Part shown: positions 1 to 64,000 of the stretch, in pieces
How the letters are laid out: each line of letters opens with the position of its first letter
How positions within the stretch are numbered: position 1 is the first letter of the stretch
DNA from: Rhodococcus sp. RD6.2
Lineage (GTDB): Bacteria; Actinomycetota; Actinomycetes; Mycobacteriales; Mycobacteriaceae
Reading direction: 5' to 3'
Assembly: GCF_001040705.1 (NCBI RefSeq)
Contig: NZ_CVQP01000007.1
Location: 366,422-430,421, forward strand
DNA: 64,000 bases
Position numbers and translations under genes: made by a program
The notes under the pieces: generated by a model
What the model saw: only the letters and a program-made list of their open reading frames with translations
Databases searched by the model: none
What the model was told of the DNA's origin: nothing

Positions 1-1032
1 GGCGACCGCGGTCACGGTGAGGGTGCCGGCTGCGTCGGTGGTGATGTCGCAGGCGAAGTTTCCGGTGCCGTCAGCGGTGGCGGTGCAGGTCTTGTTGCCG
101 GCGGTGACGGTGACGTTGGAGTCTGCTTCGGCCTTGCCGGTGATGGTGACGGTGCCGCCTGCGGTGACCGTGGCCGGGTTGGCGGCGAGGTCGGTCGGTG
201 CGCCGGGTGCAGTCGGGGCCGGGGTCACGGTGCCGGTCTGCGGAGCCGAGGTGGACTGCGCGTGGGTGGCGTCGCCGAGGTACTTCGCGGTGATGGAGTA
301 CGGCTGTGCAGCGGTGGGGGTCCAGCTGTAGGTGGCGGTGCCGTTGTTGATGGTTCCGGTGCCGAGGACGGTGCCGTTGTCGGCGAATTCGACGGTTCCG
401 GTGGCGCCCGCGGTGACGGTCGCCGTCAGCGTCGAGACCTTGGTGGCCTGCGGGGCGGGGCCGACAGTGACAGTGGTCTGCGTGGCGTCCTTTGCCACCG
501 AGACGCTGGGTCCGGCGGTGGCGTTCGTCGTGCTCAGGCTCTGGTTGGCGCTGACGGCGGCGCCGCTGGTCAGAGCGGCGTCGCGGGCGCAGTTCGCGCC
601 GACGGTGTACTGGACGGTGTAGCTGATGTTGCGATTGACCGCACTGCGGATCCAGGAGCCGTTCATGCTCACCGTGGTCGCGTCGGGGGTGGTGGTTCCC
701 ACGCCGCTGCCGTCGACTCGTGACGAGTTGGCGACATAGGTCAGGCAGGCGGCGTGGATGTCCTTGAGCGCGCTGATGGTCGGGGCGAGGCCACCGTTGA
801 AGCGGATGTCGTTGGTGACGGTGATCGTCTCGCCCGGGGCAGGCGTGCCGTTGCTGATGGTCCGGTTGAACGTCCACTGGCCGGAGGTCGTCGACTGATT
901 CACGGGCGCAGCCGACGCCGCCCCCACGCCGAAGGACGCGGCGAAGCCCGCCGCCAGCGCTGCCGTACTTGCGCCGGCGACCAGCCGACGAGTGTTCTTC
1001 TTCCTCAACTCGCTGAACCTTTCGTTGCTCAA
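1..1032 (-). CDS. Secreted Ig-like repeat protein, C-terminus cut by window edge
   Basis: The frame is open from a TTG start (codon at 1030-1032, with GAGG about 10 bases upstream) to the window edge, giving 344 codons. The N-terminus is a signal peptide: a charged stretch with KKNTRR, a hydrophobic run rich in Ala and Gly, then an ASA-AP cleavage site near residue 42. The mature part starts with a Thr/Ser-rich beta-type region (residues about 45-165). It is followed by bacterial Ig-like domains: one ending in a YSITAKYLGD-type strand (about 170-255) and the start of another with TVTITGKAEADSNVTV. Paired Cys residues lie in the second domain. The family pattern suggests an exported, cell-envelope or secreted protein with stacked Ig folds; its ligand is unknown. 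More repeats or an anchor may lie beyond the edge. Confidence 0.72.
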   Translation of the reverse strand, partial: MSNERFSELRKKNTRRLVAGASTAALAAGFAASFGVGAASAAPVNQSTTSGQWTFNRTISNGTPAPGETITVTNDIRFNGGLAPTISALKDIHAACLTYVANSSRVDGSGVGTTTPDATTVSMNGSWIRSAVNRNISYTVQYTVGANCARDAALTSGAAVSANQSLSTTNATAGPSVSVAKDATQTTVTVGPAPQATKVSTLTATVTAGATGTVEFADNGTVLGTGTINNGTATYSWTPTAAQPYSITAKYLGDATHAQSTSAPQTGTVTPAPTAPGAPTDLAANPATVTAGGTVTITGKAEADSNVTVTAGNKTCTATADGTGNFACDITTDAAGTLTVTAVA

Positions 1033-1234
1033 GACCGCTGCCTCGGACTGGGACGTGTGTCCGAGTCGGCGAGGTTCGAGGTCACGATAGGGGCACGGTC
1101 GGCAACGGATGAGCAAATCTCGAAAACCTGCACACAAAATGAGTACGAACGGCGTACACGACTGCGGCAGCTGCGGAACGGGCCTGTGCCGAGCGCGGCC
1201 GCGAGGCACGCACTCGGCCACCGGAAGTCCGGCG

Positions 1235-1255
1235 CGGCGTCGGGCGACGACGCCG
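1235..1255 (-). terminator. Hairpin after the ECF sigma gene
   Basis: Arms CGGCGTCG and CGACGCCG pair perfectly around a 5-base loop, 8 bases past the sigma-factor stop codon. There is no U-tract, as is common in actinobacteria. Confidence 0.45.
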
Positions 1256-1262
1256 GCCCCGC

Positions 1263-2156
1263 TCAGCGGGCCAGCGTCCGTGCCCGGTCCACCGCCTCCA
1301 GCTTGTCGGGGTTGCGGACGAGGTAGATCCCCGAGATCAACCCGGCCGAGTCGCTGCCCGACGTGGTCAGTTCGAACATCGCGACGAGGTCGAGACCGTC
1401 GGCCGTGTGGACGATCATCGACGGCACGTTGTTGAACACCGCCGGCTCGAACCGCAGTCCTGCGGGCGCCAACCGCGTGAGCCCGGCCATGAATCGCGCC
1501 ACCTGCTCCCGTCCCACGATCGGGCGCCGCGCAGCGCTGACCTTGCCGCCGCCGTCGGAGATTTCCACGACATCCGGTGCCATCAGGTCCATCAACGCCT
1601 GCACGTCACCGGTCACCGCGGCGGTCAGGAACTTCCCCACCACCGCCTGCGCCTCCGCGCTGGGCGGTGTGAACCGCCGCCGCCGCGCGTGCACATGGGA
1701 CCGGGCGCGGTGCGCGATCTGACGCACCGCGTCCTCGGTCTTGCCGACGGACTCGGCAACCTCGCGATGGCTGAAGCCGAACACTTCCCGCAGCACGAAC
1801 ACGGCGCGCTCGTCGGGGCCGAGGGTTTCGAGGACCAGCAACATCGCCATCGTCACGGACTCGGCGAGAACCGCGTCCTCGGACGCGTCCGGCTGCGTGC
1901 GAATCGGTTCGGGCAGCCAGCTTCCGACATACTCCTCGCGTCGCCGACGGGCCGAGCGGAGTTGGTTGAGTGCCTGTCGGGTGACGATCTGCGCGAGGTA
2001 GGCACGCGGATTCTCCACCTCGGATTCGTCGACGCTGGACCAGCGCAGGTAGCTCTCCTGAAGGGCGTCCTCGGCGTCCGCGGCACTGCCCAGGATCTCG
2101 TAGGCGATGGTGAACAGCAGGGGACGGTACTCGGTGAACACCTCGACCGAACTCAC
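1263..2156 (-). CDS. ECF41-type RNA polymerase sigma factor (SigJ-like)
   Basis: 297 residues from a GTG start whose last two bases overlap the upstream gene's stop (GTGA). Residues about 8-75 are sigma region 2 ([27 protein letters not shown]). Residues about 110-165 are sigma region 4 ([18 protein letters not shown], then a helix-turn-helix ending in [14 protein letters not shown]). The C-terminal 120 residues form a SnoaL-like domain containing DGGGK near residue 200, a hallmark of the ECF41 family. In that family the fused domain modulates sigma activity in place of a classical anti-sigma factor. The partner gene upstream encodes an oxidoreductase, matching the known ECF41 habit of pairing with a carboxymuconolactone decarboxylase, oxidoreductase or epimerase. 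A longer in-frame start exists, but the SigJ-like N-terminus and the coupling favour this one. Confidence 0.88.
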
Positions 2157-3313
2157 GCGGACACCTCCGCTCCCTCCGGCGCGACCGCCGGTCCCGACAG
2201 CCAACGATAGGTGCCCGTGCGCGGGCCGATCCAGCGGACCGTGGAGCGGCAGACGCGTTCCTTGACGAAGGCGCCGATGCGCCCCCGCAGGACGAGCCAG
2301 CGCGGGCTGTCGTCGGTGCGCACCACCTGCACCACGCCCGCGTGGCGGCCGAGGCTGATGCACTGCAGCACCATGCCGATCGACAGCGGTTCGGGCTCAG
2401 CGCCCGCGATCTGGGCGAGGACGGTGTCGGCGCCGGTCGCGCCGAGCGGGATCGCGGCCTGGCAGCTCATGCGCAGGTGTCGCGCGACCCGCTCCGGGGG
2501 TGCGACGGAGTCCCCGACGCCGACCACGTTCGGGTGTCCGAGGGCGGCCAGGGTGTCGTCGGTGCGCAGGCGTCCGAGGTCGTCGACGGGAAGTCCGCTG
2601 CGGCGCGCCAGGTCGGGGACAGCGAACGGTCCGGCCCAGACGGTCACGTCGGTGGGTGCGGTGGTGCCGTTCGCGAGGACGACGGCACCGCGTTCGATCG
2701 CGGCGACAGTGGCGCCCTCGTCGACCTCGACGCCGAGCCGGCCCAGGGTGCGGACGACCGACTTTCTGCCCGACTCCGAGAGTCCGGTCGCGACCCGCCC
2801 CGACGACAGCAGTCGCACCCGCAGGTCGGGGCGCTGTTCGGCGATCTCCGCGGCGCTCTCGACCCCGGTCAGGCCGCCGCCGATGACCGTCACGACGGCA
2901 CCCGGGGAGGTCGCGTCGAGTCGGCCCCGCAGGCGCTCGGCGTCGTCGAGGGACGCGGCGGTGTGCGCGTGCTCCATGCCGGGCACGCCACCTCCGGGGC
3001 CGCTGCCCACGGCGTAGACGAGATGGTCGAAGTCGAGGACGGTGCCGCCGACGAGGGTCAGCGATCGGTCGCCGATGCGGTCGACGGCATCGACCAGCAG
3101 TCGGACGTCGGGGTGCAGGACGTCGGTCAGGGGGACAGTGGCGGTGCCGCTGCCCGCGGCGTACTGGTGCAGCCGGATCCGTTCGACGAAGTGGGGGACC
3201 GGGTTGACGACCGTGACCGTCACGTCGGGATGTGCGCCGGCGCGGATCCGGTTCGCCGCGGTGACTCCCGCGTACCCGGCTCCGACTATCACCACGTGGG
3301 CTGTGCTGTTCAT
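2153..3313 (-). CDS. NAD(P)/FAD-dependent oxidoreductase (NDH-2-like), ECF41 partner
   Basis: 386 residues; the ATG has an AGGAG ribosome site about 9 bases upstream. Two Rossmann motifs are visible: [17 protein letters not shown] at the N-terminus (FAD) and [19 protein letters not shown] near residue 150 (NAD(P)H). A late GVGDS motif contacts FAD. This is the pyridine nucleotide-disulfide oxidoreductase fold without an obvious redox CxxC, as in type II NADH dehydrogenases and AIF-like proteins. No membrane helix is evident. The stop overlaps the start of the ECF41 sigma gene, so the two are probably translated together. The substrate is unknown; quinone or a small carbonyl or redox compound are possibilities. 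A longer frame running to 3901 crosses the promoter and part of mshA and is not credible. Confidence 0.85.
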
Positions 3314-3361
3314 GGTGCTTTCGCTCCTCTCGATCACGTGAGAACGAACTGTCGACCCTGG

Positions 3362-3388
3362 GACACCGCACGCGCCGGATTCGTGACA
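3362..3388 (-). promoter_or_regulatory. Candidate ECF41-type promoter of the oxidoreductase-sigma pair
   Basis: On the minus strand TGTCACG is followed 16 bases later by TGTC, about 49 bases upstream of the oxidoreductase ATG. As I recall it, the ECF41 consensus is TGTCACA, 16-18 bases, then CGTC, so this fits with two mismatches. It suggests autoregulation. Confidence 0.45.
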
Positions 3389-3472
3389 GTGCGTTGTGTC
3401 ACTAGCGTGCTGGATCGCTTCGCAGCGGGTCCTGCGTCGATCGCCCGGCCGACAGCAAGGCAAGATGGAGGG

Positions 3473-4804
3473 GTGACGCCAGCACTGAACCACCGACTGC
3501 GGCGGGTCGCCGTCCTGTCGGTCCACACCTCGCCCTTGGCTCAGCCTGGGACCGGTGACGCGGGCGGGATGAACGTGTACGTCCTGCAGAGCGCGGTCGA
3601 ACTGGCGCGGCGGGGCGTCGAGGTGGAGATCTTCACTCGCGCGACGTCGTCGGCCGACGAGCCGGTCGTCGAGGCGGCGCCCGGTGTGCTGGTGCGCAAC
3701 GTCGTGGCGGGGCCGTTCGAGGGCCTCGACAAGCACGACCTGCCGACGCAGTTGTGCGCGTTCACGGCCGGGGTGCTGCGGGAGGAAGCTCATCACGAGC
3801 CCGGCCACTACGACCTGATCCATTCGCACTACTGGTTGTCCGGTCAGGTCGGATGGCTGGCCAGGGACCGGTGGGGTGTGCCGCTCGTGCACACCGCGCA
3901 CACACTCGCCGCGGTGAAGAACGCGTCACTCGCGGAAGGGGACACGCCGGAGCCTGCGGCGAGGCAGATCGGCGAGCAGCAGGTCGTCGCCGAGGCCGAC
4001 CGCCTCGTCACCAATACCTCGGCCGAGGCCGACCAGCTGGTCGACATCTACGGCGCCGACCGCGACCGTGTCGACGTCGTGGCACCCGGTGCCGACCTGA
4101 CCCGCTACCGGCCCGGAGACCGCGCCGCCGCCCGAACCGAACTGGGGCTCGACCGAAACGAGCTGGTCGTCACCTTCGTCGGGCGGATCCAGCCGTTGAA
4201 GGCCCCGGACGTGCTGCTCAAGGCTGCCGCCGAACTGCAGAAGCGCGAACCCGCGCTGCCGCTGCGGGTACTGATCGTCGGAGGTCCGTCCGGGACCGGT
4301 CTCGACCGCCCCGATTCCCTGATCGAACTGGCGGCGCAGCTGGGGATCTCCGCACGGGTGACGTTCCTGCCGCCGCAACCGCCCGACCGTCTGGTGCAGG
4401 TGTACCGGGCGTCCGACGTCGTGGCGGTGCCGAGCTATTCCGAGTCGTTCGGGCTCGTCGCGCTCGAAGCGCAGGCCAGTGGCACCCCGGTCGTCGCGGC
4501 GGACGTCGGCGGGCTGGGCGTCGCGGTGAGCGGTGGACACAGCGGACTGCTGGTGTCCGGCCACGATGCTCGGGACTGGGCCGACACGTTACGCACAATC
4601 CTCGTCGACGACGACTTGCGCACGAAGTTGGCACGCAACGCGCCGATCCATGCGGCCAACTTCTCGTGGGCGCGGACGGCGGACGGATTGCTGGAGAGCT
4701 ATCACCGGGCGGTGGCCGGATACCGCCGCAATCCGGACCTCGCGTCGCGTCGCGGCAGCCGAGGCTTGTGGAAACTGCGCAGACTGGGAGGGGTACGAGC
4801 GTGA
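3473..4804 (+). CDS. mshA: D-inositol-3-phosphate glycosyltransferase MshA
   Basis: 443 residues from a GTG start with GGAGGG just upstream. The enzyme joins UDP-GlcNAc to 1L-myo-inositol-1-phosphate, the first committed step of mycothiol synthesis in the cytosol. It is a GT-B, family GT4 protein. The N-terminal domain opens with [15 protein letters not shown] and the [10 protein letters not shown] loop that binds substrate. The C-terminal domain has [17 protein letters not shown] and the nucleotide-sugar motif [19 protein letters not shown]. Length is normal for the family. Its stop overlaps the GTG of the YbjN gene (GTGA), the same pairing as Rv0486-Rv0487. The promoter region of 159 bases is shared with the divergent oxidoreductase gene. 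Longer in-frame starts run through that gene and were discarded. Confidence 0.95.
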
Positions 4805-5358
4805 GCACCACCGAGACGGCGACGTCGATCGAGGCCGCGCTGACCGAGCGGGAACTCGACTTCTCCCGTCCGGCGGCGCACCAGTTCGTGGTCGAACTGC
4901 CGGGCGAGCACAAGTTGAAGACGAGCTGCCTGCTGACCGTGGGCAACCACGGGGTGCGGGTGGAGGCGTTCGTGTGCCGCAAGCCGGACGAGAACTTCGA
5001 GGGTGTCTACAAGTACCTGTTGCGCCGCAACCGGCGGCTGTACGGGGTGCACTACACGATCGACAAGGTCGGCGACATCTACCTCGTCGGCAGAATCAGC
5101 ACGCATGCCGTGACGGGTGACGAGTTGGATCGCGTGCTCGGGCAGGTGTTGGAGGCCGCGGACGGCGACTTCAACCTCCTCCTCGAGCTGGGTTTCGCGA
5201 GTTCGATTCGGCGGGAATGGGATTGGCGGGTCTCGCGCGGCGAGTCGCTGAAGAACCTCGAGCCGTTCCGGCATCTCGTCGAGGGTGACGGTCGGCGCCC
5301 GTGGCCGGTCGCGGACCGGCCTGGTGACGACTCGTCCGACGGTGGTCTGCCCGACTGA
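4801..5358 (+). CDS. YbjN domain-containing protein
   Basis: 185 residues from a GTG overlapping the mshA stop. The central 130 residues form a YbjN/T3SS-chaperone-like fold: [16 protein letters not shown], the [20 protein letters not shown] strands and a helical tail with [17 protein letters not shown]. The last 35 residues are acidic and probably disordered. Its place directly after mshA is conserved in mycobacteria (Rv0487). YbjN proteins in other bacteria are linked to stress and surface phenotypes, but no molecular role is established here. A link to mycothiol synthesis is only suggested by the coupling. Confidence 0.85.
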
Positions 5359-5364
5359 CCTTGT

Positions 5365-5395
5365 GAGCCCGGTGAGTCTCCGGAATCGCCGGCTC
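5365..5395 (+). terminator. Possible terminator of the mshA operon
   Basis: Seven base pairs (GAGCC plus GG against CC plus GGCTC) with one bulged C, starting 6 bases past the YbjN stop. Weak and without a U-tract. Confidence 0.3.
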
Positions 5396-5447
5396 GGCCC
5401 GTGTGGTGATCGACACCGGGAGGGGCGTGTCCGCAAATAACGGAGTA

Positions 5448-5463
5448 CACTCATTAATGAGTG
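5448..5463. promoter_or_regulatory. Palindromic operator upstream of the TetR gene
   Basis: CACTCATTAATGAGTG is a perfect 16-base palindrome 29 bases before the tetR ATG. The overlapping TACACT could be a -10 element. Its AT-rich centre stands out in this GC-rich region. It is probably the binding site of the adjacent TetR protein, giving autorepression of the two-gene operon. Confidence 0.65.
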
Positions 5464-5492
5464 AAGTTCATTATTTGTCGGAGGTGAGTCCG

Positions 5493-6140
5493 ATGGCCGA
5501 GGTCGCAGGCGGACGCCGCGAGCGGGGCAAGGCCGAGAAGCATGCCCGCATCGCCGACGCGGCTCGGACGTTGTTCGCCGAACACGGCTTCGAGGCCGTC
5601 ACGACACAGCAGGTCGCGGACCGCGCCGACATCGCGATCGGGACGCTGTTCCGGTACGCGTCGACGAAGGCCGAGTTGCTCCTGATGGTCCGCAACGAGG
5701 AATTCGCGGCAGCCGTCGCGCGAGGCGAGGTCGACTCGGCGGGTATCGCCGACCCCGTTCAGCGGGTGCTCGCGCTCGTCGCACCGGTCCTCTACTCGGG
5801 GCGCGCGGGCGACGAGAACCTCGTCGCCTATCAACGGGAGTTGCTGTTCGGTCCGGCCGATGCGCCGTTCCGGATCGCGGGCCTCGCGATCGTCACCCGA
5901 TTCGAGGAACTGATCGCCGACTGTCTCGCCGACGGCGAACGGGTCGGTGCCGACGAGATCGCTGCAGCACGAGCCGTTTTCGCGGTGCTGCACATGGAGA
6001 TCGCCGCACCCGTCGCTCGGACGCGCACGCCCGGGATCGCATCCGAGGTGCTGCATCGGCAGATCGAACTGATCGTGGCCGGGTACCACACCGCGCCGCG
6101 AAAGCCACTGATCACAAGTCAGGGAAAGGAAGAGTCATGA
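5493..6140 (+). CDS. TetR/AcrR family transcriptional regulator
   Basis: 215 residues. The ATG has a strong GGAGGTGAG ribosome site 5-12 bases upstream, which decides it against the in-frame start at 5403. Residues about 10-65 are the TetR DNA-binding domain: ARIADAARTLFAEHGFEAVT, then TTQQVADRADIAIGTLFRYA with the recognition helix. The remaining 140 residues are the helical ligand-binding and dimerisation domain. The stop overlaps the ATG of the 3-hydroxyacyl-CoA dehydrogenase gene (ATGA), so the two form an operon, and a perfect palindrome lies at its promoter. The likely effector is an acyl-CoA or related metabolite of the downstream enzyme, by inference from the pairing. Confidence 0.9.
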   Translation: MAEVAGGRRERGKAEKHARIADAARTLFAEHGFEAVTTQQVADRADIAIGTLFRYASTKAELLLMVRNEEFAAAVARGEVDSAGIADPVQRVLALVAPVLYSGRAGDENLVAYQRELLFGPADAPFRIAGLAIVTRFEELIADCLADGERVGADEIAAARAVFAVLHMEIAAPVARTRTPGIASEVLHRQIELIVAGYHTAPRKPLITSQGKEES

Positions 6141-6997
6141 CCGCCATCAACAAGGTCACCGTACTGGGGACGGGTGTCCTCGGATCCCAAATCGCCTACC
6201 AGACCGCCTATCACGGAGTTGATGTCGTCGCGTACGACATCAGCGACGAGGTTCTGGACAAGGCGAAGGCCCGGTTCGCCGGACTGGCGCAGACCTACAA
6301 GGCGGAAGTCGACGGTGCCGCCGACGGTGCGGCCGACGCAGCGTTGGACCGGATTCGCTACTCCGCCGACCTCGCGGACGCCGTCGAGGACGCGGACCTG
6401 GTCATCGAGGCCATCCCCGAGAACCTGGACCTCAAGCGCGACACCTACACCAAGCTCGGTGAGGTGGCCCCCGCGAAGACGATCTTCGCGACGAACTCCT
6501 CGACCCTGTTGCCCAGCGACCTGAAGGGCTTCACCGGCCGCCCCGAGAAGTTCCTGGCGCTGCACTTCGCGAACCACGTGTGGCGGCAGAACACCGCCGA
6601 GGTCATGGGCACCGACAGCACCGACCCCGAGGTGTACCGGCGGGTGGTGGACTTCGCGGCCGCGATCGGCATGGTTCCGATCGAGATCAAGAAGGAGAAG
6701 GCCGGCTACCTGCTGAATTCCCTTCTGGTGCCGTTCCTTTCCGCGGCCGGGCAGCTGGTGGTGGACGGGATCGCGGAGCCGGAGATGATCGACGAGACCT
6801 GGCGCATTGGCACCGGAGCGCCGATGGGCCCCTTCCAGATCTACGACGTCGTCGGCCTGACCACCGCGTACAACATCTCCGCGGCCGGCGACGAGGGCCA
6901 ACGGCGGTTCGCCGAGTACATCAAGGAGAACTACATCGACAAGGGCAAGCTCGGCGCCGCCACCGGTGAGGGGTTCTACGCGTATTCCGTCGAGTGA
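6137..6997 (+). CDS. 3-hydroxyacyl-CoA (3-hydroxybutyryl-CoA) dehydrogenase
   Basis: 286 residues, the usual length for the stand-alone enzyme. It should oxidise (3S)-hydroxyacyl-CoA to 3-ketoacyl-CoA with NAD+, or do the reverse, in the cytosol. Residues about 5-190 are the Rossmann domain: VTVLGTGVLGSQIA binds NAD, VIEAIPENLDLK follows, and TNSSTLLPSDL is the substrate loop. The catalytic His and Glu are in LHFANHVWRQNTAEVMG, a variant of the commoner HFFNP motif. The C-terminal helical domain (from about 190, GYLLNSLLVPFLSAA) forms the dimer and acyl-CoA site. It is translationally coupled to the TetR regulator and followed by a hairpin, so the unit has just two genes. Its physiological chain length and direction are not visible. 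Confidence 0.88.
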   Translation: MTAINKVTVLGTGVLGSQIAYQTAYHGVDVVAYDISDEVLDKAKARFAGLAQTYKAEVDGAADGAADAALDRIRYSADLADAVEDADLVIEAIPENLDLKRDTYTKLGEVAPAKTIFATNSSTLLPSDLKGFTGRPEKFLALHFANHVWRQNTAEVMGTDSTDPEVYRRVVDFAAAIGMVPIEIKKEKAGYLLNSLLVPFLSAAGQLVVDGIAEPEMIDETWRIGTGAPMGPFQIYDVVGLTTAYNISAAGDEGQRRFAEYIKENYIDKGKLGAATGEGFYAYSVE

Positions 6998-7020
6998 GAC
7001 CGCATACGTGTGACACGGTG

Positions 7021-7054
7021 GGCCCGCCGGACTCGGAGGAGTTGCCGGCGGGCC
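7021..7054. terminator. Bidirectional terminator between convergent genes
   Basis: Arms GGCCCGCCGG and CCGGCGGGCC form a perfect 10-base-pair stem with a 14-base loop, between the dehydrogenase stop (plus) and the kinase-like gene stop (minus). Only two Us follow. Confidence 0.7.
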
Positions 7055-7113
7055 TTGCCGCTGGAAGCTGTGTCGGTGATGCCAGGTGGTACCCGACGGC
7101 AGGCCTCCGGCCG

Positions 7114-8160
7114 TCACCCGAGGCGAGCGGGCATGGCCACCGGTTCGCCGTCCGGTCCGAGCTCGACTCGCGTCACTTCGTCGGCATCGTCGTGGAGCAC
7201 CGTGACGAGGGTGCCGCGCAGCGGCGGGAGAACCCGCACGGTGAGGGTGCCACTCGACGCGGCGTCGAGGAGGGTCGCAACCGACTCGAGGATGCCGCGC
7301 CGGGTGGCCTCGGGTACGTGGTCCATGCCGCGGTCGTCGAGCAGGATGACTTCCACACCCCGGGCCCGCGCTGCTCGTGCGGCGGTCACCACGATCGGTT
7401 CGGAGAGTATCGGCGCGCGCAGGGTGTCGCGGAGATACGCCTCGAGCAGCCGGCATTCGGTGCAGTCCGCGTCGGAGAGGTCCTCGCTTGCGGCGATCCG
7501 TTCGAGTAGGGGGCGGGCGAGTGCGTCGAGTCGCCGGACCTGCCGGTCGCGCTCCTCGAGCCGCGCGAGGTCGGCGGCATCGGCCGCGACCCGGATCGTC
7601 GCCTGCTCCCGCAGCACGTAGATGTCGCGGGCGGCGGGCTGGATCTTCCAGGCGAAGAAGGTCGACATCACCAGCGGAGCCAGATTGATGACGGACATAC
7701 CGAGGCCGTAGCCGGCTCCCTGCCCGGTTCGCTGCGCCCACAGCACACAACTGACCAGGGTGGCGACCATGCCGAGCCACGCCAAAGAGGTTCGTCCGCG
7801 AACACACATGTACGTGTAGATGGCGGTCGACGCCCCCAGCGGCCAGGTTTGCAGGAGGCCGTCGATCGGGGCGGGTATGACGGCGAACACGAGGTTCACG
7901 GCCAGGGGCCCCGTCAGGACCAGGGCGAGGCTCACCCCGAGGGGAAGCGGATCCGATGGATGGAAGACCAGTGTGACGGCCCCGGCGCTGACGATCGCCC
8001 AGGCCAGCAGTTCGGCCCACCACGGTTCGCGTCCCGGAGCGGTCACGAGGGCGAGCAGGAGGAACGTCGCGACGTAGGCGCCGATGAGCACCCGCGCGGC
8101 AAAGGTGCGGAACCCGAGTAGTTCCCGCACGTCACCGCCGCGATCGACTGCGGAAGTCAT
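7114..8160 (-). CDS. Membrane protein with degenerate histidine-kinase-like C-terminus
   Basis: 348 residues. The ATG overlaps the stop of the upstream kinase gene (ATGA). Residues about 20-170 carry five or six hydrophobic segments (for example TFAARVLIGAYVATFLLLAL and LGMVATLVSCVLWA). A charged helical stretch follows (AADAADLARLEERDRQVRRL). The last 120 residues have the spacing of a HATPase domain, but I see no phospho-accepting His, no Asn box and no glycine-rich boxes; only LHDDADEV recalls the G1 region. A Cys pair (DADCTECRLL) lies in the linker. It looks like a pseudo-kinase partner that may heterodimerise with the intact kinase encoded just upstream. No response regulator gene is adjacent. 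Confidence 0.65.
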   Translation of the reverse strand: MTSAVDRGGDVRELLGFRTFAARVLIGAYVATFLLLALVTAPGREPWWAELLAWAIVSAGAVTLVFHPSDPLPLGVSLALVLTGPLAVNLVFAVIPAPIDGLLQTWPLGASTAIYTYMCVRGRTSLAWLGMVATLVSCVLWAQRTGQGAGYGLGMSVINLAPLVMSTFFAWKIQPAARDIYVLREQATIRVAADAADLARLEERDRQVRRLDALARPLLERIAASEDLSDADCTECRLLEAYLRDTLRAPILSEPIVVTAARAARARGVEVILLDDRGMDHVPEATRRGILESVATLLDAASSGTLTVRVLPPLRGTLVTVLHDDADEVTRVELGPDGEPVAMPARLG

Positions 8161-9332
8161 GCTGCGTCCCAGTCGAGGCAAACGGTGGTTCCGTGCCCGG
8201 GCGTCGAGTCGATCCACGCCGACCCGCCCGGGAGCTGCCGCATGCGCCCGAGAATGCTGACGGTGACGCCCAGCCGGTGCGGTGCGACCGTCGACCGGTC
8301 GAATCCGACGCCGTCGTCGATCACCCGAACCCGGATGCCCCGCTCTGTCACCGCCACCTCCACGGTGCTCGTGGCCGAGGGCCCCGCGTGCCTGTGGCTG
8401 TTTCGTAGCGCCTCCGCAAGCGCCGACGCGATCGTGCGCGCGACGTCGGCCGGGACCTGGAGGTCGTCGGTGCCCCGTCCGCTGACCCGGAAGGCCGCAT
8501 CGTGGTCCGCCTCGGCCGTCGCGGCACGCAGGTACGCGAGTGTGGCTGCAGCGGAGAACGACTGGTCGGAGGTGACACCGCCTGCGATCGCGTCGAGTTC
8601 CCGCAGGGTCGCGGTGGCGAGACCGGCGGAGGCCGCCTTGGGTGCCCGCCGGGATGCGGTCAGCAGCGTTGCCATCACGCCGTCGTGGGTCAGTGCGGCG
8701 AACCGGTCCTGCTCGACGGCACGAGCACGGTGAGCCGCTGCGGTCGCCGCAGCGCTATGGGTCTGCTCGGTGGTGGAGTCGAGGATTCGGCCGGTCCGCA
8801 TCGCCATCGCTGCCCCGCCGACGAAGAGTGTGCAGAACATGATGGCGAACGCGATCTCCGCGACGAGCATCGTCAGGGACGAGTCGACGCGGACGCCGTA
8901 GTTGATCAACTGCACCGCGACACATCCGACGACGAGGTGACCGAACGCGACGGCAGTCGGCCATGCAATCACCGCGGCGATACTCGCCAGTCCGGGGAAG
9001 CCGGCCAGCCACACGCCCTCGGCGCCGGGAACGGGCGGCCCGATCCAGGCGAGCGGCCAGGTGAATGCGGCGAGGAGGAACGCGGCAGCGGCGACTCCGG
9101 CGGTGATCCGGATGGCGCGGGTGTCGCGCCGAAACGACACCAGCGAGATCGTGATGCCCGAACCGAACACCGTGACCACCGCGGCAGGCGTCCACCAGGA
9201 CGCGAGCCGCGGCGCCATCGCGGTGATCGACGGCAGCAGGATGGCCAGGTAGGCGACATAGCCGACGCCCACGAAACGGGCGAACATGCGCAGGATCCGG
9301 TCGGTGTTCTCGTGTCCGGTGCGCACGCTCAT
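8157..9332 (-). CDS. Sensor histidine kinase, NarL/DesK-type
   Basis: 391 residues from an ATG preceded by GAAGGGGGA, chosen over the upstream in-frame start at 9398. About six membrane segments span residues 15-185 (VGYVAYLAILLPSITAM, AAVVTVFGSGITISLVSF and others), with almost no periplasmic sensor domain. The HisKA_3-like helix contains the phospho-accepting His in FAALTHDGVMATLL. The HATPase domain is complete: N-box ALAEALRNSHRHAG, G1 DDGVGFD and G2 PGHGTT. The kinase is therefore probably active. Its usual LuxR-type response regulator is missing here; the gene after it encodes a degenerate kinase-like membrane protein. The 276-base gap upstream holds its promoter and two TACCGGT direct repeats (9423-9429, 9457-9463). 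Confidence 0.83.
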   Translation of the reverse strand: MSVRTGHENTDRILRMFARFVGVGYVAYLAILLPSITAMAPRLASWWTPAAVVTVFGSGITISLVSFRRDTRAIRITAGVAAAAFLLAAFTWPLAWIGPPVPGAEGVWLAGFPGLASIAAVIAWPTAVAFGHLVVGCVAVQLINYGVRVDSSLTMLVAEIAFAIMFCTLFVGGAAMAMRTGRILDSTTEQTHSAAATAAAHRARAVEQDRFAALTHDGVMATLLTASRRAPKAASAGLATATLRELDAIAGGVTSDQSFSAAATLAYLRAATAEADHDAAFRVSGRGTDDLQVPADVARTIASALAEALRNSHRHAGPSATSTVEVAVTERGIRVRVIDDGVGFDRSTVAPHRLGVTVSILGRMRQLPGGSAWIDSTPGHGTTVCLDWDAA

Positions 9333-9608
9333 TCGGTCCCCCTTCGCGATCACGACGCATGGTGCGTCCAGCTGGCTCGATCGGGGACATTCGATCACAG
9401 GGAACCGGGTGGCGTCCCACGTTACCGGTGGTCAGGGTTCGGTTTCCGTCAGTGGCTACCGGTCAGTGATTTGGCAGGAGGGGCGGGTTCGCGCCGCGCC
9501 GCAGCCGAACTCGGCCACCTCGTCCGTGGGTGGAATCGGGGAGATGGGAGCGCGTTCGACCACGTCCGTTGCCCGCTCCGCAGGCGCGACTGGTGGTGAC
9601 CGCCCGCA

Positions 9609-10676
9609 TCAGTGCGCGGTGGTGTCGTCCGGCGGTGTCATGTCCAGCCGTACGCCCAGCAGTCGGACGGCGCGATCGTGGTCGAGGCGGCCGGTCAACG
9701 CGACCGCCTCGACCGCGATCGCGCGGGTGTCGAGGGTCGGCTCCGGGAGCGGCGCCGACATGGTGTGTGTCTCGAACGGTGCGTACCGCACCTTCACGGT
9801 CACTCGCACGGCCGGTCGGTTCTCGGCGCGCACATCGTGGGCGACCCGTTCCGCGAGCACTCGCACCGCGGCCTCCACTTCGACCTGGTCGGTGAGGTTC
9901 TGTTGGAAGGTGGTTTCCCGGCCGTGGCCGTGTGCGACATACGGTTCCGGGTCGACCTCGGTGCGTCCGATGCCGAGCCCGAGCCGTCGCAGCCACGGCC
10001 CGGTCGTCGGACCGAGCGCAGCGGCGAGCGCCTCGTCGTCCGCGTCCGCCAGCTCGCGAACGGTGTGAACATGCAGGGCAGCAAGTTTCCTCGCGGTCTT
10101 GGTGCCGATTCCCCACAGCGCGGACGTGTCGCGGTCGCCCATCACCTCGAACCAGTTGTCGGCGGTCAACCGGAATGTTCCACGTGGCTTCCCGAACCCG
10201 GTCGCGATCTTCGCGCGCAGGGTGTTGTCGCCGATGCCGACCGAGCAGTGCAGGTTCGTGGCGTCGAGGACAGCGGCCTGCACGGACCGGGCGAACTTCT
10301 CGGGGTCGACGGCGGAGACACCGAGAAACGCCTCGTCCCATCCGAGGACCTGCACAACAGCATCGAGATTCCGGAGGGTGTCCATGACGGCATTCGATGC
10401 CGTGGTGTACGTCTCGGCGTCCGAGGGGAGGAACACCGCGTCCGGGACGTCACGCAGCTTGCGCGCGGCGACGCGCAACGGCATCCCGGACCCGACGCCG
10501 AACTCCCGGGCCTCGTACGACGCGGTCGCGACGACTCCACGTTCGGTGGGGTCGCCGCGACCGCCCACGACAAGGGGTCTGCCCCGCAGATCGGGATCCC
10601 GAAGCACCTCGACGGCGGCGATGAACTGGTCCAGGTCGACGTGCAACACCCATCGGTCCCGGATCGGAGCGTTCAT
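9609..10676 (-). CDS. dinB: Y-family DNA polymerase IV, DinB2-like
   Basis: 355 residues. This translesion polymerase has the palm and fingers catalytic motifs VDLDQFIAAVE (metal Asp14 and Asp16) and GWDEAFLGV, in place of the common SIDEAYLD. A helix-hairpin-helix thumb region contains LWGIGTKTARKLAAL, and a little-finger domain follows from about 245. The GWDEA form and overall length resemble mycobacterial DinB2 rather than DinB1. The steric-gate position, Phe or Tyr in most Y-family enzymes, is Ile19, comparable to Leu14 of M. smegmatis DinB2, which tolerates ribonucleotides. No clear beta-clamp motif is seen at the C-terminus. It lies 32 bases downstream of the Tat-exported FAD enzyme on the same strand and may share its transcript. 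Confidence 0.88.
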   Translation of the reverse strand: MNAPIRDRWVLHVDLDQFIAAVEVLRDPDLRGRPLVVGGRGDPTERGVVATASYEAREFGVGSGMPLRVAARKLRDVPDAVFLPSDAETYTTASNAVMDTLRNLDAVVQVLGWDEAFLGVSAVDPEKFARSVQAAVLDATNLHCSVGIGDNTLRAKIATGFGKPRGTFRLTADNWFEVMGDRDTSALWGIGTKTARKLAALHVHTVRELADADDEALAAALGPTTGPWLRRLGLGIGRTEVDPEPYVAHGHGRETTFQQNLTDQVEVEAAVRVLAERVAHDVRAENRPAVRVTVKVRYAPFETHTMSAPLPEPTLDTRAIAVEAVALTGRLDHDRAVRLLGVRLDMTPPDDTTAH

Positions 10677-10708
10677 GTCACCAGTGTGCGCACCCGAGGC
10701 GTCGAGTG

Positions 10709-12514
10709 TCAGCCCACGTCGAGGATGTGCGGGAGTCCGGCCGCGTAGCGGTCGGCGTCGACCTTGCGGAACGGCGCGAGTTCGGGCGGCTCGTGCAGCT
10801 TGTACGTCGTCACCGGGGCGGCGGGGGAGTCCGCTGCCTCGAGGAGCGCGTTGACGGCGGCGCGTCCCGATTCGTTCGCCGACTCCATCGTGGCGAGGTC
10901 GATGTCGGTGCGGACGTAGTCGCCTGCCAGGAAGAAGTTGGGGATCGCGGTCCGCGCGTCGGGCCTGCTCGCCAGCGATCCGACGGTGTTGACGAGCAGC
11001 GGTGTCTCGTTGGTGTTGGTGCCTCGCGCCGCGTCCCACTGGACGCCCGGGTCGAGGAACCACTGTGCGACGTCCTCGTCCCGCAGCATCGGCCGGGCGC
11101 CGTCGTTGACGCTCGCCTTCATCTGCGCCCAGGTCTCGGCGGCGATCTCCTCGCGGGTGCACTGCTTGGCCGTCTTCCCGTACAGGATGCCGGGGGTGTC
11201 CCAGTCCGAGATGTCCACGGACAGCACGTCCTTCACGGATCCGTCGCCGTACCGGGTGGCGAAGTCGCCACGCCAGAACTGCGCCTGGTTGATGGACGTC
11301 AGGGCCCACGGGGAGCCCAGGAAGGCGACGTGACCGTCGGCCAGTTCGTTCTTGGTCCGCATGAAGTACTGGATTCCAACCATCCAGTCCACGACGAGGT
11401 TGCGCAGCAGCTCGAGGCGGGGTTCCGCGGCGACCAGCTGCGGGGTGAGCAGGTCGACGACCCGTTCGGCGGGCATCGCGGAGACGTACCAGTCGGCCTC
11501 GGCCGATGACCGCGAGCCGGACGCGTCGGTGACCTGCGCGCCGGTGATGCGTCCGCCACCGACCTCGAGGTCGGTGAGCTTGCTGCCCATCTCGAATCGG
11601 ACGCCCATGCCGCGCAGCAGGGTTGCCCACGGTTCGATCCAGGCGTCGTTGGTGGGGCCGTCGAGGATCCGGTCCAGGTGACCGTAGCCCGGGACGACGC
11701 CCGCGCCGGTGAGCAGGAACGCCTGGCCGACCTGGCCGATGGTGCGGGTGGATGCCTGGTCGGGGCGGGCCGCGACGAGCTGGCGGGTGAGGGCGGAGAT
11801 GACGAACTCGCGATACGCCTTGCTCTTGCCCTCGGCCTCGAGGGTGTGCGCCCAGGTGACGTTCTCCCACTCGCCGTTGCGGCGTTCGAGGCTGGAGGTG
11901 AGGAACATGACCATCTTCTCGACGAAGATGGCGAGCTCCTGCGGCGGGATCGACAGGCCCAATCCGAAGCTCGCGGTGAGCGTGTTGCGGATGGCGTCGA
12001 GGTTGTACAGCTCCCAGCGGGTCGTCGGGGAGAACGGAGTCGGCACCGACAGGTCCTCGCTGCCCGGCAGGGTCATCCGGAAGCCGCCCGTCGAGACGAG
12101 GTTGTCGAAGACGCCGTTCGGGTTCCCCGGGAACGGGATGCGGTGCATGGTGTCGGGAATGTTCTGGTAGAAGCCGGGGAAGAAGCGGAATCCGTGTTCG
12201 CCGGGCAGGTCGCCACGACCGTCGGTTCCGGTGCCGGCCGCGGTGATGCTGCGAGCCTTCCCGCCGAGTGCCGTCGGCTCGTGCACGGTGACCCGGAAAC
12301 CGCGCTCCGCGAGTTCGTGGGCGACGGTCAGTCCAGCCATGCCGCCGCCGAAGACCGCGACCGTGCGCCCGCCCGAGCGGAGCGCTGGCGAGGAGAGTGC
12401 GGGCAGCGCTGACACGGTACCGCTCGTCGCGGCGAGGCCTGCGATCACGCCTGCGCCGCCTATACCTGTGAGTACGGCCCTGCGAGTGAGGCCATGACGA
12501 CTGTGATCACGCAT
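10709..12514 (-). CDS. Tat-exported FAD-dependent oxidoreductase (phytoene desaturase/HpnE-like)
   Basis: 601 residues from an ATG preceded by GGGGG; an in-frame TTG at 12550 lies inside a palindrome and is less likely. The N-terminus has a twin-arginine signal, LTRRAVLTGIGGAG, then a hydrophobic stretch to about residue 40, so the folded flavoprotein should be exported. The FAD Rossmann motif is VAVFGGGMAGLTVAHELAERG near residue 55, and the C-terminal FAD contact is FFLAGDYVRTDIDLATMESA. The fold is the amine oxidase/carotenoid desaturase superfamily, with resemblance to hydroxysqualene dehydroxylases and phytoene desaturases. There are no carotenoid or hopanoid genes nearby, so the substrate is open. 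Two palindromes at the promoter point to tight repression. Confidence 0.8.
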   Translation of the reverse strand: MRDHSRHGLTRRAVLTGIGGAGVIAGLAATSGTVSALPALSSPALRSGGRTVAVFGGGMAGLTVAHELAERGFRVTVHEPTALGGKARSITAAGTGTDGRGDLPGEHGFRFFPGFYQNIPDTMHRIPFPGNPNGVFDNLVSTGGFRMTLPGSEDLSVPTPFSPTTRWELYNLDAIRNTLTASFGLGLSIPPQELAIFVEKMVMFLTSSLERRNGEWENVTWAHTLEAEGKSKAYREFVISALTRQLVAARPDQASTRTIGQVGQAFLLTGAGVVPGYGHLDRILDGPTNDAWIEPWATLLRGMGVRFEMGSKLTDLEVGGGRITGAQVTDASGSRSSAEADWYVSAMPAERVVDLLTPQLVAAEPRLELLRNLVVDWMVGIQYFMRTKNELADGHVAFLGSPWALTSINQAQFWRGDFATRYGDGSVKDVLSVDISDWDTPGILYGKTAKQCTREEIAAETWAQMKASVNDGARPMLRDEDVAQWFLDPGVQWDAARGTNTNETPLLVNTVGSLASRPDARTAIPNFFLAGDYVRTDIDLATMESANESGRAAVNALLEAADSPAAPVTTYKLHEPPELAPFRKVDADRYAAGLPHILDVG

Positions 12515-12543
12515 GTGGAACCCCCGTTTCAGTGCGTGAATCG

Positions 12544-12563
12544 ATGACAACGCCTGTTGTCAT
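12544..12563. promoter_or_regulatory. 20-base operator-like palindrome before the Tat FAD enzyme
   Basis: Arms ATGACAAC and GTTGTCAT are perfect inverted repeats around GCCT, 30 bases upstream of the ATG at 12514. The form is typical of TetR- or MarR-type operators; no regulator gene of those families lies beside it. Confidence 0.6.
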
Positions 12564-12566
12564 ATA

Positions 12567-12578
12567 TGAGATATCTCA
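12567..12578. promoter_or_regulatory. Second palindrome, TGAGATATCTCA
   Basis: A perfect 12-base AT-rich palindrome 4 bases from the first one. The AT-rich bases between the two probably belong to the promoter core, so both could control RNA polymerase access. Confidence 0.5.
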
Positions 12579-12721
12579 CGGCGGAGGCGTGCGGGGCCGA
12601 ATCGCGAATCCGGCGCGCCGGGCGATTGAACGCACCGGCAGCGGGCCGGGCGCGATCCGGGAGGCCGTCCGCGCCCAACCCGGGCCCGCAGCGGCCGCCG
12701 TCTTCGTGTCACGATTGAGTC

Positions 12722-13468
12722 ATGAGTACTGGAACCCTTGTGCTGCTCCGCCACGGCGAGAGCGAATGGAACGCGCTGAACCTGTTCACCGGCTGGGTGG
12801 ACGTCCATCTGACGGACAAGGGCATCGCCGAGGGCAAGCGCGCAGGCCAGCTCCTCAAGGAGCACGACGTGCTGCCCGACGTGCTGTACACATCCCTGCT
12901 GCGCAGGGCCATCAGCACAGCCAACATCGCCCTCGACGCCGCGGACCGGCACTGGGTTCCGGTCGTGCGCGACTGGCGTCTCAACGAGCGGCACTACGGC
13001 GCGCTGCAGGGCAAGAACAAGGCGCAGACCAAGGCCGAGTACGGCGACGAGCAGTTCATGCTGTGGCGTCGCAGCTACGACACCCCGCCGCCGCCGATCG
13101 AGGTGGGCACCGAGTACAGCCAGGACGGCGATGCCCGCTACGCGAACCTGCCCGAGGTTCCGCGCACCGAGTGCCTCCTCGACGTCGTGAAGCGGCTGAT
13201 CCCGTACTGGGAGGACACCATCTCCCAGGACCTTCTCGCGGGGAAGAACGTTCTCGTCGCCGCCCACGGAAACTCGCTGCGGGCCCTGGTCAAGCACCTC
13301 GACGGGATCTCCGACGAGGACATCGCCGGACTGAACATCCCGACCGGCATCCCGCTGCGCTACGACCTCGACGAGAACCTCACGCCCCTGAACCCGGGCG
13401 GCACCTACCTCGACCCCGAGGCCGCCGCCGCAGGTGCCGCTGCGGTCGCCAGCCAGGGCGCGAAGTAG
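12722..13468 (+). CDS. gpmA: 2,3-bisphosphoglycerate-dependent phosphoglycerate mutase
   Basis: 248 residues, ATG start. It interconverts 3- and 2-phosphoglycerate in glycolysis and gluconeogenesis. The phosphohistidine motif is [12 protein letters not shown] at the N-terminus, followed by [13 protein letters not shown]. The second catalytic His is in [16 protein letters not shown] and Glu is in [11 protein letters not shown], all typical of the dimeric or tetrameric cofactor-dependent family (about 250 residues). It lies immediately before senX3-regX3, the order seen in mycobacteria (Rv0489-Rv0491). A hairpin after its stop suggests that part of the transcription ends there. Confidence 0.96.
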
Positions 13469-13482
13469 TAGCTGCATGTCGA

Positions 13483-13522
13483 TCGACCCGGGGCGACGCG
13501 GCGCGCGGCCGGCCCGGGTCGA
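13483..13522 (+). terminator. Hairpin between gpmA and senX3
   Basis: Arms TCGACCCGGG and CCCGGGTCGA (10 base pairs) flank a 20-base GC-rich loop, 15 bases after the gpmA stop. No U-tract. Confidence 0.5.
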
Positions 13523-13627
13523 ACGTCAGGTGAACAGCCGTGGAACGGCACGGCTACGGCCTGTGACGTGCGACGAAACGGCCGGTCCCGGCTCGGATCG
13601 TTGTTTGCGCGGCCGTACGATTCCCTC

Positions 13628-14887
13628 GTGACTGTTGTTCTGGTCGTCGTCGGCCTCGTCGTTCTCGCGGCGGTGCTCGGCTACGTCGTCGGTGGGGTAC
13701 TCGTGCCTCGGCTCAGGGCACGTCACACCCGAATCGAGGCCGAGCAGGCCGGCCTGACGATGTCCCAGGTGCTGGACCTGATCGTCCTCGCCAGCCAGAG
13801 CGGCATCGCCGTCGTCGACCGATTCCACGACGTGGTCCTTTTCAACCCGCGGGCCGAGGAGTTGGGGCTCGTCGTGAACCGGGCCATCGAGGCCCGGGCG
13901 TGGGCGGCCGCCAACGAGGTTCTCGACACCGGTCGGCCCGTCGAGGTCGATCTGAGCGTCAAGAACCCGGTCCGCGGGCGGGGCCGGATCGCGGTCCGAG
14001 GCTTCGCGCAGTTGCTCAGCCAGGAGGATCGGCGGTTCGTCGTACTGTTCGCGGACGACGACTCCGAGGTGGCGCGGATGGAGGCCACACGCCGCGACTT
14101 CGTCGCGAACGTCAGCCACGAACTCAAGACCCCTGTCGGTGCGATGAGCCTGCTGGCGGAGGCGCTGCTCGAGTCCGCGGACGACCCGGAGTCGGTGCGG
14201 CATTTCGGTGAGCGGGTGCTCATGGAGTCGCGTCGGCTCGGCAACATGGTCGGCGAACTGATCGCCCTGTCCCGGTTGCAGGGCGCCGAGAAGCTCCCCG
14301 ACCTCGAACCGGTCGCCGTGGACGAGATCGTCGACGAGGCCATCCGGCGCAGCATCCTCACCGCGGAGAACGCCGGTATCACCGTCACCGCGGACAGGCC
14401 GAGCGGGCTCGAGGTACTCGGCGACCGCACGCTGCTCGTCACGGCCCTGTCCAATCTCGTCGAGAACGCGATCGCCTACTCGCCCGCCGGTTCGCCGGTC
14501 TCGGTGAGCCGGGCGGTGCGCGGTGAGGACGTCACGATCGCTGTCACCGACCGGGGGATCGGCATCGCCAAGGAGGACCAGGAGCGGGTGTTCGAGCGGT
14601 TCTTCCGTGTCGACAAGGCGCGGTCGCGCTCGACAGGCGGCACCGGGCTCGGTCTCGCGATCGCCAAGCATGTCGCCGCGAACCACAACGGCTCGATCAC
14701 GCTGTGGAGCAAACCGGGGACCGGCTCCACGTTCACCCTCGCCATCCCCGCATACGTCGAGGAGGCCGACGAGTCGGCCGACTCGCTCTCGCCCGGTGAC
14801 GCACCGGGCGATCCCGTTCCGACCCGCAAGACCACACACCAGGAGCGACCGACCCAGGTCGCCATGAACTCGGAGGCCAACCGGTGA
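13628..14887 (+). CDS. senX3: Sensor histidine kinase SenX3 (phosphate-responsive)
   Basis: 419 residues from GTG at 13628, chosen because the [10 protein letters not shown] start matches mycobacterial SenX3; no clear ribosome site is seen, and a GTG at 13568 is possible. Residues 1-28 form a membrane anchor. A PAS-like sensor region follows (about 40-145). The dimerisation helix is [19 protein letters not shown] with the phospho-accepting His. The HATPase domain has [29 protein letters not shown] and [12 protein letters not shown]. In mycobacteria SenX3 phosphorylates RegX3 when phosphate is scarce. The 35-residue acidic tail is poorly conserved. The stop overlaps the regX3 start. Confidence 0.95.
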
Positions 14888-15570
14888 CGAATGTGCTGAT
14901 CGTGGAGGACGAGGAATCCCTCGCGGACCCACTCGCGTTCCTGCTGCGCAAGGAGGGGTTCGAGGCGACCGTCGTCGGCGACGGGCCGTCCGCCCTCGCG
15001 GAGTTCGATCGCAGCGGCGCGGACATCGTGCTCCTCGACCTCATGCTGCCCGGGATGAGCGGTACCGACGTCTGCAAGCAGTTGCGGGCGCGGTCCGGGG
15101 TTCCCGTGATCATGGTGACCGCACGCGACAGTGAGATCGACAAGGTGGTCGGTCTCGAGCTCGGTGCCGACGACTACGTCACCAAGCCCTACTCGGCGCG
15201 CGAGCTGATCGCGCGGATCCGGGCGGTGCTGCGTCGGGGCGGAGACACGGATTCCGACCACTCCGCCGACGGGGTGCTCGAGGCGGGCCCGGTGCGGATG
15301 GATGTCGACCGGCACACCGTGCACGTCAACGGGGACGCGGTGACCTTGCCACTCAAGGAGTTCGATCTGCTCGAGTATCTGCTTCGCAACTCCGGCCGGG
15401 TTCTCACCCGCGGTCAGTTGATCGACCGGGTGTGGGGAGCCGATTACGTCGGAGACACGAAGACGCTGGACGTTCACGTCAAGCGCCTGCGGTCGAAGAT
15501 CGAGGTGAATCCCGCCAAACCTGAACATCTGGTGACGGTCAGGGGACTGGGTTACAAACTGGAGAACTAG
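14884..15570 (+). CDS. regX3: Response regulator RegX3, OmpR/PhoB family
   Basis: 228 residues from a GTG overlapping the senX3 stop (GTGA). The receiver domain (1-120) has the acidic pair in [14 protein letters not shown], the phosphorylated Asp in [12 protein letters not shown], the signalling Thr in MVTARDSE and the Lys in [10 protein letters not shown]. The C-terminal winged helix (about 128-226) contains [19 protein letters not shown] and [16 protein letters not shown]. It is the DNA-binding partner of SenX3; in mycobacteria it activates phosphate-scavenging genes such as pst. A strong hairpin follows, so the NRPS downstream needs its own promoter or read-through. Confidence 0.96.
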
Positions 15571-15586
15571 CGAGGGTTATACCCTA

Positions 15587-15609
15587 TCCCGCCCGGTTTC
15601 CGGGCGGGA
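15587..15609 (+). terminator. Strong hairpin after regX3
   Basis: TCCCGCCCGG, loop TTT, CCGGGCGGGA: a perfect 10-base-pair stem 16 bases past the regX3 stop. No U-tract. It separates the two-component system from the NRPS; the rest of the gap to 15827 holds the NRPS leader with no other feature I can name. Confidence 0.7.
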
Positions 15610-15827
15610 ACGCTGCGTAATAGTCGCAGGCACGGGGGTGTTTCGATCACCGACCCCAATGGGTTTCGATTCGTGAACAGCATCCCGATCAGCGCTGTAT
15701 TGTCGGCCCGCAACGTCCTTCAGATCCGGTGATACATCCCCTCAGGTGTGGTCGCCGATCTGAAACAGTTCCGCTTCGTCAACGCGCCCCAAGCTCCGCG
15801 TCGGAGCGTGTCGTCGAAGGGGTTAGT

Positions 15828-18800
15828 GTGTCGAATTCATCGGAGTTCCTTGCTGCTCGGGTCCAGGCTCCCACAGCCTCGGGCACCGCGGCCGAGGACT
15901 CCACCGCGGCCGTGTCCTCAGCGTCCGAAACGGCGCGCTGTAGCGCCCCGTTCCCGCTCTCGGCGGCGCAGCGCGGCATGTGGTTCGCGCAGCACCTGAT
16001 CCCGGACGTACCCGTCACGATCGCCCAGTACATCGAGATCGAGGGCGAGTTCGACATCGAGGTGCTCCGGCGGATCGGCTCGGTTGTCGCCCGGGAGTTC
16101 GGAACTCCGTTGCTGCGTATCGTCGAGATAGACTCCGAGGCGTTCCAGGTCGTCGACGAGGACCTCGACGACGAGATGCCGTACCGCGACCTGCGCGGCG
16201 AGTCGGATCCGCGTGCGGCAGCCATGGCGTGGATGCTGCAGGACTACGCGGCTCCGATGGACCTGCTCACCGACCGGATGATCCGGGGCGCGGTCCTTCA
16301 CGTCGGCGATGACCACTACTACTGGTACTTCGCCATCCACCACATCGCCCTGGACGGCTTCGGCGCGGTGACCTTCATGTCGCGGATGGCGGAGCTGTAC
16401 ACCGCCGCGGTGCTCGGGACCGAGCCGACGCCGTCGGTGGCGAGTGACCTGATCGCCGTCAACGAGGCCGAGGACAAGTACCGCGAGTCCACCCGGTTCC
16501 AGTCGGACCGGGCCTACTGGATGGGTCGGGCGGCCGACCTGCCGTCGCCACTCAGCCTGTCCGCTCACCCCGGTGGACTGGCGGCGACGTCGCACGTGGT
16601 GGGCGGCACCCTGCCCGACCGGATCCTCGCCGAACTCGACGAGGCCGTCACCCGTCACCGGTCGGCCGACACCGCGATCACCGTCGCCGCGATGGCGGCT
16701 TATCTCTCCCACATGACCGGCGCGTCGGACGTCGTGCTCAGCCTTCCGGTGTCGGCCAGGACCACCGCGGTGCTCCGTCGCTCCGGCGGCATGGTGTCCA
16801 ACGTCGTCCCGCTCCGGATGTCGATCACGCCCGACACCACGGTCGGTGAACTGATCGCCGAGGCCGGACTGGAGATGACCGGTGCGCTGCGCCACCAGCG
16901 GTACCGGCACGAGGACATCCGCCGTGACCTCGCGGAGGGCCGCGGCAACGGAGCCGGCGCGGAGCGTGGATTCTTCGGGCCCGCGATCAACATCATGAAT
17001 TTCCATTCCGAGATCACTCTCGGAACCGCGACCGGCAAGTTCAACGTGATCGCGACCGGGCCGACCGAGGACCTGTCGATCAACGTCTACCCGAGTGTGG
17101 TGGGGCGCAGCACGCGAGTCGACTTCGAGGCCAACCCCAACCGCTACACCGAGCAGGAACTGCGCGACCACCACGACCGCTTCCTGCGACTGCTGGAGCG
17201 ATTCGTCGTCGCGGCACCCACCGACCGCGTCTTCGATCTCGACATGTTCGGTCCCGCGGAACGGGACTCGCTGGTGCCGTTCACCGGTGACGCGGCACCG
17301 GAGCCGCTGCTGCTGCCGGATCTGCTCGCGGCTGGGGTGGCGGTCGACCCGGATGCCGTCGCGCTGGTCCACGGGGACCGGACGACGACGTATCGTGAAC
17401 TCGACGCCCAATCCAACCGCATTGCGCGACTGTTGCTCTCGCAAGGGATCGGCCCCGGCGACTTCGTCGCGATTGCCCTGCCTCGATCGGTGGAGTCGAT
17501 CGTCGCGATGTGGGCAATCGCCCGGTCGGGTGCGGGATTCGTCCCCGTCGATCCCAGCTATCCCGTCGAGCGCATCGCGCACATGATCACCGACTCCGGA
17601 GTGGCACTGGGATTCACCGATGCCGCGCACCGCGACGCGCTCCCCGGCGGTGTGGAGTGGCTGGTGCTCGGAGAGCCTGGCGTCGACGCGGCGTTCGCCG
17701 GGTTGTCCGCGGACGCGGTGACCGATGCCGATCGCCCCGTCCGCCTCGCGGAAACCCATGCGGCGTACATGATCTACACGTCCGGGTCGACCGGAACCCC
17801 GAAGGGGGTGGTGGTCACCCACACGGGGCTCTCGGCGTTCACGGCCGCCGCCCGCCACGAACTCGCGGTGACCTCACGGTCTCGGGTGCTGCGCTATTCC
17901 TCCCCGAGCTTCGATGCCTCGATGATGGAGATGGCGCAGTCGTTCAGTGCAGGCGCCACCATGGTGATCGCGCCCGCAGACCTGATCGGTGGCACCGACC
18001 TGACGACACTGCTCCGTGAGCAGGAGGTCACGCACATCCTCGTCGCGCCCGCCCTCATCGGCACGCTCGATCCGACCGGACTGGATGCGCTCGAGACGGT
18101 CGGTGTCGGCGGTGACGTGTGCCCTCCGGAGCTTGTCGAGCGGTTCGGGTCGCGCTACCGGTTCGTCAACAGTTACGGCCCCACCGAGACCACGATCATC
18201 ATCACTATGACCGACCCGCTGCAGGATCCCCGGGAGGTGACGATCGGCAGGCCGATCCAGGGTTCGACCGCGGTAGTCCTCGACCGGTGGCTGCGCCCCG
18301 TGCCCGCGGGCGTGGTCGGAGAGCTGTACCTCGGCGGTATCGGCGTCGCGCGCGGCTACCACCGCCGGACCGGTCTGACCGCAGGCCGATTCGTGGCCGA
18401 CCCGTTCGGGCCTGCGGGTGGCCGCCTCTACCGGACGGGTGACACCGTTCGCTGGGTTCGGGACGAGCAGGGTCGGTTCGCGCTGGACTACGTGGGACGC
18501 AGCGACTTCCAGGTCCAGGTGCGTGGCTTCCGTGTCGAGCTCGGTGAGATCGACGCAGTGCTCTCGGAGCACGAGTCGGTCGACTTCGCGGTGACGGTCG
18601 CGCACACCCGCGGGGCCGACAACACCGTTCTTGTCTCCTACGTGCGAACCAAGGCAGGCGAGGTGTTCGATGCCGATGCCCTGGCCACGTTCGTCGGCCG
18701 GTTCCTACCGGGCCACATGGTGCCCGCGTCGGTGGTGGAGCTCGACGAGGTCCCGTTGACGCCGGCGGGCAAGGTCGACCGGACCGCGCTGCGCGACCCC

Positions 18801-21800
18801 GGAGTGCGCACCGCTGTGTTCCGGGCTCCCTCGACCCCGACCGAGGTGGCCATCGCGACCGCGGTCGCCGAGGTGCTCGGCATGGAGAAGGTAGGCGTCG
18901 ACGACTCGTTCTTCGCGCTCGGCGGTGACAGCATCATCGCGATCCAGCTGGTGTCGCGGGCCAAGGCGGAGGGTATTCGGTTCACTCCGCGTGACGTGTT
19001 CGAACGCAAGACCGTGGCCGGTCTGGCCGAGGTTGCGACCACGGAGGTGGAAGCCCCCCGGCTCGTCGAGCTGCCTGGTGGCGGCGTCGGCGACATGCCG
19101 CTGATTCCGCTGGCCGCCGAGGTTCTCGAACGCGGCGGCAACATCGACCGCTTCTACCAGGCGCTCGTCCTGACCGCACCCGGCGGACTCGACGACGAAA
19201 TTCTCGCCCGTACGGTGTCGGCCGTCGTCGACCACCATGACGCATTGCGTTCGATGCTCGATCGGGAGGCCGATCGTCTCGTCATCCGCCCGGCGGGATC
19301 CGTTGCGCCGCAGGACATCATCACTCGGGTACGGGTGCCGTCGGGACACGGCAGCGACGGTGTCGATGCCGCGATCGCCGCCGGGTGCGACGCCGCAGTG
19401 GGTCGCCTCGACGCAACCGCAGGCGTCATGCTGCAGGTGGTTTGGGTGGACACCGAGGATGCCCCTGGGAGGCTGATCGTCGTCGCGCACCACCTTGTCG
19501 TCGACGGTGTGTCCTGGCGAATCCTCGTTCCCGACTTCGCATCCGCGTGGGCGCAGATCGTTGCGGGCTCCGAGCCGGTACTCGACGCGGTCGGTACCTC
19601 GGCGCGTCGCTGGGCGCATGGATTGGTCGAAACCGCCAATGCAGCAACCACTCTCGACGAGTTGGGCGCGTGGCGCTCGATACTCGACGGGCCGGACCCG
19701 CTGATCGGTTCCCGTGCGCTCGACTCCGCGGTGGACACCGGCGCCACCTCGTTGCGTGTGAGCGTTGACGTCCCCGCGGATGCCACCGAGACGCTGCTGA
19801 CAACGCTGCCCGCCACCTACCGCGGTGGTGTTGCCGACGGTCTGCTCACCGCGCTCGCCCTCGCTGTCGCCGCGTGGCGCGAACGCCGCGGCGTGCACGA
19901 GCGGTCCGTCCTGCTCACTCTCGAGGGCCACGGCCGCGACGAAGAACTGGTCCCCGGTGCAGACCTCTCGCGGACGGTCGGCTGGTTCACCTCCGCCCAT
20001 CCCGCTCGACTCGACATCGCAGGTGTCGACCTCGACGACGCCTTCGCCGGTGGACCCGCCGCGGTCACGGCGATCAAGGCGGTCAAGGAACAGCTTCGGG
20101 CGCTCCCGGGGAACGGCACCGGCTACGGTCTGCTGCGTCACCTGCGTCAGGACACCGTCGCCGAACTGGCAGGCGCACAACCGCAGATCTGCTTCAACTA
20201 CCTCGGCCGGATGTCCACCAGTGACGCGGGTGATCTGCCCTGGGTGCCTGACAGCGGTGCTCTGGACCTCAACGCGGGCAGCGGCGCAGGTATGCCGTCG
20301 CGTGCCGCCATCGACATCAACGCGATGGTCGAACCCGCCGACCGGAACGCGGGCACGGGGTCCGGTAGCCGGCTGTCGGCCACCTTCGACTTCCCTTCCG
20401 GGGTGCTGACCGAGGACGAGGTCGCCGGGTTGGCGGACCTGTGGAGAAGCGCGCTCATCGCACTCGCCGCGCACGTGAGCCGACCCGGAGCGGGGGGATT
20501 GACGCCCTCCGACGTCCCGTTGGTGACCGTTGACCAGGCCCGTATCGAGGCGTGGGAGCGCACGCACCCGGGCGTGCGGGACATCTGGTCCCTCTCGCCG
20601 CTGCAGTCCGGCCTGTTGTTCCACGCCGGGGTGACGTCGACCTCACTGGACGTGTACACCGCGCAGGTCATGCTGCACCTGGGCGGTGTGATCGACGGTG
20701 CCCGGATGCACCGGGCCGCGCAGCGCCTCCTCGAACGACACGAGAACCTGCGGTCCGCGTTCGTGTACGACGACGACGGCGTGCCTGCCCAGCTCGTGAT
20801 GAGTGGTCTGACCGCTCCGTGGCGCGAGGTGCGAGTATCCGACGACGTCGAATTCGACCAGCTCGCATACGTCGAGCGGACGACGCCGTTCGACATGAGT
20901 GCGCCTCCGCTGATGCGCTGGCTGCTGGCCCGCAGGCCGGACGGAACCGCGACGATGGTGATCACGAACCATCACATCCTGCTCGACGGTTGGTCGATGC
21001 CGCTGTTCGTCAAGGATCTGCTGCTGCTGTACGCAACGGACGCTCCGATCGCGGTGCCCGCCCGTGGTTACCGTGGATACCTGACCTGGCTGTCCGAGCA
21101 GGACCGGGCGGGTGCGTTCGGCGCGTGGACGCATGCCTTCGAGGGCCTGGACGAGCCGACGCTCGTCGCGCCCGAGCACGCGGGCCGCACCCTGTCCTCG
21201 ATGCCCGCCGAGGTGGTCGCCCCGATCACGCCGCAACTGGCGGACGGGATCGCCGATGTCGCCCGACAGCACGGCGTGACGGTCAACACAGTCATCCAGG
21301 CAGCCTGGGGAATCATGCTGTCCGGCCTGCTTTCTCGTGACGATGTGGTGTTCGGTGCCACCGTCTCCGGGCGGCCTGCCGAGCTGGCCGGGGTGGAGGA
21401 GATGCTCGGGCTGTTCATCAACACGCTCCCGGTCCGGGTGCACCTGGACCCGTCCGAGAGTGCGGGCACGCTGCTCAGCCGCTTGCAGGGCGAGCAAGTG
21501 GGCCTGCTCGACCACCATCACATCGGGCTCGGCGAACTGCAGGCGACACTAGGCGCGGGCGCCGTGTTCGACACCCTGACCGTGTTCGAGTCGTATCCGG
21601 TCGACCGTGGCGGTCTCGATGAGAACACCGACATCGTCGGTATGCGGGTGCGTGACATCGACGTCGTGGACGCCACGCACTATCCGCTGAGCCTGATCAC
21701 GCTGCTCGAACCGGAGCTGACGGTCACGGTGAAGTACTCGTCCGAGGTCTTCGACGCCGACGGCGCCGACGTGCTGGCGCAGCGTCTGACCCGTGTGCTG

Positions 21801-24800
21801 ACGTCCCTGGTGGCCAACCCCGCGATTCCGGTCGGTGACATCGACCTGTTCGGTGCGGGCGAGCGTGATCGGGTTCTCGATTGGTCGCGTGGTGCTCGTG
21901 TGCCGGGGTCGGGGGTGTCGTTGCTTGGGCGGTTCGCCGCCCGGGTCGAGGTGGCTCCGGACGCACCGGCGGTGGTGTGTGGTGGCGAGTCGGTCTCGTA
22001 CGCGGAGCTCGATCGGCGTTCGACGGAGCTGGCCGGCGAGTTGATCGGTCGTGGTGTTGGTGTTGACGATGTCGTCGGGGTGATGGTGCCGCGGTCGGTG
22101 TCGTGGATCGTGGCGATGGTCGCGGTGTGGAAGGCGGGGGCGGCGTATGCGCCGATCGATCCGTCGCATCCTGTCGATCGGGTCGAGTCGATTCTGATCG
22201 ACACCGCGGCGCGGTGCGTGATCGGCGATGTCGATCGTGAGCTGACGGTTCCTGTCATCGCGCCCGACGCGGTGACCGGACCTGTGACGGCGGGCTGGGT
22301 GGACCGGTGGCGTGAGGAGCTGGCGGGTCGTCGTCTGGGTTACGTCATCTCGACGTCGGGTTCGACGGGTAAGCCGAAGCCGACGCTGGTTCCGATGGCG
22401 GGTATCGAGAACACGGTGGCGTGGTACGAAAGTGAGCTGCCCGCCGAGGGTGGCCTGCTGATCGCGTCGTCGCCGAGTTTCGACCTCACCCAGAAGAACG
22501 TGTGGGCGGCCCTGGTGGGTGGCCGGACGGCGTATCTCGCAGCGGAGAGTTTCGATCCTCGGGAGATCCTGGCGACCGTCGCGGGTGGCGGTGTGCGGGT
22601 GGCGAACATGTCGCCGAGTGCCTTCGAGGCGGTCGTCGACGGTGACACCGATGGCGCGCTCGCCGCGCTCGATGTGGTGTTCCTGGGCGGTGAGCCGATC
22701 AACGTCGGAAGGCTCGCAGCACTGATGGAATCCGGTGTGCGGGTGGTCAACAGCTATGGTCCGACCGAGGCGTCGGATGTGGTGTCGTTCCAGGCAGCGT
22801 CGGTCGCCGATGTGGCTGGCGTGCCCATCGGGCGTCCGGTGCCGAATCTCGACCTGTTCGTTCTCGATCGCCGGTTGAGGGTGGTTCCGGTCGGTGTGGA
22901 GGGTGAGCTGTACGTCGGCGGTGTCGGTGTGGGGCGCGGTTACGGTGGCCGATTCGATCTGACGTCGGATCGATTCGTCGCCAGCCCGTTCGGGGAGCCC
23001 GGTGATCGGATGTATCGCACCGGCGACCTGGTGCGGTGGAATCGGGAGGGGTCTCTCGAGTACATCGGTCGTACCGACTTCCAGGTGAAGTTGCGGGGGT
23101 TGCGGATCGAACTCGGAGAAATCGAGTCGACACTGGTGCGGCATGCCGATGTGGCTCAGGCGGCTGTCGTCGTGCACGGCGGTGCAGGCAGGGAGTACCT
23201 CGCCGGATACGTCACTGCGGTCGGTGATGTCGCGCCGGATCCTGCGACTCTCACGGCCTTCGCCGAGGCGCACCTGCCCGCGTACATGGTGCCGTCGGTG
23301 TTCACGGTCCTCGACGAGATGCCGCTGAGCGCAAACGGCAAACTGGACCGGCGGGCGCTGCCCGAGCCGGAGCGCGCTGCCACCGAGTACGTCGCCCCCG
23401 CGACGGTAGCCGAGACGGCCGTCGCCCGGGTGTTCGCGGAACTGCTCGACGTGCCGCAGGTCGGCGCCACCGCCAACTACTTCGAACTGGGCGGCAACTC
23501 GCTGACCGCCACACGCGCGGTCGCGCGGATCAACGCCGAACTCGATGCGGGTATCGGGGTACGCGACCTGTTCGAGGCACCGACAGTCCGTGACCTGGCT
23601 GCGGCGGTGTCGGCGTCGACCGGCTCGGTGCCGACGATCCCGGTCGCGGGATCTCGGCCGGACCGGCTGCCGCTCTCGCCTGCACAGTCCCGGATGTGGT
23701 TGCTCAACCGGATCGACTCGACTTCGGGCGCCTACAACATCGCGGCGGCCCTGCGGCTGTCCGGTCTGCTCGACCTGGAGGCACTGCACGCCGCGATGAC
23801 CGACCTCATCGGGCGTCACGAGGTGCTGCGCACCGTCTATCCCGACTCCATCGAGGGGCCGGAACAGCTGATCCTGCCTGTCGGCTACGCGAATCCGGAC
23901 CTGGCCCCTGTCGACATCGATCCGGCCGACCTGCCTGCCTCGGTCAGCAGGCTCGTCGTCGAGGGATTCGACGTCACCGCCGAGGTGCCGCTGCGCGCGG
24001 CGGTACTTCGGATCACGCCGAACGAGCACGTGCTGGTCCTGGTCGTGCACCACATCGCGGCCGACGGCTGGTCTATGCAGCCGCTCGCCCGTGATCTGAT
24101 GCTCGCCTACACCGCGCGGTGCGGCGGTGGCGCGCCGAACTGGACCCCGCTGGCCGTGCAGTACGCGGACTACGCGCTGTGGAAGCTGGCCGCCCTCGGG
24201 GCCGAGGAAGATCCGAATTCGGTGTCCGCCCAGCAGCTTTCGTACTGGAGCCGTGCACTCGCGGGCCTGCCGGACCGGCTGGAACTGCCCACGGACCGGC
24301 CGCATCCGGCTCAGCCGACCCATCGCGGTGGGACAGTCAAGGCAACAGTCGGTGACGCAACCTTCGCGGCGTTGCGCGAACTCGCCCGCGAAACCCGGTC
24401 GACACCGTTCATGGTGCTGCACGCCGCGCTCTCGGTGTTGCTGGCGCGGCTGAGTGCGAGTACCGACATCGCGATCGGGACGCCGGTCGGAGGCCGCGGC
24501 GCCGCAACCCTCGACGACGTCGTCGGTATGTTCGTCAACACCCTCGTGCTTCGCAGCCAGGTCGAGCCGGGCATGTCGTTCCGGCAGGTGCTCGAGGCGA
24601 CCCGGACGGTGGACCTCGACGCGTTCGCGAACGCAGACGTGCCGTTCGAGCGCATCGTCGACAGCATCCCGGGGGTCCGTTCGGCGACCCACCACCCGCT
24701 GTTCCAGGTGATGCTCGCCGTCGAGGACGGTCCCGCACCCGAGGTCCAGCTGCCGGATCTCACGGTGTCGCTGGAACCGATGGACTTCGAGGTCGCGAAG

Positions 24801-27800
24801 TTCGACCTTGCCGTGTCCGTCACTCCCGGCGACAGCGGCGCTGCGATGACCTGGTCCTATGCCCGTGACCTGTTCGACGGCGAATCGGCCCAGGCGATCG
24901 CGGATCGGTTCATCCGGCTGCTCGACGCCGTGCTCGTCGACCCGTCCGCGCCGGTCGGTGACGTCGATCTGCTCGCCGCGGGCGAACTGGACGCGGTCGC
25001 GGTGTACTCGGGTGGCCCGGCGCTGCCCGCCGCCACCCTCGCCGACCTGCTCGCTGACGGTGTGCGGGCCGGTGGCGACGCCATCGCCGTGGAGTTCGAC
25101 GGCGGCGAGCTCACCTATGCCGAGCTCGATGCCCGGTCGAACCGCCTGGCGCGCTTGCTGATCGGACGCGGCGTCGGACCCGAGTCGAGCGTCGCGCTGT
25201 CGTTCCCGCGCACCGTCGACGCGGTCGTCGCGATGTGGGCGGTCACCCGGTCCGGGGCTGCGTTCGTGCCCGTCGACCCGGGCTACCCGGTCGAGCGGAT
25301 CGAGCACATGATCTCGGACTCGGGAGTGGCGTTCGGGCTGACCGACCGCGCCAATGTCGATCGACTTCCGGCAGGCGTCGAGTGGCTCGCCATCGACGGC
25401 GAAGAGGTCACCGCCGATGTCGTCGCGCTGTCCGCGACGCCGATCACCGATGCCGAGCGCGCGACGCCGCTGTACCCGGCGCACGTCGCGTACATGATCT
25501 ACACGTCCGGTTCGACCGGCCTGCCGAAGGGCGTCGTCGTCACCCATTCCGGTCTGTCCGCGTTCACCGCGGCCGCCCGATGGGAAGTCGCCGTCGGACC
25601 GCGGTCGCGGGTCCTGAGATTGGCCTCGTCCAGCTTCGACGCCTCGGTGTTCGAGCAGATCACGGCGTTCAGCGCAGGCGCGACCCTCGTCGTCGCCCCT
25701 CCGGAGGTCGTCGCCGGTGAGGAACTGGCTGCCTTCGTCGCGGACAGGTCGGTGACCCACGTGTTCAGCGCCCCTGCCGCGCTCGGCACCGTCGACCCGG
25801 CCCGGTGGCCGGACGTCGAGGTGGTCGGTGTCGGTGGCGAGGCGTGCCCGCCTGATCTCGTCGAGAGGTTCGCGCCGGGCCGCCGGTTCGTCAACGGCTA
25901 CGGCCCGACCGAGACCACCATCGTCGTCACGTTCACCGACCACATCGCCGATCCCGGCGACATCACCATCGGTGCACCCATCGACGGCGTGGAGTCGATG
26001 GTGCTCGACACCCGGCTGCGGCCCGTGCCGCTCGGGGTGACCGGTGAGCTGTACCTCGCCGGTCCCGGCCTCGCCCGGGGCTACCGCGATCGGCCGGCTC
26101 AGACCTCGGATCGCTTCGTGGCCAACCCCTTCGGCGCGTCGGGCGACCGGATGTACCGCACCGGCGACCTCGTTCGCCGAGACCGTACCGGCCGATACGA
26201 CTACCTCGGTCGCGCCGACGCGCAGGTCAAGGTGCGTGGTCTCCGTGTCGAACTCGGCGAGATCGAGGCGGCACTGTCACGGCACGAGGGTGTCGCGGTC
26301 GCGGCCGCGGCCGTGCACCGCGACGGCGTTCGTGGCGATCAGATCGTCGGCTACGTCGTTCCGGTTGCGGGTGTCACCGTCGACGTGGCGGAGGTGCTCG
26401 CGACTGCCGCACAGCATCTGCCGCGCGCCCTGGTCCCTGCCACAGCGATGGTGTTGGATGCCATCCCTACCACGCCGGCAGGCAAGGTGGACCGCGCTGC
26501 GCTTCCCGAGCCCGTGTACGCCCCGCGTGAGTACGTCGCGCCTCGCACCGTTACGGAGACCCTGCTCGCGGACATCTACGCGGAAGTGCTCGGAATCGAG
26601 CGGGTCGGTGCCACCGACGACTTCTTCGACGTCGGCGGCAACTCGCTCACCGCCACCCGCGTCATCGCGCATGTCAATGCCTCCTTCGGCACAGCGATTC
26701 CGGTGCGGGCGGTGTTCGACGCGCCGACCGTTGCGGCCTTGGCCGAGGTGGTCGAATCGTCGGGCGAGACGGACCGGCCCGCTCTCCTGCAGGGGCCGCG
26801 GCCGGAGCGGATTCCGCTCTCTCCTGCCCAAGCCCGAATGTGGATCATCAACCGTTACGACCCGGAGTCGGTGGCGTACAACATCCCGCTGGTGCTGCGG
26901 CTGTCCGGCGACCTGGACGTCGCCGCGCTGCAGGCCGCGGTCTCCGACCTCGTGGAGCGGCACGAGGTGCTGCGCACCATCTACCCGGACTCGGAGTCAG
27001 GACCCTACCAGCTGATCCTGCCCGTGTCGGAGGGCGCGCAACTCCCGGACCCGATCGTCGTCGCCGACGAGAGCGAACTGCGTGCGGCCGTGTTCGGTGA
27101 ACTGTCCCGTGGATTCGACGTGACCACGACGGTTCCGTTGCGCGGCAGCATCTTCCGGGTAGGCGACGACCACGTGTTGGCGCTCGTCGTGCACCACATC
27201 AGTGCCGACGGTGCCTCCGTGCCGCCGCTCGCCCGGGACCTCGTTCTCGCCTACACGGCACGGACCGCCGGTGCCGCGCCGGGTTGGGCTCCGCTGCCCG
27301 TCCAGTACGCCGACTTCAGCCTGTGGCAGCACAGTGTGCTCGGCGACGACAGCGACCCCGACAGCCGGGCGTCGGCGCAGGCCGAGTACTGGCGTGAACA
27401 GTTGCGTGGCGCGCCGGAACTACTCGAACTGCCGACGGACCGGCCGCGCCCGGATGTCGCGTCGATGCGTGGCGACATCGTCGAGGTCGACTGCGACGAG
27501 GAGTTGCTCGGCCGCATCGACAGGCTGGCCCGCGAACGCGGTGTCACGCGCTTCATGGTGCTGCACGCGGCGCTGGCGGTGCTGCTCGCTCGACTCGGTG
27601 CGACCACCGACATCGTGCTCGGCACCCCGATCGCCGGACGGGTCGAGCGTGATCTCGACGGTCTCGCAGGAATGTTCGTGAACACGCTCGCGTTGCGAAC
27701 CCAGGTAGATCCGGGAACGGGTTTTGCGGACCTGCTGGCTGCGGTCCGGGAGACGGACCTCGTTGCCTTCGACAACGCCGACCTTCCGTTCGAGCGGTTG

Positions 27801-30800
27801 ATCGACGTGCTCCGTCCCACCCGGTCGCAGGCGTTCACACCGATCGTCCAGGTCGGACTGGCCGTCGAGAACCAGGACGTCAGCAGCGTCGACCTGCCCG
27901 GCCTGCACATCGAGATCGTCGACCTCGAGATCGTTCCGGCGAAGAACGACCTGCAGGTCACGGTGTACGAGCGCAGCGGCGAGTCCGGTGCGACCGTCGC
28001 GTGGATGTACGCGACCGACCTGTTCGACCGGGCGACCGTCCAGGTGTTCGGCGAACGGTTCCTTCGGGTGCTCGAGGCCGCGGTGGCGAACCCGGTTGTG
28101 GTGGTCGGGGACATCGACCTACTCGACGCAGCCGAGCGAGTCGCACTGTCGGAAGGCCCCGTTCCCGCGTTGCCCGCCGCACTGCTGCCGGACCTGCTGA
28201 CGGCAGCCGCCGGGACCTCGGCCGACAAAGCCGCGGTGGTGTTCGACGGCGGTGAGCTGACGTACCGGGAGTTGGACGAGCGCTCGAACCGGTTGGCGCG
28301 GATGCTGATCGGGCTCGGTGCCGGTCCGGAGCGTGCGGTGGCAGTGTCGCTGCCGCGGTCGATGGAGTCGATCGTCGCCCTGTGGGCGGTGGCGAAGTCG
28401 GGTGCGATCTTCGTGCCCGTCGACTCGACGTATCCAGCGGATCGGATCGAACACATGCTGTCGGATTCCGGTGTCGCGCTGGGTATCACGGACGAGGAGC
28501 ATCGCGACGAGTTGCCGGCCCAGGTACGGTGGCTTGCTCTGAACGATGCCGAGCTGGATTCGGCCTGTGCCGCGATGTCCGCGGAGACCGTGACCGATGC
28601 CGACCGGACCGCTCCGCTCCGGTCGGACCATGCGGCGTACATCATCTACACGTCCGGATCCACGGGCCTCCCGAAGGGCGTCGTCGTCACCCACTCCGGG
28701 CTGGCGATGTTCGGTCACGATGCCCGCCCGGAGATGGTGGCGTCGTCGACCTCGCGGGTGCTGCGGTTGTCGTCGTCGAGCTTCGACGCGTCGCTGTTCG
28801 AGCAGATCCTGTCGTTCAACGCGGGCGCGACGATGGTCGTGGCACCGCCGACGGTGATCGGCGGTGACGAACTGACCGAGCTCCTGCGGAGGGAGAAGGT
28901 CACCCACGTGATGGCGGCGCCTGCCGCACTGGGCACGGTGGACTCGGCCCAGTTGCCCGACCTGGAGTTCGTGGGTGTCGGCGGCGACGTCTGCCCTCCG
29001 CAACTGGTCGACCAGTTCGCGCCCGGTCGCCGATTCCTCAACGGATACGGACCGACCGAGACGACCATCGTCGTCACGCTCACCGAGCACCTGGCCCGCC
29101 GCGAGGACATCACCATCGGTGCGCCCATCCAGGGTGTGCAGGCGATGGTCCTCGACACCCGGCTGCGGCCGGTGCCGCTCGGTGTGGTGGGTGAGCTGTA
29201 TCTGGCGGGGCCCGGCCTCGCCCGCGGCTACCACCGCCGCACCGCATTCACCGCGGAACGGTTCGTCGCGAACCCGTACGGTGACGGCGGTTCCCGGATG
29301 TACCGCTCCGGCGACCTGGTTCGCCGCGACGCGCTCGGGCGTTTGGACTACGTGGGCCGCGCGGACGCGCAGGTCAAGATCCGTGGCCTGCGTGTCGAAC
29401 TCGGTGAGGTCGAGGCCGCGCTGACCCAGCACGACGCGGTGGCGGACGCGGTGGCGTCGGTGCATCGTCACCCGACGGCGGGTGACCAGCTCGTCGGCTA
29501 CGTCGTGCCTGTCGCAGGTGTGGTGATCGACGCGGCGGACGTCCTCGCGGTCGCGGGGCAGCACCTGCCTCGCAACCTCGTGCCTGCGGCGCTCGTGGTG
29601 CTCACCGACATTCCCACCACGCCTGCGGGCAAGGTGGACCGACGGAGCCTTCCGGTCCCCGAGTTCAGCTCCCTCGCAGCGGAATACCGCGAGCCGGTGA
29701 CCGAATCCGAGCGACTCGTGGCGACCGTGTACGCCGAGGTGCTCGGGGTGGATCGGGTCGGTGCCGACGACGACTTCTTCGGACTCGGCGGCAACTCGCT
29801 GGTCGCGACGCGCGTCATCGCACGGATCAACGCCGCTGCGGGGACGTCGCTCGGTGTACGGGCACTGTTCGATGCGCCGATCGTGAATGCGCTCGCCGTG
29901 GCTCTCGCCGCGCAGGGGCGGTCGGCGGGGCGCACTCCGCTGGTCGCCCGGGCTCGCCCGGAACGAATCCCGCTGTCGATGGCCCAGTCGCGGATGTGGT
30001 TCCTCAACCAGTTCGACACCTCGGCCGCGACGAACAACCTGCCGTTGGCGGTCCGGCTCACCGGTGCACTGGATCACGGAGCACTGCGTGCCTCGATCGT
30101 CGATGTACTCGATCGTCACGAGTCGTTGCGAACCTGGTACCCCCAGACCGACGGCACGGCATACCAGGTGATCGTTCCCGCCGCGGACGTTCCCTTCGAC
30201 CTGACCGCGGTGCCGGTGACCGAGGACGCGATGATGACGGGCCTGTTCGGCGTCGTCGCACAGGGATTCGACGTCTCTGCCGCGGTCCCGTTCCGGACCG
30301 CGCTCTTCGAGGTCGGCCCCGACGAGCATGTGCTGGTCGTCGTGGTGCACCACATCTCGGCCGACGGCTTCTCGCTCGCACCGATGGCGCGCGACGTGAT
30401 GATCGCCTACCTGGCGCGCACGGCGGGCACGCCGCCGTTCTGGGAGCCGCTTCCGGTACAGTACGCGGACTTCACGCTCTGGCAGCGTGAGTTGTTCGGG
30501 GAGGAAAGCGATCCCGACTCCGAGATCGCACGTCAGGCCGCATACTGGCGAACTGTCCTCGCCGACCTGCCCGACCAGTTGGCACTGCCGACCGATCGGC
30601 CGCGTCCTCCGGTCCAGTCGCACCGGGGTGCTGAGGTGGCCTTCACGGTCGGCGCCGACACCCACCGCCGCCTGCAGAGGATTGCCGCCGAGAACGGCAC
30701 CAGCCTGTTCATGGTGGTGCACGCCGCGTACGCGAGTCTGCTGTCGCGTCTCGCCGACACGGACGACATCACGATCGGTACACCCATCGCCGGTCGTGGT

Positions 30801-33800
30801 GAACAGGCGCTCGACGACGTCGTCGGCATGTTCGTCAACATGCTGGCGTTGCGGACCCGGGTCGACGGAAGTGTCACCTTCACCGAGCTGCTGCGCCAGA
30901 CTCGGGAAGTCGACCTCGGCGCATTCGCCCATGCCGACATGCCGTTCGACCGGCTCGTGGAGATCCTGAACCCCGCCCGGTCGACCGCGCGGCACCCGCT
31001 GTTCCAGACCGCGCTGTCGTTCCAGAACCTGGAGCAGACGACACTCGCACTACCCGGCCTCGAGGTCGCGCCTGTCGAGTACGACCTGCGGGTCGCGAAG
31101 TTCGATTTGCACCTGACCTTCGTGCCAACCTCCGGTGGCGAGGAAGGCGACCTCCCGGCGACGTTCACCTACGCGGCCGACCTGTTCGACGAGACGACAG
31201 TCCGCGCGTTCACGGACCGGTTCCTGCGGGTGCTCGAAGCAGTCGCCGCCGACCCGGGGGCCACGGTCGGGGACATCGCCCTGATGTCCTCCGACGAGGA
31301 GACCCTCGTCCTTGATCGCTGGAACGACACCGATGTCGAGGTGCGTGACACCACGCTGGTCGCACTGTTCGACGAGCAGGTGGCGCGGACCCCGGACGAG
31401 GCGGCACTGGTCGGTGGTGACGAACGGATCACCTACCGCGAGTTCGACGCTCGGGTGAACCGCTTGTCGCGGTATCTCGTCGGTTCGGGCGTGGGTCCGG
31501 AATCCCGGGTGGCCCTGTCGATCCGGCGTTCGATCGACCTCGTGGTCGCGATGTACGCGGTGGTCAAGGCCGGTGGTGCGTACGTGCCGCTCGACCCCGA
31601 CCATCCGGCGGAACGGATCGCCTACATCCTGGAGTCGGCGGCACCGGTGGCAGTGTTGACGCTGTCCGGTGAGGCGACGGACGTCCCCGAGGGCTGCGTT
31701 CGCGTCGAACTCGACCGTCTCGATCTCGCCGCGTACGACGACACCCCGATCGCCGACGTCGAGCGCCGGGCGCCGCTGCGTCCCGACAACGCCGCGTACG
31801 TCATCTACACCTCCGGTTCCACGGGGCGGCCGAAGGGCGTCGCGGTCTCGCACGCTGCGATCGTCAATCAGCTTCTGTGGAAACAGGATCGGTACACGAT
31901 CGGCACCGCCGACGCCGTCCTGGTCAAGACGGCAGCCACCTTCGACCTGTCGGTCTGGGAGTATTGGTGGGCGCTGCAGACCGGCGCCCGGATGGTCCTC
32001 GCCGACGCCGGTCGGCAGACCGACCGCGAGCATCTGCTCGACCTGATCTCCACCGAGCGGATCACCACCCTGCACTCGGTGCCGTCGATGCTGGCGCTGC
32101 TGGTGTCCGACTCGAAGCGGTTGCCGGAGTCGTTGCGCCAGATCCTGTGCATCGGTGAGGCGCTGCCCGCCGATGTCGCTCGGCAGGTCAGAGACCTCAG
32201 CGTGGCCGACGTTCACAACCTTTACGGCCCCACGGAGGCCGCGGTCAGCGTCACCGCCCATCGCACGACAGACATCGACGCGGTGACGGTGCCGATCGGT
32301 GCCCCGGCCTGGAACACCCAGGCCTACGTGCTGGATTCGCGACTGAATCCCGTTCCGCTCGGAGTCGCGGGTGAGCTCTATCTCGCGGGTGTGCAGTTGG
32401 CTCGCGGGTACGCCGGCCGACCCGACCTGACCGCGGACCGCTTCGTGGCCAATCCGTTCGGTGTGGCCGGAAGCAGGATGTACCGGACCGGTGACGTCGT
32501 GCGGTGGTTGCCATCGGCGGGCGACACCGCCGGTGCACTGGACTACCTCGACCGTGCGGACTTCCAGGTCAAGATTCGCGGTTTCCGGATCGAACTCGGG
32601 GAGATCGAGACGGCGCTGCGTGTGCAGCCGTCTGTCAAGGACGTAGCGGTGGTGGTGCACACGAACCCGGTCGGCGACCAGCTGATCGGGTACGTCACTC
32701 CGGCGGCCGACGCCGTCGTGGACACCGACGGGCTTGTGGTGGCGTTGCGGTCGAGCCTGCCGAGCTACATGGTGCCCGCGGCATTCGTCGTCCTCGACGC
32801 CTTGCCGCTCAACATCAACGGCAAACTCGACCGCAAGGCGCTGCCGGTGCCCGACACCTTCGGGGTCGCAGTCGAGTACGTCCCGCCGCGGAACGAGACC
32901 GAGGCCGCGATCGCGACGGTGTACGGCGAGCTTCTCGGGGCGGACCTGGTCGGCGTTCACGACGACTTCTTCGCGCTCGGCGGCAACTCGCTCGTCGCGA
33001 CGCGTCTGGTGTCGCGGGTGAACCAGGAACTCGGAGTCACCCTGGGTGTGCGGGAACTGTTCGAGGCGCCGACAGTTGCCGGCCTGGCCGGACGGGCTGC
33101 GCTGGCACCCCGCGCGGCGGACATGCCCGATCTCGTCGCGGGGGAGCGCCCGGAGCGGATCCCGCTGTCGCCCGCACAGTCCCGGATGTGGTTCCTGAAC
33201 CGCTTCGATTCGAAGTCGGCCGCATACAACATTCCGCTTGCGTTGCGGTTGTCTGGAGCGCTGGATGTTGCGGCCCTCGAACGAGCGCTGTACGACGTAC
33301 TCGAGCGGCACGAGGTGCTGCGCACGGTCTACCCGGACAGCGACGGCGGCCCGGTGCAGGTGGTGCTGCCGGTGGACCAGGTCGAGTTCGACCTGACTCC
33401 GATGGACGCCACCGAGGCAGAGGTGCCTGCGCTGCTGTACCGGGTGCTCGGCACCGGATTCGACGTTGCATCAGCAATCCCCATGCGAGGCAAAATCATT
33501 CGTATCGCTCCTTCGGAGTATGTGCTCGCGGTGGCGGTACATCACATCAGTGGTGACGGCTTCTCGATGGGGCCGCTGGCGCGGGACCTGATGACCGCCT
33601 ACGCGGCCAGGTGCTCCGGGCAGGCGCCGGGGTGGGCGCCGCTGCCGGTGCAGTACGCGGACTACGCGATCTGGCACCGGGCGGCCCTGGGATCGGAGGA
33701 CGATCCGGAGTCGCTGGTGTCGAAGCAGATCTCGTTCTGGCGTGGTGCACTCGCCGGTCAGCCGGACCTGCTGGAGTTGCCGACGGATCGGCCACGTCCT

Positions 33801-36800
33801 GTGGTCACCTCCTACGAGGGCGGCACCGTCGAGTTCGAGATCGACGCCGATACACATCGTGCGCTGGCCGCGGTGGCGGCGTCTGCACAATCGTCGCTGT
33901 TCATGGTGGTGCACGCGGCGTTCGCGGCATTCCTGGCGCGGATGTCGGGTACCGCGGACGTCTCGGTGGGTACGCCGATCGCGGGTCGCGGGCGGGTGGA
34001 GCTGGACGACCTGGTGGGTCAGTTCGCCAACACGTTGGTGCTGCGGAGTCGTGTGCGACCGGAGGGGTCCTTCGTGGACCTGTTGACCCACGTGCGGGAC
34101 CGGGACCTCGCGGCGTTCGCGCACGCGGACGTCCCGTTCGAGAAGATCGTCGAGACACTGAACCCGGTGCGGTCGACGGCGCGTCATCCGCTGTTCCAGA
34201 TCGGTTTCTCGTTCCAGAACCACGGTGCAGGCAATCTCGAGCTGCCGGGACTGTCGATCAGCACAGTCGATCCCGACTTGAATCTGTCCCAGTTCGATCT
34301 GCATCTGGTCGCGCAGGATCGTTACGACGAGGCGGGCGTTCCGCTGGGTGTCACGGCGGGGTTCACCTACGCGTCGGCGCTGTTCGACGAGTCGACGGTG
34401 CGCGGCTTCGCGGATCGGTTCACGCAGTTGCTGCGGTACGTCGCGGCCGACCCCGGGGTCATCGTCGGTGACGTCGATCTGCTGGGCTTCGGTGAGCGGG
34501 AGCGTGTCCTGTCGGCATGGAACGACACAGCCCATCCCGTGGCCGGGGCGACGCTGGCGGACTTGTTCGCCGCACAGGTGGCACGGACGCCGAACGGCGT
34601 TGCGTTGACGTACGGCGACGAGTCGCTGACGTATGCGGAGTTCTCGAGTCGGGTGAACCGGCTCGCGCGGCACCTGATTTCGATGGGAGTGGGTCCGGAG
34701 TCGTTGGTGGCGTTGGCGGTTCGTCGATCCATCGACCTGGTTGTCGGTATGTACGCGATCTCGGCGTCCGGCGGAGCGTATGTGCCGGTCGATCCGGATC
34801 ATCCGGCGGAGCGGATCGGTCACGTGCTCGACTCCGCCGAACCCGTGTGTGTGCTCACCACCGGACACGACCGTTTCGACGCGCAGCCATCGGCGCCGGT
34901 CGTCTTGATCGACGAACTGGACCTGTCGGGCTACGAGGACACGCCGCTGTCGGATGCGGATCGCCGTGCGCCGCTACATACGTCGAATACCGCGTACGTG
35001 ATCTTCACATCGGGTTCGACGGGCAAGCCCAAGGGCGTGTCTGTCAGTCACGCGGCCGTGGTGAACCAGTTGGTGTGGAAGCAGGCGGAGTTCGGTCTGG
35101 GCGAGTCGGACTCGGCGCTCTTGAAGACCGCTGCGACGTTCGACCTGTCGGTGTGGGAGTTCTGGTCGGCGTTGACATCGGGTGGTCGTCTGGTGATCGC
35201 GGAGCCGGAGGCACATCGTGATCCGGATCGGTTGTTGGCGCTGCTCACGTCGGAGCGGGTAACCACGTTGCACGCGGTGCCGTCGATGTTGTCGATGCTG
35301 CTCACCGCCGGTGGGGGGCTGATGCCGGCAACGCTGCGGTGGGTGCTCGCGATCGGTGAGGCACTCCCCGCGGAGACCGCCCGAGAGTTCCGCGCGGGCA
35401 GCGATGCCGAATTGGTCAACCTCTACGGCCCCACGGAAGCGGCGGTCAGCGTCACCACGCATCGGACGAGTGATGCGGACGGGGCGACCGTCCCGATCGG
35501 TGTCCCGGAGTGGAACACCAGGGTCTACGTGCTCGACGATCGGCTGCGGCCGGTGCCCCAGGGCGTCCGCGGGGAGTTGTACCTGGCGGGAGCACAGTTG
35601 GCGCGCGGGTATCACGGTCGGGCGGACCTCACGGCGGACCGATTCCTCGCGAACCCCTTCGGTGTTGCCGGCGAACGGATGTACCGGACGGGCGACGTCG
35701 TCGCCTGGCGCGCCGACGGCAGCCTCGAGTACGTGGGCCGGTCGGACTTCCAGGTGAAGGTGCGTGGCTACCGGATCGAACTCGGTGAGATCGAATCGGC
35801 GATGCGTCGAGCCGAGGGGATCGACACAGCGGCAGTCGTCGCTGTCGACGACCCGAACCTGGGTGGCCGACTCGTCGGATACGTCGTGCCCGAGCGGGAC
35901 TGCGTGGTCGACCCGATTGCGCTGAAGAGTTCACTGGGCCGGGATCTGCCGAGTTACATGGTGCCGTCCGCGATCGTCGTCCTCGACACGCTGCCGTTGG
36001 GCGTCACCGGAAAACTCGACCGGAAGGCGTTGCCCGCCCCGGCGTTCGAACCGACCGCGTATCGGGAACCCGAATCCGCCTTCGAGCGCGTGGTGGCGGC
36101 GGTCTTCGTGGATCTCCTCGGGGTCGAGCGAGTCGGCGCGGACGACAACTTCTTCGACCTGGGAGGAAACTCGCTGATCGCGGCGCGGGCTGCAACACGG
36201 ATCAGGGAGACCGGCGGAGTCGTGGTTCCGTTGCAGTGGCTGATGATCGACCCGACCCCGGCATCGATCGCGGCACGAATGGAAGCCGGGGCCGAGGAAG
36301 CCGACGCGGCGTTGCAGGTTCTGTACCCGATCCGCACCGCGGGAACGGACAACCCCCTGTTCTGCATCCACCCGATCGTCGGACTGTCCTGGTGTTACAC
36401 GGGTCTGACTCAACATGTCGGCTCATCACGGCCCGTCTACGGTCTCCAGTCCCCGTCGATCGCCGGAGAGGGAGAACTACCCGGTTCCATCGACGAACTC
36501 GCCGAGCGGTATCTGACCGAGATCCGAGCGGTGCAGCCCCATGGGCCGTACAACCTCCTGGGATGGTCGCTCGGCGGCGTCGTCGCGCACGCGATGGCGG
36601 TCCGGTTGCAGGCCGCAGGTGAGCGGGTCGAGTCCCTGGTGCTGCTCGACAGTGTCGTCGGATCCCTCGAGGGTGAAAACCCCTCGGAGACAACCCTTGC
36701 CGATCTTCTCGCCGGGTTGGGCGTCGACGCAGACGCCGCGTCCGGTCTGGGTGGGATCGAGGATCTCCTCGAACTCGACGCGGCCGCGCTGTCGCTGCTG

Positions 36801-37133
36801 CTGTCCGGCATCGGAGGTCCGCTGTCGATCCTGACCGCGGAGCACATCGAGAGGATGATTGCAGGTGCGATGAACAACTACGAGCTGCTCGAACGGTACC
36901 GGCCCGGGTTGTACACGGGTGACCTGTTGTTCTTCACCGCCGCGAGGGACGACTCCACGTCGTCACGCAACGCTGCGACGTGGGAGCCGTTCGTCAGCGG
37001 TGCCGTAGAGAACCACGCAGTGGACAGCACGCACTGGCACATGACCGCGCCCGCATCGCTCGAGACCGTCGGCTCGCTGACACGGACGCATCTGGACGCG
37101 CGCAGGGAAGTCCCGGAGGACGCCACGGCCTGA
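15828..37133 (+). CDS. Six-module non-ribosomal peptide synthetase, product unknown
   Basis: About 7,101 residues in a single uninterrupted frame. The GTG at 15828 is chosen for its GAAGGGG ribosome site; the frame also has an earlier start at 15729. Domain order: Cstarter-A-T-E, C-A-T, C-A-T, C-A-T, C-A-T, C-A-T-TE. All six carrier domains keep the phosphopantetheine Ser (residues 1035, 2558, 3606, 4657, 5721, 6782). All condensation domains keep HHxxxDG, and the thioesterase keeps GWSLGG (Ser6914). A complete assembly line is therefore predicted: an N-capped hexapeptide with D-configuration at residue 1, hydrolysed or cyclised by the thioesterase. The first C and last TE recall EntF. No MbtH, Sfp-type transferase, tailoring enzyme or exporter is adjacent, so those must act from elsewhere. 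Its position between regX3 and the Rv0495c-type gene is not that of mycobacteria, so it was inserted into a conserved block. Phosphate control is possible but unproven. Confidence 0.96.
15940..20480 (+). other. NRPS module 1: starter C, A1, T1, E
   Basis: The C domain (residues about 38-478) opens with [14 protein letters not shown] and has HHIALDG after YWYFAI, close to the EntF condensation domain. It should take an acyl or aryl group from a carrier in trans. A1 (about 488-991) has [11 protein letters not shown]; its pocket, read by eye against GrsA numbering, is DAMLGGSIIK. T1 has LGGDS, the form typical before an epimerase. The E domain (about 1083-1551) is intact: [30 protein letters not shown] and CFNYLGR. 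Residue 1 is predicted to be D. Confidence 0.85.
20550..23620 (+). other. NRPS module 2: C (D-L type), A2, T2
   Basis: The C domain starts with [13 protein letters not shown] and has [10 protein letters not shown]; this form and its place after an E domain indicate a D-to-L condensation domain. A2 is the odd one out: its core A3 motif reads [15 protein letters not shown] with Pro where Gly is usual, and the A4 region is [10 protein letters not shown]. The pocket reads DLKNFGSDVK, which I cannot match to a known amino acid. T2 is LGGNSLTAT (Ser2558) with no E domain, so residue 2 stays L. Confidence 0.8.
23650..26760 (+). other. NRPS module 3: C (L-L type), A3, T3
   Basis: The C domain has [15 protein letters not shown] and [10 protein letters not shown]. 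The A3 pocket reads DAFFGGGIVK ([33 protein letters not shown]). Codes beginning DAF with a bulky hydrophobic fourth position are commonly Val, Leu or Ile, so an aliphatic residue is a reasonable guess. T3 is VGGNSLTAT (Ser3606). Confidence 0.8.
26790..29925 (+). other. NRPS module 4: C (L-L type), A4, T4
   Basis: The C domain has [15 protein letters not shown] and [10 protein letters not shown]. The A4 pocket reads DAFMGGGIVK, one position from module 3, so a similar aliphatic substrate is likely. T4 is LGGNSLVAT (Ser4657). Confidence 0.8.
29940..33110 (+). other. NRPS module 5: C (L-L type), A5, T5
   Basis: The C domain has [15 protein letters not shown] and [10 protein letters not shown]. 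The A5 pocket reads DLWHLILVSK ([38 protein letters not shown]). The surrounding sequence aligns well with EntF A (Ser, DVWHFSLVDK), but four pocket positions differ, so Ser or a relative is only a weak guess. T5 is LGGNSLVAT (Ser5721). Confidence 0.8.
33140..36290 (+). other. NRPS module 6: C (L-L type), A6, T6
   Basis: The C domain has [15 protein letters not shown] and [10 protein letters not shown]. The A6 pocket reads DLWHLILVSK, the same as A5, so residues 5 and 6 should be the same amino acid. The carrier LGGNSLIAA (Ser6782) is followed by a more divergent linker into the thioesterase. Confidence 0.8.
36310..37080 (+). other. NRPS terminal thioesterase domain
   Basis: An alpha/beta hydrolase of the type I thioesterase class: [13 protein letters not shown] (oxyanion strand), nucleophile GWSLGG (Ser6914), Asp in LVLLDSVVG and the C-terminal His in STHWHMTAP. 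It resembles the EntF thioesterase, which can cyclise or hydrolyse. Confidence 0.88.
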
Positions 37134-37152
37134 CGGAGGAGACTCGGCTGGT

Positions 37153-37186
37153 GGCCGGACGAACGCGTCGATGCGCTCGTCCGGCC
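37153..37186. terminator. Terminator between NRPS and convergent gene
   Basis: Arms GGCCGGACGA and TCGTCCGGCC pair perfectly with a 14-base loop, 19 bases past the NRPS stop. The flanking genes converge, so it may work in both directions. Confidence 0.7.
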
Positions 37187-37244
37187 CGGGTCGTCGTCCC
37201 CGGCCCCGGCCGGTGGTCGACTCCGTCGTGCGCGGCGCCTCGGA

Positions 37245-38060
37245 TCAGGCGTCCGGGCCGAGCCTCGTCGACCGGGTCGCAGCCTTGGCTTCCCGTGCGA
37301 CCGTGGTCGCGGGATGGACGGCGATCAGGCCGAGCCCGGCTCGGCGCCTGCAGTGCCTGACGAGTTCGTCGTATGCGGGTTTGCCGAGCAGCTCGGTCAG
37401 TTCCGGGCCGTAGCTCTGCCAGACCGGCCGGGTGCCGACGTGCGCGTCCGGCGAACCCGAGCAGTACCAGTGCAGGTCCGCGCCGCCCTCGCCCCAACCC
37501 CGGCGGTCGTACTCGGTGATCGTCGTCTTCAGGATCTGCTCGCCGTCGGGCCGGTCCACCCATTCCTGGGTGCGCCGGATCGGGAGCTGCCAGCACACGT
37601 CGGGCTTGACCTCGAGAGGCTCGATGCCGCTGCGCACCGCCATGATGTGGAACGCACAGCCGAGCCCGCCCTCGAACCCGGGACGGTTCAGGAAGATGCA
37701 GGCACCCTTGTACCGCCGCGTCCGCAGCGCGGGCTCGTCCTCCAGGTCGTCCTCCTCGACGTACCCCTTCTTGCCGAGACCCTTGTCCATGAACTGCCAA
37801 TCCGTTGGCGTGAGCATCTTCACGCACCGGTCCAGCTTCTCCCGGTCCTCGTCGTCGGACAGGAACGCGCCGTGCGAGCAGCACCCGTCGTCCGGTCGCC
37901 CCTCGACGGTCCCCTGGCAGGCCGGAGTGCCGAACACGCAGGTCCAGCGGGAAAGTAGCCACGTCAGGTCGGCCACGATGACGTGTTCGGAATTCGTGGG
38001 ATCGACGAACTCGATCCATTCACGCGGGAAGTCGAGACCCACCTCCGGGGTGGGCGTCAT
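37245..38060 (-). CDS. Conserved Cys-rich protein of unknown function (Rv0495c-type)
   Basis: 271 residues from ATG at 38060; GTG codons at 38093 and 38126 are in frame and possible, and no ribosome site settles it. The protein has about ten Cys, several in fixed motifs: [49 protein letters not shown] and LHWYCSG. The pattern suggests a metal or iron-sulfur site, somewhat like YkgJ-type cluster proteins, though that is inference. It is soluble, with no signal peptide. It is divergently transcribed from ppx across a very short gap, the same arrangement as Rv0495c-Rv0496. Function is unknown across the order. Confidence 0.82.
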
Positions 38061-38126
38061 GTTCACGGAGGGCGCGGTGTTGCCTGCTGTCACAGTGCCC
38101 GACGGTAGACCCAGTACCGTGGTCAC

Positions 38127-39077
38127 GTGCGGTTAGGGGTACTCGACGTCGGAAGCAACACCGTCCACCTTCTCGTGGTGGATGCGCACAGGGGTGCGCA
38201 TCCCACGCCGATGAGTTCGACGAAGTCGACTCTGCGGCTCGCGGAGAACACCGACGACCGGGGTGACATCACGGTGGTCGGCGCGGATCGCCTGGTCGCC
38301 GCCGTCGGCGACTTCGCATCGATCGCGGCCACCTCCGGATGCGGCGAACTGATGGCATTCGCGACGTCCGCGGTCCGCGACGCCACGAACTCCGACGCAG
38401 TACTCGCCCGGGTGCGCGAGGAGACGGGCGTCAACCTCGAGGTCCTGTCCGGGGTCGACGAGGCCCGCCTGACTTTCCTCGCGGTGCGCCGCTGGTACGG
38501 CTGGAGCGCGGGCCGGATCATGAACTTCGACATCGGCGGCGGCTCCCTGGAACTCACCTCGGGTGGCGACGAGGACCCGGACGTCGCGTTCTCGCTCCAA
38601 CTGGGCGCCGGCCGTCTGACCCGGGACTGGCTGCAGTCGGATCCGCCGGGGAAGCGCCGTGTCGCAGTGCTCCGCGACTGGCTCGACGCCGAACTGGTCG
38701 AACCCGCCAAGGCGCTGCGGGCCGCGGGTGCACCGGACCGGGTCGTCGGAACGTCGAAGACGTTCCGTTCGCTCGCCCGACTCACCGGGGCTGCGCCTTC
38801 CGCGTCGGGAGCCCGGGTGCGGAGGACACTGACTGCCAGCGGTCTGCGGCAGCTCATCGCCTTCATCTCCCGGATGACCACTGCCGACCGCGCGGAGCTG
38901 GAGGGTGTGAGCGCGGACCGGTCCCAGCAGATCGTGGCGGGTGCGCTCATTGCGGAGGCGACCATGCGGGCACTGGCGGTCGAGGAACTCGAGATCTGCC
39001 CCTGGGCACTGCGGGAAGGCCTGATCCTCCGCAAACTGGACACGGAAATGGGTGGGGAACTGGTGGTGACGCGATGA
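38127..39077 (+). CDS. ppx: Ppx/GppA phosphatase (exopolyphosphatase)
   Basis: 316 residues, GTG start. It belongs to the actin-like ASKHA fold family that hydrolyses polyphosphate ends or pppGpp. The phosphate loops are [18 protein letters not shown] at the N-terminus and [13 protein letters not shown] near residue 140; [13 protein letters not shown] matches the family core. At about 316 residues it is a short, single-module Ppx lacking the C-terminal HD domain of E. coli Ppx, as in mycobacterial Ppx1 (Rv0496). It overlaps the next gene by ATGA. Polyphosphate turnover fits with the nearby phosphate-responsive SenX3-RegX3. Confidence 0.92.
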
Positions 39078-40447
39078 CCGAGAACACCGGGAGGACCGTG
39101 AACGCCGAGGACACCGGACAGGTCTCCGTCGCCGAGCTCCTCGCCCGCAACGGCCAGCAGGTGCAGTCGCGGGGCGGGCGGCGTCGGCGGGGGAGCGAAG
39201 GCGGCATCAGTGTCGCCGAACTCACGGGCGAGTTGCCGGTCATCAGTGACGCACCGACCCGAAACCGCCGCGCAGCGCCGGACCCCGACGACGACGTCGT
39301 TGGTGCCGTGTCGGAATCCGTGCTGGCCTCCGCCGCGGCGTGGCCCGCGACCGCTGCCCCCGAGTCGCCCGCGCCGGCCCCCGAGCCGCCTGCTCCGACG
39401 CCCGAGCCGCCGGCCCCGGCCCCCGAGCCGCCTGCGCCGACGTCCACTGCCTCGGTCGATGTGGCTCCGCAGGTCGCGCAATCGCAGCCGCCCATCCTCG
39501 ATCCGTTGGCCGCGCCGGTTGTCGACAGCACCCAGTCGATTCCGGCGCTGCGTCGCGCCGTTCTCGCGAAGGCAGATGCGGATCGGAAGGCGGAAGCCGA
39601 CAGGAAGGCCGAAGCCGACGTCAGGGCAGAAGTCGACCGCCAGGCCGAAGCCGATCGCAAGGCCGCGGCCGATCGCAAGGCTCAGGTCTCGGCGCCCCCC
39701 ACGCCTGCGCCGCGCCCGGCGGTGACGCCGAAGTCGCCGGTCACGCCGAAGTCGGTGGATCCGTTTCCGCCCGCGGTCGACCGGACCGAGATCGTCGCAC
39801 CCGTGGCGGCGGCTGCCGAGCAGACCGCCATCGTGTCCGCGCTGCCGAAGCGGCCCGAGCCCCCCGCCACCGCACCCGCGGAGAAGGTCCCGACCGCGCG
39901 GTCGTCGAAGGACAAGGCGGCAGCGTCCCCATCGGATTCCGGTCGCCTCGACCCGGTCCGCGAACCGGCACTCTTCACCGGACCCAGCCTCGAAGCAGAC
40001 CTGCTGCGTCAGGCCCGCAACTCACGCACCGAGTCGCTCGACGAGGCACGCGCGCAGGTCCACACCACCGGAGAATTCCCGAAGATCGTCGAGGCTCCGG
40101 CGAAGGACGACGACGAGACGGGGACCGACGCGGGAGCGCCCGCGACCGCGCCGACCAGGTCCCGCCGTGCGGTCTCGGAGGGCAGCGCGGTCAAGCAGTG
40201 GGCAGTCCTCATCGGACAGGCGGTGGTCGCGATCGTCGCGGGCGCCTTGCTGTTCAAGGGTTTCGAGAAGCTCTGGGAGTCGCTTCCGTGGGTCGCACTT
40301 GTCCTCGCGGTGCTGGTCATCGCCGGGCTGGTCGCGGTCGTGCGCATCCTGCGGCAAACCGAAGATCTGCTGAGTCTGCTGATCGCGGTGATCGTCGGTG
40401 TCTTCGTGACCATCGGCCCGCTCGTATTCGTCCTCAGCTCGAGCTGA
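39074..40447 (+). CDS. Low-complexity cytoplasmic region plus C-terminal membrane domain (Rv0497-type)
   Basis: 457 residues; the ATG overlaps the ppx stop. Two short elements near the N-terminus repeat a theme (GQVSVAELLARNG and GGISVAELTGELP). Then come a Pro-Ala-Glu repeat (PEPPAPTPEPPAP, residues about 95-120) and a helical charged repeat built on ADRKAE (about 160-200). The last 100 residues hold three membrane helices (VLIGQAVVAIVAGALLF, WVALVLAVLVIAGLVAVV, LIAVIVGVFVTIGPLVFVL). Topology suggests a long disordered cytoplasmic arm on a small membrane base. Its place between ppx and the TIM-barrel gene is conserved in mycobacteria. Function is unknown. Confidence 0.85.
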   Translation: MTENTGRTVNAEDTGQVSVAELLARNGQQVQSRGGRRRRGSEGGISVAELTGELPVISDAPTRNRRAAPDPDDDVVGAVSESVLASAAAWPATAAPESPAPAPEPPAPTPEPPAPAPEPPAPTSTASVDVAPQVAQSQPPILDPLAAPVVDSTQSIPALRRAVLAKADADRKAEADRKAEADVRAEVDRQAEADRKAAADRKAQVSAPPTPAPRPAVTPKSPVTPKSVDPFPPAVDRTEIVAPVAAAAEQTAIVSALPKRPEPPATAPAEKVPTARSSKDKAAASPSDSGRLDPVREPALFTGPSLEADLLRQARNSRTESLDEARAQVHTTGEFPKIVEAPAKDDDETGTDAGAPATAPTRSRRAVSEGSAVKQWAVLIGQAVVAIVAGALLFKGFEKLWESLPWVALVLAVLVIAGLVAVVRILRQTEDLLSLLIAVIVGVFVTIGPLVFVLSSS

Positions 40448-40448
40448 C

Positions 40449-41336
40449 GTGACGGCGGGAGAGTCGGGAACCCGGACCTCGGGTGGCAGGCGAACGGGTC
40501 GGATTCTCGTCGGCCTGTCGACCGCCTCGGTGTACCCGGAGAACACCGAGGCGGCATTCGAGTACGCCGCGGACCTCGGGTACGACGGCGTCGAGCTGAT
40601 GGTGTGGGCCGAGTCGGTCAGCCAGGACGTCGCCGCGGTCACCCGGCTGGTCCGCAAGTACGCGGTTCCCGTACTCGCGGTCCACGCGCCGTGCCTGCTC
40701 ATCTCGCAACGAGTCTGGGGTGCGGACCCCGTCGCAAAGCTCGAGCGGTCCGTTCGCACCGCGGAAAAGCTCGGTGCACAGACCGTGGTCGTGCACCCGC
40801 CGTTCCGGTGGCAGCGCCGCTACGCCGACGGCTTCGCAGACCAGGTCGCCGAACTCGAGGAACGCAGCGACGACGTCACCGTCGCGGTGGAGAACATGTT
40901 CCCGATGCGAGCAGACCGGTTCTGGGGCGCCAAGTCGAAGTCCGCGGAGCGCCTCGAGAAGCGAGGCGGGCCCGGACCCGGTGTCTCGGCGTTCGCGCCG
41001 TCGTACGACCCGACCGACGTCGGGCACGCGCACTACACACTTGACGTCTCGCACACCGCGACCGCGGGAATGGACGCCCTCGCGCTCGCCGACCGGATGG
41101 GATCCGGTCTGAACCACCTGCACCTCGCCGACGGGCGGGGCGCCTCCGCCGACGAGCACCTCATCCCGGGCCACGGTTCGCAGCCGTGTGCACAACTGTG
41201 CCGGTCACTGGCCGAATCCGAGTTCTCCGGACATGCGGTGCTCGAGATCAACACACAGAACGCGCGCACCCGCGCCGAGCGCCGTTCCATGCTCGCTCAG
41301 TCGCTGGCGTTCGCCCGAGAGCACCTCGCGCGATAG
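40449..41336 (+). CDS. TIM-barrel sugar-phosphate isomerase/epimerase-like protein (Rv0498-type)
   Basis: 295 residues from a GTG one base past the previous stop. It has the xylose-isomerase-like TIM-barrel pattern: ILVGLSTASVYPENTEAAF, YDGVELMVWAE, VLAVHAPCLL, TVVVHPPFRWQ, VAVENMFPM, YTLDVSHTATAG, LNHLHLADGRG and a final HAVLEINTQ. The His, Glu and Asp residues at strand ends are consistent with a metal-binding active site. It is the third gene of the ppx operon and ends 5 bases before a convergent gene. The substrate is unknown. Confidence 0.85.
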   Translation: MTAGESGTRTSGGRRTGRILVGLSTASVYPENTEAAFEYAADLGYDGVELMVWAESVSQDVAAVTRLVRKYAVPVLAVHAPCLLISQRVWGADPVAKLERSVRTAEKLGAQTVVVHPPFRWQRRYADGFADQVAELEERSDDVTVAVENMFPMRADRFWGAKSKSAERLEKRGGPGPGVSAFAPSYDPTDVGHAHYTLDVSHTATAGMDALALADRMGSGLNHLHLADGRGASADEHLIPGHGSQPCAQLCRSLAESEFSGHAVLEINTQNARTRAERRSMLAQSLAFAREHLAR

Positions 41337-41341
41337 CGCTT

Positions 41342-41758
41342 TCAGAGAGCCGACACGGCCGCGGCGATCGTCGCGATGCCGGAGACCACCAGTCCCGCCA
41401 CGAGGACCCCGAACCCGACCCACACGGATCGGATCCAGCGGTTCGGTCCGGCGGGGTCGGTGCCGAGCACGGACAGGAAGAATCCGGCGGGGACCAAGAT
41501 TGCCGAGGAGAGCACGAGTACGGACCCGACGGTGGACCACATGGTCCCGACGCCCGCGGCCTGGGTGAGCAGCGCAACGACGAGGCCGAGCGTGACCAGG
41601 ACACCTGCATGCGCGTGTCCGGCACGGAACATCGTCTTCTGGAGGGCGTTGGCCTGCTGGCGGCCGGAGACGACGCGGAGCATGAAGGTTCCGCCGAACG
41701 CGATTCCGACAACGGTGAGCAGGGTGATTCCGGTGACGAGAGCGAGAACGGGGTCCAT
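41342..41758 (-). CDS. Small four-helix membrane protein
   Basis: 138 residues with four hydrophobic helices (ALVTGITLLTVVGIAFGG, HAGVLVTLGLVVALLTQ, TVGSVLVLSSAILVPAGF and VWVGFGVLVAGLVVSGIA). A conserved-looking FRAGHAHAG motif places two His at the start of helix 2. I do not recognise the family. It is divergent from the MerR gene across 121 bases rich in TGGATA half-sites, so the MerR protein probably controls it. Confidence 0.7.
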   Translation of the reverse strand: MDPVLALVTGITLLTVVGIAFGGTFMLRVVSGRQQANALQKTMFRAGHAHAGVLVTLGLVVALLTQAAGVGTMWSTVGSVLVLSSAILVPAGFFLSVLGTDPAGPNRWIRSVWVGFGVLVAGLVVSGIATIAAAVSAL

Positions 41759-41797
41759 GACGGCTCCTCCGGGTGGGCGAAGGTACTCTCGGACAGC

Positions 41798-41842
41798 TGG
41801 ATAGACTCGCTATCCAATATTTGGATAGTATGGGTATCCAAA
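41798..41842. promoter_or_regulatory. Array of TGGATA half-sites in the divergent MerR promoter region
   Basis: CTATCCAA, TAT, TTGGATAG is a perfect 19-base inverted repeat (41810-41828). It is flanked by CTGGATAG (41798) and GTATCCAAA (41834), so four half-sites alternate in orientation. The site is the probable operator of the adjacent MerR protein for both divergent genes. Confidence 0.65.
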
Positions 41843-41879
41843 GGCTCGGGTCAAGGGTCGATGGTGAAGGAGGTGTGCG

Positions 41880-42509
41880 ATGCGGGTGTCCGAACTGGTG
41901 AAACGCTCGGGTGTCCCACTGGCGACCGTCAAGTACTACCTCCGCGAAGGTGTCCTCATGCCGGGGGCGACCACAAGTGCCACCCAGGCCGACTACGGCG
42001 ACGAGCACCTGCACCGACTCGCACTCATCAAGGCACTTGCCGGGGCAGGCCTCTCGATCCACAAGATCCGGGTCATCACCACACTCGTCGAAGACCCCGG
42101 CGACAACCTGCACGAGACCATCGGACGTGCGATCGCCGCCCTCCCGCCTTACCGGGACGGGCGCCGGCGCGCCGACCACCCGCGGGCCCGGCGCGCGCTC
42201 GAACGCCTCGGCCAGGTCTACGACCCCGCCTATCCCGCGGTCGAGCAGCTCGAACGGGCGCTCGAGGCCGTCGAGAGCGTCGGTATCCCGATGACCGACG
42301 AACGCCTCGACGCCTACGGAAAACACATTCGGGGCATCGCCGAGATCGACTTCGCGCTCACGCCGACCGAGTCCGCGCAGGCCGCCGTCGAGTACTCGGT
42401 GCTCGGAACGGCCGTCTACGAGCCGGTCATCGCAGCCATGCGCCGCCTCGCCCATCAAGACATCTCGGCGACCCGCCGTGACGACAGTGCACCTAAGGAC
42501 ACCCCATGA
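41880..42509 (+). CDS. MerR family transcriptional regulator
   Basis: 209 residues; ATG with GAAGGAGGTG upstream. The N-terminal 70 residues are the MerR winged helix: MRVSELVKRSGVPLATVKYY, LREGVLMPGA and HLHRLALIKALAGAGLSIHKI. A coiled-coil dimerisation helix and an effector region of about 130 residues follow, with no Cys cluster for metals, so an organic effector is more likely. It overlaps the thioesterase gene by ATGA and is divergent from a small membrane protein gene. The operator array between them suggests both units are regulated together. This trio is inserted between the Rv0498- and proC-type genes. Confidence 0.87.
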   Translation: MRVSELVKRSGVPLATVKYYLREGVLMPGATTSATQADYGDEHLHRLALIKALAGAGLSIHKIRVITTLVEDPGDNLHETIGRAIAALPPYRDGRRRADHPRARRALERLGQVYDPAYPAVEQLERALEAVESVGIPMTDERLDAYGKHIRGIAEIDFALTPTESAQAAVEYSVLGTAVYEPVIAAMRRLAHQDISATRRDDSAPKDTP

Positions 42510-43363
42510 CCGACGTCAAGACCCTCCGCTCGACCAGACCGTTCACCGAGCTGACCACCCTGACGCCGGTCTCGGACGGCACCTACACGGCGCACATCGA
42601 CCCGATCTGGACGATCGGTCCCAAGGTGCACGGCGGCTGCATGATGGCCGTGTGTGCGGCGGCGGCCCGCGACGTCGTCCGGGCGGCAGGCGGGGCCCGT
42701 GAGCTTCAGCCCGTCGCGGTCAGCGCCAACTACCTGTCCGCCCCGGACCCGGGCGACGTCCGCCTCGCGACGACGATCCGCAAGCAGGGCAGGCAGGTCT
42801 GTCTCGTCGACGTCGAACTCTGGCAGGGCGAGCGTCTCGCCGTCTCAGCCGCCGTGACACTGGGGGCTCCCGACGTCGCCGAGCCCCGCCACCGGGAACC
42901 GCTCGCGCTCGATGCCCTGCCTGCCGAGCCCACGGCGGACTCGTCGGCAATCACCGACGAGCATCCGATGGCCGCGATCGTGCACGTCGCCAAGGGATGC
43001 GACCTGAGGGTCGACCCGGCCGCCGCCCGGTTCCTGACCGGTGAGCAGGGTGATCCGGTGAACCGGATGTGGGCGCGACCGATGCCGGAGGACGAGGCGG
43101 ACACGGACACGGCAGCGCTCTTCGCGATCATGCTCGGCGACATCAGCGCCCCCGTGACGATGAACCGGGGCATGTTCGGCTGGGCGCCCACCGTCCAGCT
43201 GACCACGTACCTGCGCCGACTGCCCGAGCCGGGCTGGCTGCGGGTGATGGCGAGTGCCGAGGTCCTCGGCGACACCTGGTTCGAGGAGGATCACGTCGTG
43301 CTCGATTCCTCGGGCCAGGTGATCGTGCAGAGCAGGCAGCTCGCGATGATCCCGAAGGGCTGA
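42506..43363 (+). CDS. Thioesterase-family protein (double hotdog, TesB-like)
   Basis: 285 residues from an ATG overlapping the merR stop. The N-terminal half has hotdog features: PIWTIGPKVHGGCMMAVCAA, PVAVSANYLSAPDPGDV and VCLVDVELWQGERLAVSAAV. The second half, from about 150, repeats the fold (MNRGMFGWAPTVQLTTYLRR, TWFEEDHVVLDSSGQVIVQS). Proteins of this kind hydrolyse acyl-CoA thioesters in the cytosol. The catalytic residues are not certain from sequence alone. Coupling to MerR suggests inducible detoxification or turnover of an acyl-CoA. Confidence 0.82.
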   Translation: MTDVKTLRSTRPFTELTTLTPVSDGTYTAHIDPIWTIGPKVHGGCMMAVCAAAARDVVRAAGGARELQPVAVSANYLSAPDPGDVRLATTIRKQGRQVCLVDVELWQGERLAVSAAVTLGAPDVAEPRHREPLALDALPAEPTADSSAITDEHPMAAIVHVAKGCDLRVDPAAARFLTGEQGDPVNRMWARPMPEDEADTDTAALFAIMLGDISAPVTMNRGMFGWAPTVQLTTYLRRLPEPGWLRVMASAEVLGDTWFEEDHVVLDSSGQVIVQSRQLAMIPKG

Positions 43364-43401
43364 CGCCGTTCGCGTCGACCCTGCATGGCAGGCTCTCGGT
43401 C

Positions 43402-44217
43402 ATGACGAGAATCGCAGTGATGGGTGGCGGCAGGATCGGCGAGGCGCTGATCGCAGGCCTGGTGAAGTCGGGCCACGCACCCAAGGACCTGGTCGTCGCG
43501 GAGCAGTACCCGGAGCGTGCGAAGGAGCTGGCCGGCCGGTACGGGATCCTCGCCACCACCGTTGCGGACGCCGCCGAGGGCGCGCACGTCGTGGTGATCG
43601 CGGTCAAGCCCGCCGACGTCGACGCCATCATGGTCGAGCTGAACAAGGTGGACCTCGACGGTGACCTCGAGCAGCTGGTCGTGAGCCTTGCCGCGGGAAT
43701 TCCGACGGCGCGGTTCGAGAGCAAGCTCCCCGCCGGGTTCCCGGTCGTGCGGGTCATGCCGAACACGCCCATGCTGGTCGGCGAGGGCGTCAGTGCGATC
43801 GCCGCGGGCCGCTACGCCACCGCAGAGCATCTCGCGACGGTGCGGGAGGTACTCGGTGCCGTCGGCCGCGTGGTCACCGTGCCGGAGGCGCAGCTCGACG
43901 CCGTCACCGCGGTGTCCGGGTCGGGTCCGGCGTACGTGTTCCTGGTCGCCGAGGCGATGATCGAGTCCGGGGTCGGCCTCGGACTGACGCGGGCGACCGC
44001 GACCGAACTCGTGGTGCAGACGCTGGTCGGTTCGGCGGCCATGCTGGCCGAATCGGGGAGCTCCGCCAACGAGTTGCGGGCCGACGTGACGTCGCCGGGA
44101 GGCACGACCGCAGCCGCGATCAGGGAACTCGAACGCGGCGGGCTTCGTACGGCGTTCAACGAGGCACTCTTCGCCGCGCGGGACCGTTCCGCCGCCCTCG
44201 GCGCAGGTCCGGAATGA
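43402..44217 (+). CDS. proC: Pyrroline-5-carboxylate reductase
   Basis: 271 residues, ATG start. It reduces 1-pyrroline-5-carboxylate to L-proline with NAD(P)H, the last step of proline synthesis. The Rossmann motif is IAVMGGGRIGEALIAGLV; VVIAVKPADVDAIM and VRVMPNTPMLVGEG follow. The C-terminal dimer and substrate domain has AVSGSGPAYVFLVAEAM and the family signature DVTSPGGTTAAAIRELE. Length is standard. The order proC, then small HTH gene, matches Rv0500-Rv0500A. Confidence 0.96.
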   Translation: MTRIAVMGGGRIGEALIAGLVKSGHAPKDLVVAEQYPERAKELAGRYGILATTVADAAEGAHVVVIAVKPADVDAIMVELNKVDLDGDLEQLVVSLAAGIPTARFESKLPAGFPVVRVMPNTPMLVGEGVSAIAAGRYATAEHLATVREVLGAVGRVVTVPEAQLDAVTAVSGSGPAYVFLVAEAMIESGVGLGLTRATATELVVQTLVGSAAMLAESGSSANELRADVTSPGGTTAAAIRELERGGLRTAFNEALFAARDRSAALGAGPE

Positions 44218-44342
44218 CATTCGATATCTCACACCCGTCGCAGTAATCCCACCTGTCCCGTTAAGCTCGACTGCAGCACGTGCGTGTCTGTTCCGCCGGA
44301 GGGGAAGCCGGCGGCGCGACACGTGCCGGAGGTATGCAATCG

Positions 44343-44576
44343 ATGGTGTCTACAAACAAGCCGAAGGGTTCGGGTCCGGAAAGCCAACCTGTCCTCGGCG
44401 GCACGCAGTTTCTCACCGTCGCCGAGGTGGCGGCGCTGATGCGTGTGTCGAAAATGACGGTGTACCGACTGGTCCACGGCGGCGAGCTGCCTGCGGTCCG
44501 GGTCGGGCGGTCGTTCCGGGTGCACGCCAAAGCCGTGCACGACTATCTGGAAACGTCGTACTTCGACGCCGGCTGA
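44343..44576 (+). CDS. Small helix-turn-helix (excisionase/MerR-like) DNA-binding protein
   Basis: 77 residues. ATG at 44343 is preferred because GGAGGT lies 9 bases upstream, and the length then equals Rv0500A; the ATG at 44334 sits too close to that site. The HTH_17 domain fills most of the protein: FLTVAEVAALMRVSKMTVYR, LVHGGELPAVRVGRSFRVH and AKAVHDYLE. Although the fold is called excisionase-like, its conserved chromosomal place and lack of phage genes point to a housekeeping regulator. Targets are unknown. Confidence 0.88.
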   Translation: MVSTNKPKGSGPESQPVLGGTQFLTVAEVAALMRVSKMTVYRLVHGGELPAVRVGRSFRVHAKAVHDYLETSYFDAG

Positions 44577-44804
44577 CGGTCGGTTTTTCGGCGCCCACAG
44601 GTGACCGGTACGATGTTGTTTCGTCGTGCCAGCCAGCCGGGTGTCGTCAGGCGCTGGGTTAGCGGATACGAGGCCACAGCGCCAGGTTGGCGTGTGCCGG
44701 CAGGTGGTTGACGCCGATTGGTGTCGGTACCGACCGGACAGGCCAGAACGGACGTACGTCACCGGCGTGCGCAGGAACGCTATAGAAGAACGTGAGGAAC
44801 TCCC

Positions 44805-44906
44805 GTGGGTTCAGTGATCAAGAAGCGCCGCAAGCGCATGTCGAAGAAGAAGCACCGCAAGCTGCTTCGTAGGACTCGCGTCCAGCGTCGGAAACTCGGC
44901 AAGTAG
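44805..44906 (+). CDS. Small ribosomal protein bS22 (AURKAIP1/COX24-like)
   Basis: 33 residues, GTG start with GAGGAA about 6 bases upstream. The product is almost entirely basic: [20 protein letters not shown], then a tail ending RRKLGK. It matches the tiny mycobacterial protein Rv0500B/bS22, a component of the actinobacterial small ribosomal subunit. It lies between the small HTH gene and the epimerase gene, as in mycobacteria. Such genes are easily missed because of their size. A very strong terminator follows. Confidence 0.93.
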
Positions 44907-44947
44907 TTCGTCCGAGTTCTCGGGAAGGTTCATGCGCCCGAGGCCCA

Positions 44948-44980
44948 CGATGCCCGCCACCGTTTCGGTGGCGGGCATCG
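44948..44980 (+). terminator. Strong terminator after bS22
   Basis: A perfect 15-base-pair stem beginning CGATGCCCGCC with a TTT loop, 41 bases past the bS22 stop; the best hairpin in the window. From here to 45248 there is no gene; the stretch holds an AT-richer promoter for the epimerase. Confidence 0.85.
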
Positions 44981-45127
44981 CGCGTTCACGAGCGTTTTTC
45001 GGCCGAGGATCCGCCACGACCCGGGCCATTTCGGGCATTTCGTCAGTTGGTCGTCCAGCCAGGTCGCCGCGACCCGATATTTCGGCAAAACACCTGGTGT
45101 ATGGGCTGTTGCCAGCTCGTTAAGTTT

Positions 45128-45157
45128 TTGAACGCAGCCCCGAAAAGCGACTACGCT
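45128..45157 (+). promoter_or_regulatory. Housekeeping-type promoter of the epimerase-acyltransferase operon
   Basis: TTGAAC and TACGCT separated by 18 bases in a locally AT-rich stretch (TAAGTTTTTGAAC). It would start transcription near 45164, leaving an 85- to 140-base leader. The 342-base gap 44907-45248 otherwise holds only the bS22 terminator. Confidence 0.5.
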
Positions 45158-45248
45158 CGTCGGTGATCGTTCGGTGATCGACGGAAACCAATCGGTGACC
45201 TACCGGACATGTCGGATCGGGCGAGATCGCGCAGGTTCCGGGGGACGG

Positions 45249-46370
45249 ATGTCCCACCCAAGAGCACGAGGTGTCTCTCGCAGGCACAGGCAGGGGGTGG
45301 TCGTGGCAGGTGATCGCGGGGTGCAGCCGCCATCGGTGGTGCTGGTGACGGGCGCCAGCCGATTCCTGGGTGGGTACCTGGTGGCGAAACTCGCCCAGAA
45401 CCCCTCGGTCGAGAGGGTGATCGCCGTCGACTCGCGGGCGCCGTCGAAGGACATGCTGCGGCGGATGGGGCGTGCCGAGTTCGTTCGCGCGGACATCCGC
45501 AACCCGCTCATCGGCAAGGTGCTGCGCGGCGCGAAGGTGGACACCGTCGTGCACGCCGCGACCATGGTGAAGCCCCCCAAGTCGGGCAGTCGGACCGCGA
45601 TGAAGGACATGAACGTCCTCGGTGCCATGCAGTTGTTCGCGGTCTGCCAGAAGTCTCCGGACGTCCGCAAGGTCGTGGTTCGTTCGACGGCGGCGGTCTA
45701 CGGCTGCAGCCCGAAGGACCCGGCGAAGTTCAGCGAGGAGATGAGCGCCCGCCGCCCCCCGCACGGTGGATTCGCCCGCGACAGCATCGAGATCGAGGGC
45801 TACGCCCGCGGCCTCGGTCGGCGGCGCCCCGAGATCGCGGTGTCGCTGCTGCGGATGGCGCCACTGATCGGACCGAACCGGCACGGCTCGGTGTCGCGCT
45901 ACCTGCAGTCGCCCGTCGTTCCGACGATCCTGGGCCGCGACGCGCGGATGCAGCTGATCCACGAGGAGGATGCGCTGGCCGCGCTCGAGCGCGCGACGAT
46001 GGCCGGGCCCGCGGGCACCTTCAACATTGCGGGGGACGGTGTCGTGATGCTCACGCAGGCGATCCGGCGGTCGGGCGGGATTCCCGTCCCGGTGCCGGTG
46101 CAGCTGATCGGCTCTCTCGGACGGGTCCTCCCGGGGTCGGGGCTGCAGGGCTTCACCCGTGAGCAACTCGAGTACTACCACTTCGGGTGCGGACTGGACA
46201 CCACCCGGATGAGGGCCGTCCTCGGCTTCGAGCCCAGGTGGACGACGCTGCAGGCGCTCGACGACATGGTCCGCGGTGCGGCGGTCCGTCCCGTGGTGAG
46301 CAGGGAGTGGCTGCGGTCGGTGGAGTCACGAATTCAGGACATGGCCGGTGTGGGGGAGGTCGTTCGATGA
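45249..46370 (+). CDS. NAD-dependent epimerase/SDR family protein (GalE2-like, Rv0501-type)
   Basis: 373 residues from ATG 45249; GTG 45303 has a better ribosome site (AGGGGG, 5 bases before it) and is a real alternative. It is an extended short-chain dehydrogenase: VVLVTGASRFLGGYLVAKLA binds NAD, and FVRADIRNP and VVHAATMVK follow. In the catalytic region, where extended SDRs have YxxxK, I see STAAVYGCSP but only DSIEIEGYARGLG, as in the mycobacterial protein, so epimerase activity is doubtful. It overlaps the acyltransferase gene by ATGA, as for Rv0501-Rv0502. A role in lipid or envelope sugar metabolism is inferred from that pairing. Confidence 0.85.
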   Translation: MSHPRARGVSRRHRQGVVVAGDRGVQPPSVVLVTGASRFLGGYLVAKLAQNPSVERVIAVDSRAPSKDMLRRMGRAEFVRADIRNPLIGKVLRGAKVDTVVHAATMVKPPKSGSRTAMKDMNVLGAMQLFAVCQKSPDVRKVVVRSTAAVYGCSPKDPAKFSEEMSARRPPHGGFARDSIEIEGYARGLGRRRPEIAVSLLRMAPLIGPNRHGSVSRYLQSPVVPTILGRDARMQLIHEEDALAALERATMAGPAGTFNIAGDGVVMLTQAIRRSGGIPVPVPVQLIGSLGRVLPGSGLQGFTREQLEYYHFGCGLDTTRMRAVLGFEPRWTTLQALDDMVRGAAVRPVVSREWLRSVESRIQDMAGVGEVVR

Positions 46371-47392
46371 ACGAGGTTGCGAAAGTCATTCCGTTGCGGG
46401 GTGAGTCGGCTCGGACGCCGCGCGGAGGCGGTCGCGGGATCCGCCTCGAGCGGTCCGATCCGACGCTGCTGTTCCCACGGGCGCCCGATGCCGCGGCGCC
46501 GTCCTCGTCTGCGGGTTCGGTCACCGATCAGGTGCGCGACGCGGCGCGCAACCTGGTGGCCGACCAGGTTGTCGCGGCGGCGGAGTTCCTCCGCCGTCGC
46601 ATCACCGGCGACTACGAGGTCGACGATTTCGGCTACGACCCGCACTTCGCCGAGAACGTGTGGTTGCCGCTGCTGCGTCCGGTGTTCGAGTCCTGGTTCC
46701 GGGTGGAGGTGCGGGGCATCGAGAACGTGCCCGCAGAGGGCGGTGCCCTCGTCGTCGCCAATCACGCCGGCGTCATCCCGATCGACGGCCTGATGACGTC
46801 GGTGGCGATGGTCGATCACCATCCCGCGAAGCGTCCGCTCCGGATGCTCGCCGCCGACATGGCGTTCGAGATGCCCGTCGTCGGAACCGTGGCGCGAAAG
46901 GCCGGTCACACCCTCGCGTGCAACCCCGATGCGGAGCGCCTGCTGCGCGGTGGGGAGGTGGCCGCGGTGTTCCCCGAGGGGTTCAAGGGCATCGGCAAGC
47001 CGTTCAGTGAGCGGTACAAACTGCAGCGGTTCGGGCGGGGCGGCTTCGTGTCCGCGGCGCTGCGCACCGGGGTCCCGATCGTGCCGTGCTCCATCGTCGG
47101 GTCGGAGGAGATCTACCCGAAGATCGGTGAGTTGAAGTCGTTGGCGCGGTTGCTCGGTCTTCCGTACTTCCCGGTGACGCCGCTGTTCCCGCACTTCGGG
47201 CTGCTCGGGATGATTCCGCTGCCGTCGAAGTGGTACATCGAGTTCGGAGAGCCGATCCGCACCGACACCTATGACGTCGCGGATGCAGAGGACCCGATGG
47301 TGATGTTCGAGCTCACCGACCATGTCCGCGAGACCATCCAGCAGACCCTGTACCGCCTGCTCGCGCAGCGGCGCAACGTCTTCATGGGCTGA
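46367..47392 (+). CDS. PlsC-type lysophospholipid acyltransferase (Rv0502-type)
   Basis: 341 residues; ATG overlaps the previous stop. The first 90 residues are variable and partly disordered. The acyltransferase domain (about 110-320) has motif I VVANHAGVIPID (NHxxxD), motif III VAAVFPEGFKGIG (the FPEG signature) and motif IV VPIVPCSIVGSEE. It should transfer acyl chains from acyl-CoA or acyl-ACP to a lysophospholipid or a related acceptor at the inner membrane face. The acceptor is not known. Three tandem hairpins follow its stop. Confidence 0.88.
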   Translation: MNEVAKVIPLRGESARTPRGGGRGIRLERSDPTLLFPRAPDAAAPSSSAGSVTDQVRDAARNLVADQVVAAAEFLRRRITGDYEVDDFGYDPHFAENVWLPLLRPVFESWFRVEVRGIENVPAEGGALVVANHAGVIPIDGLMTSVAMVDHHPAKRPLRMLAADMAFEMPVVGTVARKAGHTLACNPDAERLLRGGEVAAVFPEGFKGIGKPFSERYKLQRFGRGGFVSAALRTGVPIVPCSIVGSEEIYPKIGELKSLARLLGLPYFPVTPLFPHFGLLGMIPLPSKWYIEFGEPIRTDTYDVADAEDPMVMFELTDHVRETIQQTLYRLLAQRRNVFMG

Positions 47393-47400
47393 CCCGGCCC

Positions 47401-47472
47401 GACGGCGGTGCCGTCAGGTGTGACGACGGCGGTGCCGTCAGGTGTGACGACGGCGGTGCCGTCAGGTGTGAC
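47401..47472. repeat. Three tandem 24-base repeats, each a small hairpin
   Basis: Three identical 24-base units fill the gap between convergent genes. Each contains GACGGC, loop GGT, GCCGTC, then a 9-base linker. The three hairpins in series, 8 bases past the acyltransferase stop and 11 bases before the SerB1 stop, probably act as a bidirectional terminator. Confidence 0.85.
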
Positions 47473-47483
47473 GGCTCGGCGCG

Positions 47484-48473
47484 TCAGGGCTTGCGGCGGC
47501 TGACGACGGCGGCGATCGCGCCGCCCGCGGCTCCCAGGGCAAGTGCGGTGGGGACGCCGATCTTGGCGGCCTTGCGTCCCGTCCGGAAGTCGCGGATCTC
47601 CCACCCTCGGTTGCGCGCAACCTCTTTCAGGTCGGCATCGGGGTTGATCGCGACGGCGGTCCCGACCAGCGACAGCATCGGCACGTCGTTGTGGCTGTCG
47701 GAGTACGCGGAGCAGCGCTTGAGGTTGAGGCCCTCGCGGATCGCGAGGGTGCGGACGGCGTGCGCCTTGCCCGCGCCGTGGAGGATGTCGCCCACGAGCC
47801 TGCCGGTGAAGCGGCCTTCCTCGGACTCGACGACGGTGCCGAGCGCGCCGGTCAGGCCGAGTCGTTTGGCGATGACCTGGGCGAGTTCCACCGGTGTCGC
47901 CGTCACGAGCCACACCTGCTGTCCTGCGTCGAGGTGCATCTGGGCGAGGGCGCGCGTGCCCTCCCACACCTTGTCCGCGATCAGTTCGTCGTAGATCTCC
48001 TCGCCGAGCCGGGTGAACTCGGCGGTCTCGCGGCCCGCGATGAACGCGAGCGCCTTCTCCTTGCCGGAGGCGACGTCGTCGCTGTTCTCCTTGCCGGTGG
48101 CTCGGAACTTGAGCTGCTGCCATCCGAACTGGGCCATGTCGGAGACCGAGATGTACTTGCGGGCGGCGAGACCTCGCGCGAAGTGGATGATCGACGCGCC
48201 CTGGACCATGGTGTTGTCGACGTCGAAGAACGCCGCGGCGGTCAGGTCGCGCGGCACCGTGCGGGTGTCTTCGCCGGTGTCCCCGGGTGGGACCGCGGAC
48301 TCGGCCTCGTGCAGGGCGAGTGCGGCGTCGGCGCTCGCCTCGCCTGCGATGCTCGCGCGCACCTGCGCGTCGGTCGGCCCCAGCTTGCGGCCGCGGCGTC
48401 GCACGCGGGACCAGTTGGTACCCGACCAGCTGGTACCCCTACCGGCACCCATCGGCCCTGTCAGCCCAGGCAC
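47484..48473 (-). CDS. HAD-IB family hydrolase (SerB1-like, Rv0505c-type)
   Basis: 329 residues from GTG 48473, which has GGAG 6 bases upstream; GTG 48479 is also in frame. HAD motifs are complete: nucleophile [13 protein letters not shown] (DxDxT), motif II WLVTATP, a Lys in [12 protein letters not shown] and motif [17 protein letters not shown]. Members of this group are annotated as phosphoserine phosphatases, but the substrate range is broad. The first 75 residues are unrelated and partly disordered. The C-terminus has a hydrophobic stretch ([17 protein letters not shown]) before RRKP, a possible membrane tail. It converges with the acyltransferase gene. Confidence 0.87.
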
Positions 48474-48620
48474 TCGCACCTCCAGTGGTTGGCTGTCCGA
48501 GTAACCCTATCGTTCGGATCGTGGGTGTACCGGGCGGACGGTGGGGTGTCTTCCGTCGTGTGACCTCCGTCTCGGGAGGTGGGGCCGCGGCGGCGGCCGG
48601 TCGGTGGCAAGGTTGGGGTC

Positions 48621-48881
48621 ATGACGACCGCGGCGCACACCCTCACACTCCTCACTCGCGCCGGGTGCGGTTCGTGTGTCACGGCGCGCGAGCAACTGCT
48701 GCCGCTGTGTGAGGAATTCGGCATCCCGCTCGAAACCGTCGACGTCGACGAGGCGGCGGCCGTCGATCCGGAACTGCGGGCGGAGTACGGCGATCGGTTG
48801 CCGGTCGTCCTGCTCGACGGCCGCGAACACAGCTACTGGGAGGTCGACGAGGTTCGGCTGCGATCGGATTTGACAATCTGA
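48621..48881 (+). CDS. Glutaredoxin-like thioredoxin-fold protein (Rv0508-type)
   Basis: 86 residues, ATG start (an upstream in-frame GTG would add 14 unlikely residues). The fold is glutaredoxin-like (DUF836): TLTLLTRAGCGSCVTAREQL carries a CxxC active site, followed by VDVDEAAAVDPELRAEYGDR and the cis-Pro in RLPVVLLDG. It may be a thiol-disulfide oxidoreductase in the cytosol. Its position before the haem genes is conserved. Its partner in a mycothiol-using cell is unknown. Confidence 0.88.
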   Translation: MTTAAHTLTLLTRAGCGSCVTAREQLLPLCEEFGIPLETVDVDEAAAVDPELRAEYGDRLPVVLLDGREHSYWEVDEVRLRSDLTI

Positions 48882-48940
48882 CGGCGATTCGTTCGCCCCG
48901 CTGCCCGGTCGCTGTGCAGGTCGCGACCGGTTGAGCAACT

Positions 48941-48958
48941 TTGTGCATGGCTTCACAA
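48941..48958 (+). promoter_or_regulatory. Rex operator at the rex-hem promoter
   Basis: TTGTGCATGGCTTCACAA matches the Rex consensus TTGTGAAnnnnTTCACAA with one mismatch. Its first six bases could be a -35 element (TTGTGC), with TACCGT 17 bases later as -10 (48964-48969). Rex bound here would block RNA polymerase when NADH is low. Confidence 0.8.
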
Positions 48959-49036
48959 GCGGTTACCGTGGGGGCAAGACCCCCCGGATCAACGTGATGT
49001 CCGGCCATGTGCATGGCAGGACGAGGAGCCACCGAC

Positions 49037-49858
49037 GTGACAGATCAGCACCAGCCGCACGGGCTGTCCGCCCGTGACGCCGCAGGGGCTGAAATGTCTT
49101 CCGGTACGGACACACGAGAGTCGGTCCGTGACCTTCCCCAGGCAACGGTGACGCGGCTCGCGACCTACCTTCGGGTGCTCGGTGTCATGGCCGACGACGG
49201 AATCCACATCGTCTCCAGCGAGGAACTCGCCACGGCGTCCGGCGTCGGGTCGGCGAAGCTGCGCAAGGACCTGTCGTTCCTCGGGCCCAACGGTGTCCGG
49301 GGTGTCGGCTACGACGTCGCGCGGCTGCGCTCCCGCATCGAGGCCGGACTCGGGCTCGACCAGGGTCACCGCGTGGTCCTCGTCGGCGTCGGCAAGCTCG
49401 GCGAGGCACTGGCCCGTTACGGCGGTTTCGGTCGACGCGGATTCACGATGGTCGGGCTGTTCGACTCCGGCGCCGAGCGGATCGGCATCGATATCGACGG
49501 ACTCGCCGTCCGTGACACCGCGGACCTCGTCGGCGCCTGCCGTGAACTCGACGCGACGATCGGTGTGGTCGCTACGCCCGACGACGTCGCTCAGCAGGTG
49601 TGCGACGACCTCGTCGCTGCCGGTGTCCGGTGCATCCTCAGTTTCGCCGCGACTCCGTTGGAGGTGCCCGCCCACGTCGAGGTTCGACGAGTAGACCTCG
49701 CCGCGGAGATGCAGGTGCTGTCCTTCCGCAGTGCACGCAAGACCGAAGCGGACGCCGCACCCGCGGCCGTCGGCATCGGGGGTGGGTCGCCGCGCGCGTC
49801 CCGCTCGACCTCGACAGCTCTGGGTTCGACAACGAATGGATCGGTGATCGCGCCGTGA
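49037..49858 (+). CDS. rex: Redox-sensing transcriptional repressor Rex
   Basis: 273 residues from a GTG with GAGGAG 8 bases upstream. The N-terminal winged helix (about 35-110) has [36 protein letters not shown] and GVRGVGYDV. The Rossmann domain (about 110-240) senses NADH/NAD+: [31 protein letters not shown] and [13 protein letters not shown]. Rex releases DNA when NADH is high. The operator upstream implies autoregulation, and the stop overlaps hemA (GTGA), so Rex also controls haem synthesis, as known for Streptomyces rex-hemACD. This gene is absent from the equivalent M. tuberculosis locus as I recall it. The last 40 residues are low complexity. Confidence 0.94.
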
Positions 49859-51252
49859 GTGTTCTCCTCGTCGGGATTTCGCATCAAAGCGCTCCCGTCC
49901 CCGTCCTCGAGCGGGTTGCGGTTGCCGACACGGATCGGCCGAAGCTGATCGACACGCTGCTGGAATCCCCGCACATCTCGGAGACGATGATCGTCTCGAC
50001 GTGCAACCGAGTGGAGATCTACGCCGTCGTCGATGCCTTCCACGGTGCGCTCGCCGCTGTCGGCGAGGCGATGTCCCGTCATTCCGGTCTGGAGTTCTCG
50101 GACCTCACGAAGCACACGTACGTCCGGTACAGCGAGGCCGCCGCGGAGCACCTGTTCGCGGTGGCGAGCGGTCTCGATTCGATGGTGGTGGGGGAGCAGC
50201 AGATCCTCGGCCAGATCCGGACGGCGTACGCGGTGTCCGACACGCACCGTGCCGCGGGCCGGGTGCTGCACGAACTGGCCCAGCAGGCGTTGCGGGTCGG
50301 CAAGCGCGTCCACACGGAAACGGGTATCGACCGCGCCGGGTCGTCGGTGGTGTCCGTGGCGTTGGACCGCGCCGCCGGCATCCTGGCCGCGCCGGGCGAG
50401 GAGGGCGGTCTCACGGGCCGCACTGCGGTCGTCGTCGGTGCAGGCTCGATGGGCGGGTTGTCCGTCGCCTACCTGACGCGGGCCGGAATCGGTCGGGTGA
50501 TCGTCGCCAACCGGACCCGTGAGCGTGCGGAGCACCTCGCGGACACCGTGCGGGCCACAGGCGTCGCCGCCGCCACCGTCGAACTGTCCGACCTGGCCTC
50601 GGCGCTCTCGGAGGCCGATGTGCTGGTGGCGTGTACCGGCGCGGTCGGTGCTGTGGTCACCCTCGCCGACGCGCACCTGGCACTCGCTGCACGCAATGCG
50701 GCCCAGCGCCCGCTGGTGGTCTGCGACCTGGGACTGCCCCGAGACGTGGAACCCGCTGTCGCAGGGCTGCCCGGGGTGACCCTGCTCGACATCGAGACGA
50801 TGAAGTCGGACCCGGCGGCGGGCGCGGCCGCGGCGGACGCGAACGCGGCCCGCGAGATCGTCGCCGGCGAGCTCGCGACCTATCTGGCCGGGCAGCGACT
50901 GGCCGAGGTGACGCCGACGGTGACCGCGCTGCGACAGCGGGCGGCGGATGTCGTCGAGAGTGAGCTGTTGCGCCTCGAGTCGCGGCTGCCGGGTCTCGAT
51001 GATCCCCAGCGTGACGAGGTGGCCCGCACGGTGCGCCGTGTTGTCGACAAGCTGCTGCATGCACCGACGGTCCGGGTCAAGCAGTTGGCGACGAAGCCGG
51101 GAGGCGACACCTACGCCGCGGCCCTGCGGGAGCTCTTCGAGCTGGCGCCGGGCAGCGCGGAGGCGGTCGCAACTCCGATGGAGATGCGGGCCGTGGAACG
51201 GACCGACGACTTCTCCGGTACGGACGTCTGGACGATGGGGGCACAGGAATGA
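49855..51252 (+). CDS. hemA: Glutamyl-tRNA reductase
   Basis: 465 residues from a GTG overlapping the rex stop. It reduces glutamyl-tRNA(Glu) to glutamate-1-semialdehyde with NADPH, the first step of tetrapyrrole synthesis by the C5 route. The catalytic Cys is in [13 protein letters not shown]. The substrate domain has [19 protein letters not shown]. The NADPH domain starts with [17 protein letters not shown]. The C-terminal dimerisation helix (about 360-440) follows. It overlaps hemC by ATGA. A longer frame reaching 49600 runs through rex and is not used. Confidence 0.96.
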
Positions 51253-52250
51253 ACGCGTCGGCGCCGTCGGTCACCGGCACCGGGACGACCCGCAGGACCT
51301 TGCGCATCGGTACGCGCGGCAGCCTGCTCGCGACCACGCAGTCGGGGATGGTCCGGGACGCGTTGATCGCGGCCGGTCAGCCCGCCGAACTGGTGATCAT
51401 CACGACGAAGGGCGATGTCACCGCTGGTCCGGTGCAGCGCATCGGCGTCGGAGTGTTCGTCGCGGAGCTGCGCGAGGCGCTGCTCGCCGGGGACGTCGAC
51501 GTCGCCGTCCACTCGTACAAGGACCTGCCGACGGCACAACCCGACGACCTGGTCATCGCGGCCGTGCCGCCGCGTGAGGATCCGCGTGACGCGCTGGTCG
51601 CCCGCGACGGGATGGTGCTCGGCGAACTGCCTCCGGGTTCGCGGGTCGGCACGTCGGCGCCGCGCCGCCGCGCCCAGTTGCGTGCCCTCGGCCTCGGGCT
51701 GGACATCCAGCCGCTGCGAGGGAACATCGACACCCGACTCGGCAAGGTCGCGTCCGGCGAGCTGGACGCCATTGTCATCGCCCGCGCCGGACTGTCCCGG
51801 ATCGGTCGCCTCGACGCGATCACCGAGACGCTCGAGCCGGTGCAGATGCTGCCCGCGCCGTCGCAGGGTGCCCTCGCGGTGGAGTGCCGCGCGGACGACC
51901 CGGAGCTGATCGCGGTGCTCGCCGCACTGGACGATGCCGCGACCCGCGCCGCGGTGGTCGCCGAACGCGCACTGCTCGCCGAACTCGAGGCCGGCTGCAC
52001 CGCGCCGGTCGGCGCGATCGCGGAGGTCGTCGAGTCGCTGGACGACGATGGCCGGATCTTCGACGAGTTGTCGGTACGCGGTTGCGCGGCCGCCGTCGAC
52101 GGGTCGGACTCCATCCGGGCGTCCGCGGTCGGGTCGCCGGACCGTGCCGAGGAGTTGGGTCGGGCGGTTGCGCGCGAACTGCTCGAACTCGGCGCGCGTG
52201 ACCTGATGACTGCAGCCGAAGCCGAGGACAAGGGGGGCGGAGATGACTGA
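51249..52250 (+). CDS. hemC: Porphobilinogen deaminase (hydroxymethylbilane synthase)
   Basis: 333 residues; ATG overlaps the hemA stop. It joins four porphobilinogen units into hydroxymethylbilane. Visible motifs are [17 protein letters not shown], the catalytic Asp region [12 protein letters not shown], the Arg-rich substrate site [27 protein letters not shown] and the dipyrromethane-cofactor Cys in [13 protein letters not shown]. Length is slightly above the family norm because of an N-terminal extension of about 15 residues. A gap of 126 bases separates it from hemD. Confidence 0.96.
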
Positions 52251-52376
52251 CCTGTGGTGGCCGCCCGGCGGATGGTCGAAACACTGCGCGTGTCCGTCGC
52301 ACCCGCTCCGGCACGCGGTATCCCTCGATGCAGTACCCCTGAACACCTGCTTTTTGAACGCACTGGAGAACAACCG

Positions 52377-53948
52377 ATGAGCCGAGTCCGAAAGAACACC
52401 CCCGGACGGATCCTGTTCGTGGGATCGGGCCCTGGAGATCCGGCCCTGCTCACCGTCCGCGCCCGCGACGTACTGGCCAACGCCACACTGGCGTTCACCG
52501 ACCCCGACGTCGACCGCGGCGTCACCGCACTGGTCGGTACCGCACTGCGGGTCGCCGGTGTGGAGGAGGACCCCGAGAACCCGATCACCGAGGTCCGGCC
52601 CGCGCTCGGCGAGCCCGCCGAGGTCGCGAAGACACTCGTCCACGAGGCGAAGGCCGGGCAGGACGTGGTCCGACTGGTCGCCGGCGACCCGCTGACCACC
52701 GATTCGGTGATCGCCGAGGTCAACGCCGTGGCCCGCACGCAGGTCGTCTTCGAGATCCTGCCGGGTCTGCCGTCGGGTGCGGCGGTGCCGAGCTACGCCG
52801 GTATGGCGCTCGGTGCGACGCACACCGAGGTCGACGTGCGGGGCGAGGTCGACTGGGCGTCGGTGGCTGCCGCACCGGGACCGCTGGTCCTGCATGCGGG
52901 CGCCGCGCACCTGGCCGAGGCCGCGAGCGCGCTCGTCGAGCACGGACTGGCCCCGCAGACCCCGGTCGCGATCACGGTCCGCGGCACGACGCGTCAGCAG
53001 CGCACCGTCGAGGCGACGCTGGCGACGCTCAACGAGGCCGGGTCGGAACTGGTCGGCCCGCTGATCGTCACGGTCGGCAAGGTCGTCACGCACCGCAACA
53101 AGATGTCGTGGTGGGAGTCGCGTGCCCTGTACGGCTGGACCGTGCTGGTGCCGCGCACCAAGGACCAGGCGGGCGAGATGAGCGATCGGCTCGTCACACA
53201 CGGCGCGATTCCCATCGAGGTGCCGACGATCGCCGTCGAGCCGCCGCGCAGTCCCGCGCAGATGGAACGCGCCGTCAAGGGTCTCGTCGACGGCCGCTAC
53301 CAGTGGGTGGTGTTCACCTCCACGAACGCGGTGCGTGCGGTGTGGGAGAAGTTCGAGGAGTTCGGTCTCGACGCCCGCGCGTTCTCCGGTGTGAAGATCG
53401 CGTGCGTCGGGCAGGCGACTGCCGACAAGGTTCGCAGCTTCGGCATCAACCCCGAGCTGGTGCCGTCGGGTGAGCAGTCGTCGGAGGGCCTGCTGGCCGA
53501 GTTCGCGCCGTACGACGACGTCTTCGACCCGGTCAACCGAGTCCTGTTGCCGCGTGCGGACATCGCGACGGAGACCCTCGCGGAGGGGCTGCGTCAGCGT
53601 GGCTGGGAGATCGACGACGTCACGGCGTACCGGACGGTGCGGGCGGCGCCGCCGCCGGCCGAGACCCGCGAGATGATCAAGACCGGTGGATTCGACGCGG
53701 TGTGCTTCACATCGTCGTCGACGGTCCGGAACCTGGTCGGCATCGCAGGAAAGCCGCACGCGCGCACTATCGTTGCGTGCATCGGGCCGAAGACGGCGGA
53801 GACGGCGATCGAGTTCGGCCTGCGGGTGGACGTGCAGCCGGAGTCGGCGCAGGTCGGTCCGCTGGTCGAGGCGCTCGCCGAGCACGCCGCCCGGCTGCGC
53901 GCCGAGGGCGCACTGCCGCCCCCGCGCAAGAAGTCCCGCAGGCGATAG
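52377..53948 (+). CDS. hemD: Uroporphyrinogen-III synthase fused to a CobA/SUMT-like domain
   Basis: 523 residues; ATG with GGAGAA upstream, matching the mycobacterial start (RKNTPGRILFVGSGPGDP). Residues about 10-255 are a tetrapyrrole-methylase-like domain (ILFVGSGPGDPALLTVRARD, VVRLVAGDPLTTDSVIAEV, VLHAGAAHLAEAASALV). The SUMT motif normally ending GDPxxFGR is changed, so methylation is uncertain. Residues about 265-500 are the HemD domain, which closes hydroxymethylbilane to uroporphyrinogen III (GWTVLVPRTKDQAGEMSDRL, FTSTNAVRAVWEKFEEFGLD, CFTSSSTVRNLVG). A basic tail ends KKSRRR. This fusion is typical of actinobacteria. Confidence 0.95.
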   Translation: MSRVRKNTPGRILFVGSGPGDPALLTVRARDVLANATLAFTDPDVDRGVTALVGTALRVAGVEEDPENPITEVRPALGEPAEVAKTLVHEAKAGQDVVRLVAGDPLTTDSVIAEVNAVARTQVVFEILPGLPSGAAVPSYAGMALGATHTEVDVRGEVDWASVAAAPGPLVLHAGAAHLAEAASALVEHGLAPQTPVAITVRGTTRQQRTVEATLATLNEAGSELVGPLIVTVGKVVTHRNKMSWWESRALYGWTVLVPRTKDQAGEMSDRLVTHGAIPIEVPTIAVEPPRSPAQMERAVKGLVDGRYQWVVFTSTNAVRAVWEKFEEFGLDARAFSGVKIACVGQATADKVRSFGINPELVPSGEQSSEGLLAEFAPYDDVFDPVNRVLLPRADIATETLAEGLRQRGWEIDDVTAYRTVRAAPPPAETREMIKTGGFDAVCFTSSSTVRNLVGIAGKPHARTIVACIGPKTAETAIEFGLRVDVQPESAQVGPLVEALAEHAARLRAEGALPPPRKKSRRR

Positions 53949-53958
53949 GCGCTACGCG

Positions 53959-54003
53959 CCCGTGAGTCCTTTCGGTCCCTGACGGAGCGCAAGGACCCAC
54001 GGG
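53959..54003 (+). terminator. Hairpin between hemD and hemB
   Basis: CCCGTG-A-GTCCTT pairs with AAGGAC-C-CACGGG (12 pairs, one A/C mismatch) around a 19-base loop. It fills most of the hemD-hemB gap and ends 20 bases before the hemB start, so it may lower hemB transcription or cap its message. Confidence 0.5.
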
Positions 54004-54023
54004 CCGACCGAAGGGAGTCCTCC

Positions 54024-54998
54024 TTGTTCCCGGCCGCACGACCCCGACGCCTGCGCGGCACCCCCGCGCTACGGCGGCTTGTCGCCGAGACCTCGCTGGA
54101 ACCGCGGCATCTGGTGCTGCCGATGTTCGTGGCCGACGGCATCGACGCTCCGCGGGAGATCTCGTCGATGCCCGGTGTGTACCAACACACCCTCGACTCG
54201 TTGCGGCACGCGGCGACCGAGGCCGTCGACGCCGGTGTCGGTGGTCTGATGTTGTTCGGCGTTCCGCGGCCGGAGGACAAGGACGCGAACGGGTCGGGTG
54301 CCACCGATCCCGATGGCATTCTCAACCGCGGACTGCGCGCGCTGCGTGACGAACTCGGCGACGCGACCGTTCTCATGGCGGACACCTGTCTCGACGAGTT
54401 CACCTCGCACGGGCATTGTGGCGTGCTCACCGAGGGCGGTGTCGTCGACAACGACGCCACCCTGAGCCGCTACGTGGACATGGCTGTGGCGCAGGCGGAA
54501 TCGGGTGCGCACCTCCTCGGTCCCAGCGGCATGATGGACGGGCAGGTCGCGGCGATCCGCGAGGGTCTCGACGACGCCGGGTTCACGAACACCGGCCTCC
54601 TGGCGTACTCCGCGAAGTACGCGTCGGCGTTCTACGGCCCGTTCCGGGAGGCGGTCGGGTCGTCGCTCGAGGGCGACCGCCGGACCTACCAGCAGGACCC
54701 GGCGAACCGCCGCGAGTCGGTGCGCGAGGTGGAGTTGGACCTCGACGAGGGCGCGGACATCGTGATGGTCAAGCCCGCGATGAGTTACCTGGACGTGCTG
54801 CGGGAGGTCGCCGACCTGTCCACGGTTCCGGTTGCCGCTTACCAGATCTCGGGTGAATATTCGATGATCACGGCGGCAGCGCAGAACGGCTGGATCGACC
54901 GCGACGCGGCGATCCTCGAGTCGCTGCTCAGCATCCGCCGGGCCGGTGCCGACATCGTGCTCACCTATTGGGCCGCGGAAGTGGCGGGCCGATTGTGA
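54024..54998 (+). CDS. hemB: Delta-aminolevulinic acid dehydratase (porphobilinogen synthase)
   Basis: 324 residues from a TTG with GGGAG 6 bases upstream. It condenses two 5-aminolevulinate molecules to porphobilinogen. The two active-site Lys lie in [16 protein letters not shown] and [13 protein letters not shown]. The metal site reads [16 protein letters not shown]: of the three Cys that bind Zn in the E. coli type, the middle one is Asp, so the metal requirement is unclear. The allosteric Mg region [13 protein letters not shown] is present. The stop overlaps the next gene by GTGA. Confidence 0.96.
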
Positions 54999-55594
54999 CG
55001 GAGCCGCAGCCGGGGCAGAATCCGTGGCCGCCGCAGAATCAGTGGCCGCCCACTCAGTCGCCATTGCCGCAGCCGCCCGCAGCGCCCGAACCCCAGCCGA
55101 CGCCCGTCGATGTCGTCACGGCCTTCCAGTTGCTGTGCGCCGTGGCCGTTCTCGGGGTCGTCAACATGATCGCGACTCTGGTTGCGGTGTTCGCCGACCG
55201 CGAGTCGTTCGTGGACCAGCTGCTGAAGGAGGTCGCCGCGCAGGACCCGGCGGTGCAGGTCGGTCGCGACACTGCAGAAACCGTCGTGGTGCTCGGCCTC
55301 GGCGTGACGGCGTTGATCGGCCTGTGCGTGACGGCGCTGTACCTGCTGTTCGTGTTCAAGATGCGGGCGGGCCGGAACTGGGCGCGGATGCTCGTGACCA
55401 TGATCGGCTCGCTCATGGTGGTGTTCGCGCTCCCCAGCCTGTTCGGTCTCGCGGGCGGGGGTGGCGGCGCGGCGATGGTGTCGGGTGCCGCGGGCATCCT
55501 GCAGGCCGTGCTCTCGGTCGGTGCCATCGTGCTGCTGCATCGCGCCGAGTCGAACCGATACTTCCTTCCCGCCTTCCGTGTTCCCGATGAGTGA
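54995..55594 (+). CDS. Pro-rich four-helix membrane protein (Rv0513-like position)
   Basis: 199 residues from a GTG overlapping the hemB stop. The first 40 residues are Pro, Gln and Trp rich ([13 protein letters not shown]) and should be cytosolic and disordered. Four membrane helices follow ([60 protein letters not shown] and a last one near the C-terminus). No enzymatic motif is seen. The tight coupling makes it part of the hem transcript. It is followed by three more small membrane-protein genes with overlapping ends. Confidence 0.82.
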
Positions 55595-56021
55595 GCGGGA
55601 GGGCGCGCGGCCGCGTCCCGTCGATGTGGCGTACTGGCTGTGGCTCGTCGCCGCGGCACTGCTGGTGCTGTTCGGGTTGTTGGCGCTGACGGCATCGGGT
55701 GACGCGGTGCGCACCCACCTGATCGAGGCGGGCGCGGAACCGGATGTGGCGAGTTCGCTCGTGACACTGCTGCGCGGGTCCGGGGCGCTCGGGATCGCCG
55801 TCGGACTCGGTACCGGGTTTCTCGCGGGCCCGGTTCGGGCGGGCGACGCCCGGTTCCGGCGAGCCGAGGTCGCGCTGACCGGGGTGTACGTGATGGTCCA
55901 GTTGCTGGCGGTGGCCGTCGGAGTCGGGCAGACCCAGATGCTCCTGTGCGCCCTGCTGATGGCCGCGGCGGCGGTCCTGGTGTACCTGCCGTCGACGCGG
56001 GACTGGTTCGTTCGTGCGTGA
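55587..56021 (+). CDS. Four-helix membrane protein, unknown function
   Basis: 144 residues; the ATG lies 8 bases inside the end of the previous gene. Four hydrophobic helices are visible (YWLWLVAAALLVLFGLLAL, LGIAVGLGTGFLAGPV, VALTGVYVMVQLLAVAVG and LLCALLMAAAAVLVYL). The arrangement resembles the preceding protein, which may indicate a shared ancestry or complex. No known domain is recognised. Confidence 0.75.
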   Translation: MSEREGARPRPVDVAYWLWLVAAALLVLFGLLALTASGDAVRTHLIEAGAEPDVASSLVTLLRGSGALGIAVGLGTGFLAGPVRAGDARFRRAEVALTGVYVMVQLLAVAVGVGQTQMLLCALLMAAAAVLVYLPSTRDWFVRA

Positions 56022-56527
56022 CAGCGGGGCCGTCGGTGACTGACGAGGGGGCGCCCGAAGTCGCGGTGTTCACCGAGCCGGGGGGACGGTGGCGCACGGT
56101 CGCACTCGGTCCGATCCTCTGCCTCGTCGTGCTGATCGCGGATGTGTTCGTGGGCGCGGGTGTGCACGTCTTCGGGTTGGCGCTGTTCGCGGCCGTCCTG
56201 GCCGGATTCGTTGCGCTGCAGGTGCTCGCGGCCCGCAGGCACGCGAGCGTCGAGGTGACCGCGTCCGATCTGCGGTGCGGGACCGAGACGGTCGCCCTTG
56301 CCGACATCGCGGAGGTGCTGCCGCCCGCGGACCCGCAGGACGAGGATCTTCAGCCGTGGGAGACTGCCCGGGTGCTCGGCGAACTGTCCGGGGTGCCGCG
56401 ACGCCGGACCCCGATCGGGCTGCGTCTGGCCGGCGGGGACACGGTACGGGCGTGGGCCAGGGACGGCGACGGCTTGCGGGCGGTGCTGGAGTCCGTGGTG
56501 ACGCGTGGCGAGGGGAGCGGGCAGTGA
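56018..56527 (+). CDS. Membrane protein with two helices and a PH-like cytosolic domain
   Basis: 169 residues from a GTG overlapping the previous stop; an internal GTG six codons on is also possible. Two adjacent helices (ILCLVVLIADVFVGAGVHVF and LALFAAVLAGFVALQVLA) are followed by about 95 residues of beta-type sequence (VEVTASDLRCGTETVALADI, PIGLRLAGGDTVRAWARDG). This is like bacterial PH or DUF3093-type proteins. Function is unknown. It is the third gene of the post-hemB membrane set. Confidence 0.75.
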   Translation: MTAGPSVTDEGAPEVAVFTEPGGRWRTVALGPILCLVVLIADVFVGAGVHVFGLALFAAVLAGFVALQVLAARRHASVEVTASDLRCGTETVALADIAEVLPPADPQDEDLQPWETARVLGELSGVPRRRTPIGLRLAGGDTVRAWARDGDGLRAVLESVVTRGEGSGQ

Positions 56528-56754
56528 CCGGTCGGGTGCGTGACGTCGTGATGGTGACGCTGGCCGTGGTGGCCGTCGTCGTCGCAGTGTGGTGTTGGAA
56601 CGTCGGGGTGTCGACGTCGGAGTTCGAACCGATGGTCGAGGGTGCGCCTGCCTTCACCGGAACCCACTGGTCGGGGTCGTGGATCGCGGGTGCGTCCGCC
56701 GCGGTGCTCGTCGCGGGCCTCGCGGTGCTGGACGTGTGGCGTCGCCGCCGCTGA
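56524..56754 (+). CDS. Small two-helix membrane protein
   Basis: 76 residues from a GTG overlapping the previous stop (GTGA). One helix near the N-terminus (VVMVTLAVVAVVVAVWCW) and one near the C-terminus (SWIAGASAAVLVAGLAVLDV) flank a polar loop; the tail is WRRRR, so both ends face the cytosol. It closes the chain of overlapping genes begun at rex or hemB. The 207 bases after it hold a weak AGACC/GGTCT hairpin and no gene. Confidence 0.72.
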   Translation: MTGRVRDVVMVTLAVVAVVVAVWCWNVGVSTSEFEPMVEGAPAFTGTHWSGSWIAGASAAVLVAGLAVLDVWRRRR

Positions 56755-56961
56755 CATTCGTCCACTGCTTGTAGACCGGGTTCAGGTCTGTCCAGTGTTC
56801 GAACGATTCCCGGCGTCACCGCCGTCGTTGCGGCACTTGCGATGTGTGCATCGTGGTGGCGGCGTCGGCGGAATTGCAGTTACTGGTCGAGCAATTCGCC
56901 GAGCGCGGGGTCCTTCCATGCACGGTCAGGGTGTCGGTGGCTGATAGTAGCGTCGCGCCGC

Positions 56962-58374
56962 ATGAGCGAATCGGCTGTGTTTGATGTTGCTGAAGCGATG
57001 CGAGTGGCGCGGGGGGTGGAGCGATTCGAATGGTCGTGGTCGGCCAGCGATATCGAGCAGTTGCAGAGCCTGCTCGCCCCGATCACGTTGCGTGGTTCGA
57101 AGTTGCATGGTTCGGCGTTGTACTCGGAGACGAGCACCGAAATCGACGTCGTGATGGTTGATATCGCGGACATCGATTTCGACTCAGTGGACGATCCTGG
57201 GCGCGACGCGCTGTGGACGGCGTCCGCTGCACTTCGTACGGAGCTGATCGAGGCTTGGGGCGAGCCTGACCCCAGCATCGTCGAGGGAGTTCTTGTCTGG
57301 GTGTCGCCGCAGGTGGTTGTCGAACTGCACCGCCCGACGGACCGTGTGTACTTCCGTCTGATCAGCCCTGATGCGCACAGGTCGAGTGAAGCAGCACTTC
57401 GGGCAGGGCAGGAACAGGATGCGCAGCGCACGGATTTTGCGCCGTTCCTCGCCGCGCTACCGCGAATCGCCAACGCGCACTTGGGGTCGTGGTCCCGATC
57501 CGATCTGGAACCGGTGTTCGACGCGGTCGGGTGGCCGATCGACATCAGCGAAGGGCGTCTGTTCCGAGAGGATCTGGTAGCCGAACTGAACGGGGAAGCA
57601 CTGCGAGCCTCGTTGCATGCCAGTCGGACCAAGGAATACATGGATCCCGACCGGTGGGGTTTCGGAACGTACTGGCGACTGACTCTGCGCCAGTCGCTGT
57701 CGTGGCGAGTCATGCCGGAGGCCTACGCTGCCGCGCTCCGGTTGTGCGTCGAGTTGCTCGGGCCGCCGCCTGTCGTCGGAGGTCCTGACACACAGGCGAT
57801 CTGGCGCGGAGCGGACGTCACCTACACGCTGGAAACCGGTAGCGGTCTGCACTTCTCCGTTACACCAACCGAGGCCGTCGAGGGGTTGGAGTACTGGGAG
57901 TGGAAGTGGGGTGAAGACTGGAACCCGCCGGAGAGCTGGCGGATGACCACTGGCGCCGACGGAGCCCGCTTCGGGACCCGGGATTGGTGGGTCCCGGAAC
58001 GACGCGCGGAGACGTGGTCGATGCTCGACGACTACATCACGAAATTGTTCCCCTCGCTCGCGTATGACCTGCCGCTGCTCGCTCCGTATGCGACCGCGGT
58101 TGTGTGGGGATTTCGGGTGGCCGAGGACCCCGGAACCTTCATTCACGGTTGGTTCGCAGACGATGGTGCAGGACTGCAGATTCACCTTCCAGGGGCCGAG
58201 CCGTTCAAGCAGACGTACCCACCCGAACTCAAGTCAGGCCGCCTGATCGCCGCGGAAACCACTGCGGCATTGCGGAAGTTCGGCGTCGCGTCCCCCACGG
58301 ACCTGGAAATGGTGGCGTGGACCCCGCAGGGCACCCAGACGCTGGACACGATCCGGCTGGGATTTACCGGATGA
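56962..58374 (+). CDS. Uncharacterised 470-residue protein, possible DUF6301/immunity-like
   Basis: 470 residues from an ATG after a weakly defined ribosome site. It is acidic, Trp rich, soluble and without a signal peptide. It seems to hold two or three related units: one near FEWSWSASDIEQLQSLLAPI with ALRTELIEAWGEPDP; a second near LGSWSRSDLEPVFDAVGWPI with AALRLCVELLGPPPV; and a C-terminal part with DYITKLFPSLAYDL. The alternation of W(S)xSD helices with an LxGxP end recalls actinobacterial DUF6301 proteins, some near type VII toxin genes, but I am not sure of the family. Codon use looks less GC-biased than in neighbours. It is followed by an ATGA-coupled short ORF. No toxin gene is in view. 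Confidence 0.7.
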   Translation: MSESAVFDVAEAMRVARGVERFEWSWSASDIEQLQSLLAPITLRGSKLHGSALYSETSTEIDVVMVDIADIDFDSVDDPGRDALWTASAALRTELIEAWGEPDPSIVEGVLVWVSPQVVVELHRPTDRVYFRLISPDAHRSSEAALRAGQEQDAQRTDFAPFLAALPRIANAHLGSWSRSDLEPVFDAVGWPIDISEGRLFREDLVAELNGEALRASLHASRTKEYMDPDRWGFGTYWRLTLRQSLSWRVMPEAYAAALRLCVELLGPPPVVGGPDTQAIWRGADVTYTLETGSGLHFSVTPTEAVEGLEYWEWKWGEDWNPPESWRMTTGADGARFGTRDWWVPERRAETWSMLDDYITKLFPSLAYDLPLLAPYATAVVWGFRVAEDPGTFIHGWFADDGAGLQIHLPGAEPFKQTYPPELKSGRLIAAETTAALRKFGVASPTDLEMVAWTPQGTQTLDTIRLGFTG

Positions 58375-58661
58375 ACCGAGCGCTGGTCCATACCTCTGTC
58401 CGATCCGCATTGGCACGGCGCGGTGCCTCGGTTTCCGGGGCGACCGCGGTGATCTGTGCTGGCAGGTCCGCTGCGTACCTCGCCGCCCTCCACGAGGCAC
58501 AGCGTCGGGACGAGACCAGCCGCCGATCAGTGGGGCCACGATGCGCACAAACCGGCGTGGTGGGGCGAAGGGAGGCGGCCACCCAGGTCGTCCAGCGGTT
58601 CGGAGGCAGGGAAGCCCATCAGCAGAGTCCACCGCAGCAAAAGGGTGCCGTCCGGTCGTGA
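58371..58661 (+). CDS. Short ORF coupled to the 470-residue protein, possibly a remnant
   Basis: 96 residues; the ATG overlaps the upstream stop. The first 50 residues look protein-like (SVRSALARRGASVSGATAVI, then a helix with YLAALHEAQRRDE). The rest is low quality (QQSPPQQKGAVRS), and the stop lies inside the terminator hairpin. It may be a shortened or decaying gene, or a chance frame. No family recognised. Confidence 0.4.
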   Translation: MNRALVHTSVRSALARRGASVSGATAVICAGRSAAYLAALHEAQRRDETSRRSVGPRCAQTGVVGRREAATQVVQRFGGREAHQQSPPQQKGAVRS

Positions 58662-58680
58662 TGACCGGACGACACCCTTT
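58640..58680. terminator. Long terminator between convergent units
   Basis: AAAGGGTG and CGTCCGGTC pair with GACCGGACG and CACCCTTT around GTGAT, with one C/A mismatch: 17 pairs. It ends in TTT for the plus strand and has an A-run at the start, which is a T-run for the minus strand, so it can serve both directions. Confidence 0.85.
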
Positions 58681-58706
58681 CGTGTGGGTCCCTGAGGGGG
58701 AATCAA

Positions 58707-60071
58707 TCAGGCGGGCTGTGCCGCCTCGACGATCGCGGCCGCGGTGCGGCGGCCCATTCGGATCGCGCCGTCGACGTGCTGGTAGCCGGCTCCGGCGATG
58801 TCGGAGCAGGAGAAGTGGATCGGCCCGACGGGCGTGCGGTTGTCGCGCCCGTAGCGGTGCAGTCCGCCGAGGTCGTAGCTGCACGCGTAGGCGCCGCGGG
58901 TCCATTCCTCGGAGCCCCAGTCGGACTCGTAGTAGACGACGGCATCCTTCGCCTTCGGGCCGAGGAACCGCGCGATCGACTCGAGGATGCGGCTCTTGCG
59001 CTCCTCCGCGGACAGCTCGAACATCGCGTCGGCCTTCTCGTCGGCCACGAACGCGACCAGGGTGCCGCGGGTGTCGCCGTGGTTGGTGTTGTCGTACACC
59101 TCCTGGACGATTTCCGCCGAGCTGAAGCTCGTCCCGGACAGGCCGTCCTCCCGCCAGAACGGGGTCTCGTACACGGCGTGGACCTTGATGACCAGTCCGA
59201 TCGACTGGTGCTGGTGCATCTGGTGCTGGCGGCGCGGCAGCGGCGGGTCGAACGAGATGCGGCTGTACAGGTTCGGCGGGACCGCGAGAACGACGCGCTT
59301 CGCGTGGACCTCGATGCCGCCGTCGGCCTCGACTCGCACGCCGTCCTCGTTCCAGTGGACCGTGCGCACCGGTGCGCCGAGATGAACGTCGTCACCGAGC
59401 TGCTCCGCGAGCAGGATCGAGACCTGCTGCATGCCGCCGACAACGCGGCGGTCGAGGATGAAGTCCTCGTTCACGAGGTTGCTGAACGATCCGGCGGAAG
59501 CCGCCATCAGCACGGCCTGCAGCGCCGAGAACGCGTGCGCGGGCTTGGTCAGCATCCCGCCCGCGACGAACAGGCCGATGTTGTTGCGGGCCTCGGCGTC
59601 GTCGCACTGGTCGGCCAGCCACCGGGAGAACGACACGGTGTCGAGTTCCCGAGCGCGCGGATGCGCCCACGGCTCGTCGGCGCCGATCTCGGCGGTCAGC
59701 TCGTCGAGGATTCCGATGAGCCGGTCCATCTCGGCCTGTGTCGACTCGGACACGGGGAAGCTGTCGCCGGAATACACCGTCCGCTCGCCGTTCGGCGCGA
59801 TGTAGACGGAGTCGCCTTCCCGGTAACGCTCGTAGGTGGTGAGGCCGAGCGACTCCAGGGTCTCGTACAGGGCCGTCTGGTCGGGGGAGACCCACTGGCC
59901 GCCGATCTCGAGCATGGCCCCGTCGATCGTGCCGGTCCAGGTGCGGCCGCCGACGCGGTCACGGGCTTCCAGAACGGCGACGGTCAGTCCGGCCTTCTTC
60001 AGCTCGGCTGCGGCGGTGAGACCGGACGGCCCGGCGCCGACGACGACGACGTCACGAGTGATTGTGGGCAA
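58707..60071 (-). CDS. puo: Putrescine oxidase (FAD amine oxidase)
   Basis: 454 residues from a TTG with GAGGAG upstream. It oxidises putrescine with O2 to 4-aminobutanal, ammonia and hydrogen peroxide in the cytosol. Motifs: FAD site DVVVVGAGPSGLTAAAELKK, the GG-doublet VGGRTWTGTIDGAMLEIGG, and the C-terminal substrate and FAD region GAYACSYDLGGLHRYG with GYQHVDGAIRMGRRTAAAI. Stretches such as PLPRRQHQMHQHQS and YETPFWREDGLSG match, from memory, Rhodococcus erythropolis putrescine oxidase, so the call is specific. FAD is held non-covalently in that enzyme. It is the last gene of a four-gene minus-strand cluster. Confidence 0.93.
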   Translation of the reverse strand: MPTITRDVVVVGAGPSGLTAAAELKKAGLTVAVLEARDRVGGRTWTGTIDGAMLEIGGQWVSPDQTALYETLESLGLTTYERYREGDSVYIAPNGERTVYSGDSFPVSESTQAEMDRLIGILDELTAEIGADEPWAHPRARELDTVSFSRWLADQCDDAEARNNIGLFVAGGMLTKPAHAFSALQAVLMAASAGSFSNLVNEDFILDRRVVGGMQQVSILLAEQLGDDVHLGAPVRTVHWNEDGVRVEADGGIEVHAKRVVLAVPPNLYSRISFDPPLPRRQHQMHQHQSIGLVIKVHAVYETPFWREDGLSGTSFSSAEIVQEVYDNTNHGDTRGTLVAFVADEKADAMFELSAEERKSRILESIARFLGPKAKDAVVYYESDWGSEEWTRGAYACSYDLGGLHRYGRDNRTPVGPIHFSCSDIAGAGYQHVDGAIRMGRRTAAAIVEAAQPA

Positions 60072-60219
60072 GGGGAACTCCTCGATCGGAAACGAGATGC
60101 GGGATCTCGACGGGGTCGTTGGTCAATTCTCGGCCGAAGCGACACCGGGGTGGCGCGCCGATTCGTCGAATCTGGGCACCGCGGACGGGCCGGAACGGTG
60201 TGTCAGGGGAAGGCGGGCG

Positions 60220-61782
60220 TCACTGCCGCACGGACCCGGTGCCGACGGGCACGAGGTCCTCACCCAGGGCGGGCGTCGAGCGGTTGAGCACCTCGCCGCG
60301 GAAGAACTCGGGGCTGCGGGCTCGCATCACGAACATCAGCACCACGCCGAGGGCGAGCAGGCCGAATCCCATGTAGAAGACGAGGCCGATGCCACCGATC
60401 GCGGTTCCGCTCCCGTTCTCGGGGTTCATGCTCTCGACGACCGAGATGGCGAACACCACCAGCAGCATGATCCCGCCCAGGAGGGGGAACAGGAGCTTGA
60501 ACACGAAGTTGCGGACGCTGCTGAACAGTTCGTGCCGGAAGTACCACACGCACGCGAAGGCGGTGATGCCGTAGTACCAGCAGATCATGATGCCCAGTGC
60601 GGCGATCGTGTCGAGAAGGGTGTGCTCGGACAGTAGCGTGACGATCGTGTAGAACGCGCCGGTGAGGACGCCCGCGACGACGGTCGCGTAGGTGGGCACC
60701 AGGAAGCGCGGGTTGATCCGGGACAGTCGCTTGGGGAACGCGCCGTACGCACCCATGGCGAGCATGGTGCGTGCCGCGGGCAGGAACGTGGTCTGCAGAC
60801 TCGCCGCGGAGGACGCGAGGACCGCGAGGAACAGCAGCATGCCACCCCAGTGGCTGAGGATCGGCTCGGCGAGGGCGCCGAAGACGTTCTCCGAGTTGTC
60901 CGGGTTGCCGAGCCCGAGTCCCGTGTCGCCGACGCCCGCGTACATCATCGCCGCGACCGCCACGAGCAGGTAGGTGACCAGGATCGACAGCACGCTCAGC
61001 AGGCCGGCGCGGCCGGGGGTGCGCTCGGGATCCTTGCACTCCTCGCCCAGGGTCAGGCAGGTGTCCCAGCCCCAGAACGCGAAGATCGAGCCGGTCAGGC
61101 CGACCGCGAACGCGGTGATCGCCAGGCCGGTGAACGGGTTGAACCAGTCCAGGTCGAACGCCAGGTTCCCGGGAGCGTCACCGGAGGCGACCTTGGTGAA
61201 CGCCACCACCACGAAGGCCAGGAGCACCAGCATCTGGAAGCCGACGAGAACGTACTGGACCCGCTCGCTCGTGGTGATGCCGCGACCCGAGATCCAGGTG
61301 GCGATCGCCAGGAACAGCAGGGTGGTCCCGATGTTGACGGCCTTGTTCGAGGCCAGGTCTGCGATGTTCGGGGTGTCGAACAGTCGGGCCAGGAACAGAT
61401 AGAAGAACTGGACCGCGATGGCCGCGAGGTTGGACAGCACGATGATCGTTGCCACGACCATGCCCCAGCCGGCCATCCACCCGACGTACGGACCGAACGC
61501 CTTGGTGGACCACGTGAACGAGGCGCCGCAGTCCGGTGTGTCGCGGTTGAGTTCCCGATAGGCGTAGGCCGTCAGGAACATCGGGACGAACCCCGCGATG
61601 AGGATGGCGGGCATTTTCAGGCCCACCGCCGCGACGATCAGACCGATGCTCGCGGTGAGCGTGTAGCCGGGGGCGACGCACGAGATGCCGAGAACCGCTC
61701 CGCTGAGCGTTCCGATCTTGTTGGCGGCCAAGCCCTTGTCGAGTTGTCCACCGGTGGCGATCGGTGTCGGTGATTCAGCCAT
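60220..61782 (-). CDS. APC-family amino acid/polyamine permease
   Basis: 520 residues; ATG with TGGAG upstream. About twelve to fourteen membrane helices are visible. The start GTLSGAVLGISCVAPGYTLT is the APC first-helix signature; GWMAGWGMVVATIIVLSN and FAFWGWDTCLTLGEECKDPE follow, the latter being the helix-6 region. It imports an amino acid or polyamine by cation coupling or exchange. Putrescine is the probable substrate because the next gene is putrescine oxidase. The gap of 148 bases to puo may allow a second promoter. Confidence 0.9.
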   Translation of the reverse strand: MAESPTPIATGGQLDKGLAANKIGTLSGAVLGISCVAPGYTLTASIGLIVAAVGLKMPAILIAGFVPMFLTAYAYRELNRDTPDCGASFTWSTKAFGPYVGWMAGWGMVVATIIVLSNLAAIAVQFFYLFLARLFDTPNIADLASNKAVNIGTTLLFLAIATWISGRGITTSERVQYVLVGFQMLVLLAFVVVAFTKVASGDAPGNLAFDLDWFNPFTGLAITAFAVGLTGSIFAFWGWDTCLTLGEECKDPERTPGRAGLLSVLSILVTYLLVAVAAMMYAGVGDTGLGLGNPDNSENVFGALAEPILSHWGGMLLFLAVLASSAASLQTTFLPAARTMLAMGAYGAFPKRLSRINPRFLVPTYATVVAGVLTGAFYTIVTLLSEHTLLDTIAALGIMICWYYGITAFACVWYFRHELFSSVRNFVFKLLFPLLGGIMLLVVFAISVVESMNPENGSGTAIGGIGLVFYMGFGLLALGVVLMFVMRARSPEFFRGEVLNRSTPALGEDLVPVGTGSVRQ

Positions 61783-61832
61783 TGGGTTGCTCCAGAGTGG
61801 GCTTTCGCGTGGTGCGATCGAGCGAGACGGGT

Positions 61833-62714
61833 CTAGTGGTCGAGGTGGTCGGCCGACTTCGGGACGACGACCATGGGTACGGGGAGGACGCGCAGCATCT
61901 TCGATGCCGTCGATCCGAGGAACAGGCGGTGGGTCTGGGCGAGCCGGCTCGATCCGACGAGGACGATGTCGCCCTCGTGCCAGGTGAGTGTTCCGACTGC
62001 GGTTTCGACCGAATCGCCTTCCGCAAGTTCGGTTGTCACGCGGACGTCATCATTGTCGATGAGCTCCCTGGACCGGTCCAGCACCTGCCGGGTGTGGGCG
62101 ACGGCGGCGGCGTGAGCGGCCGCGTCGGTGTCCGCCTTCGGGTGCCGGTCGAGGGCGACCAGGGACACCAGCCGGAGCGGGGTGTCGGTGCGTTCACAGG
62201 CCCGAGCGGCCGTGCGCAGCACCACGTCTGCGCCCTCACGTTCGCCGATCGCGCAGGTGACCTCCCGGACCTTCGGTACGTCGTGGGTGCGGGTTCCGCG
62301 TGGTGCCAGCGCGATCGGCACGTGCGACGAGTGCAGCAGGCTGCTCGCGATGGTGCCGATGCCGTGCCGCCCGATCAGTCCGTCGCCGGCAGCGCCGATG
62401 ACGATGGCCTGGGCGCCGAGTCGCGCGGCCTCGTTCAGCAGGCCCTGTGCGAACGAGTCGTCGAAGCACAGGTGCACCTCGGTGTCGACGTCCTCGGGGA
62501 CCGTGGCACGGGCCTCGGCGAGCCACCGGTTCGCCTGCCGGACCAGCACACTGTCGTAGCCGGGATCGGTCGGCACCCGGGTGGGTACCGTCCGGTCCGG
62601 CGGGACGATCATGCAGATGTCGAGGGTGGCGCTGAGGCTGCGTGCGAGACGCACACCGAGTGCCAGACCGTCCGCACCACTCGGAGTGGCGAGATAGCCG
62701 ACCACCAGGCGCAT
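61833..62714 (-). CDS. Universal stress protein, two UspA domains
   Basis: 293 residues; ATG with GGAG upstream. Domain 1 (1-140) keeps the ATP-binding pattern in VIGAAGDGLIGRHGIGTIAS (Gly-x2-Gly-x9-Gly). Domain 2 (about 150-290) has LVGSSRLAQTHRLFLGSTAS, with Arg in place of the second Gly. Tandem Usp proteins bind ATP and tune stress survival. It sits between the permease and the aldehyde dehydrogenase, 50 and 62 bases away, so it is co-transcribed with putrescine catabolism, which yields peroxide and a reactive aldehyde. Confidence 0.92.
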   Translation of the reverse strand: MRLVVGYLATPSGADGLALGVRLARSLSATLDICMIVPPDRTVPTRVPTDPGYDSVLVRQANRWLAEARATVPEDVDTEVHLCFDDSFAQGLLNEAARLGAQAIVIGAAGDGLIGRHGIGTIASSLLHSSHVPIALAPRGTRTHDVPKVREVTCAIGEREGADVVLRTAARACERTDTPLRLVSLVALDRHPKADTDAAAHAAAVAHTRQVLDRSRELIDNDDVRVTTELAEGDSVETAVGTLTWHEGDIVLVGSSRLAQTHRLFLGSTASKMLRVLPVPMVVVPKSADHLDH

Positions 62715-62776
62715 GGGGAACTCCGTTCGGGTAGTGGGGAATTCGGGCCGGCGGTGAACGCAGGCCCGCGGTGCAC

Positions 62777-64000
62777 TCAGGCAGACAGGGCGATGTACTT
62801 CGTCACGAGGTACTCGTCGATTCCTTCGACGCCGCCCTCGCTTCCGAGTCCCGACTGCTTGACCCCGCCGAACGGGGCGGCCGGGTCCGAGATCACGCCG
62901 CGGTTGATGCCGACCATCCCGGATTCGAGGGCCCCGGCCACCCGCATCGCCCGGTCCAGGTCGCGGGTGTAGAAGTACGCTGCCAGACCGTATTCGGTGG
63001 CGTTGGCCGCCGTGATCGCCTCGTCTTCGGTGTCGAAACCGCGGATCACGGCGACCGGTCCGAAGATCTCCTCGCGGACGATCCGCGCGTCGGCGGGAAC
63101 CTCGTCGAGCACCGTGGGCTCGTAGAACCAGCCGGGTCCGTCGATGACGTGGCCGCCGGTCCGCACGCGCGCACCCGCGGCGACGGCCTCGTCGACCAGG
63201 GACGCGACCGCGTTGCGCTGCTTCTCGTTGATCAGCGGACCGAGCTGAGATCCGTCCAGGTGACCGGCGCCGACCTTGGTCGCCGCGATCCGCGCGGTGA
63301 GTGCCGCAGTGAACTCCTCACGCACGTCGTTGTGCACGAGGAATCGGTTCGCAGCCGTGCACGCCTCGCCGCCGTTGCGCATCTTCGCGGCCATCGCGCC
63401 CTCGACGGCACTGTCGAGGTCGGCGTCGTCGAAGACGATGAACGGGGCGTTGCCACCGAGCTCCATCGAGGTGCGCAGCACTTGGTCGGCGGACTGCTCG
63501 ATGAGGATCTTGCCGACGCGGGTCGAGCCGGTGAAGGTGACCTTCCGCAGCCGCGGATCGGCCAGCAGGGGTGCCGTCACGCCGGCGGCGTCGAAGGTCG
63601 GAAGCACGGACAGGACACCGGCCGGGAGCCCCGCCTCGGCGAAGGCCTCCGCGAGCAGCAGCATCGTCAGCGGAGTGTCCTCCGCCGGCTTGACGATGAC
63701 CGTGCATCCCGCGGCGAGGGCGGGCCCGATCTTCCGGGTGCCCATCGCCAGCGGGAAGTTCCACGGGGTGACGGCCAGGCACGGGCCGACCGGCTCCCTC
63801 GTCACCAGGATCCGGCCGTTGCCGGACGGCGCCTGGGTGAACCGACCCTGGATCCGCACCGCCTCCTCGCTGAACCAGCGCAGGAACTCGCTTCCGTACG
63901 CGACTTCGCCGCGAGCCTCGGCGAGGGTCTTGCCCATCTCGAGCGTCATCAGCAGCGCGAAATCCTCGGTGCGCGCGGTGACCAGCTCCCACGCCCGGCG
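62777..64000 (-). CDS. NAD(P)-dependent aldehyde dehydrogenase (SSADH/GabD-like), partial
   Basis: 408 codons to the window edge; the N-terminus of about 60-70 residues is missing. Catalytic parts are complete: VTPWNFPLAMGTRKIGPALA, Lys in VIVKPAEDTPLT, VTFTGSTRVGKIL, Glu in SMELGGNAPFIVFDDADLD, Cys in RNGGEACTAANRFLVH and the EEIFGPVAVI motif. These fit the succinate-semialdehyde dehydrogenase group. In this cluster it could oxidise 4-aminobutanal to 4-aminobutyrate, or succinate semialdehyde to succinate further on. Both are consistent with putrescine use. Confidence 0.9.
   Translation of the reverse strand, partial: RRAWELVTARTEDFALLMTLEMGKTLAEARGEVAYGSEFLRWFSEEAVRIQGRFTQAPSGNGRILVTREPVGPCLAVTPWNFPLAMGTRKIGPALAAGCTVIVKPAEDTPLTMLLLAEAFAEAGLPAGVLSVLPTFDAAGVTAPLLADPRLRKVTFTGSTRVGKILIEQSADQVLRTSMELGGNAPFIVFDDADLDSAVEGAMAAKMRNGGEACTAANRFLVHNDVREEFTAALTARIAATKVGAGHLDGSQLGPLINEKQRNAVASLVDEAVAAGARVRTGGHVIDGPGWFYEPTVLDEVPADARIVREEIFGPVAVIRGFDTEDEAITAANATEYGLAAYFYTRDLDRAMRVAGALESGMVGINRGVISDPAAPFGGVKQSGLGSEGGVEGIDEYLVTKYIALSA

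Follow-up and report, generated by a model that had tools for sequence, protein, structure and literature searches.

In the available part of PMC5550956, most Rhodococcus NRPSs are described as bearing a C-starter domain, lipopeptide hallmarks are reported for 69 of 79 NRPS families (Rhodococcus, Mycobacterium and Amycolicicoccus), and the cluster families are said to be mostly clade-specific and without homology to clusters of known product. Similarly, the accessible text of PMC11433410 gives 86.5% of gene cluster families as restricted to one phylogenomic clade. With regard to starter condensation (C) domains of solved structure, 7C1H is that of RzmA, and the accessible portion of PMC7804268 describes a product with a C8 chain for HolA, which has an alanine at the gate residue, and reports that no ACP or ligase gene was found in the rzmA and holA clusters. 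As for adenylation (A) domains, NRPSs are known to evolve by core exchange, which the available part of PMC9205934 describes with motif A2 as one border and motifs A5/A6 as the other. Here, we describe a six-module NRPS gene of Rhodococcus sp. RD6.2, contained in a window (i.e. the whole stretch of DNA that was analysed) of 64,000 nucleotides, and compare it with these systems.

Architecture of the synthetase

The ORF list of the window contains a single open frame at 15729–37133 on the plus strand. The likely start of the gene is the GTG at 15828 (gene 15828–37133, plus strand), which is preferred because GAAGGGG lies just upstream and because R. triatomae BKS 15-14 has an in-frame stop 75 bp upstream of the corresponding GTG; a start at 15729 was rejected, as this stop closes the frame in the aligned leader of the latter strain. 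The product predicted from this GTG comprises 7,101 aa (756 kDa) with the order C1-A1-T1-E-C2-A2-T2-C3-A3-T3-C4-A4-T4-C5-A5-T5-C6-A6-T6-TE. Scanned against Pfam as two halves, it yielded 4+3 Condensation, 3+3 AMP-binding, 2+4 PP-binding and 0+1 Thioesterase stretches, the Condensation stretches representing six C domains and one E domain. Motif searches returned six copies each of the adenylation core motifs A3, A5, A7, A8 and A10, six of GG[DN]S, seven of HHxxxDG and one each of EGHGR and GxSxGG (GWSLGG), i.e. all core motifs searched for, and on account of these domains and motifs a chance open frame was rejected. The protein thus has the repeated C-A-T modules, intact core motifs and release domain of a modular type I NRPS. 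These counts agree with the earlier note, which had described a single frame of about 7,100 residues with six A, six T and six C domains, one E, one TE and intact motifs; neither stops nor frameshifts occur inside the frame in the present assembly, the latter having been named in the same note as something that would speak against it.

Module 1 consists of C1 (15951–17273, HHIALDG at 16338), A1 (17301–18848), the T1 core motif GGDS (18921–18932, motif search) and an epimerization domain (E, 19152–20234), the last recognised by its motifs (HHLVVDG at 19488, EGHGR at 19923) and its position in a tree of C and E domains. C2 (20577–21869) is of the post-E (D-L) type according to structure matches and the tree, while C3 (23664–24986), C4 (26808–28148), C5 (29964–31301) and C6 (33156–34502) are of the elongation type in the tree, and the TE domain, identified by Pfam and its GWSLGG motif (at 36561), occupies 36354–37061; all lie on the plus strand. 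Against solved structures, C1 was best matched by the RzmA starter-C entries 7c1k, 7c1h and 7c1p (E 2e-67, 1e-66 and 7e-66), followed by 4jn3, the starter C domain of CDA synthetase (1.5e-55), ahead of EntF and ObiF1; C2 matched different structures. The tree comprised 57 domains, cut around HHxxxDG and labelled by position, from eight synthetases in nine frames (the R. triatomae NRPS being in two pieces, and some frames being cut by the fetched stretch). In this tree, the N-terminal (8/8), E (9/9) and post-E (9/9) slots fall into three groups, each with full support, in which the starter C, E and post-E C domains of the window NRPS take their expected places. The program warned that the long branches of the E and post-E domains meet, so that their mutual placement may be wrong. 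Judged by structure matches, motifs and tree, C1 is of the starter type, and the protein therefore has the N-terminal domain that characterises C-starter lipopeptide NRPSs. At the position where R148 of RzmA and A149 of HolA determine acyl length, the alignment places an alanine in C1.

The pocket codes, obtained by motif reading from A domains whose limits were set by hand and are approximate in all six cases, are DAMLGGSIIK for A1, DLKNFGSDVK for A2 (21936–23408, with an odd A3 core), DAFFGGGIVK for A3 (25056–26558), DAFMGGGIVK for A4 (28206–29708) and DLWHLILVSK for both A5 (31326–32888) and A6 (34536–36068), all on the plus strand. The last of these presumably resembles a serine code. None of the six codes gave a confident substrate assignment, and the solved-structure matches of A2, A3 and A5 indicated no specificity. 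Substrate predictions of this kind for NRPSs are called unreliable in the available part of PMC5550956. Among the matches listed in 73 genomes, for each of which a capped number of candidates was scored, the TE domain reached at most 53% identity over its length, with one partial match (141 residues) at 58%, and A5 reached at most 64%.

Insertion between two conserved genes

The NRPS gene is bordered on the left by a response regulator gene (14884–15570, plus strand, profile searches), which we take to be of the regX3 type, and on the right by a gene on the minus strand (37245–38126), which we assume to be of the Rv0495c type. The former reached no NCBIfam equivalog cut-off among the matches listed, and the latter had no Pfam or NCBIfam match. 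Of 121 genomes, 118 contain a regX3 homologue (E ≤ 1e-90) and 105 a homologue of the Rv0495c-type gene (E ≤ 1e-30); in the family of the window (73 genomes including the host) both genes occur in 67, and on one contig in 64. The gap between them has a median of 137 bp in these 64 genomes, measuring at most 600 bp in 46, at most 1,600 bp in 57 and more than 5 kb in only three, namely the host (G000, 21.7 kb), G003 (22.8 kb) and G033 (12.6 kb), which bears out the insertion that had been proposed. An NRPS fills the gap in two of the 64, the host and G003, whereas the insert of G033 carries Polysacc_synt_3 and glycosyltransferase genes; no match to the window NRPS domains at 1e-5 was seen in G033, in the other genomes with gaps above 1,600 bp (G049, G067, G071 and G072) or in G016 (1,290 bp).

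In R. triatomae BKS 15-14 (G001), an NRPS occupies the interval across a contig break: an NRPS downstream of regX3 runs off contig C55, and the end of an NRPS precedes the Rv0495c-type gene on C28. G003 has a different synthetase in the interval, separated from regX3 by LysR-type genes and by genes for an MFS protein and for an AMP-binding ligase that most resembles 4-coumarate-CoA ligases. Neighbouring genomes had been suggested as a check on conservation, and here the outcome is divided: an NRPS lies in the interval in three of the six genus members, while the other three (G002, G004 and G005) have gaps of 507, 506 and 50 bp without one. Across the family this amounts to three of the 67 members with both genes, the interval having been read in all but G047 and G059, whose two genes lie on separate contigs.

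No direct repeats were found at the insertion junctions within either flank, nor any exact shared word of at least 10 bp between 15501–15900 and 37081–37300. A 17-nt inverted repeat is present at 37153–37186. Foreign DNA was rejected on composition (GC 0.683 for the NRPS vs 0.688 for the window), as was a plasmid origin, a single plasmid record having covered 7% of a 3-kb query. The leader between regX3 and the NRPS (15571–15827, plus strand), delimited by alignment and folding, contains a GC hairpin at 15587–15609, and a sigma-70 type search found no promoter consensus.

The neighbourhood was assessed with Pfam and NCBIfam in 27 other window frames, which represent part of the window genes and include some overlapping alternatives. 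Matches comprised a phosphoglycerate mutase, histidine kinase, response regulator, Ppx/GppA phosphatase, TIM-barrel protein, MerR and TetR regulators, a 4HBT acyl-CoA thioesterase, pyrroline-5-carboxylate reductase, epimerase, PF01553 acyltransferase, FAD amine oxidoreductase, IMS polymerase and 3-hydroxyacyl-CoA dehydrogenase. None of these frames matched a transporter, MbtH, siderophore or tailoring family, as had been claimed for the genes flanking the NRPS, and none matched an NRPS family, an acyl ligase or ACP, the last two being optional in the C-starter lipopeptide NRPS class. The nearest acyl-handling genes, the 4HBT thioesterase (42506–43363) and the PF01553 acyltransferase (46187–47392), are 5 kb and 9 kb away, and there is no evidence linking them to the NRPS. 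Elsewhere, the host genome (5.57 Mb, 13 contigs, one of the six genus members compared) carries two copies of MbtH, and further frames with Condensation domains of 14,568, 9,193, 5,938, 4,074, 3,548 and 2,389 aa in addition to two short ones. To be an orphan, as the gene had been described, is the usual state of rhodococcal NRPSs.

Orthology with R. triatomae and a probable core exchange in module 1

The leader shared with R. triatomae has a mean column identity of 86%, its last 70 bp differing by three mismatches and indels of 2 and 1, and eight domains of modules 1–4 are 76–88% identical at the amino acid level. In these eight domains pN/pS is 0.19–0.30 (vs 0.06–0.21 in the flanking regX3, senX3, oxidoreductase and ppx genes) and dS is 0.45–0.78 (vs 0.43–0.47 in the same four genes). 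Given the leader alignment, the identity of modules 1–4 and the pN/pS and dS values, the NRPS was probably present at this site before the window lineage and R. triatomae BKS 15-14 diverged, and modules 1–4 are probably under purifying selection, weaker than that on the flanking genes. Orthology stops just before C5, as seen in an identity scan; beyond T4 the two synthetases are not orthologous in order, and that of R. triatomae terminates in a C domain without a TE, followed by a PF00756 esterase.

Within A1, identity between the two species is 20–48% in windows starting at residues 480–828 of the 15729 frame and 66–71% in windows starting at 858 and 888, which places the borders of a swapped core at about residues 480–855 of that frame. 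A1 of R. triatomae is 77–80% like A2 of both genes and 45% like A1 of the window, and its DNA is 84–97% identical to that of its own A2 in the first 13 windows of 90 bp and 49–66% in the last three. As read from these alignments, the module 1 adenylation core of R. triatomae is replaced by a copy of its module 2 core. This is more likely the derived state, since six other synthetases (of G002, G003, G004, G005, G027 and G064) start with a DAF-type code, like DAM of the window and unlike DLKN; the codes of non-window synthetases were read automatically, with positions 299/301 misplaced in several domains, while the six of the window were re-read. Both the core swap and the different back half rest on a draft R. 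triatomae assembly that has the NRPS in two pieces on separate contigs. The DNA divergence between the two cores, about 10%, makes a collapsed repeat less likely, although an assembly error may still be involved.

We consider it an even chance that, within a single Rhodococcus clade, starter-C NRPSs have repeatedly landed and diversified between regX3 and the Rv0495c-type gene. In this view, the interval, which harbours at least two different synthetases in three of six genus members, would between two species have seen residue 1 re-specified through a copy of the module 2 adenylation core in module 1, and the back half rebuilt. If so, this chromosomal site would have yielded a natural series of acyl-peptides that are related but differ in their chemistry.

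Predicted product and comparison with known systems

Taken together, the gene is best read, with a probability of about 0.72, as a self-contained, lineage-specific starter-C NRPS making an N-acylated hexapeptide, most likely with a D-configured residue 1. The N-cap and the D-configuration predicted in the earlier note are thus upheld by the starter-type C1 and by the E domain of module 1, respectively; the product class, which had been left open, is not fully so, since C1 points to an N-acyl peptide. In this scheme, C1 would acylate the first aminoacyl-T, most likely with a medium-chain fatty acyl drawn from acyl-CoA or ACP, the E domain would invert residue 1 and the resulting D-configured acyl-aminoacyl donor would be accepted by C2. 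C3–C6 would add the remaining residues, and the chain freed by the TE would be either a free acid or a ring. MbtH and acyl donors would be supplied in trans. The gene would have entered the interval before the split from R. triatomae and been kept by selection since, with the back modules and a single adenylation core exchanged after the split, and its product may serve as a surface-active, antimicrobial or signalling lipopeptide.

It is unlikely that the substrate of the starter domain is instead an aryl acid (2,3-dihydroxybenzoate, salicylate or cinnamate) and that the product is an aryl-capped peptide, e.g. a siderophore. Among solved structures, EntF and ObiF1 rank directly behind two acyl starters as matches of C1, and the synthetase at the same site in G003 adjoins the 4-coumarate-CoA-ligase-like enzyme; however, the acyl starters score higher on C1 (231 bits for the best and 192 for the second, vs 175 for EntF and 173 for ObiF1), and no siderophore family was matched among the 27 window frames, nor were aryl-acid or siderophore genes found among them next to the NRPS. 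Both halves of the NRPS also score high on the NCBIfam models of EntF (1063 and 1634 bits, cut-off 2400) and MxcG (1221 and 1361, cut-off 2300), the scores on that of AusA being 1207 and 1934 (cut-off 2500), each below cut-off; such equivalog scores do not discriminate for a six-module protein, as the repeated modules each match and the sum of the halves would exceed the cut-off in all three cases.

A tie to regX3 and phosphate limitation, whereby the product would be a phosphate-stress lipopeptide, is compatible with an N-acylated hexapeptide but appears rather improbable: while in both the host and R. triatomae the NRPS immediately follows regX3 in the same orientation, and the leader is partly conserved, the hairpin between the two genes is strong (z -3.75) and three of the six genus members have no NRPS at the site. 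A silent or decaying synthetase without present function is very improbable, since the frame retains 7,101 aa with all motifs searched for intact, a pN/pS of 0.19–0.30 against the R. triatomae orthologue and a leader conserved with that species, although neither a transporter or tailoring family among the 27 frames nor, by the sigma-70 type search alone, a promoter consensus was found. The N-acylated hexapeptide remains the preferred reading, and the compound is probably an undescribed one. No report of this NRPS appeared among the matches listed in the literature on regX3/senX3 and NRPSs, the R. triatomae genome, Prescottella clusters and Rhodococcus NRPSs, as far as these sources were accessible, which leaves its absence unproven; neither 'triatomae' nor 'regX3' is mentioned in the main text of PMC5550956.

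In its overall kind the gene is typical of rhodococci, where clade-specific starter-C NRPSs without a known product are already common: like the C-starter lipopeptide NRPSs in the available part of PMC5550956, it has a starter C domain, is clade-specific and belongs to a group mostly without characterised products. The closest solved relative of C1 is the starter domain of RzmA (7C1H/7C1K), which uses acyl-CoA and whose cluster was found to contain no ligase or ACP gene (PMC7804268, accessible portion); at the gate residue, C1 has alanine, as does HolA, whereas RzmA has arginine. The R. triatomae BKS 15-14 NRPS (L061, L066 and L084) shares the insertion site, a conserved leader and orthologous modules 1–4, but differs in the module-2 type A core of its module 1, its back half and its lack of a TE. 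Beyond the core swap, the present gene is one more among many uncharacterised rhodococcal NRPSs; what makes it most interesting is that two species differ, at a single chromosomal site, by a natural core swap and a rebuilt back half, and the pair, in which the borders of the exchanged adenylation core are visible, may be useful to NRPS engineering. In the wollamide/desotamide recombination, as described in the available part of PMC9205934, the core from about motif A2 to A5/A6 was exchanged and the flanks were kept, as here, although in the present case the core seems to have been donated by the adjacent module 2 within the gene itself.

Module 2 adenylation domain

In the adenylation domain of module 2 of the window NRPS, the A3 core motif (11 residues, window 22350-22382) is unusual, as the usual glycine is replaced by proline. 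The DLKN start of its pocket code (DLKNFGSDVK) recurs in domains of R. triatomae BKS 15-14 and of two other genus members (G004 and G005).

Genes at the same site in other genomes

In R. triatomae BKS 15-14, a PF00756 esterase gene (L084:5074-6135), the product of which has a signal-like N-terminus, lies after the TE-less, C-terminated NRPS, and this esterase might have a release or processing role. The regX3/Rv0495c-type interval of G003, a further genus member, carries a starter-C type NRPS that differs from that of the window, with no E slot observed in it. This NRPS is preceded (L068:2739-8200) by genes encoding an MFS protein and an enzyme resembling 4-coumarate-CoA ligases, together with two genes of LysR-like type, one called by the scan and the second recognised from its sequence alone. 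In the family genome G033, the corresponding interval holds a 12.6-kb insert (L085:940-13526) that contains genes for polysaccharide biosynthesis (PF13440) and for glycosyltransferases.

A larger NRPS frame

Elsewhere in the RD6.2 genome, contig C4 has an NRPS frame (about 42198-85727, minus strand) that is 14,568 aa long, and frames of similar size (14,485-14,589 aa) are present in R. triatomae BKS 15-14, G005 and G029, another genome of the comparison set.
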